Assembly (NCBI RefSeq): GCF_023923205.1
Contig: NZ_CP099490.1
Coordinates: 2,542,001 to 2,606,000 of the forward strand
DNA length: 64,000 bases
DNA from: Ornithinimicrobium cryptoxanthini
GTDB lineage: Bacteria > Actinomycetota > Actinomycetes > Actinomycetales > Dermatophilaceae
Reading direction: 5' to 3'
Translations under genes and position numbers: made by a program
In this document: piece by piece, positions 1 through 64,000 of the stretch
Numbering within the stretch: position 1 is the stretch's first letter
How the letters are laid out: each line of letters opens with the position of its first letter
The notes under the pieces: model-generated
Databases searched by the model: none
What the model saw: only the letters and a program-made list of their open reading frames with translations
What the model was told of the DNA's origin: nothing

Positions 1-15
1 CCATGGTGGATCCCC

Positions 16-222
16 TCAGCGCGTGACGGTCGTGGCGTCGCTCTCGAGCAGGACGGGGATGCCGTCCGTGATGGGGAACTGCCGGCGCTGCCCGGCGCCG
101 CCGCAGTCCTCGGCGCACTCCAGCACCGGCTCGCCGGCCTCGTTGGTGGCGTCGACCAGCTCGTGCCGCCCGACCGGGCAGCGCAGGATCTCTCGCACCC
201 AGGGCTCGATCGCATCAGTCAT
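16..222 (-). CDS. Trm112-like small protein
   Basis: A 68-residue protein resembling the Trm112p/YcaR family, small zinc-ribbon-like proteins that activate or accompany methyltransferases. Visible features are an N-terminal 'ILRCPVGRHEL' stretch and the terminal 'FPITDGIPVLL' motif typical of the family. Two further cysteines lie in 'LECAEDCGG'. Its ATG overlaps the stop of the upstream phosphomannomutase gene in an ATGA arrangement, so the two are probably translated together. This gene order is common in actinobacteria. The methyltransferase partner, if any, is not visible here. Confidence 0.85.
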   Translation of the reverse strand: MTDAIEPWVREILRCPVGRHELVDATNEAGEPVLECAEDCGGAGQRRQFPITDGIPVLLESDATTVTR

Positions 223-1640
223 GCACGCACCATCCTCAGCACCTCGTCACGGATCTGGATCATGGTGGCCTCGTCGGAGGCCTCCACGTTGAGCCGCAGG
301 AGCGGCTCGGTGTTGCTGGGTCGCAGCGAGAGCCACCAGAACGGCATGCCCGCCCCGGTGCTCAGCGTCAGCCCGTCGAGCAGGTCGACACTAGCGCCCT
401 GCTGCTCACCCCAGGCGCGCACCCGTGCCGTGGCGGCAGCGACGTCGGCGACCGGCGAGTTGACCTCACCCGAGGCGGCATAGCGTTCATAGGGCGCCAC
501 CAGCCCGGACAGCGAGCCTTCGTGGCCACCCAGGGCGGCCAGCACGTGCATCGCCGCGAGCATGCCAGTATCAGCGAACCAGAAGTCGCGGAAGTAGTAG
601 TGCGCCGAGTGCTCGCCGCCGAAGACAGCGTCGTGCTCGGCCATCAGCGTCTTGATGTAGGAGTGGCCGACCCTGGTGCGCACCGCGCGGGCACCGAGCT
701 CGGTGATCGTCTCTGGTACGGCGCGGGAGCAGATCACGTTGTGCACGATCACCACGTCCGATGGGTCGGCGCCGGCGGCCACCTCCCTGGCCACCTCACG
801 CGTGGCGACCAGGGCAGTGATCGCGCTGGGCGTCACCGGCAGACCTCGCTCGTCTACGACGAAGCAGCGGTCGGCGTCACCGTCGAAGGCGAGACCGAGG
901 TCGGCCCCGTGCGCCAACACCGCCGCCTGCACATCGCGCAGGTTCTCTGGCTCCAGTGGGTTCGCCTCGTGGTTGGGGAAGGTCCCGTCCAGCTCGAAAT
1001 AGAGCGGGATGACCTCCAGCGGCAGCTCAGAACGCTGCAGCACGGCCGGGACCGTGTGCCCCGCCATGCCGTTGCCCGCGTCGACGACGACCTTCAGCGG
1101 CCGGCCACCGGTCAGATCGACCAGTGAGTGCAGGAAGTCGGCGTAGTCGACCAGCAGGTCGGCCTCCTCGATGCTCCCAGAGCGCGGGCTGTGGGGCAGA
1201 TCGTGCTGCTCCCCGCGGTCCAGCAGCCACTGGGCCAGGTCGCGCACCTCAGCCAGCCCGGTGCCGAGACCGACCGGGCGGGCGCCGGCCCGGCAGAGCT
1301 TGATGCCGTTGTAGGCGGCCGGGTTGTGGCTCGCGGTGAACATCGCGCCCGGCACGTCACGAGCCCCACTGGCGAAATAGAGACCGTCGGTCGAGCAGAG
1401 CCCGATCATGGTGATGTCGACGCCGTGGGCGGCGGCGCCTGCGGCGAAGGCGCGGGACAGCTCGGGTGAGGAGTCGCGCATGTCGTGGCCGATCACCATG
1501 GAGCGGTGCCCCTCGGGCAGGACGACGACCTGGGCGAAGGCCGAGCCGAGCGCGGACGCCACGACAGCGTTGAGCTGCTGCGGCACCAGTCCGCGCACGT
1601 CATAGGCCTTGATAAAGTCCTGGAGGCGCGCTGAGATCAC
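219..1640 (-). CDS. manB: Phosphomannomutase/phosphoglucomutase
   Basis: A 473-residue alpha-D-phosphohexomutase interconverting hexose-6-phosphate and hexose-1-phosphate (mannose, probably also glucose), feeding GDP-mannose and cell-envelope glycan synthesis in the cytoplasm. The family's four motifs are in order: the phosphoserine loop 'TASHNPAAYNGIK' near residue 100, the metal loop 'DGDADR' near residue 255, the sugar-binding 'GGEHSAHYYF' near residue 340, and the phosphate-binding 'RPSNTEPLLRLN' near the C terminus. Length is normal. It starts with GTG; no clear ribosome-binding site precedes it, so a leaderless mRNA is possible. Confidence 0.95.
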   Translation of the reverse strand: MISARLQDFIKAYDVRGLVPQQLNAVVASALGSAFAQVVVLPEGHRSMVIGHDMRDSSPELSRAFAAGAAAHGVDITMIGLCSTDGLYFASGARDVPGAMFTASHNPAAYNGIKLCRAGARPVGLGTGLAEVRDLAQWLLDRGEQHDLPHSPRSGSIEEADLLVDYADFLHSLVDLTGGRPLKVVVDAGNGMAGHTVPAVLQRSELPLEVIPLYFELDGTFPNHEANPLEPENLRDVQAAVLAHGADLGLAFDGDADRCFVVDERGLPVTPSAITALVATREVAREVAAGADPSDVVIVHNVICSRAVPETITELGARAVRTRVGHSYIKTLMAEHDAVFGGEHSAHYYFRDFWFADTGMLAAMHVLAALGGHEGSLSGLVAPYERYAASGEVNSPVADVAAATARVRAWGEQQGASVDLLDGLTLSTGAGMPFWWLSLRPSNTEPLLRLNVEASDEATMIQIRDEVLRMVRA

Positions 1641-1737
1641 GAGGGAAGCCTAACTGTCCGGCAGTCGGAGGACGTCTCGCGGCAGTCCGCTGCAGCCGCT
1701 GGTCAGCGCGCGGCCTGCGCCAGGTGGGTGGTCGCGA

Positions 1738-2094
1738 TCAGCTGTCCCGGAGCAGTCGCAGGTGGCCCCTGCGGCCGATCTCGGTGACCGACGACTCTGC
1801 CGGACGCAGAGGTGGCTCCCCGTACCCCTGGCGGACTGCCTTGTGCTCGCGCACGGCCTCGGCCAGCGCCACGAGGTCGTCCGGTGCCTCCTCGCCCATC
1901 GTCAGGCGGACGACGTCCCAGCCCCTGGGTGCGGTGAGCCGGTTGGCGTGGACGTCGCACAGGTCGTAGGAGTGCGGCTCGGCATAGGTGGCCAGCGGCC
2001 CCAGCACAGCTGTCTGCTCGGCATAGACATAGGTCAGCGTGGCGAAGGCGGGCTTGCCGCACGCGGTCTTGGAACACTGACGAGAGAGGGCCAC
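1738..2094 (-). CDS. DUF3499 family protein
   Basis: A 118-residue member of the actinobacterial DUF3499 family, function unknown. The N terminus carries 'RQCSKTACGKPA', and a second cysteine lies in 'SYDLCDVHANR', giving a putative zinc-binding set (two Cys near residues 7-12, then Cys/His near 45). It sits in the conserved block between phosphomannomutase and the metallopeptidase-like gene, as in many actinobacteria, which supports the call. The start is GTG. No catalytic role can be assigned. Confidence 0.9.
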   Translation of the reverse strand: MALSRQCSKTACGKPAFATLTYVYAEQTAVLGPLATYAEPHSYDLCDVHANRLTAPRGWDVVRLTMGEEAPDDLVALAEAVREHKAVRQGYGEPPLRPAESSVTEIGRRGHLRLLRDS

Positions 2095-2361
2095 GACTCA
2101 AGACTGTATGCCGTCGCGCAAGCTCGTGAGGTCCACCACGCCGAGAGGGTGCCGGGTCGGTGCCACCACTTTCGGTGGAAGCGACCGACCGCCTCCGCGC
2201 GTCGGGGTGATCGACAACCTCCCGGGTCGGTGGCGCCCGACCGCACGGGTGGCAGACTGCGGTGCGTGGCAGGACCTCTGGGACCAGAACCGACCCCGCG
2301 GCGGCGCGACCGCCGCGGCCGGGGCCTGCGCGGCCCCGTGGCATGGCCCCCGGTGCCCGTC

Positions 2362-2679
2362 ATGACGAGCCGGTCGGTCCGCTTCGACGAGCTTGTCCTC
2401 GATGCCGTGCAGCTGATCGAGCACCGACTCGGGCACGAGCTGACCGGGCTCGAGTTCGCCGTCGAGGACGTCCCGCCCGCTGACCCTGCTCCGTGGGAGT
2501 CCGGCACGGCACTGGGTCGCCTCTTCCCCGCCGAGGGCTCCCTGCCCGCGCGGGTCGTGGTCTATCGCCGGCCCGTGGAGATGAGGTCTCCTGGCGAAGA
2601 CCTCGCCGGTCTGGTGCACGAGGTGCTGGCCGAGCAGGTTGCCAGCATGTTGGGGATGAACCCCGAGGACCTGGCCTGA
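2362..2679 (+). CDS. Metallopeptidase-like (zincin_1) family protein
   Basis: A 105-residue protein of the 'metallopeptidase family protein' type found next to DUF3499 in actinobacteria. It has the family's 'FDELVLDAVQLIEHR' N terminus and ends in 'VHEVLAEQVASMLGM'. In classic members the second helix carries HExxH; here only the first His-Glu pair remains and the second His is absent. From memory this is shared with other actinobacterial members, so the lineage is probably not a working zinc protease. The ATG at 2362 was chosen because it begins the conserved domain and upstream codons look non-coding. Confidence 0.75.
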   Translation: MTSRSVRFDELVLDAVQLIEHRLGHELTGLEFAVEDVPPADPAPWESGTALGRLFPAEGSLPARVVVYRRPVEMRSPGEDLAGLVHEVLAEQVASMLGMNPEDLA

Positions 2680-2687
2680 CCGCCCGA

Positions 2688-4820
2688 TCAGGGCAGCCAG
2701 GGAGCGACCGAGCGCACCTGTCGGGTCAGCGGCGCCTCAGGCACGGGCAGGCCCGCAACAAGAGTGCCCAGCTCGTCCTCCACCGAGGTGATCACCGCCG
2801 CAGAGGCGGACCCGTTCGTCACCTGCAGCCAGATGCCCTCGATCTCGGGGTCGAGCGCGACGGCGACCTGGCCTCCGGCGGGGACCTCCAGCGGCGCGCT
2901 CTCGGAGACACCGCCACTGACCGAGACGACCGCCAGACCTGCGCCCTCGAGCGAGGCCACCGAGAGCTGACGACCCAGCTCCTGGTCGCCGCGGTGGGCG
3001 AGCGGCACTCCGAGCAGGCCGTCGGTCGGCGCCACCGCCGGCACCCAGGCGAGATCCCCGACGGACTCCGGGTCGGTGCGGCGCTGGACCTGTGCGGCAG
3101 CGACGACCGGCGTGTCGGCCACCACCTCAATCGCGTGCGTGCCCACCGGGAGGTCGGAGATGTCGATGTCGGTCACCGCTCCAGCGTTGACCGTGGTGAC
3201 GTCGTTGGCCACCCGCACCGGACCCTCGGAGGTCAGGGCACGCAGCTGCACGACCGCCGTCTCTGCACCCGGCACACCGACGCGCACCTGGGCGGTGTCA
3301 GCGGAGTCCGCGCGAGGGGCCGGCACAGCAGGGATGAGCAAGCTGGTCGCGGGGGCGGCGGTGCCGGTCGTGAGCTCGCGCCCCCGGTCCAAGGTGCCCT
3401 CCAGCCAGCGTTCACCGAGTGCCGCCATGACGGGCCCGCCCACGCTCGTCACGTGGACCACCGGCCGGTCCTCGCCGGGTGCCAGTGCATCCAGCAGCAG
3501 CACCTGCCGCCCGTGGGCAGGCACGACCACTCCACGGCCGCCGGCGACCTCCACAACGCCCAGCGCCCCGAGGACCTCGACGTCCGCGGTGACCGGGTTG
3601 CCCGTCGGGTTGACCAGCACCAAGCGCTCGACCCGTCCCACCTCGTTGCCGCCGCCCACCAGCCAGGTGTCGTCGCGTGCCTCCAGGCAGGCAGCCGTGG
3701 CCAGCCCACGCTCCTGCTCCTGCAGACTCACCGAGACCTGCGAGGCAGCCAGTCCCGCGCCCATCGAGCCGGCCGCCCCCACCCTCACCCAGTGGGCACC
3801 CGACACCGCGAGCTTCGCGGCGTCCCCACGGATGGCGGTCTGCGCGCTCTGCCCCGTGCTCCCGCCAGGGTCCTCCGCCGGGCTCCCGCCAGGGTCCTCC
3901 GCCGCACCCTCGCCGGCGTCCTCCTGCGCGTCACCCTCTGCGGCTTCTCCCGCCGCGCCCCCGGGGGCGATGACGTCCAACGTGACCGCTCCGTCCCCGG
4001 TCGGCGTGATCCCCTCGGGCAGTGCCTCACTCGGCGCGCTGCCCGCCCAGACCGAGATGGTCTGCTCCGACTCGGGCACAGATGGGTCATCCAGGCCAAC
4101 CAGCTCCGGGCCGACACAGGCCACGCCGGCGTCCGTGATCACCGACAACCCAGCCGTCTGGGGTGACTCCCCCGGCGTGCTCTCCTCATGGCCCAGCGCC
4201 TGGGCCAGGTCAACCGATCCGATCTGTCCCGAGCCCGCGGCCCAGACGAGGGTGCCTGCGACGGCCACTACCACGGCCAAGCGGCCCCAGCGGCCGCCTG
4301 CTCGCAGTCGGCGGCGCCGGGCGGCAGCCAGCGCGTCGTGGTCGGGATGAGCCGGGTCGTCCTCGGGGTGTCCGCGGCCTCGCAGCGCGAAGTCCTCCTC
4401 CCTCTGCGCTCGCTGCCCGCCAGTCTGCTCGCCGTCTTCGTCAGGCTCCGCAGGCCCCTCCACCCATGGATCCCGCTCATCGGCCCACTCAACCTGCTCA
4501 ACCTCGAGCCCGACCGGCCGGTCGGCTCGCGTGCCCTGCTGGTCGGCCACCGACTCCGGCTCAGTGGCCCGCTCGTCCTGCTCCTCACTCGGCGCGGAGC
4601 TCTCGTCGGGCCTGTCGCCAGAGGCTGGCGCGTCGGCAGATTCCGGCTCCGCGCCCTTCGGCGGGCCGTCCGCGTCACCGTCTGAGCGCCCGTCCCCGTG
4701 GGGTGTCTCGCCCCCCTGGGCTGCGTCCTCCGGGGCGTCCGGGTTGCCATAGAAGAAGTCGTCGACGCGGGGCTGCTGCGCGTCGGATCCCTTGTCAGTT
4801 CGTCTGCGTCTGCGTGGCAT
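2688..4820 (-). CDS. DUF5719 family membrane-anchored protein
   Basis: A 710-residue actinobacterial protein of unknown function. Residues 1-160 are a very acidic, Glu/Asp-rich, low-complexity cytoplasmic tail beginning with a basic 'MPRRRRRT'. One membrane segment follows near residues 178-200 ('LAVVVAVAGTLVWAAGSG'). The rest (about 500 residues) is predicted extracellular and rich in Val, Gly and Ala, in keeping with beta-sandwich repeats. An internal 'AEDPGGS' repeat near residue 310 marks a disordered linker. It follows the giant glycosyltransferase gene by 37 bases, a conserved pairing that suggests a shared role in envelope assembly. Confidence 0.85.
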   Translation of the reverse strand: MPRRRRRTDKGSDAQQPRVDDFFYGNPDAPEDAAQGGETPHGDGRSDGDADGPPKGAEPESADAPASGDRPDESSAPSEEQDERATEPESVADQQGTRADRPVGLEVEQVEWADERDPWVEGPAEPDEDGEQTGGQRAQREEDFALRGRGHPEDDPAHPDHDALAAARRRRLRAGGRWGRLAVVVAVAGTLVWAAGSGQIGSVDLAQALGHEESTPGESPQTAGLSVITDAGVACVGPELVGLDDPSVPESEQTISVWAGSAPSEALPEGITPTGDGAVTLDVIAPGGAAGEAAEGDAQEDAGEGAAEDPGGSPAEDPGGSTGQSAQTAIRGDAAKLAVSGAHWVRVGAAGSMGAGLAASQVSVSLQEQERGLATAACLEARDDTWLVGGGNEVGRVERLVLVNPTGNPVTADVEVLGALGVVEVAGGRGVVVPAHGRQVLLLDALAPGEDRPVVHVTSVGGPVMAALGERWLEGTLDRGRELTTGTAAPATSLLIPAVPAPRADSADTAQVRVGVPGAETAVVQLRALTSEGPVRVANDVTTVNAGAVTDIDISDLPVGTHAIEVVADTPVVAAAQVQRRTDPESVGDLAWVPAVAPTDGLLGVPLAHRGDQELGRQLSVASLEGAGLAVVSVSGGVSESAPLEVPAGGQVAVALDPEIEGIWLQVTNGSASAAVITSVEDELGTLVAGLPVPEAPLTRQVRSVAPWLP

Positions 4821-4857
4821 CAGAGTCCGCCTCCGTCTCGCACCGGGTGTCGTGCCG

Positions 4858-7800
4858 TCATGAGGGCCTCCTGCGCCGAGAGCCGAACGGCAGCGCCAGG
4901 AAGAGCACCAGCGTCCACAGCCCAGCCGTCACCAGGCGCCACGTCAGGTCCTGCTGGGGCAGCTCGATCTGAATCTGCTCCGCCGCGCCCGCGGTCACCG
5001 GATAGCGCAGCGGCCACTCACCGGCCACCGGCTCGAGGACGACTCCACTGGCGCGGACCTGCGCCACCGAGGCCCAGGCCTGCGCCTCGGAGACGACGAG
5101 GGCCGCGGTGCCCTCCGGCGCGGTCTCGATGCTGCTGCGCAGGACGCTGTGCGGTCCGTCGACCGGCACGATGCCAAGCGCGTCGCCCGCACCATTCACG
5201 AGCGTGACTCGCGCTGGTGGCACAAGGACAGTGCCGTCCCCGGAGCTGCCGACGCGCCACAGCAGCAGGTCATCGGTCGAGTTGACCCTCGTGAGCGCTT
5301 CTGTGGCGTCCAGCGAGGCGATCAACGGGTCGTCCTCGGACGCCCGCAGTCCGACATAGCCCACACCGAGGTCGAGCAGTGCCTGGTGAGCTGACACCGG
5401 GCTGTCTGCGCTGGCTCCCTCGGTGAGGGCCAACACGGCGTCGCTGAGAGCGACCCGACCCGGTTCCAGCGAGTCAGCTCCGTTGGCCGCGGTCCCGGGG
5501 CGGGCGTCCGCGTCACGCGCTGCCCCCCGGTCGCTGCTGGCCACGACCTCAGCGACATGGTCGCGCACCCACAGGCCGGGCTCCCGCCCGGCCAGGCGAT
5601 AGGTGACCGCGTCGTCCTCCACGCTCAGGTCCAGGATGCGCAGCGACTCGGGGCCACTGGCCTGGGCATCCACGACCGCCGGATAGGGGCGGGTGGCGAC
5701 CTCGAGCTGCGGACCGACGCCGGCCCAGACCGTCCACGCGAGCGTCCCCAGCCCGGCAAAGGCCACGACACCGGTCAGCACGGTCACCACCGGCGCGTGC
5801 CACGAGGCGCGGCCGGCCGGGTGTGGCAGCTCGACCGCCTGGGCTGCGCCGAGCAGCAGGCAGGCAGCGGTCACGCTGACGAACAGGCCCTGCCACGCCG
5901 ACACCGGGTCCCCCGCGGCGGGGTGTCCCACCGGGACGACACCCACCTGGATGAGTGGCGCGGCGATCGCAGCAGCCAGGCCCATCAGGGCTCCGACCAG
6001 CAGGCCACCGGCCCGCCGCCCCCGGTGACCGCGACGCACAGTGGCGCCGATGGCCAGCAGGATCAGGGGAACGGTCCACCAGAGCGTCGGTGAGAGCCCG
6101 CCACCGGGATGCAGCAGCAGCGTCTGCCAGGGGTCCGCCGCCGACTGTCCAGCGGTGGTGGCACCGGCGCCGCCGAGCAGCAACCTCGGATCAGCCAGGA
6201 CCTCTCGCAGCCACGGCCCGGACAGCGCCCAGGGCAGCACGACAAGGAGCAGCCCGCGCAGGCGGCCCCATCCTGGACCGAAGAGCAGCAGGAGCAGTCC
6301 GGCGAGGCTGACCAGCACCAGCACAGCCGGCGTGAAGGCACCGACCAGCGTGGCCAGCAGGGCTGTGGCGAACGCTGCGGAGGTGCGCTGAGCTCCTTGC
6401 CTGCGCGAGCCCGCCACCATCACCCCGGCGACGATGAGAGGCAGGGCCACGTGGGCGATCACCGGACCCAACCGTCCCTGGTCGACGGCGGCCGACAACG
6501 GCGTCATCCCCGCCCAGACGAGACCGGCCAACGCGCGGATCCAGCGCGCGCGCACCCCGATCCTCGTCGCGAGGTAGGCCGACACGATCGAGAGCGGGAT
6601 GGCGGCGAAGAGGATCCAGGTGAGGGCCACCGCGGCGGGTGACTGGCTCGCGCTGACCCAGGGAAGCTGCTCCACGAGCCAGGTGGCACCAGCCATGGGC
6701 AGCAGCCACGGTGCAGCGGTCTCCGCGCTGCCCAGACCGGCGCCCGACCAGGGGCCGGCCCAGGCGTGCCAGAGGCCCGCTGCGTCGGTCCCCACCGGAT
6801 AGGTCACGCCACCGCTGACGCCGTAGCCGCGACCCGACAGGGAGGGCAGCAGGTCGCGCCAGCGGACCAGTGCTGCTCCGACACCGACCAGCACGGCCAG
6901 GGTCAGCGGCCAGCTCCACAGCGACCTCAGCCGTGAGGGAGTCGACTCCAGTGACTCTGCATCTGCTGAGACGGGTCCGGTCTCCACCCCGCTGCGGACG
7001 CGGCGCGCGTCGCGGCCCGCGAGCGCCCCGTGCACGGTGTCCGCGGTGCCGTGCCAGCCGCTGGAGGCCGGTGCGAACAGGCCGGAGAGGTGGCTGCGGC
7101 GCACCCGGGTGCGACCCCGGAACCTCCACCGCGCGCCCGCCCCGCGCCACGGTGACAGCACCGCCCCGGTGTCGGCGAACTCGGCAGCGGCCTCGTGGGG
7201 TCTCTTCACCAGCAGGAGTCCGAGGCCCGCCAGCACGGACGTCACGAGGATGGTGACCGCGCGCCACGGCGCAGACCACCACGAGCCGCGGGCCAGGGCC
7301 ATCTGTCGGGTGCGGCGCCTGGTCGCCAGCGTGGCAGGCGGGTGTCCGTTCTCGCCCTGGCGCACGACGGCGTCGGTCGCGACCACGACGCGGTGCCCCG
7401 CGAGGTGGCTGCGCCAGGACAGGTCGAGCCCCTCGGCGCCCTCGTCGAACGCCTTGTCGATCCCCCGGACGTCGCGGAGCACGTCGCTGCGCACAAGCAT
7501 GCCGGGCAGCGGCACCCCGAGCACGTCCACGCGCTGGTCGTGCTGGCCCTGGTCCAGCTCGCGTGCCACCTGGGAGTCCACGATCCGGCCGCCCCGGGTG
7601 ATCCGGTGCCCGACCGAGACCAACCGTCGTGGGTCGTCGGCGCGGACCAGCTTGGGCCCCACGATCCCCACGCCGCTGGAGCTGCGGGTGGCCTCGATCA
7701 GGTTGGTCAGCGCCTCGGGATCGGGGACGGAGTCGTCGTGCAGGATCCAGATCCAGTGCTCGGGTCGGGCGTCCAGGTCACGACGTGCGTCCTCGATGAC

Positions 7801-8085
7801 CTGCCACAGCTCTGCCTCCTCGTCCGGGGGGACGAGTGGCTCACGCACCAGGAGCTCGACACCGTCCACGGCGATCAGCGGGTGCGCCCGGGCCTCGACG
7901 ATCTCGGCATCATCGGCGGTCAGGCCGGTCAGCACGATGCGGTCGGGGCGTCGTTCCTGCAGAAAGAGGGCGTCGAGGGCCTGCAGGACGACGGGGCCAC
8001 CGGGGTGCGTCAGCAGGAGGACCGTCAGGTCCTCCACCCGGACGCGCGGACGATCGCGCACCCGGGTCACAGGTGTGGCGGGCAC
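4858..8085 (-). CDS. Large membrane glycosyltransferase, family 2
   Basis: A protein of about 1,075 residues with an N-terminal GT2 catalytic domain and a long multi-pass membrane region. GT2 signs are the 'VLLLTHPGG' strand, 'WIWILHDDSVPDPEAL' (DDS-type metal/nucleotide motif) and 'GLDLSWRSHLAGHRV' (acceptor-site region). About a dozen hydrophobic segments follow, then a soluble extracytoplasmic C-terminal part and a final membrane helix before 'FGSRRRRPS'. The open frame extends upstream to 8199, overlapping whiB. GTG at 8085, just after the whiB stop, is the more plausible start because conserved sequence begins soon after. It probably adds sugars to a lipid-linked or surface polymer. Confidence 0.85.
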   Translation of the reverse strand: MPATPVTRVRDRPRVRVEDLTVLLLTHPGGPVVLQALDALFLQERRPDRIVLTGLTADDAEIVEARAHPLIAVDGVELLVREPLVPPDEEAELWQVIEDARRDLDARPEHWIWILHDDSVPDPEALTNLIEATRSSSGVGIVGPKLVRADDPRRLVSVGHRITRGGRIVDSQVARELDQGQHDQRVDVLGVPLPGMLVRSDVLRDVRGIDKAFDEGAEGLDLSWRSHLAGHRVVVATDAVVRQGENGHPPATLATRRRTRQMALARGSWWSAPWRAVTILVTSVLAGLGLLLVKRPHEAAAEFADTGAVLSPWRGAGARWRFRGRTRVRRSHLSGLFAPASSGWHGTADTVHGALAGRDARRVRSGVETGPVSADAESLESTPSRLRSLWSWPLTLAVLVGVGAALVRWRDLLPSLSGRGYGVSGGVTYPVGTDAAGLWHAWAGPWSGAGLGSAETAAPWLLPMAGATWLVEQLPWVSASQSPAAVALTWILFAAIPLSIVSAYLATRIGVRARWIRALAGLVWAGMTPLSAAVDQGRLGPVIAHVALPLIVAGVMVAGSRRQGAQRTSAAFATALLATLVGAFTPAVLVLVSLAGLLLLLFGPGWGRLRGLLLVVLPWALSGPWLREVLADPRLLLGGAGATTAGQSAADPWQTLLLHPGGGLSPTLWWTVPLILLAIGATVRRGHRGRRAGGLLVGALMGLAAAIAAPLIQVGVVPVGHPAAGDPVSAWQGLFVSVTAACLLLGAAQAVELPHPAGRASWHAPVVTVLTGVVAFAGLGTLAWTVWAGVGPQLEVATRPYPAVVDAQASGPESLRILDLSVEDDAVTYRLAGREPGLWVRDHVAEVVASSDRGAARDADARPGTAANGADSLEPGRVALSDAVLALTEGASADSPVSAHQALLDLGVGYVGLRASEDDPLIASLDATEALTRVNSTDDLLLWRVGSSGDGTVLVPPARVTLVNGAGDALGIVPVDGPHSVLRSSIETAPEGTAALVVSEAQAWASVAQVRASGVVLEPVAGEWPLRYPVTAGAAEQIQIELPQQDLTWRLVTAGLWTLVLFLALPFGSRRRRPS

Positions 8086-8102
8086 GATGTGGGCGGCCGC
8101 CT

Positions 8103-8375
8103 CTAGACGGCGCGCTTCTTGAGTTTGCGGCGCTCTCGCTCCGAGAGACCGCCCCAGATGCCGAAGCGCTCGTCGTGCGCCAGGGCATACTCCAGGCACT
8201 CGGCGCGCACCTCGCAGCCGACGCAGACCTTCTTGGCCTCACGCGTCGAGCCGCCCTTTTCCGGGAAGAAGGCCTCCGGGTCAGTCTGTGCGCACAGGGC
8301 GCGTTCCTGCCAGGAGGCCTCCTCTGCCTCGGTGTCGGTGCTCGTCAGAAATGTCATGATCTCCAGCTCGTGCAC
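8103..8375 (-). CDS. WhiB family transcriptional regulator (WhiB2/WhmD-like)
   Basis: A 90-residue Wbl protein, an iron-sulfur transcription factor unique to actinobacteria. The four cluster-binding cysteines are at 'ALCAQ', 'VCVGCEV' and 'AECLEY', the last three in C-x2-C-x5-C spacing. The 'GIWGGLSERERRKLK' turn and basic tail contact sigma factor and DNA. The sequence and the downstream glycosyltransferase/DUF5719 genes fit the WhiB2/WhmD subgroup linked to septation and division. GTG at 8375 is preceded closely by GGAGG; ATG at 8357 is an alternative start with its own GGAG. Confidence 0.92.
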   Translation of the reverse strand: MHELEIMTFLTSTDTEAEEASWQERALCAQTDPEAFFPEKGGSTREAKKVCVGCEVRAECLEYALAHDERFGIWGGLSERERRKLKKRAV

Positions 8376-8568
8376 GGTTCCTCCAAACCCTCGACCAGCA
8401 CAAGTGACAACAAGAGAATTACACGCGTGTCATCCACATTCGTCAAGCCCGGATCTGCTAACGGTCATTGACCTCGCACGTTGTGACCTCACGTGGAGGG
8501 CCTTTCGGGCGGTCCGGTGCGGTCCCTGGCCTGTCGCGGTGCGAGGATCGACCCATGAGGTTCACCAC

Positions 8569-9555
8569 ATGAGGATCGCCGCACTCGCCGGTGGAGTCGG
8601 CGGCGCACGCTTCGTCCGCGGCCTGGTCCACGAGCTGCGCGAGGTGCGCGAAGACCAGGAGACCGAGGTTGTCGTCATCGGCAACACCGGCGATGACATC
8701 ACCCTGTTTGGCCTGCGGATCTGCCCTGATCTGGACACCATCCTCTATACCCTCGGCGGCGGCATCAACGAGGCACAGGGGTGGGGACGGGACCAGGAGA
8801 CGCACACCGTCCAGCGTGAGCTGGCTGAGCTCGGCGCCCAGCCGCAGTGGTTCGGCCTGGGCGATGCGGACTTCGCCACCCACATCGCCCGGAGCCAGTG
8901 GCTCGGTCAGGGCATGTCACTCACCGAGGTGACCGCTCGGCTCGCAGGGCGGTGGGGGCTGCCGGGCCAGGGGGTGCGGCTGCTGCCGGCCACCGACACC
9001 CCGATCGAGACCCATGTCGTGATCGATGACGACGAGGGTGGGCAGCGCGCGGTGCACTTCCAGCAGTGGTGGGTCCAGCTGCAGGCAGCCGTTCCGGCAC
9101 ACCGCTTCACGGTCGCTGGCCTGGCCCAGTCCACTCCGGCCCCTGGGGTCCTGGACACCCTGCGCACGTGCGACGTCGTCCTGTTGCCGCCCAGCAACCC
9201 GGTCGTCTCGATCGGCATCATCCTGGGCGTCCCGGGCATCCGGGACGCGTTGCGTGGCTCCCGGGCCCCCGTCGTCGGCGTCAGCCCGATCATCGGCGGT
9301 GCCCCCGTGCGCGGTCACGCGGACGCCTGCCTGGCCACCCTCGACGTCGAGGTGAGCGCGGCAGGGGTCGCTGGTCTCTATGCCGACTTCCTGGACGGGT
9401 GGCTCGTCGACGACGCCGACGCGGGCAGTGTCCGCGTCCCACGCCTCGACGTCCGCGCCCTCGACCTGCGGATGCGTGACGTGCCGGGGGCCGCCCGCAT
9501 CGCGGGTGCCGCGCTGGACCTGGCCACCGACCTCGCGGCCCGACGCACCGCCTGA
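8569..9555 (+). CDS. fbiA: 2-phospho-L-lactate transferase (FbiA/CofD)
   Basis: A 328-residue enzyme of coenzyme F420 synthesis. It transfers the activated phospholactate or phosphoenolpyruvate moiety to the deazaflavin Fo, giving (dehydro)F420-0. Family motifs are the N-terminal 'LAGGVGGARFVRGL' nucleotide-binding loop, 'VVIGNTGDDITLFGLRICPD', 'LGDADFATHIARSQ', 'LLPPSNPVVSIGIIL' and 'VSPIIGGAPVRGHAD'. Length is normal. ATG at 8569 begins the conserved 'MRIAALAGG' and has GAGG about eight bases upstream. fbiB follows after 10 bases, so the two form an operon. Confidence 0.96.
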   Translation: MRIAALAGGVGGARFVRGLVHELREVREDQETEVVVIGNTGDDITLFGLRICPDLDTILYTLGGGINEAQGWGRDQETHTVQRELAELGAQPQWFGLGDADFATHIARSQWLGQGMSLTEVTARLAGRWGLPGQGVRLLPATDTPIETHVVIDDDEGGQRAVHFQQWWVQLQAAVPAHRFTVAGLAQSTPAPGVLDTLRTCDVVLLPPSNPVVSIGIILGVPGIRDALRGSRAPVVGVSPIIGGAPVRGHADACLATLDVEVSAAGVAGLYADFLDGWLVDDADAGSVRVPRLDVRALDLRMRDVPGAARIAGAALDLATDLAARRTA

Positions 9556-9565
9556 GCCGCGTGCC

Positions 9566-10651
9566 ATGACGGACGCACCCGACCCACGTCAGCCCCTGCT
9601 TGCTGGCCAACCGCCCACCGGCACCGTGACGATCTATCCGCTCGTCGGCATACCCGAGGTGGTGTCCGGCGACCACCTGGGCAGTCTCATCCGGTCAGCC
9701 CTCGTCGAGGCCGGGCTCACCCTGCGCGACGGTGACGTGCTCGCCGTGTCCAGCAAGATCATCTCCAAGGCACAGGACCTGCGAGGCCCTCTCGAGGACC
9801 GCGAGACCCTGGTGCGTCAGCAGAGCCGACGGGTCGTGGCCGAGCGCCGGACGGCCCACGGCACCACCCGCATCGTGGAGGCCCTCGCCGGCCCGGTCAT
9901 GGCCGGGGCCGGCATCGACGCGTCCAACACAGGGGACAGGGACGGGGTCCTCCTGCTGCCGACCGACCCGGACCTGGCCGCACGCCAGCTGTATGCCGAG
10001 CTGCTCACAGCGCACGCCCCACACCCCCTACCCCGCCTGGGGATCGTGGTCACCGACACGGCCGGACGGCCCTGGCGCGACGGTCAGACCGACTTCGCCC
10101 TCGGGGCCTGCTCCGTGCAGGTCCTGGACGACCTGCGTGGCGGCGTCGACGCCGACGGACGCGCGCTCACGGTGACGGCGCGGGCCGTGGCTGACGAGAT
10201 CGCCGCGGCCGCCGACCTGGTCAAGGGCAAGTCCGGTGGGGTGCCGGTGGCACTGGTCCGCGGCCTGGCGGTCGGCACCGTCAGCGACCCGGGGGCTGCC
10301 GGCGCCCGGTCCCTGGTGCGCACCGGACCCGGGGACTGGTTTGCCCAGGGCGGCGCGGAAGCCGTCCGCGCGGCCCTCGGCGTCCCTCCCGGGTCACCAG
10401 CCGCCGAGGAGGTGGGCATCGCCTCCGTCCTGCCCGAGGAGGCCGCCGACCGCATGGCCCGCGCGGTCCGGCTCGCGCTGCACGGCGAGGGTGCGGCGGT
10501 GGTGGACGTGGACCAGCACTCGGGGACGACGACGCTCGTGGTGCGGGCTCCGGACCCGTTCGTGGCGGGTCGGGTCTGCGCGCGGTTGGCGGTTGCGCTC
10601 GCCGGCGAGCGGCTCGAAGGTGTCGCCGTGGCTCGCTCCACCGACAGCTGA
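9566..10651 (+). CDS. fbiB: Coenzyme F420:L-glutamate ligase (FbiB/CofE), short form
   Basis: A 361-residue protein whose first 245 or so residues are a CofE gamma-glutamyl ligase domain adding L-glutamates to F420-0. Motifs are 'DGDVLAVSSKIISKAQ', 'VVTDTAGRPWRDGQTDFALG' and 'ADLVKGKSGGVPVALVRG'. Mycobacterial FbiB is near 450 residues because of a C-terminal nitroreductase-like FMN domain that reduces dehydro-F420-0. Here only about 110 C-terminal residues follow, and they show no nitroreductase signature. The reductase may be encoded elsewhere. The start is ATG, 10 bases after fbiA. Confidence 0.92.
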   Translation: MTDAPDPRQPLLAGQPPTGTVTIYPLVGIPEVVSGDHLGSLIRSALVEAGLTLRDGDVLAVSSKIISKAQDLRGPLEDRETLVRQQSRRVVAERRTAHGTTRIVEALAGPVMAGAGIDASNTGDRDGVLLLPTDPDLAARQLYAELLTAHAPHPLPRLGIVVTDTAGRPWRDGQTDFALGACSVQVLDDLRGGVDADGRALTVTARAVADEIAAAADLVKGKSGGVPVALVRGLAVGTVSDPGAAGARSLVRTGPGDWFAQGGAEAVRAALGVPPGSPAAEEVGIASVLPEEAADRMARAVRLALHGEGAAVVDVDQHSGTTTLVVRAPDPFVAGRVCARLAVALAGERLEGVAVARSTDS

Positions 10652-10655
10652 CAGG

Positions 10656-11624
10656 TCACAGGGCCGGATCGGCCCTGGCCTCACGCACCGGCAGATGGGT
10701 TCGTGGCGCCATCCGCGGACCCCGGCGAGGACGCATCGCGCCGGACAGCTCGAGCAGGCGCTGGACCCGGTAGCGATGGCCGCGGTAGGGCTCCAGCAGC
10801 TCTGCCAGACCGTCGTCGTCGACCGCAGAGCCCGTGAGCGCCCACCCGATGTTCTTGGCCACGTGGTAGTCACCGAAGCTCACCGCGTCGGCGTCGCCGA
10901 GGGCCCGCTGGGCGGTCTCTGCGGAGGTCCAGACGCCGACTCCAGGCACTGCGCGCAGACGCCGATGAGCCTGCGCCAGAGGCAGGTCCAAGACGTCGGC
11001 CAGACGATCGGCGACCCGCAGGACGCGCATCAGGGTGTCCGCCCGTTGCGGGCTGACACCCATGCGCAGCCACTCCCAGGAGGGGACGTGCCGCATCCGC
11101 GCGGCGTCCGGCGCGACATACAGGCCCAGCTGGGCACCCGGCCCCGGGGCAACCTCACCCATCCTCCGCACGAGACGCCGGTAGCCGCCGAAGGCCTCCT
11201 GCCCGGTGACCTTCTGCTCGATGATCGCCGGGACCAGCGCCTCCAGCACCAGTCCGGTCCGGGGCACCCGCCAGCCCGCTCCGCGGCGGGCCAGCGCCGC
11301 GGCGACCACGTCGTGGCGTGGCTCGAACCCGGACGGGTCGTCGTCCTGACCGAGCATCTGGGGCAGGCGCTCCAGCAGCGACTCCGCAACCTCCGGTGCA
11401 CCCCACGCGTGGGCGATGAGGCACCTGTCATGGTGCTGGGTCTCCAGTCGCAGCGTGGCCGGACCCAGGGGGGTGCGGATGCCGCGCCAGAGCACGCCGT
11501 CAGCGGTCTTCCAGGTCGGGTCGCCGGCTCCTCGTCGAAGCGTCCCCCAGGTCGCTGCGACATCAACCGGGCGCCCAGGGGCCCAGCGCCGCGCGAGCGG
11601 CCGGGCTGAGGCTGTGGCTGTCAC
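10656..11624 (-). CDS. DNA-3-methyladenine glycosylase 2 family (HhH-GPD)
   Basis: A 322-residue base-excision DNA glycosylase of the AlkA/HhH-GPD superfamily, removing alkylated purines. The helix-hairpin-helix with catalytic Asp is visible in 'LRAVPGVGVWTSAETAQR' followed by 'DADAVSFGDYHVAKN'. The helix 'ALVPAIIEQKVTGQEAFGGY' matches the family's conserved 'I..QQ/EQKV' element. The N-terminal third is an actinobacterial extension. It converges on fbiB with only four bases between the two stops. The start is GTG at 11624; an internal start cannot be excluded. Confidence 0.9.
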   Translation of the reverse strand: MTATASARPLARRWAPGRPVDVAATWGTLRRGAGDPTWKTADGVLWRGIRTPLGPATLRLETQHHDRCLIAHAWGAPEVAESLLERLPQMLGQDDDPSGFEPRHDVVAAALARRGAGWRVPRTGLVLEALVPAIIEQKVTGQEAFGGYRRLVRRMGEVAPGPGAQLGLYVAPDAARMRHVPSWEWLRMGVSPQRADTLMRVLRVADRLADVLDLPLAQAHRRLRAVPGVGVWTSAETAQRALGDADAVSFGDYHVAKNIGWALTGSAVDDDGLAELLEPYRGHRYRVQRLLELSGAMRPRRGPRMAPRTHLPVREARADPAL

Positions 11625-11685
11625 GAGGCCACCATGGCATGCCCTGCTGACACGTCAGCGACCTGGTCTCGGCTAACGTGACCAC

Positions 11686-12399
11686 GTGCTCACCCCACAC
11701 CAGGCGCTGGTCCTCCGGATCGACGAGGACGCGACCCGCCCCGCGATCACCTTCTATGACGACGCCCCCGGACCGACCCAGGGCGAGCGCATCGAGATCT
11801 CCCGGCGCGTCCTGGGCACCTGGGTGGCCAAGGCCGCCAACGCGCTCCAGGAGGGGCTGGACGTGCAGCGTGGGTCGGTCGTGCTGATCGACCTGCCGAG
11901 CCCGCACTGGCGCACCTGCTACTGGGCTCTCGCGGTCTGGGCGGTCGGAGCCACACTGACCCTGGACCCGCACGAGGGCGCGGACGTCCTGGTCACCACC
12001 GACCCCGACTCGTCGACGGCTGAGGACGCCGACGAGGTGGTCGCTGTCACCCTTGCCGGACTGGCCCGGGAGTATCCTGGTGACCTGCGGACCGGCGTGA
12101 TGGACGAGGCCAGGGAGATCTCCAGCTTCGGCGACGCCTTCCACGCCTGGGACGAGCCGGAACCCGATGACGACGCCCTGGTCCACGACGGTGACCGGGT
12201 CATCTACCAAGAGCTGTTTGCCCCGGCCCAGTGGCCGGACGGGTCACGGGTGCTGGTGAGCGGCGAATCGGCATACGCACTCCTGGGGCACCTGCTTCAC
12301 GCGCTGGCCACCGGCTCTTCCCTGGTCCTGGTCCGCGGCCCCGCCCCCGCTGCCGACGACTCCCGGATGACCTCCGAAGGCGTGACGCTGCGCGCCTGA
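11686..12399 (+). CDS. TIGR03089 family protein (adenylate-forming-enzyme-like)
   Basis: A 237-residue actinobacterial protein of the TIGR03089 family. The family resembles the N-terminal part of AMP-binding acyl-CoA synthetases but is far shorter and lacks the ATP/AMP P-loop and catalytic lysine domain. Visible signs are 'RVLGTWVAKAANALQEGL', 'WALAVWAVGATLTLDPHEG' and a C-terminal Gly/Ser-rich 'LVSGESAYALLGHLLHAL'. GTG start at 11686. It is divergent from the DNA glycosylase gene, with 61 bases between their starts. Function unknown. Confidence 0.82.
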   Translation: MLTPHQALVLRIDEDATRPAITFYDDAPGPTQGERIEISRRVLGTWVAKAANALQEGLDVQRGSVVLIDLPSPHWRTCYWALAVWAVGATLTLDPHEGADVLVTTDPDSSTAEDADEVVAVTLAGLAREYPGDLRTGVMDEAREISSFGDAFHAWDEPEPDDDALVHDGDRVIYQELFAPAQWPDGSRVLVSGESAYALLGHLLHALATGSSLVLVRGPAPAADDSRMTSEGVTLRA

Positions 12400-12447
12400 C
12401 CGCCCCCGGCTCAGACCTGTCCCCGGGCGCCGGTAGGGTTCGGTCCC

Positions 12448-13236
12448 ATGGACAAGGTTGTCAAGAACGCAGCGGAAGCCGTCGAAGGCATCGAGGACGG
12501 GATGACTCTCGCCGTGGGCGGGTTTGGTCTCGGCGGGGTGCCTTCCGTGCTGATCGCCGAACTGCTCGCCAAGGGCACCAAGGAGCTGGAGGTCGTCTCC
12601 AACAACTGTGGTGTCGACGACTGGGGTCTGGGCATCCTCCTCAGTGCGGGGCGCCTCCGTCGGATCATCGCCTCCTACGTGGGTGAGAACAGGGAGTTCG
12701 CCCGGCAGTTCCTCTCCGGCGAGCTCGAGGTCGAGCTGACCCCGCAGGGCACGCTCGCCGAGAAGCTGCGCAACGGTGGCTCCGGCATCCCCGCCTTCTA
12801 CACCGCCACCGGTGTCGGCAGCCAGATCTCCGAGGGCGGCCTGCCGTGGCGCTACGACGCCGACGGCAGCATCGCCCTCGCCTCGGAGCCCAAGGAGACC
12901 CGCGAGTTCGACTTCGGTGGGCAGCCCGGCACCTTCGTCCTGGAGGAGTCGATCGTGGCCGACTTCGGCCTGGTCCGCGCCTGGAAGGGTGACCGGCACG
13001 GCAACCTGGTCTTCCGCCACAGCGCCCGCAACTTCAACCCGCTGTGCGCCATGTCCGGCAAGATCAGCGTCGCCGAGGTCGAGGAGCTCGTCGAGCCCGG
13101 CGAGATCGACCCCGACTCGGTGCACCTGCCCGGGATCTATGTGCAACGCGTCCTGCCGCTGACCCCTGAGCAGGCCAAGGACAAGCGCATCGAGAAGCGC
13201 ACCACCCGGCCCGCGCCGACCCAGAAGGAGGCCTGA
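12448..13236 (+). CDS. scoA: 3-oxoacid CoA-transferase subunit A
   Basis: A 262-residue alpha subunit of a class I CoA transferase, moving CoA between succinyl-CoA (or acetyl-CoA) and a 3-keto acid such as acetoacetate. The glycine-rich '[17 protein letters not shown]' loop near residue 25 and '[15 protein letters not shown]' are family hallmarks, and '[18 protein letters not shown]' is the conserved core. Subunit B starts two bases after its stop, so both are made from one message. The substrate is not fixed by sequence; ketone-body or branched-chain use is likely. Confidence 0.93.
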
Positions 13237-13237
13237 G

Positions 13238-13876
13238 ATGGCACTGACCCGTGAGCAGATGGCCGAGCGCGCCGCCCGCGAGCTCGCCGACGGCGACTAT
13301 GTCAACCTGGGCATCGGGCTGCCGACCCTGGTGCCCAACTACGTGCCCGACGACGTCGAGCTGGTCCTCCAGTCCGAGAACGGCATCCTGGGCGTCGGCG
13401 CCTATCCTGTGGAGGGCACCGAGGACCCTGACCTGATCAACGCCGGCAAGGAGACCGTCACGGTCCGACCGGGAGCCGCCTTCTTCGACTCCGCGCTGAG
13501 CTTCGGGATGATCCGCGGCGGCAAGGTCGATGCTGCCATCCTGGGCGCCATGCAGGTGTCCGTCAGCGGCGACATCGCCAACTGGATGATCCCGGGCAAG
13601 ATGATCAAGGGCATGGGCGGCGCGATGGACCTGGTCCACGGCGCCAAGCGGGTCATCGTGCTGATGGAGCACACCGCCAAGGACGGCAGCTTCAAGATCG
13701 TCCACGAGTGCTCGCTGCCGATCACCGGGCTGGGCGTCGTGCAACGGATCATCACGGACATCGCCGTGATCGACGTGACCCCTGAGGGACTGGTGCTGCG
13801 TGAGGTGGCCGAGGGTGTCACGCCCGAGGAGGTCCAGGAGAAGACCGAGCCCACGCTCGTCGTCGACCTGGCCTGA
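13238..13876 (+). CDS. scoB: 3-oxoacid CoA-transferase subunit B
   Basis: A 212-residue beta subunit pairing with the preceding subunit A. The catalytic glutamate that forms the CoA thioester lies in the '[11 protein letters not shown]' motif near residue 50. Other hallmarks are '[17 protein letters not shown]' and '[18 protein letters not shown]'. The length is normal for the separate-subunit form. A strong hairpin 45 bases downstream probably ends the transcript. Start ATG at 13238, with an AGGAGG-type site inside the end of subunit A. Confidence 0.94.
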
Positions 13877-13921
13877 GCGGCAGGCTCGCGGCGGTCCCCC
13901 AGCACCAACCGCTAGGCAACA

Positions 13922-13957
13922 GGCGAAGGCCCGGACCGGGCGGTCCGGGCCTTCGCC
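13922..13957. terminator. Bidirectional hairpin between convergent genes
   Basis: A perfect 16-bp stem (13922-13937 with 13942-13957) around a 4-base loop, in the 85-base gap between the convergent scoB and glycosyltransferase genes. No long T tract follows on either strand, so it may need help from Rho, as is common in high-GC actinobacteria. Confidence 0.8.
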
Positions 13958-13961
13958 ATGG

Positions 13962-14927
13962 TCAGTCCCGCTGGGTCCCCCTGAGGAACCCGGCTCCCCA
14001 CCACAGGTGCATGGTCGCCAGGACGGCCGGCATCCGGGCTGCGACCCGCGGTCCGTGTGGGGCGCCGATCACGAGTCCACCGACAGCCACCGCGACGGCA
14101 TATCCTGCCGGCACCAGCCACAGCGGCCGCCAGAGCGTGCCGCCTACGGCGCCGGCGGCGAGCGCCGCCACCGCGACCGGTGGTGCCAGATAGCGCGCAC
14201 TCACCGTCTCAGGGTGCTCCTCCATGACCCGGCGACGCCACTGGCCGGTCCGGAAGTACTGCTGCCTCAGGGCTCCCAGATCCGGACGCGGCCGGTAGGT
14301 GACCCTCAGCTCGGGAGTGAACCAGACCGTGCCGCCGAGCTGACGGATCCGGTGGTTCATCTCCCAGTCCTGGGCGCGCGCAAACGTGGTGTCGTAACCA
14401 CCCACGCGGCGCAACCAGTCCCGCCGGAACACCCCGAGGAAGACTGTCTCCACGGGCCCGGCGTTACCGCCGAGGTGGAAACGCGCGTTTCCGAGTCCCA
14501 GTGGGGAGCGCATCGCGCAGGCGACGGCACGTTCGAAGTCGGTCTGCCCCTCCGCGACCATCACGCCGCCGACGTTCGCGGCCCCGGTCTCGAGCAGCAC
14601 CCGCACCGCTGTCGCAATGTAGCCGTCGGACAGCTCCCCGTGGCCGTCCATCCGCACGATGATCTCGTGGCGCGCCGCAGCCAGGGCTGCGTTCAGGCCG
14701 TCGGGTGTGCGCCCGGAGGGGTTGACGACCAGCGTGACCCGGGGATGGGTTGCGGCCAGCTCCTCGGCCACCTCCTGGGTGCGGTCCTGGCTCGGACCGA
14801 CGGCGAGCACGACCTCCAGCTCCCCGGCATACTCCTGCGCCAGCACCGACCGGACCGCCTCAGCAAGGTGCCGCTCCTCGTTGAGGATCGGCATGATGAC
14901 GGAGACAGGAGGGTGCTGGTCACTCAC
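13962..14927 (-). CDS. Glycosyltransferase family 2
   Basis: A protein of about 321 residues with a complete GT-A domain: 'VSVIMPILNEERHLAEAV' at the N terminus, the DxD-type 'VRMDGHGELSDGYI' near residue 95, and 'ARAQDWEMNHRIRQLGG' (acceptor/catalytic region) near residue 200. Two or three hydrophobic segments close the protein ('AVAALAAGAVGGTLW', 'GYAVAVAVGGLVIG'), so it is probably membrane-attached. The frame is open to 15044 but that would overlap the divergent LCP gene; GTG at 14927 starts the conserved domain. It may act on an exported polysaccharide handled by the adjacent LCP protein. Confidence 0.87.
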   Translation of the reverse strand: MSDQHPPVSVIMPILNEERHLAEAVRSVLAQEYAGELEVVLAVGPSQDRTQEVAEELAATHPRVTLVVNPSGRTPDGLNAALAAARHEIIVRMDGHGELSDGYIATAVRVLLETGAANVGGVMVAEGQTDFERAVACAMRSPLGLGNARFHLGGNAGPVETVFLGVFRRDWLRRVGGYDTTFARAQDWEMNHRIRQLGGTVWFTPELRVTYRPRPDLGALRQQYFRTGQWRRRVMEEHPETVSARYLAPPVAVAALAAGAVGGTLWRPLWLVPAGYAVAVAVGGLVIGAPHGPRVAARMPAVLATMHLWWGAGFLRGTQRD

Positions 14928-15037
14928 CCGCACGAGGCTACCCGTGCCACCGTCCGGTCGGGCGGGCAGCGGCTCCGCCGCGCATGCCTCGGCGTGGGCA
15001 GTCACCAGCACACAGGTCCACGGCCTAGTCTGTCGGC

Positions 15038-16387
15038 GTGCCAAACCGCCCCGAGGACGACTGGACCCGCCCGATCCCGCGCAGCCCGCGCGGCGACCGG
15101 GCCCGCCCTCGCGACCCCGAGCCCTATGACAGCTGGACGGGCTCGTCGCAGGACGCTTGGGACCCGCAGGCTCATGACGACTGGGCTGACCAGACCCGCG
15201 AGCTGCCTACCGGCCGGCGCGCGACCGCTGCCGACTACGGCTACTCGGACGACGAGTTCGCCGACGAGCGGTGGGAGGAGGTCGAGTATGCCGAGGCGCC
15301 CCGCGGCAGGACCGGTCGCCGTGCGGACTATGAGGGTGGCGGCTATGACGCTGGGGACTACGACGGCGGAGGACGGCACGGGGGCCGCCCCGGACCCCCG
15401 CGTGGCGGCGCGCCCCGCCGGCCCACCCGTCGACGCTTCCGCCTGCGCCGGGTCATGGCGTTCCTGCTCCTCATCGTGCTTGCCTATGTGGCCTCGATGA
15501 TCTGGGCGGTCGCCAGCATCTGGTCCTCCATCGACCGGGTCGACTCCACCCCCACCAATGCGGCACGTCCCGGCGCAGGATCGGGCAGCAACTTCCTGCT
15601 GGTGGGCACGGACAGCCGCGAGGACCTGACCCGCGACGAGCGCAACGACCTCGTGACCGGGCACACCGAGGGCGCCCGCGCCGACACGATCATGCTGCTG
15701 CACCTGCCCGACGGCGGCGACCCGGTGCTGCTGTCGATCCCCCGCGACTCCTATGTGGAGATCCCGGGGCAGGGGTCCAACAAGATCAACGCCGCCTACT
15801 CCATCGGTGGCCCGAAGATGCTGGTCGACACCGTGGAGCAGTCAACGGGCCTGCGGATCGACGGCTATCTCGAGATCGGCTTCGGCGGGTTCGTCGAGGT
15901 GGTGGGCACCGTCGGTGGGGTGCGGATGTGTCTCGATGAGCCGGTCACCGACGAAAAGACCCGCCTGGACCTGCCCGCAGGCTGCCAGGAGCTGGCGGGA
16001 AAGGAGGCTCTCAACTATGTCCGGATGCGTTACGGCGACCCCCGCGGCGACCTCGGGCGCGTGGAGCGCCAGCGAGAGTTCCTGGCCGCACTGACCCATG
16101 AGATGGCCAAGCCCGCGACCGTGCTCGTGCCATGGCGCCTGCACCAGGTGGGCACGGCGACCGGCTCCGCGATAGCCCTCGGCGAGGACACCTCCATGTG
16201 GGAGGCCGGCCGGATCGCACTCGGGATGCGCTCGATCTCCGACGGCAACGGTCAGTCACTGACCGTTCCGGTGGCCAACACCAACTATCAGACCGCGGCC
16301 GGCTCCTCGGTCCTGTGGGACGAGGTCGCGGCCGCCGACCTGTTCACCGCACTGCGCACGGGTGCCCCGCTCTCCATCGAGCCATGA
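15038..16387 (+). CDS. LCP (LytR-CpsA-Psr) family protein
   Basis: A 449-residue membrane enzyme that attaches lipid-linked glycopolymers (teichoic acid, arabinogalactan-type or capsule) to peptidoglycan outside the cell. About 140 residues of charged, Asp/Gly/Tyr-rich cytoplasmic tail precede a membrane helix ('VMAFLLLIVLAYVASMI'). The LCP domain follows, with 'LLVGTDSREDLTR' near residue 188, 'ADTIMLLHLP', 'SIPRDSYVEIPG' and 'LNYVRMRYGDPRGDLGR', which hold the catalytic Asp/Arg residues. The methyltransferase gene downstream overlaps its stop (ATGA). GTG start. Confidence 0.94.
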   Translation: MPNRPEDDWTRPIPRSPRGDRARPRDPEPYDSWTGSSQDAWDPQAHDDWADQTRELPTGRRATAADYGYSDDEFADERWEEVEYAEAPRGRTGRRADYEGGGYDAGDYDGGGRHGGRPGPPRGGAPRRPTRRRFRLRRVMAFLLLIVLAYVASMIWAVASIWSSIDRVDSTPTNAARPGAGSGSNFLLVGTDSREDLTRDERNDLVTGHTEGARADTIMLLHLPDGGDPVLLSIPRDSYVEIPGQGSNKINAAYSIGGPKMLVDTVEQSTGLRIDGYLEIGFGGFVEVVGTVGGVRMCLDEPVTDEKTRLDLPAGCQELAGKEALNYVRMRYGDPRGDLGRVERQREFLAALTHEMAKPATVLVPWRLHQVGTATGSAIALGEDTSMWEAGRIALGMRSISDGNGQSLTVPVANTNYQTAAGSSVLWDEVAAADLFTALRTGAPLSIEP

Positions 16388-17319
16388 CCAGGGCTCCGCT
16401 CAACCGGTGGTGGGTCAAGGCGGCGGCCCAGGGCGCGCTGGCGGCCGCCCCGAGGGCCGCGGCCCTGGACGACGCCCTCCGGCGACGGATGCGCGGGGCC
16501 TACCTCAGCGAGGACTACTTCCTGTCAAAGTGGCGGCACGTCACCCAGCACCTGCGGGCGCTGGGCAACCCGGGTGACCGCCCCCTGCTCAAGACCCGTG
16601 CCGTCGAGATCGGCACCGGCTGGTTTCCTATCGTGCCGCTGGGACTGGCGGTCCACGGAGGCACCGTGGTCACCATCGACACCGGCCAGCACCTCGACGC
16701 AGCGCGGGTGCGGCTGGCCATGCAGCGTCTGAGCCAGCTCGAGGCTGCAGGCACCATCACGGCCGCCTCCCCCGAGCGGATGGCCCGGTTGCGTGAGCTC
16801 CTCCTCGCGCCCCCGCCCTCGTCGGCCGCTCAGCTGCTCGAGCCGATGGGGATCCGCCCGGTCATCGCCGACGCCCAGGACCTGTCCCAGGTGCCTGAGG
16901 CGCACGGCTCGAACCTGTTGGTCTCCAACAACACGCTCGAGCACATCCCCGCCGAGATCCTCGCCGGCATCTTCCGTGAGTTCCTCCGAGTTGGCTCGAA
17001 GAGCGCCCGGATGAGCCACTACATCGACCTGGCTGACCACTACGCGGGGTTTGACCCCCGGATCACCGAGTTCCACTTCCTGACCATGTCGCCCACCCGC
17101 TGGCGTCTGACCAACAACCGTCTAGGTTTTCAGAACAGGCTGCGCATCGGTGACTACCGCGAGCTCCTGTCACAGACGGGGTGGCGCGTCACCCGTGAGA
17201 AGCTCACCCGACGCCCCACACGCTCGCTCGATGGCCTACGGCTAGTGCCGCCCTATGACCAGGTGCCGATCAAGGAGCTGCTGGTCGTCAAGGCCCACCT
17301 GGTCACGACGCGCGCCTGA
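16384..17319 (+). CDS. SAM-dependent methyltransferase-like protein
   Basis: A 311-residue putative class I methyltransferase. The glycine motif I appears as 'RAVEIGTGWFPIVPLGL', followed by an acidic strand end 'VVTIDTGQHLDAARV' (motif II-like). 'NLLVSNNTLEHIPAEIL' matches the post-I 'sNvLEHi' motif of sugar or lipid methyltransferases. Its ATG overlaps the LCP stop, so it is translationally coupled and probably modifies the same envelope polymer or its precursor. Substrate unknown. Confidence 0.8.
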   Translation: MTRAPLNRWWVKAAAQGALAAAPRAAALDDALRRRMRGAYLSEDYFLSKWRHVTQHLRALGNPGDRPLLKTRAVEIGTGWFPIVPLGLAVHGGTVVTIDTGQHLDAARVRLAMQRLSQLEAAGTITAASPERMARLRELLLAPPPSSAAQLLEPMGIRPVIADAQDLSQVPEAHGSNLLVSNNTLEHIPAEILAGIFREFLRVGSKSARMSHYIDLADHYAGFDPRITEFHFLTMSPTRWRLTNNRLGFQNRLRIGDYRELLSQTGWRVTREKLTRRPTRSLDGLRLVPPYDQVPIKELLVVKAHLVTTRA

Positions 17320-17331
17320 CGCCCCACTCGC

Positions 17332-18369
17332 TCAGGACCCGGACGTGATCTCGACGGTGTGCTCCCCGCGGCCCGGCATCACCTCACCGATGACCACCGC
17401 ACCGGGCAGGTCTACCTCGCCGACCAGCAGCAGCCCACCACTGGTCTGGGCGTCGGCGAGCAGCAGGAGCTCCACCTCGTCCACGTCCGGTTCGCCCAGG
17501 TGCGGACTGACCCACTCCAGGTTCCGCCGGGTGCCGCCGCTGATGAACCCGTCCGCGGCGGCCTGGCGCGCTCCCTCTAGATAGGGCACGGCCGCCGCAT
17601 CCAGCCTCGCGGTCGTGCCTGAGGCCCGCATCATCTTGTGCAGGTGGCCCAGCAGTCCGAAGCCCGTGACGTCGGTCGCGGTCCGCAGTCCGGCGGCCAG
17701 GGCCGCCTCGGCCGCGGCGGCGTTCAGGGTCGTCATCGCCTCGATCGCTGCCGGTGACTGCTGCCCGGTCTGCTTGTGCCAGTTGCCGAGCACCCCGATC
17801 CCGAGCGGCTTGGTGAGGGTGAGTGGCAGCCCCGGACGCGCTGTGTCGTTGCGGAGCAGCTGGTCGGGGTGTGCGACGCCGGTCACCGCCAGGCCGTATT
17901 TTGGCTCGGGGTCGTCGATGGAGTGCCCGCCCACCAGAGGGCAGCCGGCCTCGGCCAGCATGTCGGCACCACCGCGCAAGACCGCACCCAGTGCCTCCTC
18001 CGACAGTGTCGCGCGGGGCCAGCCCACCAGGTTGACCGCCATCACCGGCCGACCACCCATGGCATAGACGTCGGAGAGCGCGTTGGCTGCCGCGATCCGC
18101 CCGAAGTCATAGGGGTCATCCACCACGGGCGTGAAGAAGTCGGCGGTGCTGATCACCGCCAGGTCCTCGCGCAGCTGCACGACCCCCGCGTCGTCACCGG
18201 TCTGTGTGCCGACCAGCACCGCGGCCCCCGGAGCACCTGCCGCACTGGGGAGCCCAGAGACCAGGGACTCCAGGAGGCCCGGAGGGATCTTGCACGCGCA
18301 CCCCCCTCCGGCGGCGAACTGCGTCAGCCGTGGCGCGGCATACTGTCCCTGTGTTCCTGTGCTGCTCAT
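17332..18369 (-). CDS. selD: Selenide, water dikinase
   Basis: A 345-residue enzyme making selenophosphate from selenide and ATP, the selenium donor for selenocysteine and selenouridine. The catalytic loop is 'GGGCACKIPPGLLE' near residue 23; it has Cys rather than Sec, and the conserved Lys follows. 'ADFFTPVVDDPYDFGRIAAAN' is represented by shorter parts such as 'FTPVVDDPYDFGRIAA' (ATP/metal binding), and 'TDVTGFGLLGHL' is diagnostic. It is divergent from the universal stress gene that precedes selA. No selB or tRNA-Sec was found in the window. Confidence 0.95.
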   Translation of the reverse strand: MSSTGTQGQYAAPRLTQFAAGGGCACKIPPGLLESLVSGLPSAAGAPGAAVLVGTQTGDDAGVVQLREDLAVISTADFFTPVVDDPYDFGRIAAANALSDVYAMGGRPVMAVNLVGWPRATLSEEALGAVLRGGADMLAEAGCPLVGGHSIDDPEPKYGLAVTGVAHPDQLLRNDTARPGLPLTLTKPLGIGVLGNWHKQTGQQSPAAIEAMTTLNAAAAEAALAAGLRTATDVTGFGLLGHLHKMMRASGTTARLDAAAVPYLEGARQAAADGFISGGTRRNLEWVSPHLGEPDVDEVELLLLADAQTSGGLLLVGEVDLPGAVVIGEVMPGRGEHTVEITSGS

Positions 18370-18475
18370 GACGCCAGTCTGTCAGGCGCAGATCGGCGTC
18401 AATCGCGCTTGACCGGTGGCAGACCGGCCGCCGAGAGGACACTATGGCCGCAGGCAATCGACCGAAGGAGTCGAG

Positions 18476-19366
18476 ATGAGCAAGGTGGATGCCCGTCCGG
18501 TCGTCGTGGGATACGACGGCTCCGAGCGCGCCGGGAAGGCGGTCGAGTGGGCTGCGCAGCTCGCGCAGCACCAGGGCGAACCGCTCGTCGTCCTGCACGC
18601 CGCGGACCGGATCAGATACACCCATGACGCCGGCGTCGGGTTGTGGACCCCTGCGCAGGCTCACGCTTCCGCTCTGGCGATCGCCGAGCGTGGTGTCGAG
18701 ATCGCTCGCGAGACGGCCCCCGACCTGGAGGTCACCGCCAAGTCCTCCCTCGCGAGCGCGGCGGCCGCCATGGAGGAGATCTCGCTCGAGGCCCGGCTGA
18801 TCGTGGTCGGCAACAGCGGACGGGGCCGGGTCAGCGGCATCCTCCTGGGGTCGACCGCCTACCACGTCGTCTCGCTGGCGCGCTGCCCGGTGGTCATCGT
18901 GCCCCCGTGCACCCTGCACGTCCCCGGCCCGGAGCACAAGATCACGGTCGCCACGGACGGATCTCCCAGCGGGACCCGCGCCGTGCACCACGCAGTGGCC
19001 ACCGCCCAGCGCTACGACGCCCCGCTGCAGATCCTCATGGCCTGGGAGCGGCCCTACCAGGACAACCGGGGCACCCCACCGGAGGGTTACGCCTCCATGG
19101 CCCAGGCCGTCAAGCTGCGCTCCGAGGTGGCGCACCGGGTCACGGACGAGGCCAAGGAGGAGGCGTTGCACGAGGCCCCCGACCTGACGGTCACCACACT
19201 GGTGCGCGAGGGTCGGCCGGAGGAGGTCCTGGCAAACGCCTCCAAGGACTCCGCTGCCCTGCTCCTCGGCGCGCGTGGACGCAGCGAGCTGACCAGCCTG
19301 TTGCTCGGGTCCACCAGCCGAGCGGTCCTGCACCACGCCAAGTGCCCCGTGCAGATCATCCGCTGA
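18476..19366 (+). CDS. Universal stress protein, tandem-domain
   Basis: A 296-residue protein with two UspA domains. Each has an N-terminal strand ('PVVVGYDGSERAGKAVEWA'; 'ITVATDGSPSGTRAVHHA') and an ATP-binding loop: 'VVGNSGRGRVSGILLGST' near residue 110 and 'LLGARGRSELTSLLLGST' near residue 265, both matching G-x2-G-x9-G-S/T. ATP binding is therefore likely. ATG at 18476 has GAAGGAG seven bases upstream. selA begins 25 bases after its stop, so they may be co-transcribed, though any functional link to selenium is unproven. Confidence 0.93.
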   Translation: MSKVDARPVVVGYDGSERAGKAVEWAAQLAQHQGEPLVVLHAADRIRYTHDAGVGLWTPAQAHASALAIAERGVEIARETAPDLEVTAKSSLASAAAAMEEISLEARLIVVGNSGRGRVSGILLGSTAYHVVSLARCPVVIVPPCTLHVPGPEHKITVATDGSPSGTRAVHHAVATAQRYDAPLQILMAWERPYQDNRGTPPEGYASMAQAVKLRSEVAHRVTDEAKEEALHEAPDLTVTTLVREGRPEEVLANASKDSAALLLGARGRSELTSLLLGSTSRAVLHHAKCPVQIIR

Positions 19367-19391
19367 GAGGCGCCCGATCAGGAGGTGCACT

Positions 19392-20693
19392 GTGCGCGAG
19401 CCCGACCCCCGGCGACGCATTCCGCGGACCGATGACCTGCTCGCCGACCCCCGCCTGAGCGAGATGGGCAGCGGGTTGGGGCGCGACGGCATACTCTCGG
19501 CTGTCCGGGGTGCCCAGGAGCGAGCGCGGGCTGGCCTCATCGCCCCGGAGAAGGTCCTGCAGGACGCGGTGGCCTCGCTGCCCACGACGAGCAGCGTCCG
19601 ACCGGTGCTCAACGCCACCGGCGTGGTCGTGCACACCAACCTCGGCCGGGCTCCGTTGTCGCACAAGGCGATCGCGGGCATCGTGCGGTCGGCCGGCTAC
19701 AGCGATTTGGAGTATGACGTGCACACCGGTCGCCGGGGTCCGCGCGGCGCTGCGGTGCTCGCTGCGCTGTGTGACCGACTGCCTGAGGGCCATGCTGCGC
19801 TGGTCGTCAACAACGGTGCGGCGGCCCTCCTGCTGGCGGTGACCGGGCTGATCGCCAGCGGCAGCGACCGCGAGGTGGTGGTCAGCCGCGGCGAGCTCGT
19901 CGAGATCGGAGACGGCTTCCGCCTGCCGGACCTGATGACCTCAACGGGGGTCCGTCTGCGAGAGGTGGGCACCACCAACCGGACGTCCCTGGCGGACTAT
20001 GCCGCAGCAGTGGGTCCGCACACATCGGCCATCGTCAAGGTGCACCCCAGCAACTTCCGGGTCGAGGGATTCACCGGAGGCGTGGGCGTGCCCGACCTGG
20101 CCACCCTGGGGGTCCCGGTGGTGGTCGACATCGGCTCGGGGCTGCTGGCGCCGGACCCGGCCCTGCCCGACGAGCCCGACGCGACGACCGCTCTGCGTGA
20201 GGGGGCAGCACTGGTGACCGCCAGCGGTGACAAGCTGCTGGGGGGGCCGCAGGCCGGGCTGCTGCTCGGTGACGCCGAGCTCGTCCAACGACTGCGGCGG
20301 CACCCGCTCGCCCGGGCGCTTCGGGTTGACAAGCTGACGCTGGCTGCGTTGGAGGCGACGCTGCGCGGTGGCGTGGCGCCGGTCACCGCCTATCGCACCG
20401 CGGACCCAGACGTCCTGCGCACGCGCGCCGCAGCGCTCGCGGAGCAGGTCGGCGGTCGGGTGCGGGCCCACGACGGCGTGGTCGGGGGCGGCGGGGCCCC
20501 TGGGGTGGTGCTGCCTGGGTGGGCGGTCGCGCTCCCGGAGCCGCTGGCCACAGTGCTGCGCACCGGCACGCCGAGTGTTGTCGGCCGTGTCGAGTCCGGG
20601 GAGCTGCTGCTCGACCTGCGGTGTGTCCCTCCGGAGTCGGATGCCGATCTTGCGACGGCGGTGCTGGCGGCCGTCCGTTCGCTGCAGGTCTAA
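19392..20693 (+). CDS. selA: L-seryl-tRNA(Sec) selenium transferase
   Basis: A 433-residue PLP enzyme converting Ser-tRNA(Sec) to Sec-tRNA(Sec) using selenophosphate from SelD. Hallmarks are 'RPVLNATGVVVHTNLGRAPL', 'YSDLEYDVHTGRRG', 'VNNGAAALLLAVTGL' and the PLP-lysine region 'TASGDKLLGGPQAGLLLG' near residue 280. Length is slightly below the 450-470 common in the family. GTG start at 19392 preceded by AGGAGG. Usually selB lies next to selA; here the next gene is unrelated and on the other strand, so the decoding half of the pathway must be elsewhere or missing. Confidence 0.95.
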   Translation: MREPDPRRRIPRTDDLLADPRLSEMGSGLGRDGILSAVRGAQERARAGLIAPEKVLQDAVASLPTTSSVRPVLNATGVVVHTNLGRAPLSHKAIAGIVRSAGYSDLEYDVHTGRRGPRGAAVLAALCDRLPEGHAALVVNNGAAALLLAVTGLIASGSDREVVVSRGELVEIGDGFRLPDLMTSTGVRLREVGTTNRTSLADYAAAVGPHTSAIVKVHPSNFRVEGFTGGVGVPDLATLGVPVVVDIGSGLLAPDPALPDEPDATTALREGAALVTASGDKLLGGPQAGLLLGDAELVQRLRRHPLARALRVDKLTLAALEATLRGGVAPVTAYRTADPDVLRTRAAALAEQVGGRVRAHDGVVGGGGAPGVVLPGWAVALPEPLATVLRTGTPSVVGRVESGELLLDLRCVPPESDADLATAVLAAVRSLQV

Positions 20694-20724
20694 GGTCGCT
20701 GGAAGCCCCCGGGAGGTCCCAGTC

Positions 20725-21354
20725 CTAGCCGGTCGGGGCCTCCAGGACCAGGCCGTTCTCGCCGGGGACGAACCCTGCTCTGCGGAAGTGCTTGTCGTCG
20801 CCGCTCGTGCCGCGCGGGACGACCAGTCGCACCAGGCCGAGGTCTGACATCAGGTGGCTGTCCCGATAGACGAACTCCCCGGGGCTGTAGTCACGATAGG
20901 CCCGGGTCACGAAGTCCAGCTCCACCTCAGCCGAGTCCGGTCCCGTGCGGCGCAGCACGATCAGGCCCGCCGTGACGTCACCAGTCGCGATGAGGAAGGC
21001 GTGTCGACCCTCGTCACCGGCAGATCCGTCGAACTGCGGATAGAACGTGGCGATCTCGGCTGCGTGCTCCCGCAGCGTGTGCTGCACCGTGTCGTCGGAG
21101 ACGTCGGCCCAGAGCGCGGCATACGTCCGCGAGACGAACCGTTCGCGGTGCAGCCGGATGAGCCAATAGATGTTGATCAGCGCGATGGCGGCGTTCATCG
21201 CCGCGAACGGCCAGATCTCGATGGCTGTGTTGTAGATGGTCGCGATGACCGAGCCGGTCAGGTTGAGGGTGCGGAACCTGCGCAGGTTCGACAGCGTCAG
21301 CGACACCACCACCAAGATGGACCCCAGCCAGCCAAAGGCCTCGAACCACGTCAT
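20725..21354 (-). CDS. Membrane protein with YgjV-like N-terminal domain
   Basis: A protein of about 209 residues. The first 85 residues hold three hydrophobic segments ('FGWLGSILVVVSLTLS', 'LTGSVIATIYNTAIEIW', 'MNAAIALINIYWLIRL') matching the small YgjV/inner-membrane fold. The C-terminal 120 residues are soluble and include 'TAGLIVLRRTGPDSAEVEL', reminiscent of an acetyltransferase-like beta sheet. The frame is open to a GTG at 21369; ATG at 21354 gives the typical 'MTWFEAFGWLGS' start. Function unknown. Confidence 0.75.
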   Translation of the reverse strand: MTWFEAFGWLGSILVVVSLTLSNLRRFRTLNLTGSVIATIYNTAIEIWPFAAMNAAIALINIYWLIRLHRERFVSRTYAALWADVSDDTVQHTLREHAAEIATFYPQFDGSAGDEGRHAFLIATGDVTAGLIVLRRTGPDSAEVELDFVTRAYRDYSPGEFVYRDSHLMSDLGLVRLVVPRGTSGDDKHFRRAGFVPGENGLVLEAPTG

Positions 21355-21502
21355 GTGGGCCAGTATCACTTAGGCCAGTTCGGCGACGGCCACAAAGTTG
21401 GCACTGCGGTGCCCACCTGGTGTCACACCCGAGCGCCTCGTCACAGGTGACGATGGACAACCGGCGAGAGTCCCTCCGGTGGCCTCGCGAGCGGTCCAGG
21501 GC

Positions 21503-22111
21503 TCAGGCGAGCTCGGCGACAACCAGCAGGTGCCCGTCCTGCCCCGGCACCTCGTCCGGTGTGACGACGGCGACGCGACGGGTCTCCGTCTGCAGGCCCC
21601 AGATGAGCTGAGAGTCGTGCAGCTCGTCGTCGTCGATCAGGCTCGTCGCCACGACATCCAGCACGAGCGTGACTCCGTCCGCAAACGTGATGACGACCCG
21701 ATCGCCCTCGTCAACCGTCGTCAGGCCCGCGAACGCGCCACCCTCTCCGGCCTGCGCCGCCACGACGGCCGTGCCCAGCTCCCCTGGGACGACCCGGTCG
21801 AGCCCGGTGAACCAGGCGACCTTCCCTGCGGGGGGCTTGAGGTCCGTGCCGTCCAGGCCGGCCACCTGCAACGGCTGGCTGAGGCCGGTTGCCGGCACGT
21901 CGATGCGCACCGGGGCGTAGCTCGGGTCCACCAGCGCTGTCGTGGTCGCCGACTCCGCGCCCCCGAAGGTCCCTGCGATGAGAGCTGAGGCGCCCTGGAC
22001 CCCTTGGACAAGGACGGCGACCAGGAGCAGCCCGAGGCCCGACACGGCCAGTCGGCGGCGCCGATAGACGGCACGCTGTCGAGGCGAGACGGGGGGCCGC
22101 GCAGTCGTCAT
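21503..22111 (-). CDS. Sortase-like protein lacking catalytic residues
   Basis: A 202-residue protein: basic cytoplasmic N terminus ('YRRRRLAVSG'), one membrane helix ('LGLLLVAVLVQGVQGAS'), then an exported domain that follows class E/F sortases along its length ('PVRIDVPATGLSQPL', 'LGTAVVAAQAGEGGAFAGL', 'DEGDRVVITFADG', 'TRRVAVVTPDEVPGQD'). In active sortases the 'AAH' histidine and the 'TC' cysteine are catalytic; here they read 'AAQ' and 'TPDE'. The transpeptidase is therefore probably inactive. ATG at 22111 is preceded by GGGAGG with correct spacing; the frame is open further upstream. Confidence 0.75.
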   Translation of the reverse strand: MTTARPPVSPRQRAVYRRRRLAVSGLGLLLVAVLVQGVQGASALIAGTFGGAESATTTALVDPSYAPVRIDVPATGLSQPLQVAGLDGTDLKPPAGKVAWFTGLDRVVPGELGTAVVAAQAGEGGAFAGLTTVDEGDRVVITFADGVTLVLDVVATSLIDDDELHDSQLIWGLQTETRRVAVVTPDEVPGQDGHLLVVAELA

Positions 22112-22264
22112 CCAGCACCTCCCAGCCGGCCCGGCCATGCACACACAGTCACACGGCTCACTCTGCTCACATCTGTCCTGATCAAATCTGATCTATGCAC
22201 GACACATTCACCAAGCGCCCAGCCCGGTGTGTCGCAAGTCTCACCCCTTGTCCTGGGCGCACAA

Positions 22265-22297
22265 AGCCCCTCGACCGCGACGGCGGGCCGAGGGGCT
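22265..22297 (-). terminator. Terminator of acyl-CoA dehydrogenase gene
   Basis: A perfect 9-bp stem (22265-22273 with 22289-22297) 18 bases beyond the stop of the leftward acyl-CoA dehydrogenase gene. On that strand a short T run follows the stem, consistent with intrinsic termination. Confidence 0.7.
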
Positions 22298-22314
22298 GGT
22301 GGTCGTGGGGTCGG

Positions 22315-23475
22315 TCAGCCCTTGAGCAGCTGACGCGCCATGACGATGCGCTGCACCTGGTTGGTGCCTTCATAGATCTGGGTGATCTTGGCGTCCCGCA
22401 TCATCCGCTCGACCGGGAAGTCCTTGGTGTAGCCATAGCCACCCAGCAGCTGGACCGCGTCCGTGGTGACCTCCATCGCGACGTCGGAGGCAAAGCACTT
22501 GGCAGCTGCACCGAAGAACGGCAGGTCAGGGTCGTTGCGCTCAGACTTGGCGGCCGCGACATAGACCATCTGTCGGGCTGCCTCCAGCTTCATCCCCATA
22601 TCGGCGAGCATGAACTGCACGCCCTGGAACTGCGAGATGGCCTTGCCGAACTGCTGGCGCTCCTTGACATAGCCCAGCGCGAAGTCAAGGGCTCCCTGGG
22701 CGATGCCGACGGCCTGGGCGCCAATGGTGACCCGGGTGTGGTCCAGGGTGCGGAGCGCGATCTTCAGACCCTCACCCGGTGCGCCGACCATGCGGTCACC
22801 GGGGATGGAGCAGTTCTCAAAGAGCAGCTCGCGGGTGGGCGAGCCCTTGATGCCGAGCTTCTTCTCCGGCTCGCCGAAGGTGAACCCGTCGTCGGACTTC
22901 TCGACCACGAATGCGGTGACGTTGCGGCCGCGCTCCCCGTCCGGGTCGGTCACGGCGAGCACCGTGTAGAAGTCGGACACGCCCGCGTTGGTGATCCACG
23001 ACTTCTGACCGTTGAGCAGGAAGGACCCGTCGGGCTGCTCGATCGCCTTGCACTTCATGCCGGCGGTGTCGCTGCCGGCACCGGCCTCGGACAGGCCGTA
23101 GGAGAACATCGCCTCACCACGGGCGACCGGCGGCAGGTACTTCGCCTTGATCTCCTCACTGGCACCGAGGATCAGCGGCATCGTGCCCAGTTTGTTGACG
23201 GCCGGGATGAGCGAGGAGGACGCGCAGGCCCGGGCCACCTCCTCGATGACGATGCAGGTCGCGAGGGCGTCGGCGCCCACCCCGTCATACTCCTCGGCGA
23301 TGTGCGGTGCGTGGAAGTCAGTCGCCCTCAGTGCGTCCAGCGCCTCCTGCGGGAACCGGCTCTCCTCGTCGACAGCCGCAGCGTGCGGCGCAATCTTGTG
23401 ATCGCTGACCTCCCGCACTGCCTCGCGCAGTGCCTCGTGGTCCTCGGAGATGCGGAACAGGTCAAAATCACTCAT
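22315..23475 (-). CDS. Acyl-CoA dehydrogenase
   Basis: A 386-residue FAD enzyme introducing the alpha-beta double bond into an acyl-CoA. Hallmarks are 'MFSYGLSEAGAGSDTAGM' (signature 1, substrate/FAD binding), 'SWITNAGVSDFYTVLAVT' and the C-terminal 'VQLLGGYGYTKDFPVERMMRDAKI', followed by 'QIYEGTNQVQRIVMARQLL', which holds the catalytic Glu (Y-E-G-T). Length is normal. It stands alone with its own terminator. Chain-length or branched-chain specificity cannot be read from sequence alone. Confidence 0.95.
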   Translation of the reverse strand: MSDFDLFRISEDHEALREAVREVSDHKIAPHAAAVDEESRFPQEALDALRATDFHAPHIAEEYDGVGADALATCIVIEEVARACASSSLIPAVNKLGTMPLILGASEEIKAKYLPPVARGEAMFSYGLSEAGAGSDTAGMKCKAIEQPDGSFLLNGQKSWITNAGVSDFYTVLAVTDPDGERGRNVTAFVVEKSDDGFTFGEPEKKLGIKGSPTRELLFENCSIPGDRMVGAPGEGLKIALRTLDHTRVTIGAQAVGIAQGALDFALGYVKERQQFGKAISQFQGVQFMLADMGMKLEAARQMVYVAAAKSERNDPDLPFFGAAAKCFASDVAMEVTTDAVQLLGGYGYTKDFPVERMMRDAKITQIYEGTNQVQRIVMARQLLKG

Positions 23476-23568
23476 GGGCGCAGCCTACCTACTCGCTGGT
23501 TGTGGACAACGCCGGCCACTCCGGACCCGATGCTGGGATGGTTGCGGGCATGCCTGCGAGAGGACACC

Positions 23569-24150
23569 ATGATGAGTATGCCGACACTCACGGGCCCCGG
23601 ACGTGACTACCGTCTGTCTCGGGCGGGGTTCGAGGATTTCCGGGACGGGCGCCGTGACCACGCCCGTTATGAACTGCTCGACGGTGAGGTCCTCGTGACC
23701 CCAGCCCCGTCGACCGCCCACCAGCGCGCCATCATGGGTCTGGCCCTGGTTCTCGGGCCGGTCCTTCCTCACGGGATGGAACTCTTGGGCGCGCCCTATG
23801 ACGTCTTGCTCGATGACATCGCTGAGGGCGACACGACGCTGCAGCCCGACCTGCTGATCGCGCGCACTGCGGACCTCACCGATGCCAACCTTCCCGCCGC
23901 CCCGGTCCTGGTCGTCGAGGTCTTGTCCCCGTCGACCTGGCGGCGCGACCTCGGGCCCAAGCGCGACGCCTACGCCGCGGCAGGTGTCGAGCACTACTGG
24001 GTCATCGCACCCGACACCCCGTCACTGACGGCCTACCGCTTGGACGTCGAGGGCGCCTACCGCGAGGAGGCCTACGTCGCAGGTGACGAGCGGTGGACCA
24101 CGACCGCCCCGGTCCAGCTGGATCTCAGCCCGGCGGAACTGGTCGGCTGA
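23569..24150 (+). CDS. Uma2 family (DUF820) putative endonuclease
   Basis: A 193-residue protein with a PD-(D/E)xK-like fold. The motif chain is 'YELLDGEVLVTPAPSTAHQ', 'LQPDLLIART' (catalytic Asp), 'LVVEVLSPSTWRRDLGPKRD' (E and downstream Lys) and 'YAAAGVEHYWVIAPD'. These match the Uma2 family, common in cyanobacteria and actinobacteria, with unknown substrate. ATG at 23569 was chosen; ATGs at 23572 (out of frame) and 23578 lie close by. The 3' end overlaps the convergent SdpI-like gene by 26 bases. Confidence 0.88.
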   Translation: MMSMPTLTGPGRDYRLSRAGFEDFRDGRRDHARYELLDGEVLVTPAPSTAHQRAIMGLALVLGPVLPHGMELLGAPYDVLLDDIAEGDTTLQPDLLIARTADLTDANLPAAPVLVVEVLSPSTWRRDLGPKRDAYAAAGVEHYWVIAPDTPSLTAYRLDVEGAYREEAYVAGDERWTTTAPVQLDLSPAELVG

Positions 24151-24526
24151 CCTCTGCCTCCCTGGCGGCCCGGCTCGCCACGACCGCGCACCAGACCGCG
24201 CCACCCAGGACCACGCCATACCCGAGGGCAAACAGCACGATCGAGACCCAGTGCGGATCTTCCCCCTGCGGGAGGAACGCCGAGGCCGTCAGGGCGACGG
24301 CGCACGCCAGGCCGACCCGTCCGATCACCCGGCTCGGGCCGAGGGCCGCCTGGTGACCAGCGACCCAGGCCCGCTCGGAGGCCATCGTCGACGGGAGCCG
24401 GATGCCCATCACCGCGTTGGGACCCAGCCCACCCTCAACGGCCGACCGGGTCAGGAACGGGATGACGAATGAGGCCAGCGCCAGCATCGGGCCTCCCAGG
24501 AGGCCCATCACCGCGCCTTCGCTCAT
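24125..24526 (-). CDS. SdpI family membrane protein
   Basis: A 133-residue protein with three hydrophobic segments ('LGGPMLALASFVIPF', 'VIGRVGLACAVALTASAF', 'VSIVLFALGYGVVLGGAVW'). The SdpI-family signature 'NAVMGIRLPSTMASERAW' plus 'AGHQAA' matches the 'N..iGiRt..t..s...W...h' pattern. In Bacillus SdpI gives immunity to the toxin SdpC; actinobacterial members are mostly uncharacterised. Its ATG overlaps the stop of the upstream F420-type oxidoreductase gene (ATGA), implying co-translation. Confidence 0.82.
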   Translation of the reverse strand: MSEGAVMGLLGGPMLALASFVIPFLTRSAVEGGLGPNAVMGIRLPSTMASERAWVAGHQAALGPSRVIGRVGLACAVALTASAFLPQGEDPHWVSIVLFALGYGVVLGGAVWCAVVASRAAREAEVSRPVPPG

Positions 24527-25551
24527 CGCCCGCTACCCTCCAGCGCCGGGATCACCTCGCGCTCGAACAGCTCGATCCCCGAGGTGTCCCACGCGGCCTC
24601 GGCGAAGTAGTGGATGGCATAGCCGAGGCCGGCGGCACGCAGCGCGCCCATCTTCTCGACGACCCGCTCCGGGGTGCCAACGGCCGGTTGTCGGCGCATG
24701 CTCTCGACTGCTTGGTCCGCCTTGTCCTTGGTGTGGCCGGTTCTGACCAGGTGGTCGTGCAACCACTTCAGGCGCTCCTCGACCTCTGCCTCGTCACGCC
24801 CGATCACCGTGTTGAAGTTGGAGCTGCGCACGATGCTGTCGAACTCGCGTCCGACGTCCCGGCAATGCCCGGCCAGCACCTCCGACTTGTGCTTGAAGCC
24901 CTCGAGGTCACCGAAGAAGTTGGTGTAGTCGGCATACTCCGCCGCGATCCGCAGCGTCTTGCGCTCACCACCGCCAGCGATCCACATCGGGATGCCGTTG
25001 GCCTGAGAGCCGGGGGCACTCGTGCCCTGCAGCGGTCGGGGGTGCACCAGAGCGCCGTCGACCTGGTAGTGCTCCCCCGCCAGGGTCGCGGACCCCGTGG
25101 TCCACGCCTGCCGGAAGATCTCGACACCCTCTCGCAGACGAGCCAGCCGTTCCCCTGCCCGCGGGAACCCGTAGCCGTAGGCGCGCCACTCGTGCTCGTA
25201 CCACCCGGCGCCGATGCCCATCTCGACCCGGCCACCCGAGACGACATCCACCGTCGCAGCGACTTTGGCGAGGTAGGCCGGGTTGCGATAACTCATGCAG
25301 GTGCACATCTGGCCCAGCCGCACGCGGGAGGTGGCGGCCGCGAACGCCGCCATCAGGGTCCAGGCCTCGTGGGTCGGGTCTTCGGTCGGCTCCGGTGTGG
25401 TGTGGAAGTGGTCATAGACCCAGATCGACTCCCACTCCGGGTGCTCGTCCGCACGGACGGCCAGGTCGCGCATCACCTGCCACTGGTCAACGGGGTCGAT
25501 CCCGTGCAGGTCCATCCGCCAGCCCTGAGGCACAAAGAGTCCAAATCGCAT
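24523..25551 (-). CDS. LLM-class F420-dependent oxidoreductase
   Basis: A 342-residue luciferase-like monooxygenase-family TIM barrel. Signs are 'MRFGLFVPQGWRMDL', 'WESIWVYDHFHTTPEPTEDP', 'VRLGQMCTCMSYRNPAYLAK', 'VSGGRVEMGIGAGWYEHEW' and 'MWIAGGGERKTLRIAAEYAD'. These fit the actinobacterial F420-dependent branch, and fbiA/fbiB are in the same window. Substrate unknown. The ATG at 25551 is the natural start of the conserved N terminus. The SdpI-like gene follows with overlapping stop and start. Confidence 0.92.
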   Translation of the reverse strand: MRFGLFVPQGWRMDLHGIDPVDQWQVMRDLAVRADEHPEWESIWVYDHFHTTPEPTEDPTHEAWTLMAAFAAATSRVRLGQMCTCMSYRNPAYLAKVAATVDVVSGGRVEMGIGAGWYEHEWRAYGYGFPRAGERLARLREGVEIFRQAWTTGSATLAGEHYQVDGALVHPRPLQGTSAPGSQANGIPMWIAGGGERKTLRIAAEYADYTNFFGDLEGFKHKSEVLAGHCRDVGREFDSIVRSSNFNTVIGRDEAEVEERLKWLHDHLVRTGHTKDKADQAVESMRRQPAVGTPERVVEKMGALRAAGLGYAIHYFAEAAWDTSGIELFEREVIPALEGSGR

Positions 25552-25650
25552 GCTGCCAACCGTATGTCGGATCTCTGGTCACGTGCATCAGCACACGAGG
25601 GGTGCCGGCCGGAATGCAACGGATCAGGGCGCGCGCGGGATACTGGTCCC

Positions 25651-26103
25651 ATGACCGAGACACGTCGACGGCACCGCAACGACGACAGCGTCATCGTCCG
25701 CCTGCTCCACACCAAGGGCACGTGGGCCGTGGTGGGGCTGTCAGCCAACCGGGCCCGCACGGCACACGGGGTCGCGCGGTTCCTGCAGCAGGATCTGGGC
25801 CACCGGGTGATCCCGGTCCACCCGCGCGCCGAGCAAGCCCTGGGAGAGACCGGCTATGCCAGCCTGGCCGACATCCCGGACGGCACGAAGGTCGACGTCG
25901 TGGACTGCTTCGTCAACTCCTCGCGCGTCGGTGCAGTCGTCGACCAGGCCATCGAGCAGGCGGAGCGGCTCGGCATCACCGCGGTGTGGCTGCAACTAGG
26001 GGTCCTCGACCAGGACGCGGCGCAGCGGGCCAAGGATGCGGGGCTCAACGTCGTCATGGACACCTGCCCCAAGATCGAGTACAGCACCCCGACCGGCTTC
26101 TGA
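25651..26103 (+). CDS. CoA-binding domain protein
   Basis: A 150-residue single-domain protein of the CoA-binding Rossmann family (related to the N-terminal domain of succinyl-CoA synthetase alpha). Motifs are 'TWAVVGLSANRARTAHGVAR', 'HRVIPVHPRAEQALGE', 'VDVVDCFVNSSRVGAVVDQA', 'GITAVWLQLGV' and 'GLNVVMDTCPKIEY'. The last motif carries the family's conserved Cys-Pro. Its role is unknown; homologues may respond to CoA or thiols. ATG at 25651 begins the conserved region. It is divergent from the LLM oxidoreductase gene. Confidence 0.9.
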   Translation: MTETRRRHRNDDSVIVRLLHTKGTWAVVGLSANRARTAHGVARFLQQDLGHRVIPVHPRAEQALGETGYASLADIPDGTKVDVVDCFVNSSRVGAVVDQAIEQAERLGITAVWLQLGVLDQDAAQRAKDAGLNVVMDTCPKIEYSTPTGF

Positions 26104-26130
26104 CCGAGCCCCTTTCCCGCCTCCCGAGTC

Positions 26131-26246
26131 TGGGCACCCTCGCCGCCTCGAGGCCTGGGCACCCTCGCCGTCTCGGAGCCTGGGCACCGTTGGGGCGCCT
26201 GCGGGAGGGAAATATCTCTCGCTCAGGCGCGATAACCGTGCCCAGG
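26131..26246. repeat. Three 25-bp direct repeats plus nested palindrome
   Basis: The motif TGGGCACC recurs at exactly 25-base spacing (26131, 26156, 26181), with neighbouring bases largely conserved. It is followed by a nested palindrome: outer arms 26179-26187 and 26238-26246 (9 bp, perfect) and inner arms 26195-26201 and 26224-26230 (7 bp, perfect), with a partly paired A/T-containing centre. It fills the gap between two convergent genes and could serve as a bidirectional terminator or be a small dispersed repeat. Confidence 0.7.
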
Positions 26247-26248
26247 TC

Positions 26249-26884
26249 TCACGAGTGTGCCGCTTCGTCGCCGCGGCGCAGACCGAGGGTGGCCAGCAGA
26301 TCCTCGTGGAACTGGATCCACACGATGTTCATCGAGGCCACCTCGGGAGCATCGACCCACTGACGCTCGCCGTGCAGCGCCCGCTCCAGGGCCGCGGTGA
26401 TCCGCGGCTGGTGGACCCCAAACCGCGCCAGGACAGACTCAAGTCCGTGTGTGACCTCACTCAGGCCGTCGGCCAGGTGAGTGAGCTCGCGCAGGATCCT
26501 GTCGTCATACCTCAGGTCTGTGTGGTCGTTGAACGCCAGCGCATCATCGGAGGTCGGGCGCAGCTGCCAGCGGGTCATCAGCGGACCCAGGCGGGCGTTG
26601 AACGGCAGGAAGTCCCGGTGCAGAGAGGTGATCTCTGCACGCGCGCCCAGGGTGTCGAGCTCGGCGGCGAGCAGTTCCTCCTCGTGCCGGCGCCCCAGGT
26701 CTGTCATCGACCAGCTGCTGCCCGGCAGGTAGTCCGCACGCCTGACCAGACCGCGGGCCTCCGCATCCAGGAGGTGCTCCTCGACCGTCCCGTCGTCGAG
26801 TCCATAGAGGTCAGCGACGGCCCGGCTGGTGGCGTGCCCCAGCACCCGCACGCCGTGCAGTGCCAGGAGGTCGGGGGCAGTCAC
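26249..26884 (-). CDS. Putative winged-helix regulatory protein
   Basis: A protein of about 211 residues. The first 75 residues look like a winged helix: 'LHGVRVLGHATSRAVADLYG', 'GTVEEHLLDAEARGLV' (recognition-helix-like) and 'WSMTDLGRRHEEELL'. The remainder is an all-alpha domain with 'RYDDRILRELTHLADGLSEV'. Such actinobacterial proteins are annotated only as transcriptional regulators. The frame opens at ATG 26926, but GTG 26884 lies seven bases after a TACCCT -10-like box, so a leaderless start there is plausible. No partner gene is evident. Confidence 0.65.
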   Translation of the reverse strand: MTAPDLLALHGVRVLGHATSRAVADLYGLDDGTVEEHLLDAEARGLVRRADYLPGSSWSMTDLGRRHEEELLAAELDTLGARAEITSLHRDFLPFNARLGPLMTRWQLRPTSDDALAFNDHTDLRYDDRILRELTHLADGLSEVTHGLESVLARFGVHQPRITAALERALHGERQWVDAPEVASMNIVWIQFHEDLLATLGLRRGDEAAHS

Positions 26885-26916
26885 GAGGACAGGGTATGAC
26901 GCGTGGAGACGAGCAA

Positions 26917-26945
26917 GGGCGCCCACCCCGATCGGGTGGACGCCC
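26917..26945 (-). terminator. rpsT terminator hairpin
   Basis: A 12-bp stem with one mismatch (26917-26928 pairing with 26934-26945) 24 bases past the rpsT stop, on the leftward transcript. It lies just upstream of the start of the next leftward gene. Confidence 0.7.
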
Positions 26946-26968
26946 TCAGCGTCTGTGTTGAGGCAGCC

Positions 26969-27229
26969 TCAGACGGAGGCGGCCTTCTTGGCCATCGCCG
27001 ACTTCTTGTTGGCGGCCTGGTTCTTGTGCATGACGCCCTTGCTCACGGCCTTGTCCAGCTTGCGGGACGCGGCGCGGAGCGCGGTCTCGGTAGCCTCGAC
27101 GTCGCCGGAGGCAGCGGCCTGGCGGAACTTGCGCATGAACGTGCGCACCTCGGCCTTGTGAGCGCGGTTGCGCTCGGTGGCCTTCGCGTTGGTCTTGATG
27201 CGCTTGATCTGGGACTTGATGTTTGCCAC
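26969..27229 (-). CDS. rpsT: 30S ribosomal protein S20
   Basis: An 86-residue, strongly basic primary 16S rRNA-binding protein. It begins '[20 protein letters not shown]' and carries the S20 core '[19 protein letters not shown]' and '[20 protein letters not shown]'. Length is exactly typical. GTG at 27229 is used, with AGGAAG about eight bases upstream; the longer open frame to 27361 is not real coding sequence. A hairpin follows the gene. It is monocistronic here. Confidence 0.97.
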
Positions 27230-27411
27230 GAAAAGTCTTCCTGCTTGGTCGGATGTGTGTCGTTGAGGGCGACACACGTGACTCGGGACCGGGCGTGGGG
27301 CACCCTTGCTTGAGTCACGTGAGGGTCGTGCTGCATGCGCGCACGACCTGAAAGCGCGCACGCAAGGATCAAATCTACCAGCCTGGAGGCACGGCGCCCA
27401 AACGGCCTTCT

Positions 27412-27894
27412 TCAGTCGAGCTCGGACCGGGCGCGGGACTCGACCGTGATGGTGACACTGCCCCCGAGGGACCTGAGTATGCCGCTCACGACCGGGATCT
27501 GAGCCTCACCCTGGAGCCGGACCACGGCGGTGCGGGCGTCGGGGGTGCCGGTGCCCGGGGCCACCTGCCAGCCGAGGAGCCGGTCGGGCACGGGCTGCCG
27601 CGCCAGGTGGGCGGCAGCCGCGTCCGTCACGCCGGCCGTGGTGAGGGGGACGCCCTCGCCGAGACCCGCGTCATAGATGGAACCCTCATCGACGGCGTCC
27701 GCGGCGGCCAGCGCTGCCGCGTCGGCAGCATCGAGCAGGTGGATGCGACTGAGCTGGACCGACGTGACACCGACCACGCCCAGCACGAGCAGGAGAGTGA
27801 TCGACACCATGCCGATGAGCAGGATGCTGATCTGACCGCTCTCGGGGTCTGCCCGCTCGAACCCCACCGGTGACTCAGGACTCACGGAACTCAT
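27412..27894 (-). CDS. TadG/TadE-like Flp pilus assembly protein
   Basis: A protein of about 160 residues, last in the leftward tad operon. '[21 protein letters not shown]' is the pseudopilin-like N-terminal helix of TadE/TadG proteins (Gly-Gln before the hydrophobic stretch), and '[20 protein letters not shown]' continues it. The exported C-terminal part is small. Its start overlaps the previous gene by about 20 bases; ATG 27894 or GTG 27885 are both possible, and neither has a clear ribosome-binding site. It probably forms part of the pilus machinery or a minor pilin. Confidence 0.78.
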
Positions 27895-28330
27895 CCACCG
27901 GTGCGACATGGCTGGACGACAACGGGATCGAGGTGGGCAGCGCGCCACGCAGGAAGTCAGGGATGAGCGGCAGCTCCACGGTGACGACGGCATCGACGCG
28001 CACCACGCCGCCCGGCGTCAGGCACGGGCTGGCCTCGCACACCACAGTGATGCTCCCCTCTTGTGGGGTGAATCCGTGCGCATCCATCACCATCGAGGCG
28101 GCGCTCGACGCCGCCGCGTGGCCCGACGGGTCGTCCGCACTGGCCACGAAGGTCCGGCCGCCTTCGCGTGCGGCCGCGGACACGGCATACGCCCCAGCCT
28201 GGAGCCGTCCCAGGGTGCCGACCAGATAGAACAGCGGCAGCATCACCAGCACCAGGAGGAAGGCGGTCTCGACGAGCATCGACCCTCTTTCGTGGTCGTC
28301 GGCACGCAGCGCTGCGCCGAGCCTGCTCAC
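27875..28330 (-). CDS. TadE-like minor pilin
   Basis: A 151-residue protein with the TadE signature: a short charged leader 'DDHERGSMLVETAFLLVLVM' (Gly followed by Ser-Met-x-x-Glu and a hydrophobic helix), then 'GAYAVSAAAREGGRTFVA'. Two cysteines ('VVCEASPCL') lie in the exported part and may form a disulfide. It overlaps the preceding TadE gene by four bases and the next gene by about 20, giving tight translational coupling. Confidence 0.82.
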   Translation of the reverse strand: MSRLGAALRADDHERGSMLVETAFLLVLVMLPLFYLVGTLGRLQAGAYAVSAAAREGGRTFVASADDPSGHAAASSAASMVMDAHGFTPQEGSITVVCEASPCLTPGGVVRVDAVVTVELPLIPDFLRGALPTSIPLSSSHVAPVDEFRES

Positions 28331-28770
28331 TGCTCCTCCGCGTAGGCCTGGCCGGTCACGGTCATCGTGCCGGGTAGTCCGAGCGGGCCGAGGACCGGCA
28401 ACGGCAGGTCTGCCGAGACCTGGACCACGCCGACCCCACCCACGGTCGCCGCGCGCCCCGTGACACTGGTGCCGTAGCGCCCCGGCAGCGTCGTGGCGAG
28501 CAGCTCCGTAGCGCGAGCCACCCCGTCGGCAGGGGTGTTGTCGGCCCGAGCGCCGATTCGGGCGCCTTCAATGACGTGAGCGGTGGCCGTGTTGCGCACA
28601 TGCAGGGCATATCCGACCTGCACCGCCGCCAGGAACAGCAACACCACGAGAGTGGAGACCAGGGCGAACTCCACCGTCGCGGCGCCCCGGTCCCGGACCT
28701 GGTGGCCGCCGGCCCGGCAGGGAGCCCCGCCCCTGTGCCAGCGGGCTGCATCAGCGGTGTCGCAGGTCAC
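28327..28770 (-). CDS. TadE family pilus protein
   Basis: A protein of about 147 residues with the TadE core 'DRGAATVEFALVSTLVVLLF' followed by 'AVQVGYALHVRNTATAHVIE' and 'EGARIGARAD'. GTG 28770 overlaps the previous stop (GTGA), which fixes the start despite a longer open frame. Proteins of this type are processed by a TadV-like peptidase at the Gly before the helix and act in Flp pilus biogenesis. Confidence 0.82.
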   Translation of the reverse strand: MTCDTADAARWHRGGAPCRAGGHQVRDRGAATVEFALVSTLVVLLFLAAVQVGYALHVRNTATAHVIEGARIGARADNTPADGVARATELLATTLPGRYGTSVTGRAATVGGVGVVQVSADLPLPVLGPLGLPGTMTVTGQAYAEEQ

Positions 28771-28991
28771 GGCCCACTGACGCCGGACACCGCGCTGACG
28801 AACAGGTCGGACAGCAGCGGCTCCGCCACCAGCCACAGCGCCGCCACGAGGCCGGCCGTCATGATCGTGATCAGCACCCATCCGGGCACGTCGCCGCGCT
28901 CTGGCTGTCGTGCCCAGGCGTCGAGGCGCTCCGAGTAGCCCGTCAGTGCCGCGGTCAGACGAGTCCGGCTGCGCATCAGGTGTTGCATCAT
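28767..28991 (-). CDS. Small membrane protein, candidate Flp pilin
   Basis: A 74-residue protein with one hydrophobic segment ('GWVLITIMTAGLVAALWLVA') preceded by 'PERGDVPG' and followed by a short tail ending 'VSAVSGVSGP'. Its size, single helix and place directly after tadC match the major pilin position of actinobacterial tad loci. It lacks the textbook Flp 'G..xxxxEY' cleavage motif, so the pilin call is an inference. Start ATG 28991, or ATG 28988. Confidence 0.65.
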   Translation of the reverse strand: MMQHLMRSRTRLTAALTGYSERLDAWARQPERGDVPGWVLITIMTAGLVAALWLVAEPLLSDLFVSAVSGVSGP

Positions 28992-29059
28992 GTTCTCCCT
29001 TGTCGGTTGTCGTGCTCGGTTTGGTGGTCGGGTGGACGCAGTGCGTTCATGGCTGGGCT

Positions 29060-29989
29060 TCAGACGGTGAGGCGCAAGAGTGAGGCACCGGGAAATACGG
29101 CGAACAGAACCGTCACGGGCAGCACCAGGAAGACGACGGGGATCATCATCAGGATCTCGCGGCGACCGCCCTCCTCGATGAGCTCCTGGCGGGCAGCCTC
29201 CCTGGCGTCCTGGGCCTGAGCCCGCAGCACCTCTCCGAGCGGTGTGCCGCGCTCGATAGCGACGACGAGTCCGTCTACGAAACGCACGATCGGCGAGAGC
29301 CCTGTGCGGGTGCCCATGTTGCCCAGCGCCTCGGCCATCGTGGCTCCGGTCCTGGCCTGGGCCAGGCAGAGCTCAAGCTCGCCAGCCAGCTCGCCGTGGG
29401 AGAGCCGGGCGACGCGGTCGAGCGCCTGGGTCGTGCCCTCGCCCGCCGTGACCGACAGCGCCAGCAGCTCCGCGAGCGCCGGGAACTCCGCCATGATCCG
29501 GCGCTCGCGCTGGCTCGCGGCTCGGCTGAGCAGCTGGTCCCGGAGCAACATCCCGCCCAGCGCGGCCGACAGCGCGACGATCGCGAGGGCCGGCAGTCCC
29601 ACGCCACGGGTCCACACCGCCAGTGACCCGAGGAGCACCGTCACCACCACGGCCGCAGCACCCCACAGGACCTGCTGGATCCGGAAACCCTCGACGTCAG
29701 GAGGCAGACCAGCGCGCTGCAACCGCGCGGCCACCGACTCACTGCCGCCCAGCAGGCGGTCGACGAGTTGTCCGGCCCGCCGCATCCCGCGCTGCACGGT
29801 CTCGGTGAGATCACCAGACCCGGAGCCGACGGCGCGTCTGTGGGCATCGCTCGGCACGCGGTCGAGATAGGGCTCCACCCGTGCGATCAGGTCGCTTCGA
29901 CCGGGGCGCGGCAGCCTCACGGCCACCAAGGACAGGCCGATCGACAAGCTGCCCGCGAGCAGTCCGCCGAGCAGGGCCGCCCCGCTCAT
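29060..29989 (-). CDS. tadC: TadC, type II secretion F-domain protein
   Basis: A protein of about 309 residues, inner-membrane platform component of the Flp pilus machine, paired with TadB. The GspF domain includes 'RRIMAEFPALAELLALSVTA', 'SHGELAGELELCLAQARTGA' and 'GTPLGEVLRAQAQDAREAAR'. Hydrophobic segments lie at the N terminus, the middle and the C terminus ('EILMMIPVVFLVLPVTVLF'). ATG 29989 overlaps the tadB stop (ATGA). Confidence 0.9.
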   Translation of the reverse strand: MSGAALLGGLLAGSLSIGLSLVAVRLPRPGRSDLIARVEPYLDRVPSDAHRRAVGSGSGDLTETVQRGMRRAGQLVDRLLGGSESVAARLQRAGLPPDVEGFRIQQVLWGAAAVVVTVLLGSLAVWTRGVGLPALAIVALSAALGGMLLRDQLLSRAASQRERRIMAEFPALAELLALSVTAGEGTTQALDRVARLSHGELAGELELCLAQARTGATMAEALGNMGTRTGLSPIVRFVDGLVVAIERGTPLGEVLRAQAQDAREAARQELIEEGGRREILMMIPVVFLVLPVTVLFAVFPGASLLRLTV

Positions 29990-30852
29990 CGCAGCACCCG
30001 GTGCTCGACGGGAAGCCGCCCGATCCGGACCATCGCCTGATAGGCCACGATCGACAGCACGCCGCCGATGATCAGGATGACCACACCGGTCGGCTCGCGG
30101 TAGGCCTGCAGAGCCGTGCCCCGGGTGGCCATCAGCAGCAGCACGATCCACGGCGCGCACATCGCCAGACGCGCGGCGTTGACTGTCCAGGACTGGCGTG
30201 CCTCCAGCTCCGCCCGGGAGCGCGCGTCCTCGCGCAGGAAGGTGGACAGCGTGCGCAGCACCTTGCCGAGGTCGCTGCCACCGACCTCACGGGCCAGGCG
30301 CAGAGCCTCCACCAACCGGTCGGCCACGGGATCTGCCATCCGCTCCTTCAACTGGTCGAGCGAGTCTGTGAACCTGCCACTGGCGCGGTAGTCGTGGCCG
30401 AAGGCGAGGAAGGCCTCGCGCAGCTCCTCCGGACCGCGGTCGCCGAGCTGGATGAGGGCCTCGGGCAGCGACAGTCCGGCGCGCACCCCGGACGAGATGT
30501 GGTCGACGGCATCCGGCCAGACCTCGCGAAGGCGGGAGCGGCGGCTCCTCGCCCGTGCCCTGACGACGGCCAGCGGCGCCCAGCCTGCCATCCCGGCAAA
30601 GGCGATGCTCACAGCCGGGACCCGCGTGACGGCGAGCCCGAGCACCGCCACGATGACGACCGCGATCGCGCAGACGGCCAGGAGCCCGGACCAGCGCAGC
30701 GAGCGCAGGCCCGCCAGTCGGATGTCGTCGTCGAGCTGCGCCAGGAGCGCGTGGTGTCGCGCCTTCCGCACGGGATCTGCGGCGGGCCAGAACGACCACC
30801 AGATGCACGCCAGACCCAGGCCAAGGACCAGGCCGAGAAACGACCCCGTCAT
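29986..30852 (-). CDS. tadB: TadB, type II secretion F-domain protein
   Basis: A 288-residue integral membrane protein. N-terminal helices ('FLGLVLGLGLACIWW', 'GLLAVCAIAVVIVAVLGL') precede the GspF domain 'VWPDAVDHISSGVRAGLSLP', 'FGHDYRASGRFTDSLDQLK' and 'VGGSDLGKVLRTLSTFLRED'. C-terminal helices follow. It overlaps tadA by four bases (ATGA) and tadC by four. Probably acts with TadC as the platform driven by the TadA ATPase. Confidence 0.9.
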   Translation of the reverse strand: MTGSFLGLVLGLGLACIWWSFWPAADPVRKARHHALLAQLDDDIRLAGLRSLRWSGLLAVCAIAVVIVAVLGLAVTRVPAVSIAFAGMAGWAPLAVVRARARSRRSRLREVWPDAVDHISSGVRAGLSLPEALIQLGDRGPEELREAFLAFGHDYRASGRFTDSLDQLKERMADPVADRLVEALRLAREVGGSDLGKVLRTLSTFLREDARSRAELEARQSWTVNAARLAMCAPWIVLLLMATRGTALQAYREPTGVVILIIGGVLSIVAYQAMVRIGRLPVEHRVLR

Positions 30853-31826
30853 CTGGTGCTCCCCGAGCCGAGAAGCTGTGCCAGATCGTGTCCGGCACGA
30901 GCAAACCGGTCCGCGTGCGGTGGGAAGCCTTCGCCACGCACCAGCTGGTCGTCACGCGTCAGGAAGATATCCGCGATCTCAACCACCTCGGCCTCGACCC
31001 GGCCCGGCAGAGCCACGATTTCCTGGACCCGCCGCCGTCCGTCCGCGTGGAGGGCCAGGTGGACGACGAGGTCGATCGAGCTCGCGACCGTGGGGACAAC
31101 GAATCCGCTGGCCACGTTGGTGCCAGCCAGCAGGGGAAGGGTGCACATCTTGGTGACCGCCTCGCGGGCGCTGTTGGCGTGAACGGTGCACATGCCAGGA
31201 AGTCCGCTGTTCAGTGCGATGAGCAGATCCAGACTCTCCTCCTGGCGGACCTCGCCGACCAGGATGCGGGAGGGGCGCATGCGCAGCGCCTCCTTGACAA
31301 GTCGTCGCAGTGGGACCTCTCCGGTGCCCTCGAGGCTGGCCTGCCGGCACTGCATCGCGGCCACGTCACGCAGCGGCACCTTGAGCTCGAAGACCTCCTC
31401 GCACGTCACCACCCGCTCGGTCGGTGGGATCGCCGCGGCCAGGCAGTTCAGGAGGGTGGTTTTGCCCGCCTGAGTCCCTCCCGCGACCAGGATGTTGAGA
31501 CCGCTCTCGACCGCGGCGGTCAGGAACGCAGCAGCTGACGCCGGGAGTGTCCCCAAGCGCACGAGGTCGCCCAGCTCATCCGCAGCGACCACGAACTTGC
31601 GGATGTTGACCGCCCAGTGACGCCGGGTGATGTCTGGGATGACGACGTGCAAGCGCGACCCGTCCGGCAGTGCCGCGTCCACAAAAGGGCTGCTTAAGTC
31701 CACCCTGCGGCCACTGGAACGCAGCATGCGCTCGACCAGGTCGCGCACCTGCTGCTCGGTCAGGATCGTCGGGGTCAGCTCGGGGCGACCGTGCCGTGCG
31801 ACAAAGACTTTGCCGGGGAGTATCAT
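30849..31826 (-). CDS. tadA: TadA/CpaF secretion ATPase, N-terminally truncated
   Basis: A 325-residue remainder of the Flp pilus motor ATPase. The ATPase core is intact: Walker A 'AGGTQAGKTTLLN', the Asp/Glu box 'VVTCEEVFELKV', Walker B 'RILVGEVRQEESLDLLIAL' and the His box 'GMCTVHANSARE'. It begins at 'GKVFVARHGRPELTP', which in full-length homologues lies roughly 100 or more residues in; the N-terminal domain is missing. The break coincides with an inverted repeat and a serine integrase gene. GGGAGAG precedes the ATG, so a shortened protein could still be made, but function is doubtful. Confidence 0.85.
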   Translation of the reverse strand: MILPGKVFVARHGRPELTPTILTEQQVRDLVERMLRSSGRRVDLSSPFVDAALPDGSRLHVVIPDITRRHWAVNIRKFVVAADELGDLVRLGTLPASAAAFLTAAVESGLNILVAGGTQAGKTTLLNCLAAAIPPTERVVTCEEVFELKVPLRDVAAMQCRQASLEGTGEVPLRRLVKEALRMRPSRILVGEVRQEESLDLLIALNSGLPGMCTVHANSAREAVTKMCTLPLLAGTNVASGFVVPTVASSIDLVVHLALHADGRRRVQEIVALPGRVEAEVVEIADIFLTRDDQLVRGEGFPPHADRFARAGHDLAQLLGSGSTR

Positions 31827-31839
31827 TCGCTAGATACTC
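31818..31839. other. Inverted repeat at integration junction (putative attL)
   Basis: Seven-base perfect arms GAGTATC (31818-31824) and GATACTC (31833-31839) flank an 8-base centre, exactly between truncated tadA and the integrase gene. Large serine integrases use short, imperfectly palindromic sites beside their gene, so this is a reasonable candidate for attL. It also overlaps the region upstream of both genes and could act as an operator. Confidence 0.5.
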
Positions 31840-31858
31840 TCCCGAAGGAGCACCTGCC

Positions 31859-33265
31859 ATGACCGTGCCTGCCGGCATCTACCTCCGGATCTCCCGCGAC
31901 TCCGAAGGGCTCGGGCTCGGCGTGAAGCGACAACGGGTCGACTGCGAGAAGCTCGTCGCACGCATGGGGTGGGACCTCGCGCAGGTCTATGAGGACAACG
32001 ACGTCAGTGCCACCAGGAGCAAGGTCCGGCCGGCCTACACGCGGATGATGCAGGACGTGGAGCGGGGAGTGATCAAGGCGGTTGCGGTGTGGGACGTGGA
32101 CCGCCTCACCCGCACCCCACGTGAGCTCGAGGACGTCATCGACCACGCCGACCGCCTCGGGCTCAAGCTCGCATCAGTCGGTGGGGACATCGACCTGGCC
32201 ACCGAGCAGGGACGAATGATGGCCCGGATGAAGGGCACCGTGGCCCGGTATGAGGTCGAGCAGCAACGTCGGCGGCTGAAGGCGAAGCACCAAGAACTCG
32301 CCGCCAACGGCGCTCACATCGGCAAACGCCCGTTCGGGTGGGACTTCCGAGCTGATAGGACACTCACGATCAACCACGAGGAAGCAGCCGTGGTCCGAGA
32401 ATGCGTCGACCGCGTCCTCTCAGGCCAGGCCCTGTGGAAGATCAGCAACGACCTGAACAGCCGCGGCATCACCACCAGCAGCGGGCGTCAGTGGCAGACC
32501 ATCGTCCTACGGCAGATGCTGCTGCGCTGGCGCAACTGCGGCGTCCGCACCCACCTGGGCAAGGAGGTCGGGCCCGGGCAGTGGGACCCGATCATCGACA
32601 TGCCCACCCACGAGCGAGTCGTCGCCCTCCTGACCGACCCGGCACGCCGGACCAGCAATCGGGGCACCGAAGCCAAGTACCTCCTGACCTCCCTCGCCCA
32701 CTGCGGAGCATGCGGTAGATCGATGGTCGGCACCAACGAGTACAGCTACGTCCTGAGGAACGGTCGCACCCGGACTTACGCCCACTCCTACACCTGCCCA
32801 CACGCCGGGTGCATGAAGGTCCGGCGCCGCATGGCCGACGTCGACGACCTCGTCACCCGCGTCGTCCTCGGCGTGCTTGAGCGAGACGGCGTCCAGCTCC
32901 TCGGCGGCGACCCCGCCGCGGCCACCCATGCCTCAGACCGCATCGCAGCCCTGGAAGCCAAGCTTGCCCTCGCCGCTGACCAGTTCGCCGACGACACCAT
33001 CACCAGCGACCAGCTGCGCCGCGTCTCCGAACGCCTCAAGCCCCAACTCGCTCAGGAGCGCGCACGCCTGGCGGCCGCCCAGCCGAGCCCCGAGCTCGCG
33101 GGCTTCGCTGGCACCGGCGTCGCTGACGCCTGGGAGACCGCCGACGTGGAGACCCGCAAGCGCATCATCCGATTCCTGGCCATGCGCATCACCATCAACC
33201 CCATCGGCTCCGGCAACGGGAGCACCTTCGACCCCACCTCCGTGGCAATCGAGTGGCCCCCGTAG
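31859..33265 (+). CDS. Large serine recombinase/integrase
   Basis: A 468-residue site-specific recombinase. The N-terminal resolvase domain has 'GIYLRISRDSEGLGLGVKRQ' with the catalytic Ser near residue 12, and the Arg pair region 'AVAVWDVDRLTRTPRELEDV'. A recombinase domain follows ('GKRPFGWDF', 'ISNDLNSRGITTSSGRQW'), then a zinc ribbon ('LAHCGACGRSMVG', 'YTCPHAGCMKV') and a C-terminal coiled region. This is the usual architecture of phage and element integrases. GAAGGAG lies about eight bases before ATG 31859. Adjacent truncated tadA marks its probable target. Confidence 0.95.
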   Translation: MTVPAGIYLRISRDSEGLGLGVKRQRVDCEKLVARMGWDLAQVYEDNDVSATRSKVRPAYTRMMQDVERGVIKAVAVWDVDRLTRTPRELEDVIDHADRLGLKLASVGGDIDLATEQGRMMARMKGTVARYEVEQQRRRLKAKHQELAANGAHIGKRPFGWDFRADRTLTINHEEAAVVRECVDRVLSGQALWKISNDLNSRGITTSSGRQWQTIVLRQMLLRWRNCGVRTHLGKEVGPGQWDPIIDMPTHERVVALLTDPARRTSNRGTEAKYLLTSLAHCGACGRSMVGTNEYSYVLRNGRTRTYAHSYTCPHAGCMKVRRRMADVDDLVTRVVLGVLERDGVQLLGGDPAAATHASDRIAALEAKLALAADQFADDTITSDQLRRVSERLKPQLAQERARLAAAQPSPELAGFAGTGVADAWETADVETRKRIIRFLAMRITINPIGSGNGSTFDPTSVAIEWPP

Positions 33266-33514
33266 TCGGTGAAGCTTAGACGGCCGGGTACCACCGTGGG
33301 ACGATCCTCATCGTTGCGGCTTCGCGGCTTCACAGGTCGGTGATCCGGCCACTCGTGGGCGCGAAGGTACTTCCCTGTGGATGTCGGTTGGACTGCCGAG
33401 CTGTGCGCACATGAGGTGCCCCCGAACGGAGTGTCTGTGTCTACTCTGACGGCCTCGCGAACGTCGCGAAGGGTGGAGTTTGTTGCTCTTGTCCTCCCTC
33501 CGACGCGGAGGCGT

Positions 33515-33976
33515 TCAACGCTCCGAGGGTCCCTCTGCTCGATCGCCGTCCATCCGCCATCTTGCGATGACTTCGCCTTCCACGCCGCCGTCCCGCCACT
33601 CAACTTCGCTACCTTGCGTGAGGATCGCCCAGGGGGCATCGCCGAGGTTCAGGGTTACAGACCCGTGGTCGCCGATGGCGACGGAGGCACAGCTAAAGCG
33701 TTCTGCAGTGTCGAATGGCACCGTCTCCTCACTCACTATCAGGAACACCTCGTTCGGCTGGGGGCATCTGGCGTGGCCATCGTCCCCCCTGACTTTCCAG
33801 GTCGCGTGGTAGTACCCCCACGAATCTAGGCGGATCTTGGTCGAGTCCAGCACGGTACGGGTTTCGTGAGTAGCAGCAGGTGTCGGCCCGGCGAGCGTCT
33901 CAACAGCCCAAGGAATGCCCAGGATGAGCGCGAAGAAGACGACTACGGGCGCGACCGTGTGCTTAGAGTTGGCCAT
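33515..33976 (-). CDS. Hypothetical membrane-anchored protein
   Basis: About 153 residues. After 'MANSKHT' comes one hydrophobic segment ('VAPVVVFFALILGIPWAV'), then an exported or periplasmic-side domain containing two cysteines ('HARCPQPNEVFLIV', 'RFSCASVAIGDHG'). No family recognised. The frame extends to ATG 34006, but ATG 33976 places the signal anchor at the N terminus. It lies downstream of the DUF499 gene with 54 bases between and may or may not share its transcript. Codon use is less GC-skewed than the core genes. Confidence 0.6.
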   Translation of the reverse strand: MANSKHTVAPVVVFFALILGIPWAVETLAGPTPAATHETRTVLDSTKIRLDSWGYYHATWKVRGDDGHARCPQPNEVFLIVSEETVPFDTAERFSCASVAIGDHGSVTLNLGDAPWAILTQGSEVEWRDGGVEGEVIARWRMDGDRAEGPSER

Positions 33977-34030
33977 GGCTGGAAGTGTGAAGGGACCCGA
34001 GGTCATGCTTGGCCAAGTTGACTCGCATTC

Positions 34031-37000
34031 TCAGCTCTCCTCGAAGCCCGACTGGTCGAACTTAAGGGTGTGTGCGTTCTCCGAGACGGTGCGGATCTTG
34101 TCGTCTGCGAAGCCAGTGGAGTTGGTGGCTTCGATCTCGATGCGGACGGTCAACTGGGTGCCATCGGCGGCCCGCAGGTTGGCGATAACTTCGTCGGCGA
34201 TGTTCTTGAAGTCTAGCGCGATCTTGTCGGAGCTGAGGGTTTTCACTCCGTAGAAGCGGGTCTTCGGCTTGGCGAAGTCGATGTCGCCCTTTGATGTGGA
34301 CGGGTCGTGAGATGTAGTTCCGCCGTGCTGCTCGACGACGGCCGCGGACACCTCTTCGGACGGCGCCTTTCGCTCGGACTCGGCCTCACGCTGATTCGTC
34401 GCGACATCGGGGCGCACGAGCAGAAGCGCGTCGGTCGCGACCGGTGCCGGGCCCTTGTCCTCCGGGGTCCACAGACCGATGTAGCGGCCGCTGGCTTGGT
34501 CGTACTCGGTGGCGAGTGCGAACGCGTCGGTCACCCAGATCATCGGCAGGTCGACGATGCCCTCGTTGAGAACCCTCCGGTCCCGCAGCCGCGGCATGTA
34601 CGGGTACTGGCAGTACAAGCCCCATAGGGCACCGAGCGCGACGTGGCCGTCCTTCCAGATCTGCGGCACCCGGTTGATCGCCAGCCGGATGGTTGCCGCG
34701 GCCTGTCGGGTCGAGAGGTCGCCGTCATTGCCCAGACGCCTCGACACCCGCTCTGCGAGCGACTGTGACTGACCTTCGACCTTGGTCTCTCTCACCAGGA
34801 ATGGGGAGCTCGGGTCCGGCTGTGTCGGGACGAGCGCCCAGGTAAAGCTCTGCAACAGACGCGCGGTGACGGTCTGGTCGGCCTGCGCCTGACGCTGCGC
34901 GGCCTGGTTCTTCTGGTTCTGGGTAAGGTCGAGATCGGCCTCGTTGGCGAGGACGTGACTCCAGCCGAGGTAGTCGCGAGTCGCGGTGTCCAGCTCCCCG
35001 AGTCTGGCCTCATCGGCGGCGAGGTAGACGACAGTGTTGCGGTTGGTCCGGTTGGCGCCGCCGCGCTGCTCGGTGGCGTTGTGCGCGAACGCCTTGGCCT
35101 CCGACTCGGTCTTGCCTTTGTGCGCCACCTTCGGGTGCAGGATCACCAGCCGCGCCTCGTCGATGTCAGGGATGTCGGCGTTCGACTCCGGACAGACATG
35201 GACGCCGGCGAAGTCACCGCGCGTGCGGCCCTGGCTCTGGAGACGTTTGATGATCTCAGCCCACACGTCCTCCTTGTGGAGGCGCTCGGCCTGATCCTTG
35301 GCGGTCCGTGTGATGTTGGGCTGTAGGTCATACCAATACTTGCCCGAGCCGGAGTAGAAGTACGTCGCCCTGTCGCCAAGCTGCGTCAGTGCGCTGTGAA
35401 AGTTGCCCGGCACGTCGCCGGGGACCGCAGTACCCAGGAACACGCGCTGGGTCCCGATGCCCTTGTGCGTAGAACCGGGCGCGATCGTCGGGGCAGCACC
35501 GAAGAACACCGTTCGCGCGAGTCGCTTGGTCAGAGCCCGCTGACCGAACAGCGGCTTCTCCTTGTCGATCCGACCGGGCTCGGAGTTGGGGCCGTCGACA
35601 TCGGCGTCGATGATCGTCTTCCACGAATCCTGCAGGTATTGCGTCAACTCCGCATTGACATTAGCGGTGGCGAGCGGGATCGAGCCAGGCATGATCAGCG
35701 GCGAAGCGTCCTCACCGGTCCAGAGCGCGTGGATAACGGTGCTCATCAGGCGCAGTACACCGCGGGTGCGCTGGAAGCGTTCAAGCCCTGACCACTCCTC
35801 GTAGAGGGTGTCGAACATCTCCGGATGGATCGGGTAGGTCCGCTTGATGCGGTCCTCATACGCCGCATCCCTAACCTCGCGCGGGAAGTCGTCAGTGTAC
35901 TTGCGATACATCTCGACATACGCCCTGGCCGTTGCTCCGATGGACGCCAAGCCTGCGGCGTCGGGCTGTTTGAACAGACGCTGCTTGACGATGTGGTAAG
36001 CCTCGTCGGAGGACGCCGGACGCCACTGCTCGGCGACGCGGCGCACCACGTTCTGGAGCCGCTTGAGCGCCTCAAGCCCGTGAGCCCCGCCGACCTCCTC
36101 GGCGTTACCGACTGCGATCTCCGCGTCGTCGCCACTCTCGGAGGCAGGGATGGAGATCGCCAGTAGAACCCCAGGAGTGCCCTTGCAGGCTTCGGTCAAC
36201 GATTGCGCGAAGGTGAACTGGTCATCAAAGGTGCCGCCGGCCAAATCGTCGCGCCCGACGAGGGATCGCGCGTACGCGACCCACTCGTCGATCAGGATCA
36301 CGGCCGGCGCGTACTTCCTCAGGAGCTCGTGAAGCGCATCCCCAGGGTGAGTCCGGTCACCGTCGGCCTTCGCGACGATCGCGTATGCCTCGACATCGCC
36401 GAGCTGCCAGGCGAGCTCCCCCCAAATCGTGTTCACGTGAGTGCCGTCGTCCTTCACCACGCCGGAAGGGCTGAAATGGTTGCCGACAATGGCGACGCGG
36501 TTGACCTTGGCTCCCTGGTAGCCGCTAGCGAGCAGCAGCTCCTGCGTCTCCTGCGGGTAGTCGCCCACCGGCAGACCGGCAGCTACATGCCACAGCGATA
36601 GCATGGAGTGGGTCTTGCCCCCACCGAAGTTCGTCTGGAGATTGATTACCGGCGACGCGTTGTCGTCACCCGCGAGCCGACGAACCGCACGGCCGATCAG
36701 ATCGCTCAGACCCGCGGTGAGGTACGTCCGCTTGAAAAACTCGACAGGGTCGGCGTAATCAGAGTCGACTTCCCCGCCCGTAGCGACCTTGTACAGATCC
36801 GCGGCGAACTCCGAGGCATGGAAGTTGCCGGTCGCGACATCCTCGTGCGGCTGTAGCACCTCCCGCCACGGCTTGAGCCCACCCACCGCCTGCGGGTTGT
36901 CAACCGCGGCCTTGAGAACCTTCTTGTCGTCACGGTCCGCGGTGACTCGCCGCAGATTCAGGCGGATCAACTTGACCTGTTCAGCTTCCGAGGGCTTCCC

Positions 37001-37387
37001 CAGCAACGTCATCAGTCGCTCTGCCGTGTCCAGCGTGCGATAGGCATCGTCGTCAGTGAAGGAGCCGTTGTGCGCCCAGGTGTTGCGGGCGGTCTTCAAC
37101 TCGGTGGCGAACGCCTCACCGACTCGGCCTAGAGTGTCGGAGAACGGGTACCAGCGTGGCTTCACGTTGGTGGTGATCGAGGACTCCGTCAGTATGCGGA
37201 GCTGGACCTGCGGGTCGAGCGGGTCGTACACCTTGCCCGCGTGGCCGTCCTTCGCCGCGACAAGCTTGACCCAGTTCGCTCCGGCAGACTGGTCGACGGC
37301 GCCGATCACGGACGAGATGTAGTCGTCGAGGGCCGGGGCGATGACCTCGAACAGCTTGCCGACGCGGTCACGATTGCTCACTGCCAT
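34031..37387 (-). CDS. DUF499 ATPase with N-terminal Swt1/HEPN-like domain
   Basis: A 1,118-residue predicted defence ATPase. Residues 5-130 resemble the Swt1-type HEPN domain, with an R-x4-H motif at 101-106 ('RNTWAH') of the kind used by HEPN RNases. The AAA+-like region has Walker A 'TNFGGGKTH' near 252-260 and Walker B 'AVILIDEWV' near 362-370, followed by 'LLAISIPASESGDD'. The long C-terminal half is DUF499-type. Its ATG lies one base after the methyltransferase stop. DUF499 proteins (COG1483, from memory) recur next to DUF1156 methylases in defence islands. Confidence 0.85.
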   Translation of the reverse strand: MAVSNRDRVGKLFEVIAPALDDYISSVIGAVDQSAGANWVKLVAAKDGHAGKVYDPLDPQVQLRILTESSITTNVKPRWYPFSDTLGRVGEAFATELKTARNTWAHNGSFTDDDAYRTLDTAERLMTLLGKPSEAEQVKLIRLNLRRVTADRDDKKVLKAAVDNPQAVGGLKPWREVLQPHEDVATGNFHASEFAADLYKVATGGEVDSDYADPVEFFKRTYLTAGLSDLIGRAVRRLAGDDNASPVINLQTNFGGGKTHSMLSLWHVAAGLPVGDYPQETQELLLASGYQGAKVNRVAIVGNHFSPSGVVKDDGTHVNTIWGELAWQLGDVEAYAIVAKADGDRTHPGDALHELLRKYAPAVILIDEWVAYARSLVGRDDLAGGTFDDQFTFAQSLTEACKGTPGVLLAISIPASESGDDAEIAVGNAEEVGGAHGLEALKRLQNVVRRVAEQWRPASSDEAYHIVKQRLFKQPDAAGLASIGATARAYVEMYRKYTDDFPREVRDAAYEDRIKRTYPIHPEMFDTLYEEWSGLERFQRTRGVLRLMSTVIHALWTGEDASPLIMPGSIPLATANVNAELTQYLQDSWKTIIDADVDGPNSEPGRIDKEKPLFGQRALTKRLARTVFFGAAPTIAPGSTHKGIGTQRVFLGTAVPGDVPGNFHSALTQLGDRATYFYSGSGKYWYDLQPNITRTAKDQAERLHKEDVWAEIIKRLQSQGRTRGDFAGVHVCPESNADIPDIDEARLVILHPKVAHKGKTESEAKAFAHNATEQRGGANRTNRNTVVYLAADEARLGELDTATRDYLGWSHVLANEADLDLTQNQKNQAAQRQAQADQTVTARLLQSFTWALVPTQPDPSSPFLVRETKVEGQSQSLAERVSRRLGNDGDLSTRQAAATIRLAINRVPQIWKDGHVALGALWGLYCQYPYMPRLRDRRVLNEGIVDLPMIWVTDAFALATEYDQASGRYIGLWTPEDKGPAPVATDALLLVRPDVATNQREAESERKAPSEEVSAAVVEQHGGTTSHDPSTSKGDIDFAKPKTRFYGVKTLSSDKIALDFKNIADEVIANLRAADGTQLTVRIEIEATNSTGFADDKIRTVSENAHTLKFDQSGFEES

Positions 37388-37388
37388 G

Positions 37389-40142
37389 TCAGTCGTCCTC
37401 GTCAAACGCCAAGGCGCCCTGTGTCTGGGTGGGCTTCTTCGCCGAGCGTGCCACCTCAAGGATCTCGGGCCAGCTCGTTACTAGGTTGTTGAAGGAGAGC
37501 CCGTCCTGGGTCCAGCCGTTGCCTTCGGCAACGCGGAAGAGTAAGTGCGCCAACTCCTTCACAAGGTCAGCGTCCACGGTGCCATCCGGGCGGCTCAGCG
37601 AGCCCTGGAGAAAGTCACCAGCAGGGGCAATGCCGTCTCGTTCCAAGACTTTGATCAGGTGATGCAGCGCTTCCCAATTGCTTGTGTGCGTGTCTTTGAG
37701 GGCGTCATAGTCCCACGGCAGGTCGGCAGGCTTGATGAGCTGGACGTTGCCAGCCCGGCTCGTCAGAATCTTGTCCCGCTCCATGATGTCAACGCTCGTG
37801 TTGCGCGCCCGAGCGAGATTGTCAGCGTCACCAAACTTGCCGACACCATACCCATGCCCGCGGTACCACGCAATCGCGAAGCGTGACGTCGGGTCGAAGT
37901 CGCCCTCCTGTTCGTTCAGCACCTGATCGAGGATCTCGTTGATGCGCGCGAGTGCGCTTCGAACCGACATCTTCGAGCCATCCGCCTCAAGCACCCCAGA
38001 GTGGCGGCTGAACACTGCCATACCAGGGCCGATGGCCGCTTGCGGAAGGTCAACAGGCGCGACCTGGCCCTGCTGCAATCGCCGCAGCGCACCTGGCAGT
38101 TCAGCCCCGAGATCGGCGATGAACCCGCGCCGATCCGTGGTCCCGGCCGACTCGGGTCGGGGCCTGAGGCTCAGCACGATGGACGAAGCGAGCGCGTTTG
38201 ATCCAATGTCACGCATCCGTCCAGCGCTTTCGGTTCGGACCGGCCACGTAGATGTGATCTCCCAGCCTCCACTGATCATGCCTTCGAGGAGGGTCTCCCA
38301 TCCGCTGGATGCCTCTCCCTCTGCACCCCGGTCGACCTGGCGAAATGCGTAGTAAACCGTGATAGGCAGCGAAGGATCGGCGGAGTCGCGTGCGCACTCA
38401 AAGACGCGTCGGAATCCGTCCTCAAAAAAGGTTCTTGCGCCGTCACGGCCGTGCCGTTGCATATCTGCGACGAGCTCTTCCGACTTCGGCACCAGCAGCG
38501 TCGATGTTAAGTCGGGATGAACAGTTCTTAAAGCGCGACGTAGCCATACGTAGAAGAAGTCAGACAGGTCAGCGTAGGGCACATTGTCGTAGTACGGGGG
38601 GTCAGTACTGATGAGTGCGCCCGCTGGCACGCCGTCTTGCGCTGGTGCTTGGTACACCGAGGCAGTCCCACGAGCGGGGAGCCGCTCAAGCGCGTTAGCA
38701 ACAGCCGCTGTCATCTTCACCAAACTACCGGAACTGGCCGCGAACGGATTGCCCTCTGCGAAGTCCCATGCCATGGACAAGGCCTGGCGGGAGAATACGT
38801 TCCGCAAGATTTCCATTTGAGGATTACTCGCCCATGTCGTGAGATTTGATTGGTAATCGGTCAACCGGCTGACAACAAATGCCAAGTAGAGGGCTAGGGC
38901 GTCGGCGTATTCCGCGTCAGCGCCGTCCGCGATTGCACGCGCTCTGGCTTCGTTCACGAGATCGCAGAACGTCGTAAGCGCAACAAGCTGGCGATTGGTG
39001 AAAAGCGCTGACGTCGTCATCATCCCATACAACGGCGCGCCCATATACTGGGAGTGGGTCGACAACTCTGCATCCGGTACATCTTCAGGTCGTGGCACGC
39101 GCGCCGCCTCAGAATGCGAGTCACTGGGGTCGCAGTAGACACGCCGACGATTACCCTCCGCAACAACGGCCATCAGCGAAGCACCGAGCCGTCCGGCCAG
39201 ACCCTCAGTCTTGATGTGGTTGCGAGTAATCGCCGCTTTACAGGAGAGGCACGCGCCACCCTGCCGACCAGCCATAGTCGGGGGAATTGACGGCCCACCA
39301 GCTCCTGTGCCGATGGAAAATGTGACGCGGAGTCCAGATGGATCTGCAGGGTCCGTGGTCACTCTCGGGACCACGAAGGTCTCCTTTCCCTTCTTCTTCC
39401 CAAGCCACCAAGTCTTCACGAGAGGAGCCTCGATGCGGCACGCTGGGTTCGGGCACCTGACCGTCCGTGCCCAGATCCAAGCGATTACTGTCGCCTCTCG
39501 TCCGTCGTTAAGATTTGCTTTAGGGTAGAGGAAACCGATTCGCTGCTGAGCCTGCTCGCGAAGCCACGCGCCGTACGCTCGGACGTCGGCTGCAAGACCC
39601 TCCGAACCATTCCACTCACGAATTTCCGAATCAGCAATCCCGGGGAACACTGGCGCGCGGCCGTTGAACTTAGGCGGAATCTCAATTAGGGCCTTGTTAA
39701 TCAGGACCGATACAGGATTAAGGTCTGACGCGCTAGCCTCAAGCCCGAGTCTCTGTGCCTCCAATGGAATCGTTCCGCCGCCCGCAAAAGGGTCATGAAT
39801 GGTCGGCGGCGAACCGTTCGTGGACTTCAGAATCTCTGCCTTCGCCGCGGCATATAGTTGCTGGTCACCGATGTTCTCCCAGATGACAAGTCGTTCGATG
39901 ATGCCGTGGAGACGCTCTCGCTCCTTGCGCTGCAGCTCCTCGGTGGGGAATTCTTCTGGACGCGCGCTCGGATCGTCTACGAGTTGGGCGAAGATCACCG
40001 CGCGCGCCGTCGCGAGCGGCCGCCGAGCCCACCACAAGTGCAGCGTGGAGGGATGGCCGTGGCGGATCGACTTCTCGCGGCCCGACTCCCTATTCATCGC
40101 CTCGAGCGGCAACGCCACCTCGATCAACTTGCGCTTCTGCAT
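37389..40142 (-). CDS. DUF1156 domain DNA methyltransferase with zinc ribbon
   Basis: A 917-residue adenine-type DNA methyltransferase. Residues 5-60 are the DUF1156 region ('RKLIEVALPLEAMN', 'HPSTLHLWWARRPL'). The SAM-binding motif 'DPFAGGGTIPLEAQRLG' is at 117-133 and the catalytic 'STDPPYYDN' at 512-520. Between them 'CPNPAC' near 230 and 'CLSC' near 298 form a split zinc ribbon. This is the COG1743 type from memory. Base composition is noticeably less GC-rich than the core genome, especially near its 5' end, suggesting transfer. It sits between the DUF1643-like gene and the DUF499 ATPase gene. Confidence 0.92.
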   Translation of the reverse strand: MQKRKLIEVALPLEAMNRESGREKSIRHGHPSTLHLWWARRPLATARAVIFAQLVDDPSARPEEFPTEELQRKERERLHGIIERLVIWENIGDQQLYAAAKAEILKSTNGSPPTIHDPFAGGGTIPLEAQRLGLEASASDLNPVSVLINKALIEIPPKFNGRAPVFPGIADSEIREWNGSEGLAADVRAYGAWLREQAQQRIGFLYPKANLNDGREATVIAWIWARTVRCPNPACRIEAPLVKTWWLGKKKGKETFVVPRVTTDPADPSGLRVTFSIGTGAGGPSIPPTMAGRQGGACLSCKAAITRNHIKTEGLAGRLGASLMAVVAEGNRRRVYCDPSDSHSEAARVPRPEDVPDAELSTHSQYMGAPLYGMMTTSALFTNRQLVALTTFCDLVNEARARAIADGADAEYADALALYLAFVVSRLTDYQSNLTTWASNPQMEILRNVFSRQALSMAWDFAEGNPFAASSGSLVKMTAAVANALERLPARGTASVYQAPAQDGVPAGALISTDPPYYDNVPYADLSDFFYVWLRRALRTVHPDLTSTLLVPKSEELVADMQRHGRDGARTFFEDGFRRVFECARDSADPSLPITVYYAFRQVDRGAEGEASSGWETLLEGMISGGWEITSTWPVRTESAGRMRDIGSNALASSIVLSLRPRPESAGTTDRRGFIADLGAELPGALRRLQQGQVAPVDLPQAAIGPGMAVFSRHSGVLEADGSKMSVRSALARINEILDQVLNEQEGDFDPTSRFAIAWYRGHGYGVGKFGDADNLARARNTSVDIMERDKILTSRAGNVQLIKPADLPWDYDALKDTHTSNWEALHHLIKVLERDGIAPAGDFLQGSLSRPDGTVDADLVKELAHLLFRVAEGNGWTQDGLSFNNLVTSWPEILEVARSAKKPTQTQGALAFDEDD

Positions 40143-40210
40143 TACGACGACCCCTCTGCCCGTTCCCAGACGTACAGCAGCGCAGATGCACCGCTACCTC
40201 AAGGTCCAAC

Positions 40211-40705
40211 CTAGCCTCCTCCACAGACAGACTCCGGTTGTACCGCTGCGAGGCTCAGCCGAAGCGCATCAGTGAAGGGCAGATCGGGGTGAGCGCGGTG
40301 CGTCCAGCGTTGCCAGCGTGACGGGTGACGCGGCCCGTCTCCGACGACCCATACGGGTCGGGACAGTACATCGATGCGCTTTCGCAGCCAGACGACCTGA
40401 TCGCAAAAGTGAAGCCGTGCCGGGCCAGACGGCGGCGTCGCGCCATACGCCAGCAGCACACCGTCGGCCGTAGCAAGTGCAGTTGCAAGGGGCTCTCTGG
40501 CGGCCACCCAGCCATTCTCGCTGGCTCCCAGCCTGTCAATCGCGGCGGTCGACTGCGAGGGAAAAGCGAAGAGATTCGTCACTACGAACTCGCCAAAGCC
40601 CAACAGATCGGCCGCTACCGCAACGCGATTCAACGTCCGCTTCCCGCCGCTCAGCGGAGGATTGGACAGGACGGCGACCAACGTCAGTCTGCAAGCGCTC
40701 CCCAT
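40211..40705 (-). CDS. DUF1643-like protein
   Basis: A 164-residue protein. 'LVAVLSNPPLSGGKRTLNR' followed by 'FGEFVVTNLFAFPS' and 'ADGVLLAYG' matches the DUF1643 pattern ('LNPS...T..R', 'VVNLFA', 'AWG'), a family found on plasmids and phages with no proven activity. The second half ('PVWVVGDGPRHPSRW') fits the family's nucleotide-binding-like end. ATG 40705 overlaps the helicase stop as TGATG, so it is coupled to the helicase; this fixes the start although the frame is open to 40732. Confidence 0.65.
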   Translation of the reverse strand: MGSACRLTLVAVLSNPPLSGGKRTLNRVAVAADLLGFGEFVVTNLFAFPSQSTAAIDRLGASENGWVAAREPLATALATADGVLLAYGATPPSGPARLHFCDQVVWLRKRIDVLSRPVWVVGDGPRHPSRWQRWTHRAHPDLPFTDALRLSLAAVQPESVCGGG

Positions 40706-43700
40706 CAGAACGGCGCCGAGCCCTTGGACCATGTCCTCGCCCAGTCGCCCCGGACGCCGGTGGCGTCGAAGTCACCGAGGTCGGTGTTGGCGAAGGGGTT
40801 GTTGAGGTAGCGGACTTCGTCATGCTGTGGGCCGCGTGGATCGACGCGGACCAAGGCCAGGCGGAAGCGCGGGACGGCATTCTTGCCGGTCATCACCTCG
40901 TTGTGGGTGACGAAGAAGTCGGTGGCTCCCTCGATGCGGGCTTTGACCTCGATGCGGTAGGTGTCGCCCTTGGCGTCGGTGGAGAGGATGTCGAAGCCGG
41001 GGTTGTTGAAGGCCTGTTCGACGGGCTTGCGGCCGAGTTCTCGCTCCCGTGTCAGGACGAGGTCGACGCCGCGGCGCTCGACTTCCTTGGTTTCCTTGGC
41101 GTGGATCGGAGCGGTCGCGGCCAGGTCATTCTCCAGAATCCGGACCGGGAGCACGAGTGCGGCAGTCACGATCCGGGGTGGCTTGATCGACATGAGTTGC
41201 TGCTGGTCGAGCAGTTCGAGACGTTTGCGGAGACGGACATCGAGTTCGACGGCCTTGCGGTTGAGGCTTTCCGAAGTCTCCTTGGGCTTGTCGCCGGCCT
41301 GCTCCTTCTCCGACGCGATCGCGGCATCGAGCAGGAGTCGGTCGCGTTCACCTTCGAGGCGCTTGGTGACGAGGTCGCGGGCCTTGCTCAGCTCGGCGCG
41401 GCGTCGCGGCTGGACCTCGGCGAGGTACTCCGGCAGCTGATTGGCGATGATCCAGCTCGTTGCCTTGTCCTCGGCGTCTGCCAGCCACGGAAGCGCACGT
41501 GCAGCTCTGGTGGCCGGGCTGTTTGGTGCGGCGACGCAGTCGAGGTACGGCGCGGGGCCGGCCGGGGTGGCGGTGCCGTGGCTGTCGACGAATGCGTAGC
41601 CAAAGCGTCGTGACACGGATTCTCCGGTCGCGTCCGCGACCTCCTCCACCACGCCGACCAGGAGGTGTGGCTCCTCTAGGGTCGAGGACACGAGGACGGT
41701 TCCTCGGTTGAGGGTGCCGCCGAATTGGCGCACCGTCTCGTCCATGACGGCGTCGTGGAGGGGGTGACCGGGAGCGAGCAGGTCGGCTCGTCCGAGGCCT
41801 TCGCCGTGGACCTTGCCGAGTTCGAAGGTCACGCGGTCGTACTTGGTGGCGATCGGTCCCTTGCGTGTGGCACGGATCTGTTGTGGCACGTTAGCGATTT
41901 CGTAGCGGCCGTGCTCGCGCTTGACGATGCGGCCGCCGAGTCGGGTGAACGCTGCTTTGAACGCCAGCTCGATGTAGTGCGGTTGGAGCCGCCGTGCGCG
42001 GGCTTCGTCCATTGCAGCGCGGAGCGCTTGAAGGTCGGCCTCAGCGAGGTTCTCTGATGCGAGGGCGCGTTCCTCGAGGAGGTCCTTGAGTCCCGCACCG
42101 ACGGAGGCGTCGATGACCTGGTGCATCTTCGCTTTCACGTCTGGGCGTTCGCCGTACTGGATGGCGTCGAGTAGGAGGTTGCGCAGCGGGGTTTCGGTGA
42201 AGGCTTCGCCGAGGACGTCGAAGACCTTGCCGCCGTAGGTCTGGCGCATCTGGTCGAGCTTTTCCAGGAGGCGGGTGAAGACCTCACCCTCGCGGGTGTT
42301 GGAGGCGACGAGGTTCCACAGGCGGCAGACCTCTTCCTGACCGATGCGGTGGATGCGGCCGAAGCGCTGCTCGATGCGGTTGGGGTTCCATGGCAGGTCG
42401 TAGTTGACCATCAGGTGCGCGGCCTGAAGGTTGAGTCCCTCGCCGGCGGCGTCGGTGGCCAGCAGGATCTGGACGTCGCGATTCTTGGTGAACTCCTCAG
42501 TGATCAAACGACGCTCACCACGCCGGACACCGCCGTGGATCGCCTTGACAGAGTCCGGCTTGCCGAGCAGGGAACCGATCTTGGCCTGGAGGTAGTCCAG
42601 GGTGTCGCGGTGCTCGGTAAAGATGATGAACTTCCGCGGCCACCCTTCACCGTCCGTGGTCAGGTGGTTGTCCTGAAGGATCGTGGACAGCTCGATCCAC
42701 TTGCGGTCCGTGCCGGCCTCGCGGACCTTCCTTGCGGTCTCGATGAGGTCGGCCAGTTCGATGAGTTCGGTGTTGAGCTCCGCCACCGTCTGCGCGGCGG
42801 TGGCGGCGTCGAGGAGTTCCTCCTCCATCTCCTCGATCTCTTCGGCGTTGTACTCGTCCTCGTCGATCTCGGACAGGTCGATGCCCGGGTCGGCGTCCGT
42901 GTAAGTGCCGTTGAGGATCTCGGTCTTCTTGCGCTCCAGGCGCTCGCTGCGGCGCACGAGGCTCTTGTAGATCGCCTCTGGGCTCGACGCCAGACGGCGC
43001 TGCAGGACGGTGAGGGCGAAGCCAACGGTGTTCTTGCGCTTACCGCCCAACTTCTCGGCGCGGTTCATCCCCTCGCGGACGTAGTGGGTGACGTCCTCAT
43101 AGAGGTCCTGCTCCACCGCGGTCAGCTCGTAGGGCACGGTCTCGGCGATGCGCTCGGGGAAGAGCTTCTTGCCCTCGAAGGTGAGTAGGTCCTCCTTGAC
43201 CATGCGACGCATGACCCCAGAAACGTCGACCGACTTCTTCTGCTTGCCCTCGAACCGGTCGCGGTCGAGCAGTGTGAGGAAGAGCTGGAAGTCCTCCTCC
43301 TTGCCCGAGTGCGGCGTCGCGGTCATCAGCAGCAGGTGACGGGTGACCAGGCCGAGAAGCTCACCGAGCAGGAACCGCTTGGTCTTCTCCAGCTTGCCGC
43401 CGAAGTAGTGCGCGCCCATGCGGTGCGCCTCGTCGACGATGATCAGGTCCCACTCGGTCTCTCTGAGCTGCGCTTGGAGTACCTCGTTGCGGGAGAGCTG
43501 ATCCATGCGGGCGATCAGGAGCGGGTTGGTTTCGAAGACGTTGAGATTGATGTTGGAGTCGATCAACTGGTTGGTCAGCAGGTCGAAACGAAGGCCGAAC
43601 TTGAAGAACAGCTCGTCCTGCCACTGCTCCACCAGACCGCCGGGGGCGACGATGAGGCACTGCTTCACGTCGTCGCGCAGCAACAGCTCCTTGATGTAGA

Positions 43701-44130
43701 GCCCGGCCATGATCGTCTTACCCGCGCCCGGGTCGTCTGCCAACAAGAAGCGCAGCGGCGTGCGCGGCAAGAGCTCGCCGTAAACAGCGCGGATCTGATG
43801 TGGCAGCGGCTGCACGTCACTCGTCGCCACCGCGAGCATCGGGTCAAACAGTCCCGCCAGCGTGATCCGCTGCGCCTCTGCCACCAGCTTGAAGTCACTG
43901 GCGTTCCCGTCGAAGGGTCGACCGCCGGCCCGCGCAATCGACAGGCTGCCCTCGTCCTTGCGGAACACCACCTGCTGGCCGAGACCGCCAGCGGCGTTCT
44001 TGTAGGTCAGCTCCACCGCGTCGGTGCCGTGCCACTGCGTCGCGATGACAGTAGTGACTTCGGCTGGGATGAGTCCCTCGATCCTCAGCCCCGGCTTGAG
44101 TGCTTCAAGCTGCACGTCTGAACTCCTCAT
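40705..44130 (-). CDS. SNF2-type helicase with C-terminal DUF3883 domain
   Basis: A 1,141-residue superfamily 2 translocase. Residues 90-650 form the helicase: Walker A 'DDPGAGKTIMAGL' near 132-144, 'IVDEAHRMG' (DEAH, 233-236), 'LLLMTATPHSGK', and helicase-C motifs 'LLATDAAGEGLNLQAAH' and 'IEQRFGRIHRIGQ'. An acidic, Glu-rich insertion lies near residues 430-470. The C terminus carries DUF3883 ('FDILSTD', then 'YRIEVKAR'), with the D...ExK arrangement of restriction-endonuclease-like folds. It leads the defence operon. Related to DrmD-type helicases of DISARM by architecture. ATG 44130 chosen as the start of conserved sequence. Confidence 0.9.
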   Translation of the reverse strand: MRSSDVQLEALKPGLRIEGLIPAEVTTVIATQWHGTDAVELTYKNAAGGLGQQVVFRKDEGSLSIARAGGRPFDGNASDFKLVAEAQRITLAGLFDPMLAVATSDVQPLPHQIRAVYGELLPRTPLRFLLADDPGAGKTIMAGLYIKELLLRDDVKQCLIVAPGGLVEQWQDELFFKFGLRFDLLTNQLIDSNINLNVFETNPLLIARMDQLSRNEVLQAQLRETEWDLIIVDEAHRMGAHYFGGKLEKTKRFLLGELLGLVTRHLLLMTATPHSGKEEDFQLFLTLLDRDRFEGKQKKSVDVSGVMRRMVKEDLLTFEGKKLFPERIAETVPYELTAVEQDLYEDVTHYVREGMNRAEKLGGKRKNTVGFALTVLQRRLASSPEAIYKSLVRRSERLERKKTEILNGTYTDADPGIDLSEIDEDEYNAEEIEEMEEELLDAATAAQTVAELNTELIELADLIETARKVREAGTDRKWIELSTILQDNHLTTDGEGWPRKFIIFTEHRDTLDYLQAKIGSLLGKPDSVKAIHGGVRRGERRLITEEFTKNRDVQILLATDAAGEGLNLQAAHLMVNYDLPWNPNRIEQRFGRIHRIGQEEVCRLWNLVASNTREGEVFTRLLEKLDQMRQTYGGKVFDVLGEAFTETPLRNLLLDAIQYGERPDVKAKMHQVIDASVGAGLKDLLEERALASENLAEADLQALRAAMDEARARRLQPHYIELAFKAAFTRLGGRIVKREHGRYEIANVPQQIRATRKGPIATKYDRVTFELGKVHGEGLGRADLLAPGHPLHDAVMDETVRQFGGTLNRGTVLVSSTLEEPHLLVGVVEEVADATGESVSRRFGYAFVDSHGTATPAGPAPYLDCVAAPNSPATRAARALPWLADAEDKATSWIIANQLPEYLAEVQPRRRAELSKARDLVTKRLEGERDRLLLDAAIASEKEQAGDKPKETSESLNRKAVELDVRLRKRLELLDQQQLMSIKPPRIVTAALVLPVRILENDLAATAPIHAKETKEVERRGVDLVLTRERELGRKPVEQAFNNPGFDILSTDAKGDTYRIEVKARIEGATDFFVTHNEVMTGKNAVPRFRLALVRVDPRGPQHDEVRYLNNPFANTDLGDFDATGVRGDWARTWSKGSAPF

Positions 44131-44244
44131 CGACAGTCGGCCAAGGTTACGCGAGCGATCCGACAAGCCGGGCACCAGCGCCTGCCTGCAGGTCAATCTT
44201 GGCAGCGGAACGCCCAACGTACGCGAGAGGTAGTGAGAGTCGCG

Positions 44245-44743
44245 CTATGGGCGCCGCGTGAGCCAGCTCAGCGGAAAGCCGAACACGGCCTGCCGGTGAG
44301 CTTCATCACCTTGTAAGGCGAGTGCACAGAGCGCCCAGCGTGCACCCGGAGCGAGGACTGGTTCACCGCGGCGTGGAGCCGGCAAGCAAGTCGTGGCACG
44401 GTCTGGAGCACGCGTGTGTTGGACATAGGTGCGTGCCGTCGGCCTAGCTTGCAGCCGTGCCGGATTGATCGGCTCACGGCAGAACTCGCAGACTCCGTAT
44501 GTCCCACCCTCGAGGCGTTCGATCGCGGTGTCCACCTCTCGCAAGTGCTCTCGAGCTGACGGGTCATGGCCAGCGAGCTGGGCGGCCGAAGGAATCGTCT
44601 GGTCCTCTGGGTCGTGCTCGTCATCAGCGTTGGAGTCGCGACGCCTCGAAGAGGGCAGTCATGTCGGCGGTCAGTTGCGAGATGCGTGCTTGAAGGTCGG
44701 ACTGCTCCTCGTGGAGAAGCGCAGCGGGGTGGTACGGCCATGG
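44245..44743 (-). pseudogene. Frameshifted DksA/TraR zinc-finger protein gene
   Basis: Two frames together make a TraR/DksA-type protein. The first encodes 'LHEEQSDLQARISQLTADM' and runs into a stop at 44624-44626; the second continues with 'REVDTAIERLEGGTYGVC' and 'EFCREPINPARLQARPTART'. The shift falls in a CGCG stretch near 44635, consistent with loss of two bases or gain of one. The second zinc Cys pair is also gone (Tyr and His appear where Cys is expected), and the C terminus reads on past the normal end. The gene is therefore dead or badly sequenced; decay seems likelier. Confidence 0.7.
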
Positions 44744-44908
44744 CGCGCGACTCGGAATCGGTAGTTGAGGACATGATGGGCCGTCTAACCTGCACGTGAG
44801 TCCACCATTCCAGGCGACACTCTCAACACTGACGTTCACCGGGGTCGCATTCGGTGAGTCACTGCCTAGGATGTGCCGACCCGTTTTCCCAACCCTGTAG
44901 GAGCCACA

Positions 44909-45250
44909 GTGGCGCAGAAGGTGCAGACCATCCTTGTCTCGGACCTGACCGGTCAAGAACTCGGCCAGGACGGGCAGACCGTCAGGTTCGGCTTCCTCGG
45001 CGTGGACTACGACATCGACCTCTCCCAGGAAGAGGCCGACGAGTTCGCCAACACGATCCAGAAGTACACGGACGCAGGCCGACGGGTTGGTGGCCGGCGC
45101 CAGTCTGGATCCGCCAAGACTGCCCCTCGTGACCCCTCCCAGACCAAGGCCATCAAGACGTGGCTGGACGGACAGGGCATCGACTACCCCAAACGCGGAC
45201 GACTCGCGCAGGACCTCATCGACCAGTGGGAAGCCGCTCACAAGCAATGA
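44909..45250 (+). CDS. lsr2: Lsr2 family nucleoid-associated protein
   Basis: A 113-residue actinobacterial H-NS analogue that binds AT-rich DNA and silences foreign genes. The N-terminal dimerisation domain begins 'VAQKVQTILVSDLTG' and includes 'QTVRFGFLGVDYDIDLS'. A basic linker follows ('GRRVGGRRQSGSAK'), then the C-terminal DNA-binding domain 'IKTWLDGQGIDYPKRGRLAQ' with its Arg-Gly-Arg minor-groove hook. GTG 44909 is preceded by TAGGAG with seven-base spacing. Its presence in an accessory region suggests it may regulate the element as well as the host. Confidence 0.94.
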   Translation: MAQKVQTILVSDLTGQELGQDGQTVRFGFLGVDYDIDLSQEEADEFANTIQKYTDAGRRVGGRRQSGSAKTAPRDPSQTKAIKTWLDGQGIDYPKRGRLAQDLIDQWEAAHKQ

Positions 45251-45404
45251 GGGTATGACGGCGTGGTCGACTCCTATGCCATCAGCAGCCTGCGCCCGGA
45301 CACTGGCGATACCTCGCTGGCACTTGGCCGCCTGGCAACTTGCCCACCAAGGCAGGCTGCCAGGTCAGCGACCGCCAATCGACGCTCCCGATGGCGCCCT
45401 GCGC

Positions 45405-45794
45405 TTATCGGCAGTGACACCACCCGTAAGGGTTGACCATGACGTCACAGCCTGGACAGATCTCCGCTGGCTGCAGATCTGGAGCCCGAGGGGGCGCCAT
45501 CACAGGACGTGCCGGGGGCCGGTCAATTGCCGGGAAGCGCTTGACTCTCGGCCGTTTCGGCAGTGATCGTCCCCGGATGTGGTCTTTGGCCATGGGGAGT
45601 GTCACGTGGTGAAAGCCGAGATCGTGCATAGCATCACGCAAGGCCCGTCCTCCCTTGCCGGGGTTCTTCCGCAACCAGGTACGAGCTGCACGCTGCCAGG
45701 GTCGCCGTGCCCCATTGGACGTAGCCTTCGGGCGAGGCGATTTGGCCCCTGCCACGCCTTGCCCCACCTGCCGGGTCATGGCTGACCCGTTCAC
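45405..45794 (-). CDS. Hypothetical basic protein with Cys-rich tail
   Basis: A 129-residue strongly basic protein. The middle ('RAARTWLRKNPGKGGRALRD', then 'HHVTLPMAKDHIRGRSL') suggests a DNA- or RNA-binding helix region. The C terminus 'CPGCDVMVNPYGWCHCR' is a four-Cys cluster resembling a zinc ribbon half-pair. No family recognised. GTG 45794 overlaps the PP2C stop (GTGA), so coupling to the phosphatase gene supports it as real; ATG 45779 is an alternative start. Confidence 0.6.
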   Translation of the reverse strand: MNGSAMTRQVGQGVAGAKSPRPKATSNGARRPWQRAARTWLRKNPGKGGRALRDAMHDLGFHHVTLPMAKDHIRGRSLPKRPRVKRFPAIDRPPARPVMAPPRAPDLQPAEICPGCDVMVNPYGWCHCR

Positions 45795-46504
45795 AGGTCC
45801 ACCACCACTACCGTGACGTTGTCGCGCGCACCGTCAGCGAGTGCTGCAGCGATCAAGGCCTCGCAGGACTCCTGCGGTGACCCCACGGACAGGAGCGTCT
45901 CTATCTCGTGCTCTTCTACCTCGCCGGTCAGCCCGTCGGTGCACAGCAGAAGCCGCCCGGACGGTCGCGACAGCACCTGGATCGTGGGAAACGGTGCCAC
46001 CTCCTGCTGTAGGCCAAGTGCCTTCGTGAGCCACGACTGGCCCGGGTGCTCGCGTGCTCCTTGCTCAGTGATCTCCCCACGCGCGACGAGGTCGGCAGCC
46101 TCATTGTCATCCGTGGTCAGTCGCCGTAACTGGCCGCCTGCGAGGAGGTAGGCGCGGCTGTCCCCGACATGAGTGATCCCCACGTCACCGGCGGCATTTC
46201 GGTGTGCGGCGACAGCGGTGGTGCCCATGCCGGCGTGGGCTGGCCAGCGCTTCGCGCTCCGCTCGATGTCGGTGTGGGCAGTGAGCACCGCCTCGAGCAT
46301 GGCCCACTCAATGTCCTCCGAGCCCTCCAGGACCCTGGCGATGCTGCGCACGGCCTGGCCGCTGGCCAGGTGACCGCTGGGGCATCCGCCCATTCCGTCA
46401 GCCACCACCCAGCTGGTGGTGCCGATCCAGAAGGCGTCTTCGTTGCGGCTTCGAACGTGGCCCTGGTGCGTGGCCCCGGATGCGGTCTGTGTGCTGGTGT
46501 CCAT
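45791..46504 (-). CDS. PP2C-family Ser/Thr protein phosphatase
   Basis: A 237-residue metal-dependent phosphatase consisting of the catalytic domain alone. Motifs in order are 'GHVRSRNEDAFW', 'WVVADGMGGCPSGHLAS' (metal Asp-Gly), 'GMGTTAVAAH', 'THVGDSRAYLLAGG', 'LLLCTDGLTGEVEEHEIE' and 'DGARDNVTVVVV', giving the complete set of metal-binding aspartates. It has no membrane segment. Upstream is the broken FHA-like gene, and downstream the coupled basic hypothetical gene. A cognate kinase is not in the window. Confidence 0.94.
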   Translation of the reverse strand: MDTSTQTASGATHQGHVRSRNEDAFWIGTTSWVVADGMGGCPSGHLASGQAVRSIARVLEGSEDIEWAMLEAVLTAHTDIERSAKRWPAHAGMGTTAVAAHRNAAGDVGITHVGDSRAYLLAGGQLRRLTTDDNEAADLVARGEITEQGAREHPGQSWLTKALGLQQEVAPFPTIQVLSRPSGRLLLCTDGLTGEVEEHEIETLLSVGSPQESCEALIAAALADGARDNVTVVVVDL

Positions 46505-46642
46505 CTGTCACTCCTCGTCTTCAGGACCCCGTGTTGAGGTCGACTGGGAGGAGACTGCACCGATCCGTGTCCCTATATCGGGTCGTTGCGATACCTGGGT
46601 ATCACGGCCCACCCTGTGTCCAGGTGCCGGTTCACGCGGCTG

Positions 46643-47403
46643 CTAACTGTCCGGGAAGAGCTGCTCCAGGTCTGCTTCGTTGAGTAGTCCAGCGACGTTG
46701 ACCAGGTACTCCCCGAGCTCGTGCAGCGTGGCTAAGGCGACCACTCGGTGCATGTTGATCCGCCTTCTGACGCGGTGAGCACGCTGCTTAATCTCTGCAT
46801 CGGAGACATGCTCGCTCTCTGGGGCGTTCCGGTTGAAGATCCTGGCCGCTGCTGTGACCAGATTGTCAGGCGGTGGCTCTCCGTGGATCAGGTGAGCGAA
46901 CATGGCAGCCAACTGCTGGCGCTCTCTCGCGCTTAGCTCAACGTGCGCGCCGGGGAGGGCCGTTAGCGCCCGTGCCCGCCGATCAGCCACCGGTCGAGGA
47001 TGTGCGACTCTGCGGACGTCGATCTCGGAGCGCCGTACCCGCCTGATGTCCAACTCCAGCAACACCCGCTCGTCCAACGGCCACGTCAGTTCCCAGTCAC
47101 CCTGCTGCAGCATGATCAGCGCGCCCGGCTTGAAGTGTCCCTGATTGATCCACTCACTCGATACCACCACGGGCATGCTCGGTCCGTTGCGAAGATCCAC
47201 CCATCGGATACCGCAAGGAAGCTGCCGAGGTCGCGCGGCACCCAAGGACAGCGGATACGGATGGCGCAATCGGGACCTCGACCTAAGCCTGCCTCTTCCG
47301 AGCGCCGAGGCAGCAAGCCGGAACGAGGTTCATCGGTTCCCACGTGGAGCACGAACTCTCCCCGCCAGACTCGTCTCCCCGCTTCGGCGCGCGGCTCAGC
47401 CAC
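46643..47403 (-). pseudogene. Frameshifted FHA-like signalling protein gene
   Basis: Read with one frameshift near 47185, the segment encodes an N-terminal FHA-like region ('LGRGPDCAIRIRCPWVPRD', 'FLAVSDGWIFATDR') that continues in the other frame as 'MPVVVSSEWINQGHFKPG' and 'QQGDWELTWPLDERVLLELD'. A helical C-terminal domain follows ('AEIKQRAHRVRRRINM'). Loss of one base at the junction explains both frames. FHA domains bind phosphothreonine, so this would have partnered the adjacent phosphatase. A second-frame start at 47269 would give a truncated protein. Confidence 0.65.
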
Positions 47404-47537
47404 GTCGGATCCTCACGCCACCAAGTCAACCACCCGTCCTGTTCCGCCTCTATCCTGAGCGGGGGCCAGTATCACGTGCGTGACCCGACCAGGAGTGCTC
47501 CCAGCCGATTCCGCCACGACCGAAGGCCGCACGCTGC

Positions 47538-47622
47538 CTGGACGGCCAGGGCATCGACTACCCCAAGTGCGGCAGACTCGCCCAGGACCTCATCGCAGTG
47601 GGAGGCCGCCCACAAGGCCTGA
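47538..47622 (+). pseudogene. 3' fragment of a second lsr2 gene
   Basis: An 85-base stretch encodes 'LDGQGIDYPKCGRLAQDLI' and, after a frameshift, 'QWEAAHKA' and a stop. This matches the C-terminal DNA-binding domain of the intact lsr2 at 44.9 kb, but with many base differences. The Arg of the Arg-Gly-Arg hook is Cys here. The rest of the gene is missing, so it is a remnant of a diverged paralogue and not a recent copy. Confidence 0.75.
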
Positions 47623-47815
47623 GGACAGCCACCTCGGAGGACAAGAGGCGACTGGCGATTGATGCGGATCACGAGCTGACTCGCGCAGGGCCTCGCAACG
47701 TACTGTGCAGCCGCACTGCGGACGGCGACGCTTGCCGGTGCCGCTCTGATCTGACGGCCAAGCGTGGACGCTCCGCGCTAAGTCCCGGCGCTGGGCCAGC
47801 TTGACGCCTGCGTGA

Positions 47816-48421
47816 TCAAGTTGTCCTCGCCTTCGCATGCTCCTCAACCGGCTCCCGCTGCCTTCTCACGACCCATCGGCCGTAGGCGACTCCGACGGCG
47901 AGTCCGGCAAGGTGCGCAACCGAACCCAGCGGCTGGCTCAACAGGAACGCGATGTTGACGGCGACCAGGACGCCCAGCCACTGGGTTGCCTTTCCGCCGA
48001 AGACGCGAGCTGAGGGGTCCAACGCGAGAACGGCAGCTGCAACCCCGAACACTGCCGCCGAGGAACCCATGAGGCTTCCGTCGGTCTCAAATGCCTGCAC
48101 CACGGCCATGACTGCGAACGAACCGGCGAGTCCAGCCGTCAGGTAGACCGCGAGGACCGCCCACGAACGCGCGACCTGCTCCAGCAGCGGACCAAATGCC
48201 GCCAGCATCAGCACCATCACCGCGAGGTGCGCCACGTTCGCGTGCACAAACATGACCGTCAGTGGACTCCAGGGCCGGTCGACCAACCCTGCGACGTCCC
48301 CCGGTAGCGACAACACGTCCCAGATCACCGGGTTAAGCGTTCCTGCCACGAACAGGACGACTTGGGTGGCCACGAGCGCGAGCACGGCCGGACTGCGCAT
48401 CAGCCTCTTAAGGAACGGCAT
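47816..48421 (-). CDS. Rhomboid family intramembrane serine protease
   Basis: A 201-residue protein with six hydrophobic segments. Catalytic elements are 'MFVHANVAHLAVMVLML' (the conserved H-x3-N/H helix), the nucleophile loop 'LMGSSAAVFGVAAAV' (Gly-Ser-Ser in place of the common Gly-x-Ser-Gly) and the catalytic His in 'LGSVAHLAGLAVGVAYG'. It would cleave membrane helices; substrate unknown. ATG 48421 has AGGAAAGGGGA just upstream, so the longer frame to 48610 is disregarded. Confidence 0.88.
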   Translation of the reverse strand: MPFLKRLMRSPAVLALVATQVVLFVAGTLNPVIWDVLSLPGDVAGLVDRPWSPLTVMFVHANVAHLAVMVLMLAAFGPLLEQVARSWAVLAVYLTAGLAGSFAVMAVVQAFETDGSLMGSSAAVFGVAAAVLALDPSARVFGGKATQWLGVLVAVNIAFLLSQPLGSVAHLAGLAVGVAYGRWVVRRQREPVEEHAKARTT

Positions 48422-49037
48422 GGTTCCCCTTTCCTGCAGGAGCCGCCCCGTCAAGTCGGAACATGCTCGTGCCACGATCCTGACTCCGCCACCTACGCTC
48501 CACAAGGGACCTTCGGCCCCCATATAGGGCTCTTCACAATCGAGGGCGCAGTTGGTGTCTGAATCCTGCACATCAAGCTGCCGACCGTGCTGGCCCTGCA
48601 CCGAGGGCACTGGGTCGAGTACGGGGTGGTGGAGCGCAGCTTTGCCCTCAGCAATCCAGACGACTTCGCCGTGCCAGCCTCGGCGGTTCAGGTTCGGCTA
48701 GCGTGCGTCCCCCTCAAGTGGAGACCGCAATCTAGGACTCCCCACTGCCTGCTTCTCCCGTTCGGCCTCAGGGTTGACGTGAAGACGCCTTGTGCAAGCG
48801 CTTCAGCGCAGCACACTCGGACGGCGTGAGCATCACGGGGTTGCCCATCTGCCGCATGCGGATCAACTCAGACTGGGCCATGTCGGAGTCGGCCTCCGCT
48901 GTGGCTCGCGGCACGGTGACGTGCTGGACATGCCTGACACCAAAACGCTACTTGGCTGACCCGCCTGCATAGCCTGCGATCGCTTGTCCTGGACCGCCAT
49001 GACCTGAGCAGCGCGACAGGATCAGTACTGGTTGGTT
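48422..49037. other. Gene-poor interval with possible small ORF
   Basis: About 600 bases with no convincing gene. A leftward 37-codon frame at 48768-48881 begins 'MAQSELIRMRQMGNPVMLTP' and ends 'ALKRLHKASSRQP'; the frame extends upstream without a start. It may be the tail of a degraded gene. Nothing else is recognised. Confidence 0.4.
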
Positions 49038-49856
49038 TCAGCCCTCGTACTGGAAGGCGCGGTAGCGCGCGCGGTATGCCCCGGGCGGCATGTGCTTGAT
49101 CTTGCGGAACTCGTTGCTCATGTGACTTTGGTCGTAGTAACCGCATCTGCTGGCGACCTCCGTGAGCGGCAGGTCGGTGGTCGTGAGCAGGTCGGCCGCT
49201 GCATCCATGCGCAGTCGGCGCAGATACTGGTGCGGCGTCATCCCGAACCGGTCCTGGAACACGCGGCTGAACTGGCTGGGCGACAGCGACACAGCTGCCG
49301 CCAGCTCAACTATCGGGACGTTCCGGCCTTGGTTGCGAACCATGAGCTCGACCGCCGGCTGCAGCATGAGGTATTGGTCCTCGCTCTCCGGCCGCTCCTG
49401 CAGTCGCCGCGTCACCCCACCGACCGCGACGATCTCGCCCGACGAGTCATGGATCGGCCACTTAGACGTGATGTTCCACGCGTAGGCGCCGCGTTGCGCG
49501 ACGAGTTCGACGATGTTGGGCAACTCGATCCCCGAGGTCAGCACGGCGTTGTCGTCCAAGCGGTAGTGCTCCACCAGGTGCTCGGGCGATAGATCCTCGT
49601 CGCGGGCGCCGATCAGGTCTTGCGAAGTGCGACCCATCATGGCCGGGAAGTTCGGGCTGAAGTGGACGAGGCGGCGCTCTCGATCCTTGATGAACAGGTG
49701 CACATCGGGCAGCCAGCGGAAGGCCTCGAGGCCGGACCGGATGGAGATGCTCTGTCGCATTTCCTCCCACGGCTCGAAGGCGCGCGAGGGGGTGCGATAC
49801 GTGTTCGGCGGTACCGACGGTGGACGCGGATGCGGATTTTTTCCAAAACCATGCAT
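49038..49856 (-). CDS. AraC family regulator with PAS sensor domain
   Basis: A 272-residue transcription factor. Residues 40-155 resemble a PAS domain ('DVHLFIKDRERRLVHFSPNF', 'MMGRTSQDLIGARDEDLSPE', 'YAWNITSKWPIHDSSGEIV'). Residues 170-270 are a double helix-turn-helix AraC domain: 'LAAAVSLSPSQFSRVFQDRF' and 'LTEVASRCGYYDQSHMSNEF', ending 'RKIKHMPPGAYRARYR'. It is transcribed divergently from the large sugar operon with 82 bases between starts, so it is the likely activator, with the PAS domain sensing the sugar or an intermediate. Confidence 0.92.
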   Translation of the reverse strand: MHGFGKNPHPRPPSVPPNTYRTPSRAFEPWEEMRQSISIRSGLEAFRWLPDVHLFIKDRERRLVHFSPNFPAMMGRTSQDLIGARDEDLSPEHLVEHYRLDDNAVLTSGIELPNIVELVAQRGAYAWNITSKWPIHDSSGEIVAVGGVTRRLQERPESEDQYLMLQPAVELMVRNQGRNVPIVELAAAVSLSPSQFSRVFQDRFGMTPHQYLRRLRMDAAADLLTTTDLPLTEVASRCGYYDQSHMSNEFRKIKHMPPGAYRARYRAFQYEG

Positions 49857-49938
49857 TCAATCTCCAAGTGCCGTCGCTGATCGGACTCCTAGTGTTGAGG
49901 CACCCAAGGTTAAGAGCCCAAGCACGAGGAGACCCACT
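49857..49938. promoter_or_regulatory. Divergent promoter region, araC-type regulator/sugar operon
   Basis: An 82-base gap between the divergent regulator and the first sugar gene; it must contain at least the regulator's promoter and probably the operon promoter and operator. GAGGAG at 49926-49931 is the ribosome-binding site of the first sugar gene. No clear palindromic operator is visible. Confidence 0.5.
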
Positions 49939-50892
49939 ATGGCGCTTGATTCTGTCCGTCCTGACGGCGTCACCGCAAGCAGCCAGGACCAGCAAGGCCC
50001 AAAGACCGCGTTCGGCAGCTGGGCCTTCGCGTTTGGGCCATTCGCGTCAGACCCGTGGTCCTTCCAACGGGTCTGTCAGTACGTGGCCGAGGCGGGGTAC
50101 GACGGGATCGAGATCAACGGCTTCCGGCCCCACCCGCACCAGGACGACTTCAACTCCGACGAGAAGACACGCAGGCTACGCGCGCAGATCGACTCGTTAG
50201 GCCTGGGCATCTCCGCGTTCGCCCCAGATATGACCTCCGCTCCGCCCACCACGAGCTCCGAGGCGGTGTACCTACGATTGGTCGACGGCGCCCGCGCCTT
50301 CTGCGAGCGGATGGGCATCACCACACTCCGTGTCGACTCGGTCTCACCACCGGTCGTGCTCGACAATGACGATTACGAGGCCCGCTTCGCGCGCATGGCT
50401 GCCAACTTCACCGCAGCCGCAAAGCGGCTCGCTCGGTCTGGGGTGCAGCTGGTTTGGGAGTTCGAGCCCGGCTTCTGGTTGAACAGCCCGAGTGAGGTAG
50501 TTCGTCTGCTCAAGGCGGTGGAGGGCGACAACTTCGGCGTGCTGTTCGACACCAGCCACGCGCTCACTAGCGCCCGCGGTAAGCGTCAGACGCCACCGGT
50601 CGAGCTGTTGGAGGGTGGGGCGGTGGAGTATGCGCGGCTACTCAAGCCGTGGGTGCGGCACCTACACCTCATCGACTCGGTGGGCGTGCTGCACGACGAC
50701 GAGACCAGCGAGCACCTACCGTTCGGCACTGGCGAGGTGGACTTCGACGCCGTTATGGACGAACTGGGCGCCACCGCGACCGGCCTCGATTGGTGGACCG
50801 TGGACTACTGCTTCTGGCCCGACACCGAACGCGACGGTGTCGCGGGCGCCCAGTTCGTGCGCGACCTCGCGGCGAGGCATCGGCGTGCGTGA
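49939..50892 (+). CDS. Sugar phosphate isomerase/epimerase family, TIM barrel (1)
   Basis: A 317-residue AP-endonuclease-2-like TIM barrel, first gene of the sugar operon. Family features are 'VAEAGYDGIEINGF' near residue 55, 'QLVWEFEPGFW' with a metal-ligand Glu, 'FGVLFDTSHALTSA' with the ligand Asp, and 'VRHLHLIDSVG' with the ligand His. The reaction (epimerisation, isomerisation or dehydration of a keto sugar) cannot be read from sequence. Start fixed by GAGGAG seven bases upstream. The next gene overlaps it by eight bases. Confidence 0.88.
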   Translation: MALDSVRPDGVTASSQDQQGPKTAFGSWAFAFGPFASDPWSFQRVCQYVAEAGYDGIEINGFRPHPHQDDFNSDEKTRRLRAQIDSLGLGISAFAPDMTSAPPTTSSEAVYLRLVDGARAFCERMGITTLRVDSVSPPVVLDNDDYEARFARMAANFTAAAKRLARSGVQLVWEFEPGFWLNSPSEVVRLLKAVEGDNFGVLFDTSHALTSARGKRQTPPVELLEGGAVEYARLLKPWVRHLHLIDSVGVLHDDETSEHLPFGTGEVDFDAVMDELGATATGLDWWTVDYCFWPDTERDGVAGAQFVRDLAARHRRA

Positions 50893-51670
50893 CGTGGTCA
50901 CCACCGACGGCACCCGGATCGCTTGGGAGGAGCAGGGCGCCGGAAGGACGCTGTTGCTCATCATGGGCGTCGGCGCCGACCACACCGTGTGGGCGCAACA
51001 CGTCGCTCACCTAAAGCGCTCGTTCCGCTGCGTCCTGCTCGATAACCGCGGCACCGGCGCAAGCGACGCGCCGGCCGGGCCGTATAGCACCGCGCAGATG
51101 GCGGACGACGCGGCTGCCGTACTGCGCGCCGTCGGTAGCGAGCCGGCGAAAGTGATTGGCATCTCTATGGGCGGCGCCATCGCGCAGCAGTTGGCGCTGC
51201 GGCACCGGGAGCTGGTCGACCGGATGGTGCTCACGGCGAGCTGGGCGCGCATGAACCCGATGAGCGAGGACGTGTTCTCGGAGTTGCGTGACCTGCGGTT
51301 TCTGCTTTCCCCCGGGGCTTTTCAGCGTCGCCTGCAGCTGCTCATATGGAGCCCGCCCGCCTACGCGGAGCGCTCCGGGAAGCTGCGTGCCGAGCGGGAT
51401 GAGCTTGTGGACGAGCCGATGACGGCCTCCGCGTTCGCCGCCCAGGTCGACGCGTGCGTGGACCACGACGTGTGCGCCGCGCTCCCTGGCCTCGACGTGC
51501 CCGTTCTGGTGACCTGCGGGGAGCACGACGTGTTCACACCCATCGCGGCCGGGCTCGAACTCGCCGGCCTCATCACCGGTTCGGCCGTGGAGCGTTTCGC
51601 GGGCGGCCACGCCCACCACTGGGAAGAACTGAACCGATACAACCTATTGTGCGAGGAGTTCCTCCAATGA
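50885..51670 (+). CDS. Alpha/beta hydrolase
   Basis: A 261-residue alpha/beta hydrolase fold enzyme. The oxyanion region is 'LLIMGVGADHTVWAQHV', the nucleophile elbow 'VIGISMGGAIAQQLAL' (Ser in G-x-S-x-G near residue 97), the acid region 'VLVTCGEHDVFTPIA' and the catalytic His 'FAGGHAHHWEE'. In this operon it may hydrolyse a lactone or ester of the sugar, an inference from context. GTG 50885 overlaps the previous gene by eight bases; the ATG of the next gene overlaps its stop (ATGA). Confidence 0.88.
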   Translation: MRDVVTTDGTRIAWEEQGAGRTLLLIMGVGADHTVWAQHVAHLKRSFRCVLLDNRGTGASDAPAGPYSTAQMADDAAAVLRAVGSEPAKVIGISMGGAIAQQLALRHRELVDRMVLTASWARMNPMSEDVFSELRDLRFLLSPGAFQRRLQLLIWSPPAYAERSGKLRAERDELVDEPMTASAFAAQVDACVDHDVCAALPGLDVPVLVTCGEHDVFTPIAAGLELAGLITGSAVERFAGGHAHHWEELNRYNLLCEEFLQ

Positions 51671-52485
51671 CGATCGACTTCGCGTCGCAGACCTACAGCT
51701 GGCAAATGAGCGGCGCCTGGACCGGCCGTCTCGGAGAGATCGCCCAGGTGGTTGCATCGAGCGGCTTCTCGGGCATCGAGTTCGAGGTGGTCATGTCTGA
51801 TGGCTACGAGACCGCCGACCAGGTCGGCTTGCTGCTCGAAACTAACGGTTTGAAGCTCGCCGCCCTCACGCTCGTGCTCCCGTGGCGCGACGCGCAGGAA
51901 AAGGAAGCTGAGCGAGTCGAGGCGGACCGCGTCATCGAGGTGGTGCAGCACTTCCCCCGCTCAAAGCTCGTGCTGGTGCAGGTGCCGTTTGACGAGCCGC
52001 CCGCCGATCGCGAGACTGCCCAGAGTCACCTGCTCGGGTGTCTGGCCGGGATCACGGAGCGGGCGGTCGCGGGCGGTGTTTCGCCGACATTCCATCCGAA
52101 CTCGCCACGGGGCTCCATCGTGCGCACGCGGGAAGATTACGACCGGGTGATCCCGCGATTGCCCAAGGGCTTGGGCTGGACGCCGGACACCGGCCACCTA
52201 GCAGCCGGCGGCATGGACCCCGTCGAAATGATCCGCCTCCATCGCGAAAAGGTGGATCACATCCACCTGAAGGATGCGGACGCCGCCGGCAAATGGGTGC
52301 AGAACGGCTCCGGTGCGATCGACATGGCCGGGGCGGTAGCACTGCTGGTTGGCACCGGCTACAGGGGTTGGGTTGTCGTGGAAGACGAGTCGCCCGAGGC
52401 CGAGCGAGACCCCAACGCGGCGGCCGCGGCGAACGGCATGTTCGTGCGCGACGTGCTCGGCCCGCTGACCGACCAGCTCGCTTGA
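51667..52485 (+). CDS. Sugar phosphate isomerase/epimerase family, TIM barrel (2)
   Basis: A 272-residue TIM barrel related to inosose dehydratase and epimerase-like proteins. 'VVASSGFSGIEFEVVMSDGY' is at the N terminus, then 'SPTFHPNSPRGS', 'LGWTPDTGHLAAGGMDP' (ligand Asp), 'KVDHIHLKDADAAG' (ligand His) and 'WVVVEDESPEAE' (ligand Glu). The first metal Glu of the family is replaced in 'PTFHPN', a variation also known in IolE-like members. Coupled to the hydrolase gene by ATGA overlap. Confidence 0.88.
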   Translation: MTIDFASQTYSWQMSGAWTGRLGEIAQVVASSGFSGIEFEVVMSDGYETADQVGLLLETNGLKLAALTLVLPWRDAQEKEAERVEADRVIEVVQHFPRSKLVLVQVPFDEPPADRETAQSHLLGCLAGITERAVAGGVSPTFHPNSPRGSIVRTREDYDRVIPRLPKGLGWTPDTGHLAAGGMDPVEMIRLHREKVDHIHLKDADAAGKWVQNGSGAIDMAGAVALLVGTGYRGWVVVEDESPEAERDPNAAAAANGMFVRDVLGPLTDQLA

Positions 52486-52536
52486 CGGCGCTCACCTTCT
52501 TCACCGGTCTCACGACCATCACTGAAAGGAACGCTC

Positions 52537-53403
52537 ATGACCGCAACCATCGGAGTCAACACCTTCGTGTGGTACTCGCCCCTGACCGACGAGAACCTGC
52601 GCACTATCATTCCCCGCGTCGCCGGCTGGGGCTTCGAGACCATCGAGCTCGTGCTCGAGAACCCCGGCGACTGGAACCCGGAGCTCGCCGCCGAGCTCGT
52701 GCGCGAGCACGGCATCCAGCCTGCCGTCTCGGCCGTCGTGCCGCCCGGCCGCAACATCGTCGCGGCGAGCCATGACGAGATCACGCGCACGCAGGACTAT
52801 TACAGGCATTGCGTGGACGTGGCCAGGGTCGTCGGCGCCCGCATAGTGGGCGGGCCCATGTACACAGCCGTCGGACGCACTTGGCGGGTGAGCGCCGACG
52901 AGCGACGCAAGCTGCTTCGCGACTACGCGGAGGGAATGAAGCCTGTCGCGGACGCCGCTGGCGAGGCTGGCGTCGTCCTCGCAGTGGAGGCTCTCAACCG
53001 TTATGAGACCTCATTCATCAACACGACCGAACAGCTGCTCGAGGCGATCGACCCGCTGCCGGCCGAGTCCGTCGGGCTGCTGTTCGACACCTACCACGCG
53101 AATATCGAGGAGAAGGATCCGGCCGCTGCCCTCCGCTCCGCCGCCCCACGACTGAGAGCGATGCAGGTATGCGCCAACGACCGCGGCACCCCCGGCGAGG
53201 ACCACATCGACTGGACTGCATACGGCAAGGTGCTACATGACATCGACTACCAGGGCGCAATGTCGATCGAGACGTTCACGCCAGAGAACGAGATCATCGC
53301 GACCGCGGCATCCATCTGGCGTCAGCTGGCCCCCTCCCCCGACGCGCTCGCGCAGCAGGGCCTCGCATTCCTCAAGCAATGGCGGTCGACGTGGGCGTCG
53401 TAG
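52537..53403 (+). CDS. Sugar 3-epimerase-like TIM barrel with His-to-Gln change (3)
   Basis: A 288-residue protein closest in pattern to D-tagatose/D-psicose 3-epimerases: 'VVLAVEALNRYETSFINTTE' (ligand Glu), 'VGLLFDTYHANIEEKD' (ligand Asp), 'ANDRGTPGEDHIDW' (phosphate or substrate loop) and 'GAMSIETFTPEN' (ligand Glu). The fourth ligand, His in related enzymes five residues before the Asn-Arg pair, is Gln here (codon CAG at 53164-53166). Activity may therefore be altered or lost. ATG 52537 has GAAAGGAA upstream. Confidence 0.87.
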   Translation: MTATIGVNTFVWYSPLTDENLRTIIPRVAGWGFETIELVLENPGDWNPELAAELVREHGIQPAVSAVVPPGRNIVAASHDEITRTQDYYRHCVDVARVVGARIVGGPMYTAVGRTWRVSADERRKLLRDYAEGMKPVADAAGEAGVVLAVEALNRYETSFINTTEQLLEAIDPLPAESVGLLFDTYHANIEEKDPAAALRSAAPRLRAMQVCANDRGTPGEDHIDWTAYGKVLHDIDYQGAMSIETFTPENEIIATAASIWRQLAPSPDALAQQGLAFLKQWRSTWAS

Positions 53404-54905
53404 CAGAGCCGACCGAGCCCCTCGTGCACATCGAGGACGTGGTCAAGCGCTTCCCCGGCGTGGTCGCCCTCGCCGAGGCGCGGCTCGACCTCTACGCCGG
53501 CGAGGTGCACGCGCTCATCGGCGAGAACGGCGCAGGTAAATCGTCGCTCATCAAGGTTCTCTCCGGTTACTACACCCCTGACTCGGGCGTGGTCGAGATC
53601 GACGGCGTACCGCTCCACTACAGCGTTGCGAGCGCACGCTCGCACGGGGTGGCGACCATCCACCAGGAGCGTCAACTGATCCCCGACCTAACCGTGGCGG
53701 AGAACGTGGTGCTACCTGGTTGGACGACCGGCGGTCCATGGGTGAATCCGAAGGAACTGCAGCAGCGAGCGGCCGTTGTGCTCGAGACCCTCGTGAGCGG
53801 CGTCGACATGCAGCAGCCGGCCCGCACCCTGTCGCCGGCTGTCGGGCAAATGGTGGAGGTCGCTCGCGGGCTCTCGATGAACGCGCGCATTCTGATCTTC
53901 GACGAGCCCACCACCTCCCTGTCACTGTCCGAGCGGGAGCGGCTGTTCGAGACCATCGACCGCCTGCGCGCGTCCGGTCTCGCAATCCTTTACGTGTCGC
54001 ACAACCTCGAAGAGGTGCAGCGCCTCGCCGACCGCATCACGGTGATGCGAAACGGCCGTACCGTGGAAACCGGCTTGGCGAAGGACTTCACCACCCAACG
54101 CATGGTGCGCTCGATGGTGGGACGAGATGTCCGAGCACTGCCAAGCGTGAACGAGCAACTCGGAGAGACAGTACTGTCGGTGCGGAACATCACGCGGGGC
54201 GGCCGAGTGCGCGACGTCAGTTTCGATGTGCGGTCGGGGGAAATCTTCGCGCTAGTGGGCATTGAGGGCTCCGGCCGCACCGAGGTCGCCCGCAGCATCT
54301 TCGGCATCGACCGACTCGAGTCGGGCGAGGTGTGGGTGAGGGGCCGCAAGGTCAACCTCAAGAACGCAGCCGCCGGCATTGAGGCGGGCATCGGCCTGGT
54401 CCCCGAGGAGCGCAGGCAGGACGGCATTCTCCCGATGCTCACCGTGCGGGAGAACATCTCGATCTCGCTGCTCGACTTCATCTCCCGGCTCGGCGTGCTC
54501 AGCCTTCGCAAGGACCGCGCCATGGCGCGCGAGGCATTCGAGGAGCTCGACATCCGTGCAGGCTCCACAGAAACCGAGATCGGCAACCTGTCCGGTGGGA
54601 ATCAGCAGAAGGCGATCCTCGCACGCTGGCTAAAGCGTGAGTGCACCGTGCTCCTCCTTGACGAACCGACCAAGGGTATCGACGTGGGTGCGAAAGCCGA
54701 GATCTACGGCCTTATCAAGCGCGCCGCCGAGGGGGGCACGGCGATCGTCCTAATCTCGAGCGACCTAGACGAGTGCCTTCCTGTCGCCAACCGCTTCGGT
54801 GTAATGCGCGGGGGCAAGCTCATAGCCGTACTAGACCGCACCGACGCGAGCAAGGGACGCATCATCTCCATCGCAACCGGCGAGCGTGAAAGGACCGTTG
54901 CATGA
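53379..54905 (+). CDS. Sugar ABC transporter ATP-binding protein (RbsA/MglA type)
   Basis: A 508-residue double ATPase of the CUT2 sugar-import family. Domain 1 has Walker A 'GENGAGKSSLIKVL' near residue 47, Walker B 'ILIFDEPTTSLSLSE' and signature region 'LSPAVGQMVEVARGL'. Domain 2 has the usual degenerate P-loop 'GIEGSGRTEVARSIFG' near residue 293, the signature 'NLSGGNQQKAILARWL' and 'VLLLDEPTKGIDVGAK'. It overlaps the preceding epimerase by 25 bases and the permease by four. It powers uptake of the operon's sugar. Confidence 0.94.
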   Translation: MAVDVGVVAEPTEPLVHIEDVVKRFPGVVALAEARLDLYAGEVHALIGENGAGKSSLIKVLSGYYTPDSGVVEIDGVPLHYSVASARSHGVATIHQERQLIPDLTVAENVVLPGWTTGGPWVNPKELQQRAAVVLETLVSGVDMQQPARTLSPAVGQMVEVARGLSMNARILIFDEPTTSLSLSERERLFETIDRLRASGLAILYVSHNLEEVQRLADRITVMRNGRTVETGLAKDFTTQRMVRSMVGRDVRALPSVNEQLGETVLSVRNITRGGRVRDVSFDVRSGEIFALVGIEGSGRTEVARSIFGIDRLESGEVWVRGRKVNLKNAAAGIEAGIGLVPEERRQDGILPMLTVRENISISLLDFISRLGVLSLRKDRAMAREAFEELDIRAGSTETEIGNLSGGNQQKAILARWLKRECTVLLLDEPTKGIDVGAKAEIYGLIKRAAEGGTAIVLISSDLDECLPVANRFGVMRGGKLIAVLDRTDASKGRIISIATGERERTVA

Positions 54906-55930
54906 GCCAGAGCACCCAAATCGCTCCCGCTTCCAAGGAACCCCGTCCCGGCTTTGCCCGACGCCGCTTCGACGCCACTCGCCTCCTGCAGGACCAGGGC
55001 CTCGTCATTGTCATGGTGATCTTCGGCGGTATCCTGTCGCTGCTTAGCCCGACCTTCCTCACCACGACCAACTTGCTGAACCTGCTCCTACAGGCGTCCG
55101 CGCTAGGCGTGATGGCTCTCGGCATGATGTTCGTGATCATCGGTGCCGGCATCGATCTGTCGGTCGGCGGTATCCCCGCGCTCGTATCGGTGCTCGCGAT
55201 CGGCCTTGCGGTGCGCAGCGAGCTGCCGATCTGGTTCGCCCTCCTTGTCGCCGTCTTCGTCGGTGTCGCGGTCGGGGCGGCCAACGGGTTCGTGATCACC
55301 AAGTTGGGGATCGCGCCGCTAATTGCCACCCTCGGCACCCTGTCAATCACGATCGGCCTCGCCTTCGCGTACTCAGGTGGCACGAGCATCGTGCCGGTGC
55401 CGGACTTCTACAACCTGCTACGGCGGGCGAACGTGTTCGGCATCCCGATCAACATCATTATCTTGCTGGTCCTGGCGGTGATCACCCACCTCGTGCTCAC
55501 CCGCACCACATTCGGCCGGAGCCTCTACGCGGTAGGCGGTAACAGGCAGGCGGCCGACATGGCCGGCATCCGCACCACACGGATAATCTTCTTCACCTAT
55601 GTAATCAGCGCGGTCGCGGCCGCCATCGCGGGCATCCTGTTCACGGCGCGGCTCGCTTCGGGCTCGCCTCAGATGGGGCTCGGCATCGAGCTGACCGTCA
55701 TCGCCGCTGTTGTGATTGGCGGCACGAGTCTCTTCGGCGGGCGTGGCAACGTGTTGGGCACGGTGGTCGGCGCAGTGCTCATCACTATGGTCACCAACGC
55801 GATCAACCTGCTCGGGGTGCCGACAGCGTGGGACCGCGTGCTGCTCGGCGTCGTCATCGTGATCGCCGCCCTCCTCGACGTACTCAGGCTCAACTTTCAC
55901 GAACGCTGGATGAGCCGGAAGACCTCCTGA
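54902..55930 (+). CDS. Sugar ABC transporter permease (RbsC type)
   Basis: A 342-residue permease with about ten hydrophobic segments. RbsC-type signatures are 'FVIIGAGIDLSVGGIPALVS' near residue 85, 'GFVITKLGIAPLIATLGTLS', 'FGRSLYAVGGNRQAADMAGI' and 'VVIGGTSLFGGRGNVLGTVV'. It would form a homodimer with the double ATPase as a ribose/xylose-class importer. ATG overlaps the ATPase stop (ATGA). Confidence 0.94.
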   Translation: MSQSTQIAPASKEPRPGFARRRFDATRLLQDQGLVIVMVIFGGILSLLSPTFLTTTNLLNLLLQASALGVMALGMMFVIIGAGIDLSVGGIPALVSVLAIGLAVRSELPIWFALLVAVFVGVAVGAANGFVITKLGIAPLIATLGTLSITIGLAFAYSGGTSIVPVPDFYNLLRRANVFGIPINIIILLVLAVITHLVLTRTTFGRSLYAVGGNRQAADMAGIRTTRIIFFTYVISAVAAAIAGILFTARLASGSPQMGLGIELTVIAAVVIGGTSLFGGRGNVLGTVVGAVLITMVTNAINLLGVPTAWDRVLLGVVIVIAALLDVLRLNFHERWMSRKTS

Positions 55931-55987
55931 CCGCCAATCCTGGCGACCAGGACCAAACCAAGCACTAATCGAAAGGGTGTCTCCACC

Positions 55988-56995
55988 ATGAAACACACAT
56001 CCAAGTTGGTCACGCTCGCCGCCTTCGCAGCATTGACGCTCCCTGCATGCTCAGGAGGATCGTCAGACGGCGAGGAAGCGAACGAGGGAACGGCAGGTGG
56101 CGAGGCAACGAGCGAGGGATCGGGAGATCTAGGCGACGTTGCCTTCCTATACCACACCCTTGAGTTTGAGTTCATGGTTGGGATTCAGCAGGGTACCGAA
56201 GAATGCGTTGCGGAACTACCGTTCAGCAATACCACCATTCTCAGCGCCCAGGCGAACTCAACGACGCAGCTGAACCAGTTCCAGGACCAGCTGGCCGCCG
56301 GGGTCGAAGGGATCGTGTTCAGCCCGAACGTCTCGGCGGAGCTTGTTCCCGCGGTGGAGTCGGCCAACGACGCCGACGTGCCAGTCGTCACGGTCGATTC
56401 CCTAGTAGCAGAGGGAGACTTGGCCGGCAGCGTCACGTTCGACAACGTGGGCGGCGGCGCGGAGGCAGCTGACTTTATCGCTGGCGCGCTGGACGAGGAG
56501 GGCAAGGTCCTGGAGCTGACCGGTCCGCAGGGCGCGTTCCACGCGGAGCTGCGTCACCAGGGCTTCATCGACCAAATCGGCACCTACCCCGACATCACGG
56601 TCGAGACCCGCGACGCCCACTTCAACGCGGATGAGGCCCTTTCAATCACGGTTGATGTGCTCACTGACGATCCTGACTACCAGGCGGTCTTCGTACACAC
56701 CGATGGGATGCTGCGCGGCGTGCTGTCCGCTCTTGAGCAGCTCGGGCTAACTCCCGGAGAGGAGGTCATTGTCGTCGGGCTGGACGGCACGCCTGAGGCA
56801 CTCAACCTGATCCGCGACGGCTCAGTCGCCGCGACTGTGTCTGCGGATCCGATCGCGATGGGCTGCCAGGCAGCCGAAATGATGGCGGACGTGCTCGAGG
56901 GCGGCGAGGGCAGCGACGTGCTCGTTCCCCCGACGCTCGTGACGACGGAGAACGTCGACGACTCCGAACTGTGGGGTAACAAGCCCCTTGGCTGA
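55988..56995 (+). CDS. Sugar-binding lipoprotein of ABC transporter
   Basis: A 335-residue periplasmic-binding-protein type 1 lipoprotein. The signal peptide 'MKHTSKLVTLAAFAALTLPA' ends in a lipobox Cys at residue 21 (L-P-A-C). A Gly/Glu/Ser-rich linker follows, then a two-lobed domain with 'LAAGVEGIVFSPNVSAELVP', 'VPVVTVDSL', 'ELTGPQGAFHAELRHQGF' and 'VFVHTDGMLRGVLSALEQ'. It is a ribose-binding-like receptor outside the membrane. It follows the permease by 57 bases and has AAAGG upstream. Confidence 0.93.
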   Translation: MKHTSKLVTLAAFAALTLPACSGGSSDGEEANEGTAGGEATSEGSGDLGDVAFLYHTLEFEFMVGIQQGTEECVAELPFSNTTILSAQANSTTQLNQFQDQLAAGVEGIVFSPNVSAELVPAVESANDADVPVVTVDSLVAEGDLAGSVTFDNVGGGAEAADFIAGALDEEGKVLELTGPQGAFHAELRHQGFIDQIGTYPDITVETRDAHFNADEALSITVDVLTDDPDYQAVFVHTDGMLRGVLSALEQLGLTPGEEVIVVGLDGTPEALNLIRDGSVAATVSADPIAMGCQAAEMMADVLEGGEGSDVLVPPTLVTTENVDDSELWGNKPLG

Positions 56996-57078
56996 TCCAA
57001 AATCCGGTGGGTGCAGGTGCCCTGACGCGGCTGCGCCCACCACGGAACTTGCCACGCGTTGAACGGAGAGAGGACACC

Positions 57079-58128
57079 GTGGAAGAGATCGGACTGATTC
57101 AGGTAGGCGCGGGCGTTTGGGGCACCAGCTGGGCGTCGAAGATCGCGTCGACACCGGGCGTGCGACTCGAGGCGGTGGTAGACGTGCAGGAGGATGCAGC
57201 GAGGAGCGTCGCCAGCGCGTCAGCGCTAGGCGCGGACCGTGCCTATACATCCCTGGGTGCGGCACTCGAAGGCACCGACGCGACGGCGGTCGTAATCATC
57301 TCCCCGCCCCGCACCCACACCCCCCTCGCCCTCGAGGCCATCAGAGGCGGCAAGCACGTTCTCATCGAAAAGCCGCTCGCGGAGTCTGTGGACGACGCCC
57401 GCGCAGTGGTCGCCGCCGCGGAGGCCGCCGGCATCACCGCGATGGTGTCGCAAAACTACCGGTTCAAGCGCGGACCGCGTACCGTACTGCGGCTGATCCG
57501 CGCCGGTGTGATCGGACCCGTAGAACAGGTTACGATCGCGTATCGTAAGAACCCGCCATTCTTCGGCTTCCGTGCCGAGATGGACGAGCCCCTGCTCGTC
57601 GACATGTCGATCCACCACCTGGATGCATTGCGCGGAATCGTGGGCGTCGAGCCCGCCACCGTTCGCGCCCGCTCTTGGAACCCGTCGTGGTCGATCTTCA
57701 CTAGTAACTCGGCCGCCCTCGTCGAGATAGTGGGTACCCGTGGCGAGCAGGTGCTCTACACCGGCAGTTGGTCCAGCCATGGGCCGCCGACCACCTGGGA
57801 TGGCGCCTGGCAGATCGAGGGAGAGCGCGGCGGCATCGCCTGGGACCAGAACCGTGTGACGGTCCACTTCCCGTCCGCCTTTGACACCGTCTTCATGCCC
57901 GGCGCGCTCGAGCGCGACGGAGTCATGGAGGTCGACCTCGACGTCGTGGAACACGAGGAGCGCGCGGGTACGCTGCGCGAGTTCCGCCGCGCCATCCTTG
58001 AGAGCACGCCTCCAGAGACGTCGGTCGGGGACAACCTCGCCAGCATCTCCCTTGTGCTCGCAGCAGTGGAGTCCGCGAAGCAGGGCGGGGCCACCCTCAC
58101 CCTCCAGAACACCAACAAAGGAAAGTGA
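57079..58128 (+). CDS. Gfo/Idh/MocA family oxidoreductase
   Basis: A 349-residue NAD(P)-dependent sugar dehydrogenase family member. The Rossmann loop 'LIQVGAGVWGTSWASKIA' is at the N terminus, then 'VVIISPPRTHTPLALEAI' and the catalytic Lys in 'HVLIEKPLAESVDDARA' near residue 98. 'DMSIHHLDALRGIVG' near residue 177 carries the conserved His/Asp. It would oxidise a sugar or cyclitol hydroxyl, giving a keto sugar or lactone. GTG 57079 has GAGAGG upstream. Confidence 0.93.
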   Translation: MEEIGLIQVGAGVWGTSWASKIASTPGVRLEAVVDVQEDAARSVASASALGADRAYTSLGAALEGTDATAVVIISPPRTHTPLALEAIRGGKHVLIEKPLAESVDDARAVVAAAEAAGITAMVSQNYRFKRGPRTVLRLIRAGVIGPVEQVTIAYRKNPPFFGFRAEMDEPLLVDMSIHHLDALRGIVGVEPATVRARSWNPSWSIFTSNSAALVEIVGTRGEQVLYTGSWSSHGPPTTWDGAWQIEGERGGIAWDQNRVTVHFPSAFDTVFMPGALERDGVMEVDLDVVEHEERAGTLREFRRAILESTPPETSVGDNLASISLVLAAVESAKQGGATLTLQNTNKGK

Positions 58129-58130
58129 TC

Positions 58131-59129
58131 ATGACACGACCAATCACACTGTTTACGGCGCAATTCACCGACCTATCTCTCGCGCAGATCGCCGAAAAAG
58201 CTGCGGCCTGGGGGTACGACGGCCTCGAGCTCGCGTGTTGGGGCGACCACTTCGAAGTGGGTCGCGTGCTCGACGATCCCGCCTATGTGAAGGAGAGCAA
58301 GCGCATCCTCGAAGCCAATGAGTTGGAGGTCTACACCGTCAGCACGCACCTCGTATCGCAGGCCGTATGCGACCTCGTGGACGAGCGGCACAAAGGCGTG
58401 CTCCCAGCGGCAGTCTGGGGCGACGGCGAGACCGCAGGGGTGCAGGCGCGCGCCGAAGAGGAGGTGAAGCGAACGGCGCGAGCAGCAGCAGCTTATGGTG
58501 CCAACACAGTCGTAGGGTTCACCGGGTCGAGCATCTTCCACATGTTCGCCGGATGGCCGCCGGTATCCGAGGAGATGATCGACCGCGGCTTCGACGACTT
58601 CTCCGAGCGCTGGAATCGGATCATTGATGTTTTCGATGCAGAGGGCGTCAAGTTCGCGTTCGAAGTGCACCCCGGCGAAATCGCGTTCGATTTCTGGTCG
58701 ACCAAGCGCGCGCTCGATGCGATCGGCCACCGCGAGGGTTTTGGGCTCAACTTCGACCCAAGTCACCTGCAGTGGCAGGGCGTTGACACAGTGGCTTTCA
58801 TCGACGAGTTCCGCGACCGGATCTACCACGTGCACCTCAAGGACACGCATGTGAACATGGACGGTCGCAGCGGCATTCTGAACAGCCACCTGCTCGACGG
58901 CAACATGCGCCGCGCCTGGGACTTCGTTTCGCTGGGACACGGCGACATCCCGTTCGAGCAGATCATCCGCAAGCTCAACGAGATCGATTACACCGGCCCT
59001 CTCTCGGTGGAGTGGGAGGACAACGGAATGGCTCGGGAGCTTGGAGCTTCAGACGCCTTGAAGGTGGCCCGCAAACTCAACTTCGAGCCGGCAGCAGCCG
59101 CCTGGCACAGCACCTTCGGCGACGAGTGA
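58131..59129 (+). CDS. Sugar phosphate isomerase/epimerase family, TIM barrel (4)
   Basis: A 332-residue TIM barrel with a complete metal site: Glu in 'VKFAFEVHPGEIAFDFW', Asp in 'GLNFDPSHLQWQGVD', His in 'IYHVHLKDTHVNMDG' and Glu in 'LSVEWEDNGMAREL'. It is the most canonical of the four paralogues. 'WGYDGLELACWGDHF' marks the N-terminal barrel. Upstream GTG 58125 is in frame, but ATG 58131 is better spaced from AAAGGAAAG. It starts two bases after the oxidoreductase stop. Confidence 0.9.
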   Translation: MTRPITLFTAQFTDLSLAQIAEKAAAWGYDGLELACWGDHFEVGRVLDDPAYVKESKRILEANELEVYTVSTHLVSQAVCDLVDERHKGVLPAAVWGDGETAGVQARAEEEVKRTARAAAAYGANTVVGFTGSSIFHMFAGWPPVSEEMIDRGFDDFSERWNRIIDVFDAEGVKFAFEVHPGEIAFDFWSTKRALDAIGHREGFGLNFDPSHLQWQGVDTVAFIDEFRDRIYHVHLKDTHVNMDGRSGILNSHLLDGNMRRAWDFVSLGHGDIPFEQIIRKLNEIDYTGPLSVEWEDNGMARELGASDALKVARKLNFEPAAAAWHSTFGDE

Positions 59130-59513
59130 CCGTGGCAGGCAGCGCTTCGAACTCGCGCCGAGTGGCTGTCCACAGGGGTTGTCATTGTAACGAAGGTGCG
59201 ATTTTCACGTGAGCTAACGGCGACGACGCAGCGGAGGCCCTGGCCCGCTTTGGCCGCGCGCCGTGGTCTGCGGCTGCGATTCTAGGTGGTTGAGACCCTG
59301 GAAACTTGCCCTCTCTTAAGACGTGCGAGGCTCGAGGCACAGGATGTGAACACGCTGCCCCGCCTCAGATGCGAAGCCGAGACGGCGGCAATTGCCAGAG
59401 TTACAACACCTCTAGGTGACTGGTCGCAGATGACGGAGTGGACGTGGCAGCCCTCGACGGCGCCGCTCCTCTCGCGACCGATGCGCTGACTCTCAAAGCA
59501 GAACGGGAATGTC
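59130..59513. other. Intergenic interval in sugar operon
   Basis: About 384 bases without a recognised gene. It separates the transport/isomerase half of the operon from the kinase-epimerase pair and may hold a second promoter. GC content dips around 59150-59215, but no clear -10/-35 pair was found. Confidence 0.4.
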
Positions 59514-61127
59514 ATGGAACTACACAACACCTCCACGCCTGCCGACGTGATTGCCAACGGCCGGACGGCTCTGGGGATCGAGCTCGGCTCAACCCGGATC
59601 AAGGCCTGCCTGATCGGCCTGGACGGTGACGTCCTCGCGGAGGATAGCCACGCGTGGGAGAACCAGTTCGTCGACGGGATGTGGAGTTACTCCCTCGACG
59701 CTGTTTGGAAGGGGCTGAGGGAGTGCGTCGCTTCCCTCGTCGCCGATGCCGAGCGCCGGCATGGGGTGCGCCCGGCCACGTTCGGGGCCCTTGGGGTTTC
59801 CGCGATGATGCACGGCTACCTCGCCTTCGGCGGCGACGGCGAGCTCTTGGTGCCGTTCCGAACTTGGCGGAACACGACGACGAGGCAGGCGGCGGCGGAG
59901 CTGACCGCGCTCTTCGGCCACAACTTGCCGCTGCGTTGGTCGATCGCCCACCTCTACCAGGCAGTGCTGGACGAGGAGCCGCACGTGGCGGACGTCCGGT
60001 ACATAACGACGTTGGCGGGGTACGTCCACTGGCGCCTAACCGGGCGCCAGGTCCTCGGCGTTGGCGACGCTTCGGGGATGTTCCCAATCCACCTTGAGAC
60101 CAGGGAGTATGACCGCACGATGTTGGGGCAGTTCGACGAGCTAGTGGCGCGGCGGGGGCTCCACCTGCGTGTAGCGGAGCTCTTGCCCGAGGTGCTCCTC
60201 GCAGGAGAGGAAGCGGGGCACCTGACTCCGGAGGGAGCACAGCTGCTGGACCCGGCCGGCTCTCTGCAAGCCGGCGTCCCGCTGTGCCCGCCCGAGGGCG
60301 ACGCCGGCACCGGCATGGTTGCCACCAACGCCGTCTCCCCGCGCACCGGCAACGTGAGCGTCGGCACGAGCATCTTCGCGATGATCGTCCTGGAGCGCGC
60401 GCTCTCCCACGTTCACCCGGAGGTAGACATGGTGACCACGCCGGTCGGCGCGCCGGTCGCGATGGTCCACTGCAATAACGGGGCCAGCGAGCTCGGCTCC
60501 TGGGCCGGAGTCTTCGGGGAGTTCGCCGCTGCCTTGGGTCACCCCACCGATCCCGACAACGTGTTCGGAGCGCTGCTCCGCGCCGCGCTGGATAGCGAAC
60601 CCGACGGCGGCGGCCTGCTAGCGTATAATTACCTCTCCGGTGAGCCAATCACGGGGCTCGCCGAGGGGAGGCCGCTCCTCGTCCGCACCCCGGACAGCCG
60701 GCTAACTCTCGGCAACTTCGTGCGCACACAGGTTTACAGCGCGTTCAGCGCCCTGGCCCTGGGCATGCGCATTCTCGCCGACGAGGGCGTCTCCATAGAC
60801 TCCTTGTCCGCTCACGGGGGTATTTTCCGGACGGCGGGCGTGGCCCAACGCCTGCTCGCCGCGGCCGTCGGCGCGCCCGTGACCATCGCGCGCAGCGCGA
60901 GCGAGGGCGGACCGTGGGGGATGGCCCTGCTGGCCGCCTACCTCCGCGAGGCGGGGGGCCGGGACCTGAGCACCTACTTGGAGACCGTTGTGTTTGCGGG
61001 TAGCGCCGAGGATGTCGTTGAGCCCGTCCCAGCCGACGTCGCGGGCTTCACCGCCTTCCTCGGGCGCTACGTCGACGGCCTGCCAATCGAGCGCGCCGCC
61101 GTCGAGAGCGTCGGGGGCACCCTGTGA
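59514..61127 (+). CDS. FGGY family carbohydrate kinase
   Basis: A 537-residue sugar kinase. The N-terminal phosphate-1 loop is 'LGIELGSTRIKACLIGLDGD' near residue 20, and 'GALGVSAMMHGYLAFGGDGE' with 'PFRTWRNTTT' is the substrate side. 'SVGTSIFAMIVLERAL' and the C-terminal 'LSAHGGIFRTAGVAQRLLAA' with 'ASEGGPWGMALLAAYL' match FGGY signature 2 and the adenosine region. It would phosphorylate a ketopentose or similar sugar. The AraD-like gene overlaps its stop (GTGA), which favours a ribulose or xylulose substrate. Confidence 0.92.
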   Translation: MELHNTSTPADVIANGRTALGIELGSTRIKACLIGLDGDVLAEDSHAWENQFVDGMWSYSLDAVWKGLRECVASLVADAERRHGVRPATFGALGVSAMMHGYLAFGGDGELLVPFRTWRNTTTRQAAAELTALFGHNLPLRWSIAHLYQAVLDEEPHVADVRYITTLAGYVHWRLTGRQVLGVGDASGMFPIHLETREYDRTMLGQFDELVARRGLHLRVAELLPEVLLAGEEAGHLTPEGAQLLDPAGSLQAGVPLCPPEGDAGTGMVATNAVSPRTGNVSVGTSIFAMIVLERALSHVHPEVDMVTTPVGAPVAMVHCNNGASELGSWAGVFGEFAAALGHPTDPDNVFGALLRAALDSEPDGGGLLAYNYLSGEPITGLAEGRPLLVRTPDSRLTLGNFVRTQVYSAFSALALGMRILADEGVSIDSLSAHGGIFRTAGVAQRLLAAAVGAPVTIARSASEGGPWGMALLAAYLREAGGRDLSTYLETVVFAGSAEDVVEPVPADVAGFTAFLGRYVDGLPIERAAVESVGGTL

Positions 61128-61936
61128 GCGTCAACGACAAGAGGGGACGTCTCCCGGTGCCGGCGCCCAGATTGGCAGAATACTCCGAGGCGGTGCGTGA
61201 CGCTGTCACCCACACACGCGAGGTCGTGACGACGCTTCACGCCGAGCTGGCAAGGTACGAGCTTGTAGTCTGGACGGCCGGGAACGTCTCACAACGGGTA
61301 GTCGTCGACCCCAACGCCGGCCCAGGCGACGACGACCTCTTCGTCATCAAGCCCTCTGGGATCTGCTACAACGAACTTCGCCCCGAGTCCATGGTCGTGT
61401 GCAGGATGGACGGGACGAAGATCGACGACACAGCCGACGGCTTGCAGCCCTCCTCGGACACCGCCGCGCACGCGTACGTCTATCGGCACCTGCCCGAGAT
61501 CGGGGGGGTCGTGCACACCCACTCCACCTATGCCACCGCCTGGGCTGCGCTCGGCGAACCGATCGAGTGCGTGCTGACGATGATGGCCGACGAGTTCGGC
61601 GGAGACATCCCGGTAGGGCCGTTCGCGCTCATCGGCGACGACTCCATCGGCCGCGGCATCGTCGAGACGCTACGCACCTCGCGCTCGCGGGCGGTGCTCA
61701 TGCGCAACCACGGGCCCTTCACCGTCGGCACCGACGCCCGGGCAGCCGTCAAGGCCGCGGTCCTGTGCGAGGAAGTGGCCCGTACCGTGCACATCGCTCG
61801 CCAGGTTGGCGACCCCATCCCCATCGACACCGGCCATATCGATCAACTTTACGAGCGCTACCAGAACGTCTACGGGCAGGCGGGCCCCGATCCCACGAAG
61901 TTTGAACAACCACCTCGAGGCAGTCATCCAGGCTAG
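61124..61936 (+). CDS. L-ribulose-5-phosphate 4-epimerase-like protein (AraD family)
   Basis: A 270-residue class II aldolase/AraD fold protein. 'VVWTAGNVSQRVVV' and 'VIKPSGICYNELRPE' bind phosphate, 'LQPSSDTAAHAYVY' is the Ser-Ser-Asp loop, and 'GGVVHTHSTYATAWA' plus 'AVLMRNHGPFTVG' carry the zinc His residues. The tail 'IDQLYERYQNVYGQ' is characteristic of 4-epimerases as opposed to fuculose aldolases. Product would be D-xylulose 5-phosphate, entering the pentose phosphate pathway. GTG 61124 overlaps the kinase stop. Confidence 0.92.
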   Translation: MSVNDKRGRLPVPAPRLAEYSEAVRDAVTHTREVVTTLHAELARYELVVWTAGNVSQRVVVDPNAGPGDDDLFVIKPSGICYNELRPESMVVCRMDGTKIDDTADGLQPSSDTAAHAYVYRHLPEIGGVVHTHSTYATAWAALGEPIECVLTMMADEFGGDIPVGPFALIGDDSIGRGIVETLRTSRSRAVLMRNHGPFTVGTDARAAVKAAVLCEEVARTVHIARQVGDPIPIDTGHIDQLYERYQNVYGQAGPDPTKFEQPPRGSHPG

Positions 61937-62154
61937 CCTTCAGATGGATTCCCAGTATCGAGAAGTCCGCGCCTTAAGAGCCGGGCCGCGTGGCGCATCG
62001 AGTGGGCACATAGGACCGCTGGAGATGCGGGCGCACCGGGTGCAGCAGGGCTTCTCTTGCGGTTGACCGTCCGCGAGCGATTTATTGGTCGTCCACGTCT
62101 GTCTGGTTCTTCCGTCGGTACCAGTAGACTACAACGATGTCATGGCATACTGCA

Positions 62155-62172
62155 TCACGCGCCAGCGCGTGA
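62155..62172. repeat. Perfect 7-bp inverted repeat, 4-base loop
   Basis: TCACGCG (62155-62161) and CGCGTGA (62166-62172) flank CCAG, lying in the gap between the end of the sugar operon and the leftward HTH gene. A short T run follows on the + strand. It may be a terminator or an operator; evidence is weak. Confidence 0.5.
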
Positions 62173-62184
62173 CTTTGCCCTCAG

Positions 62185-62212
62185 CGGGCACGGCAACGCG
62201 GGCACGGCAACG
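62185..62212. repeat. Tandem 14-bp repeat, two copies
   Basis: CGGGCACGGCAACG occurs twice back to back (62185-62198 and 62199-62212), 19 bases beyond the stop of the leftward HTH gene. It is flanked by short complementary arms, so the whole may fold into a hairpin ending that transcript. Confidence 0.65.
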
Positions 62213-62230
62213 CTGGGCATCTAACGAGTC

Positions 62231-62647
62231 CTACTGCTGCCGCTGGACGACCGTGATCGGCTGAGACACGGTTGGGGCGAGCGAGGTAGCGCTGAGCCCG
62301 TTGAGGCGGACACGTGCGGCGATGATGCGGGCGATGGCCATGGCCGAGTTGACGTTCCCTGCCATGGCGGCGTCCCACAGGGCAACCTGTAGCGCGTCCA
62401 GGCGTGCGTTCTCGAGGTCGCGCAGCTGCCGGACTGCTTCGGCGTTGTGGGTGTCCAGGGCACGCTTGACGACCTGATACACCGAGGCACGGTGGGTGTA
62501 ACCGAGCTCGTCGGCGATCTGCTGGTAGGTCATCCCCTGGGTGCGCAGCCGAACAGCTCTGGCGCGGCGTGCGGCTGCGAGGGCACGGTTACGGTGCCGC
62601 CCGTTGACGCGCGGCAACGGCGGCTGCTCAGGCGCGTTACTGCTCAT
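62231..62647 (-). CDS. Helix-turn-helix protein, mobile-element type
   Basis: A 138-residue basic protein. 'RARAVRLRTQGMTYQQIADE' followed by 'LGYTHRASVYQVVKRALD' is a homeodomain-like or terminase-small-subunit-like helix-turn-helix near residues 28-62. A long helical segment follows ('LENARLDALQVALWDAAMAG'). Such proteins are found on actinobacterial phages and integrative elements. ATG 62647 is used; a palindrome lies 11 bases upstream of it. It could be a regulator of the divergent DUF4192 transcript. Confidence 0.7.
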   Translation of the reverse strand: MSSNAPEQPPLPRVNGRHRNRALAAARRARAVRLRTQGMTYQQIADELGYTHRASVYQVVKRALDTHNAEAVRQLRDLENARLDALQVALWDAAMAGNVNSAMAIARIIAARVRLNGLSATSLAPTVSQPITVVQRQQ

Positions 62648-62657
62648 GCCTCCATGA

Positions 62658-62671
62658 TGCCATTGATGGCA
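62658..62671. promoter_or_regulatory. Short palindrome upstream of HTH gene
   Basis: TGCCA-TTGA-TGGCA, a perfect 5-bp inverted repeat immediately upstream of the leftward HTH start and 36 bases before the divergent promoter's -35 box. It is a candidate operator for autoregulation, based only on position and symmetry. Confidence 0.4.
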
Positions 62672-62706
62672 ATGTGTACCGCGCAACTACAACTTATGAC
62701 TAAGTA

Positions 62707-62735
62707 TTGCCGAGCACGCGTTAAGTAGGTATAAT
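62707..62735 (+). promoter_or_regulatory. Near-consensus sigma-70 type promoter
   Basis: TTGCCG (62707-62712) and a perfect TATAAT (62730-62735) are separated by 17 bases. Transcription would begin near 62741-62742, exactly where the structured leader starts. Such a good -10 is rare in this GC-rich sequence. Confidence 0.8.
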
Positions 62736-62740
62736 TTGTA

Positions 62741-62839
62741 GCAACGAGGACTTGGGATAACCACGCTCTCTGACACAGGGTTGGATAAACCCTCCTCGTT
62801 GTAACACAGGCTCGTCACAACCGGTGACGGGCCTTTTTT
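62741..62839 (+). ncRNA. Structured leader RNA ahead of DUF4192 gene
   Basis: From the predicted start point the RNA can form a 10-bp closing stem (62741-62750 with 62793-62802, one G-U pair) enclosing about 42 bases. Inside are two similar motifs, TTGGGATAACC (62752-62762) and TTGGATAAACC (62781-62791), and a small hairpin (62778-62782 with 62788-62792). A strong intrinsic terminator follows at 62809-62839. The whole could be an attenuator, riboswitch-like leader or a free small RNA of about 98 bases. No known class was recognised. Confidence 0.6.
62809..62839 (+). terminator. Intrinsic terminator upstream of DUF4192 gene
   Basis: A 10-bp stem (62809-62818 with 62824-62833, one T-G pair), 5-base loop, then six T residues (62834-62839). 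It ends only 25 bases before the DUF4192 start codon, so reaching the gene requires read-through or a regulated anti-terminated form. Confidence 0.88.
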
Positions 62840-62864
62840 CATGCCCACTTGCAAGGAGACTCCG

Positions 62865-63917
62865 ATGACTAGCCAATCCACGCTCACGCTGCGCCGTGAG
62901 GAGGACGTCCTGACGGTGCTGCCCTACGTACTGGGCTACCACCCACGCAACAGCCTCGTCCTGATCGTCCTGAACGACACCCAACTGGTACTCACCGAGC
63001 GCATCGACCTGCCCACCACGCAGGAGGACACCGAGGCTGTGGTGGCCGAACTCGGCCATAACGTGCTGACCAACCACGGCGACCGCGCCATCGCCATCGG
63101 CTACGAAGACCCCGACGGTGCGCCGGCCACCCCGGCAGTGGAGGCGATGTCTGCCTGGCTGCAACAGCACGACGTCGAGGTCATGGGGCGGTACCTGGTG
63201 CGCGGCACCAAGTTCTGGGTCCTCGGCTGCGCCGACACCCCCTGCTGCCCGCCAGAAGGGCGTGACGTCCCAACCGATGTGGAGGCGTCCCACCTGGTCG
63301 CCGAGTACGTCGGCAAAGGCGTGACGGTTCAGCCGACCCGTGAGGACCTGGTGGCGATGATCGAGCCCGGTCCCCTGGCGTCTCGTGTGTCGCAGATCCT
63401 GCAGACGCTCAACACCGTGGACCACGACAATGTGGACACGGGAGGCCTCGAAGGTCGGGCCGAGCAGCTCCTGGCCTGGGCGCGGATCCTGTCCCCTACC
63501 GACCGAGGGCCGACCGACCCGGTGGACGCAGCGATCGCCTCGGTCTGCCTGCAGGAGGCGATGGTCCGCGACGGTCTGGTCGCCTGGGTCACCGACGGGC
63601 TCCTCCCCCGGGACGCCACCACCGGCCCTGTCCAGGACCTCCTGGAGGCCCTGGATGAGGCGTGGGCCGAGGTCGGCGGCCCGACCGCACCGCAGAACCA
63701 GCTGCGCGTCCACGAACGCCTCGTGGCCCTGTGTCAGGCACTCCCCGATGGCGCTGCGGCTGCCGCGTTGTGCCTGCTGGCCACGCACGCGTGGTGGCGC
63801 GGCAACGGTGCCCTGGCCGGCATCGCCCTGGACCGTGCCCTACGCGCCGAACCCGACTACCGGTTGGCCAAGCTGCTCAACCTCGTCATCCGGATGGGCC
63901 TACCCGCCGCTCCGTAA
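62865..63917 (+). CDS. DUF4192 domain protein
   Basis: A 350-residue actinobacterial DUF4192 protein of unknown function. The family start 'TLRREEDVLTVLPYVLGYHP' followed by 'NSLVLIVLNDTQ' is clear, and the middle ('YLVRGTKFWVLGCADTPCCP') carries the expected Trp and Cys region. The C-terminal part is helical with repeat-like Ala/Leu segments ending 'ALRAEPDYRLAKLLNLVI'. Members often occur on actinobacterial chromosomes and mobile elements. AAGGAG precedes ATG 62865. It has its own leader and a terminator behind it. Confidence 0.92.
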   Translation: MTSQSTLTLRREEDVLTVLPYVLGYHPRNSLVLIVLNDTQLVLTERIDLPTTQEDTEAVVAELGHNVLTNHGDRAIAIGYEDPDGAPATPAVEAMSAWLQQHDVEVMGRYLVRGTKFWVLGCADTPCCPPEGRDVPTDVEASHLVAEYVGKGVTVQPTREDLVAMIEPGPLASRVSQILQTLNTVDHDNVDTGGLEGRAEQLLAWARILSPTDRGPTDPVDAAIASVCLQEAMVRDGLVAWVTDGLLPRDATTGPVQDLLEALDEAWAEVGGPTAPQNQLRVHERLVALCQALPDGAAAAALCLLATHAWWRGNGALAGIALDRALRAEPDYRLAKLLNLVIRMGLPAAP

Positions 63918-63941
63918 CAGCACACTGCCCCGAAGTACCCG

Positions 63942-63968
63942 GGCCTGTCGCACACCGTGCGGCGGGCC
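63942..63968 (+). terminator. Terminator after DUF4192 gene
   Basis: A 12-bp stem including two G-T pairs (63942-63953 with 63957-63968), 3-base loop, followed by a short T run, 24 bases past the DUF4192 stop. Confidence 0.8.
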
Positions 63969-64000
63969 TTTCCTGTCCCCCGCCGACCCGGCAAGGGGAA

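Follow-up and report, generated by a model that had tools for sequence, protein, structure and literature searches.

A DUF1643-like gene embedded in an Hma-type defense operon on an integrated element of Ornithinimicrobium cryptoxanthini

The Hma defense system, in the available part of its description, consists of three genes designated hmaA, hmaB, and hmaC (Payne 2021; PMC8565338). Type-1 BREX-related (BR) systems, as presented in excerpts of a second report, encode a HEPN-fused DUF499 ATPase, a DUF1156 N6-methylase, and a helicase with a C-terminal REase (PMC12839542). We analyzed a stretch of 64,000 nucleotides from Ornithinimicrobium cryptoxanthini (hereafter the window; assembly GCF_023923205.1, contig NZ_CP099490.1, positions 2,542,001–2,606,000, forward strand) that contains an operon with the same three genes and the same three types of protein. 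Unlike Hma as described, the operon has a fourth, DUF1643-like gene inserted after hmaA and before hmaB; the main text of the Type-1 BR report makes no mention of DUF1643.

A preliminary description of this DNA proposed that four leftward genes adjoin an integrase, with a TGATG junction after the helicase gene and a one-base gap between the methylase and ATPase genes. Each of these features was confirmed. The four genes lie on the minus strand and begin with hmaA (40705–44130; start candidates ATG at 44130 or GTG at 44115), which encodes an SNF2/DEAH helicase with a C-terminal NOV_C (DUF3883) domain. The stop codon of hmaA overlaps the start of the DUF1643-like gene (40211–40705; 164 amino acids) in the sequence TGATG (40707–40703). 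This gene is followed by hmaB (37389–40142), which encodes a DUF1156 methyltransferase of the N6-adenine type, and by hmaC (34031–37387), which encodes a Swt1-type HEPN domain fused to a DUF499 AAA+ ATPase. The TGA of hmaB and the ATG of hmaC are separated by a single base (37388). In the window, GC content at third codon positions is lower in both the DUF1643-like gene and hmaB than in hmaA and hmaC.

All three core proteins match the Hma models of PADLOC-DB 2.0.0 over nearly the full model length, with scores of 1290.5 (HmaA), 1011.9 (HmaB), and 871.3 bits (HmaC, scanned as an 1117-amino-acid form that ends at 37384). Pfam profiles for the three domains named in the preliminary description were also matched. 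HmaA contains Helicase_C, SNF2-rel_dom, and NOV_C (62.1 bits) together with the motifs DEAH and GFDI...IEVK; its NOV_C domain is read, by motif only, as a putative PD-(D/E)XK-like nuclease. HmaB matches DUF1156 (102.5 bits) with intact DPFAGGG and DPPYY motifs, and HmaC matches DUF499 (98.2 bits) and HEPN_Swt1 (90.4 bits) with intact RNTWAH (HEPN RxxxxH), FGGGKTH, and IDEW motifs. Judged by these profiles, the core is a complete copy of the known Hma system, alias Type-1 BR, in its HEPN-fused DUF499 variant. Because of the PADLOC matches and the intact active-site motifs, we regard the core as an already known system other than DISARM. The earlier proposal of a restriction-like defense operon thus stands, but its status as a candidate does not, since the core has already been named; only the fourth gene is new.

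The integrase is a large serine recombinase (31859–33265, plus strand; Pfam Resolvase and Recombinase matches, with Zn_ribbon_recom at 25.1 bits narrowly missing its cut-off of 25.3) that marks the left end of an element. Beside it lies the C-terminal part of tadA (30849–31826, minus strand), which encodes 325 amino acids as compared with 412 in a relative (L207). The missing N-terminal part (95 amino acids) is found approximately 55 kb further to the right in the genome, and synteny with a relative ends at 31817, inside tadA. A search for att sites found no direct repeat of at least 7 bases between stretches of 120 and 180 bases at the two ends. The operon is located at the integrase end of an element of ~55 kb that splits tadA.

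The protein encoded by the embedded gene scores 21.1–21.2 bits against Pfam DUF1643, which is under the gathering cut-off of 22.5; seven scanned relatives score 19.7–26.1 bits, and three of them pass. Comparison with canonical DUF1643 by hhalign gave a probability of 94.67% (E 6.2e-8, 124 columns) with deeper alignments, but only 7.3% with shallower ones. A pattern of N-P, T, N, G, G, and H-P is common to the embedded protein and DUF1643 (PF07799) across the whole domain. The window protein differs in belonging to a separate subfamily that is marked by a conserved RHPSRWQRWT-like stretch. By residue pattern and profile, then, the fourth gene encodes a divergent DUF1643-like protein. Of 8000 candidates that were scored, 211 proteins are related to it at E ≤ 1e-3. 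The suggestion that this gene is an extra component holds. Its product matches none of the PADLOC-DB 2.0.0 families at E ≤ 1e-3, including the HEC and PDC models. Sequence searches of the PDB with the protein and two alignments yielded no credible match (a single match at E 1.8). In a phage collection the window protein itself was unmatched and canonical DUF1643 was found in 37 records; five records of a plasmid collection match the embedded protein at 45–47% identity.

A neighborhood survey, which the preliminary description had called for, revealed the same four genes together in further genomes, so the arrangement is not due to chance. Among 38 other actinobacterial loci with the embedded gene, 13 place it between hmaA and hmaB, as in the window. 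These same-slot loci come from soil bacteria of at least six families, and the hmaA stop overlaps the ATG of the embedded gene in 11 of the 14 (window included). The 38 remained after one of 39 initial loci (L070; a 32-residue match with no tblastn match) was dropped, and include two with partial matches only (L068 and L069), which were omitted from the tree. Motif patterns failed among the embedded loci for HEPN in L035, L036, and L037 and for methylase motif I in L035. In four of seven close Hma relatives that lack the embedded gene, the same TGATG joins hmaA directly to hmaB, so the gene is a clean insert. Similar slots in hma operons elsewhere are occupied by other defense genes (GmrSD-type, PDC-S53, and SMODS).

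Of the remaining 25 loci, three have hma genes in the vicinity and 15 have Pbe, PglZ, Zac, type III, or methylase genes; in the other seven, still counted in the 38, no defense gene was detected nearby. A scan of 20 neighboring proteins with PADLOC at 1e-10 yielded matches for 11 and none for nine; one neighbor, in L040, is a glycoside hydrolase. Both the seven loci and this neighbor count against an accessory role in defense. The same queries matched none of 64 control loci (270 kb), whose flanks were for the most part much shorter than those of the test loci. In favor of the accessory role, among 393 class genomes other than that of the window, strong hmaB is present in five of 10 carriers of the embedded gene versus 24 of 393 overall (p = 1.1e-4); all five genomes belong to one family, three of them to one genus, so the p-value overstates independence. 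A weak carrier (G337, E 3.6e-4), which also has HmaB, was left out of this count.

The embedded protein is most likely an accessory defense protein. We assign a probability of about 0.68 to the reading of the locus as a complete Hma system on an integrated element with one embedded accessory gene. The genes present, their motifs, the recurrence of the embedded gene, its slot, and the stop-start overlap were observed here; from the families we infer every activity in the following model. HmaB would methylate adenines at its own site in host DNA, while the DUF499 ATPase of HmaC would sense unmethylated DNA and assemble on it. HmaA would then translocate and its C-terminal nuclease cut. As a last resort, the HEPN domain of HmaC would cleave RNA, in a putative abortive role. 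The stop-start overlap probably couples translation of the DUF1643-like protein to that of HmaA, and the protein most likely serves as a semi-independent, DNA-directed accessory against phages that the host system misses. It seems dispensable to Hma, because related Hma operons lack the gene and because it also occurs near other DNA-modification defenses.

We consider it unlikely that the DUF1643-like protein is instead a subunit of an Hma subtype, or a specificity helper for HmaB methylation or restriction, that was replaced or lost in relatives. The shared slot in several families and the frequent stop-start overlap would fit such a role, as would the low third-position GC that the embedded gene shares with hmaB. 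In a partial Mantel test, distances of the embedded gene track those of hmaB (partial r 0.44, permutation p 0.006) and hmaC (0.31, p 0.034) beyond hmaA, which could mean that the gene is a working part of Hma. However, the gene is missing beside seven of 21 HmaA proteins of the same tight clade, and the motifs searched for are present in all seven, although hmaB looks interrupted in two of them (L101 and L104). Moreover, 22 of the 38 loci carry the embedded gene with no hma gene in the stretch examined (L046 has a distant helicase match only). 

It is quite improbable that the embedded gene has no role in defense, serves mobile elements or nucleotide metabolism instead, and shares islands by chance. 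DUF1643 genes occur in phages, some of them only a few genes away from those for DNA ligase or endonuclease V, and the seven loci without a detected defense neighbor point the same way. According to excerpts of published reports, an inhibitor of uracil-DNA glycosylase is encoded close to staphylococcal SCC copies (PMC12540322, PMC10821479), an ISL3-family insertion sequence of Pseudomonas aeruginosa carries DUF1643 as cargo (PMC13231603), and a canonical DUF1643 gene of Thioclava scored as essential in most conditions (PMC9226611). The last observation counts against the accessory defense reading, since a defense gene would be expected to look otherwise. In favor of that reading, the DUF1643 gene of one staphylococcal SCC element, as described in part of the source, sits ahead of a type I restriction-modification set (PMC10821479). 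Against a chance association stand the recurrent hmaA–hmaB position of the gene, with its stop-start overlap, and its rarity, as the gene was found in only 12 of 394 class genomes. The same count disfavors a housekeeping role.

A reading of the operon as DISARM, or as a variant of that system, is so improbable that we rejected it: of the likeness proposed earlier only a related SNF2 helicase stands (DrmD 410.8 bits in PADLOC, against three times that score for HmaA; NCBIfam DISARM_DrmD 366.7 bits, under its cut-off of 610), and the operon contains no gene for MZB (PF09369; DUF1998, which we take to be DrmB-type), whose sole match in the genome is at C1:380960, ~2.2 Mb away.

Within the preferred reading of an accessory defense protein, profile comparison hints weakly that the embedded protein belongs to the uracil-DNA-glycosylase (UDG) superfamily. 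By hhalign, all DUF1643 compared with Mug scored 27.9 across 135 columns. Neither 31 unrelated slices nor 40 shuffles scored as high, yet the probability was only 12%; the embedded subfamily alone did not surpass its own nulls. No Pfam UDG match was found for the embedded protein or the relatives scanned. In hmmsearch the top-ranking sequence was a decoy for each of the three profiles; for the combined profile, Mug proteins followed closely. It is tempting to speculate, as a possibility that we consider less likely than not, that the protein is a UDG-fold base-excision effector built into methylation-based restriction operons, where it would excise modified bases of phages in a Brig-like role, and that DUF1643 as a whole, phage and SCC copies included, is an unrecognized branch of UDGs. 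A phage protected from the methylase-nuclease arm by its modified bases would instead be stripped of them.

The interest of the locus rests on a small, uncharacterized protein that recurs at the stop-start coupling point of Hma and is also found near Pbe, PglZ-type, Zac, and type III genes. Hma-embedded candidates from the guilt-by-embedding preprint of Payne 2024, as cited in excerpts of PMC12255303 and PMC12988326, resemble the embedded gene in being inserted inside the hma operon; the window protein differs in lacking a PADLOC-DB 2.0.0 match at E ≤ 1e-3. That set, as known through these two citing reports, may already include the DUF1643-like gene. If the protein is a glycosylase-like effector, base excision would be joined to methylation-based restriction within one operon, and a first function would be assigned to DUF1643, a family also present in phages and staphylococcal SCC elements. 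The anti-phage DNA glycosylases Brig1 and Brig3, likened here by description rather than sequence comparison, may share the UDG superfamily with the embedded protein. In the accessible parts of their reports, they are likewise genes of defense islands, and Brig1 homologs are mostly actinobacterial and often lie close to BREX/Pgl genes (PMC11078745, PMC13160076).

The operon comprises four genes that run in the same direction on the reverse strand of the window: the helicase gene hmaA (40705–44130), the DUF1643-like gene (40211–40705), the methylase gene hmaB (37389–40142), and the ATPase gene hmaC (34031–37387). The tight junctions attributed to these genes in the preliminary description are borne out by their coordinates: the stop codon of hmaA overlaps the start of the DUF1643-like gene in a shared TGATG, and a single base separates hmaB from hmaC. 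Third-position GC of positions 37389–40705, which hold hmaB (0.68) and the DUF1643-like gene (0.69), is clearly below that of hmaA (0.85) and hmaC (0.83). An open reading frame of ~153 amino acids (33515–33976, reverse strand) lies between the recombinase gene and hmaC; its 163-amino acid form has no Pfam match.

PADLOC models match the products of hmaA, hmaB, and hmaC with 1290.5, 1011.9, and 871.3 bits, respectively. Pfam places a C-terminal NOV_C (DUF3883) domain in HmaA, DUF1156 in HmaB, and HEPN_Swt1 plus DUF499 in HmaC. Motifs that we take to be catalytic in these families are intact in HmaA (DEAH, GFDI...IEVK), HmaB (DPFAGGG, DPPYY), and HmaC (RNTWAH, FGGGKTH, IDEW). Judged from sequence, the three-gene core is the already known Hma system; the operon stands as a defense operon, but its core is not the new candidate that had been proposed. 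The operon is not DISARM, with which it had been compared: the window helicase misses the NCBIfam DrmD model (366.7 bits vs a cut-off of 610), and the genome's sole MZB match is ~2.2 Mb away from the operon.

Synteny with a related locus (L207) breaks at window position 31817, inside tadA, and the missing part of tadA resumes at genome position 2,628,958 (L220), where a 95-amino acid N-terminal piece lies past the right end; therefore, an element of ~55 kb splits tadA. This integrated element occupies window positions 31827–64000 and continues to about genome position 2628958. The operon does adjoin an integrase, as first described, in that a serine recombinase and Hma share the left end of the element. 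A run of plus-strand genes in the element (49939–61936) looks, from its translations, like a sugar-catabolism and ABC-transport set. A Mug protein of the same genus shares 99% identity with one named Serinicoccus hydrothermalis, pointing to that actinomycete group.

The four-gene set recurs elsewhere. Scanning genome contigs (84,980 species by the collection's description) for the pattern RHPSRWQR, which catches only members with that exact peptide, gave 39 loci, of which 38 were analyzed after L070 was dropped. In 13 of the 38, the gene is flanked by hmaA and hmaB on its own strand, matching the arrangement in the window, and in three (L049, L051, L062) hma genes lie within 10 kb. In 15 further loci, a match to Pbe, PglZ, Zac, type III, ApeA, or methylase genes lies at most 3.2 kb from the gene. 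Six of these have neighbors annotated by PADLOC or Pfam (L045, L046, L048, L054, L058, L067), and assignment of the remaining nine relies on tblastn matches to those neighbors, with identities of 63–99% in L053, L055, L061, and L064 and just 24–37% in L047, L050, L057, L066, and L068. The same queries detected no such defense match in the remaining seven loci (L040, L056, L059, L060, L063, L065, L069) or in any of 64 control loci, which have mostly short flanks totaling 270 kb. Among 20 neighbor proteins scanned against PADLOC, 11 match at 1e-10 and nine do not, including those of L040, L047, L049, and L059.

Across 394 genomes of the class, HmaB is matched in 44 and the DUF1643-like profile in 12. 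Once the window's own genome and the weakly matching G337, itself positive for HmaB, are omitted, HmaB at E ≤ 1e-100 occurs in 5 of 10 carriers, compared with 24 of all 393 genomes (p = 1.1e-4 by a hypergeometric test, kinship ignored). These five genomes belong to one family, three of them to one genus; the gene lies between hmaA and hmaB in four and downstream of hmaC in the fifth (G316). The class count and the locus survey overlap because four of these genomes also gave survey loci.

The DUF1643-like gene is a clean insert in the hma operon. In 11 of 14 embedded cases, the hmaA stop overlaps the ATG of the inserted gene; the junction reads TAGTG in L042, and L041 and L043 have no stop-start overlap of this kind. 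Embedded cases make up 14 of the 21 rows of a single strongly supported clade in the HmaA tree, where the embedded label needs four changes over all 28 rows; the small-protein tree is poorly resolved and needs two. Among clade members without the gene, TGATG leads directly into hmaB in L089, L099, L101, and L104, while the gap is ~108 bases in L095 and L103 and ~1.1 kb in L086. The hmaB genes of L101 and L104 stretch over ~4.4 kb and look interrupted.

Other genes occupy these operons as well. GmrSD-type restriction genes lie between hmaB and hmaC in L041 (13287–15128) and L043 (13443–15119), and 607-amino acid genes of L089 and L101 resemble them. In L033, the hmaA-hmaB slot also holds a PDC-S53 candidate defense protein (11574–14282; 1316.6 bits), placed downstream of the DUF1643-like gene. 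In L090, this slot holds a SMODS-type nucleotidyltransferase (10612–11679; 27 bits, cut-off 26.5) that is possibly a CBASS-like insert. Other defense genes inside hma operons fit the guilt-by-embedding idea, as cited in PMC12255303 and PMC12988326.

The DUF1643-like protein matches no PADLOC model, in agreement with its description as a possible extra component. It scores 21.1 against Pfam DUF1643, just below the cut-off of 22.5, which three of seven relatives scanned pass. A search with the protein scored 8000 candidates, of which 211 reach E ≤ 1e-3 (120 among the matches listed). Profile comparison with canonical DUF1643 gave 94.67%. N15-P16, T24, N44, G88, G122, P125, and H127-P128 are invariant or nearly so in 30 aligned sequences, and a stretch like GDGPRHPSRWQRWT is kept across 65 aligned sequences of its own subfamily. 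In the literature searched, 13 papers mention DUF1643; it has been reported in SCC elements (PMC12540322, PMC10821479) and as insertion-sequence cargo (PMC13231603); a Thioclava DUF1643 gene scored as essential in most conditions, and the authors call the role of DUF1643 unknown (PMC9226611). No paper joining DUF1643, Hma, and "defense" was found in the main texts of that literature, and the main text of PMC12839542 does not mention DUF1643. PDB sequence searches found no DUF1643 chain.

The NP ... N-L-F ... G ... HPS pattern of the DUF1643-like protein recalls motifs of the uracil-DNA glycosylase (UDG) superfamily, and a fold of this superfamily is possible for DUF1643. The combined DUF1643 profile aligns with Mug over 135 columns at a score of 27.9 but a probability of just 12%. 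That score exceeds the best among 31 unrelated slices (18.3) and among 40 column shuffles (23.0); genuine pairs within the superfamily score 35.3 (Mug-UDGa), 30.9 (Mug-UdgB), and 20.7 (Mug-Ung). Other results speak against a UDG fold. With UDGa, UdgB, or Ung, the combined profile gives no outstanding score, the Hma-type subfamily taken by itself reaches 18.6 with Mug, inside its nulls, and the match of canonical DUF1643 to Mug spans only 19 columns. The Pfam UDG model matches none of the DUF1643-like proteins scanned, and a decoy ranks first in plain hmmsearch. Genomic contexts are suggestive of a UDG link. On plasmid pASPHE301 (L192), a UDG-family gene (7068–7616; 23.2 bits, cut-off 24.3) is followed by two listed genes, a DUF1643 gene, and two methylases. 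Brig1 and Brig3 are anti-phage glycosylases of the UDG superfamily (PMC11078745, PMC13160076); homologues of Brig1 are described as coming mostly from actinobacteria and as often lying close to BREX/Pgl genes. SCC elements carry DUF1643 near a UDG inhibitor gene (PMC12540322, PMC10821479), in one case immediately ahead of a type I restriction-modification set (PMC10821479).

Hma was named in the 2021 PADLOC paper from 1,638 instances (PMC8565338), and a 2026 paper classes Hma systems as Type-1 BREX-related, proposes how their parts act, and cites an experiment confirming phage defense by HmaA (PMC12839542). Following that proposal, HmaB would mark host DNA as self, the helicase-nuclease HmaA would act as the restriction arm, and the HEPN domain of HmaC may be suicidal. 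The HEPN-fused form of DUF499 is described there among Type-1 BREX-related systems (PMC12839542), and HmaC of the window, with HEPN_Swt1 joined to DUF499, resembles it.
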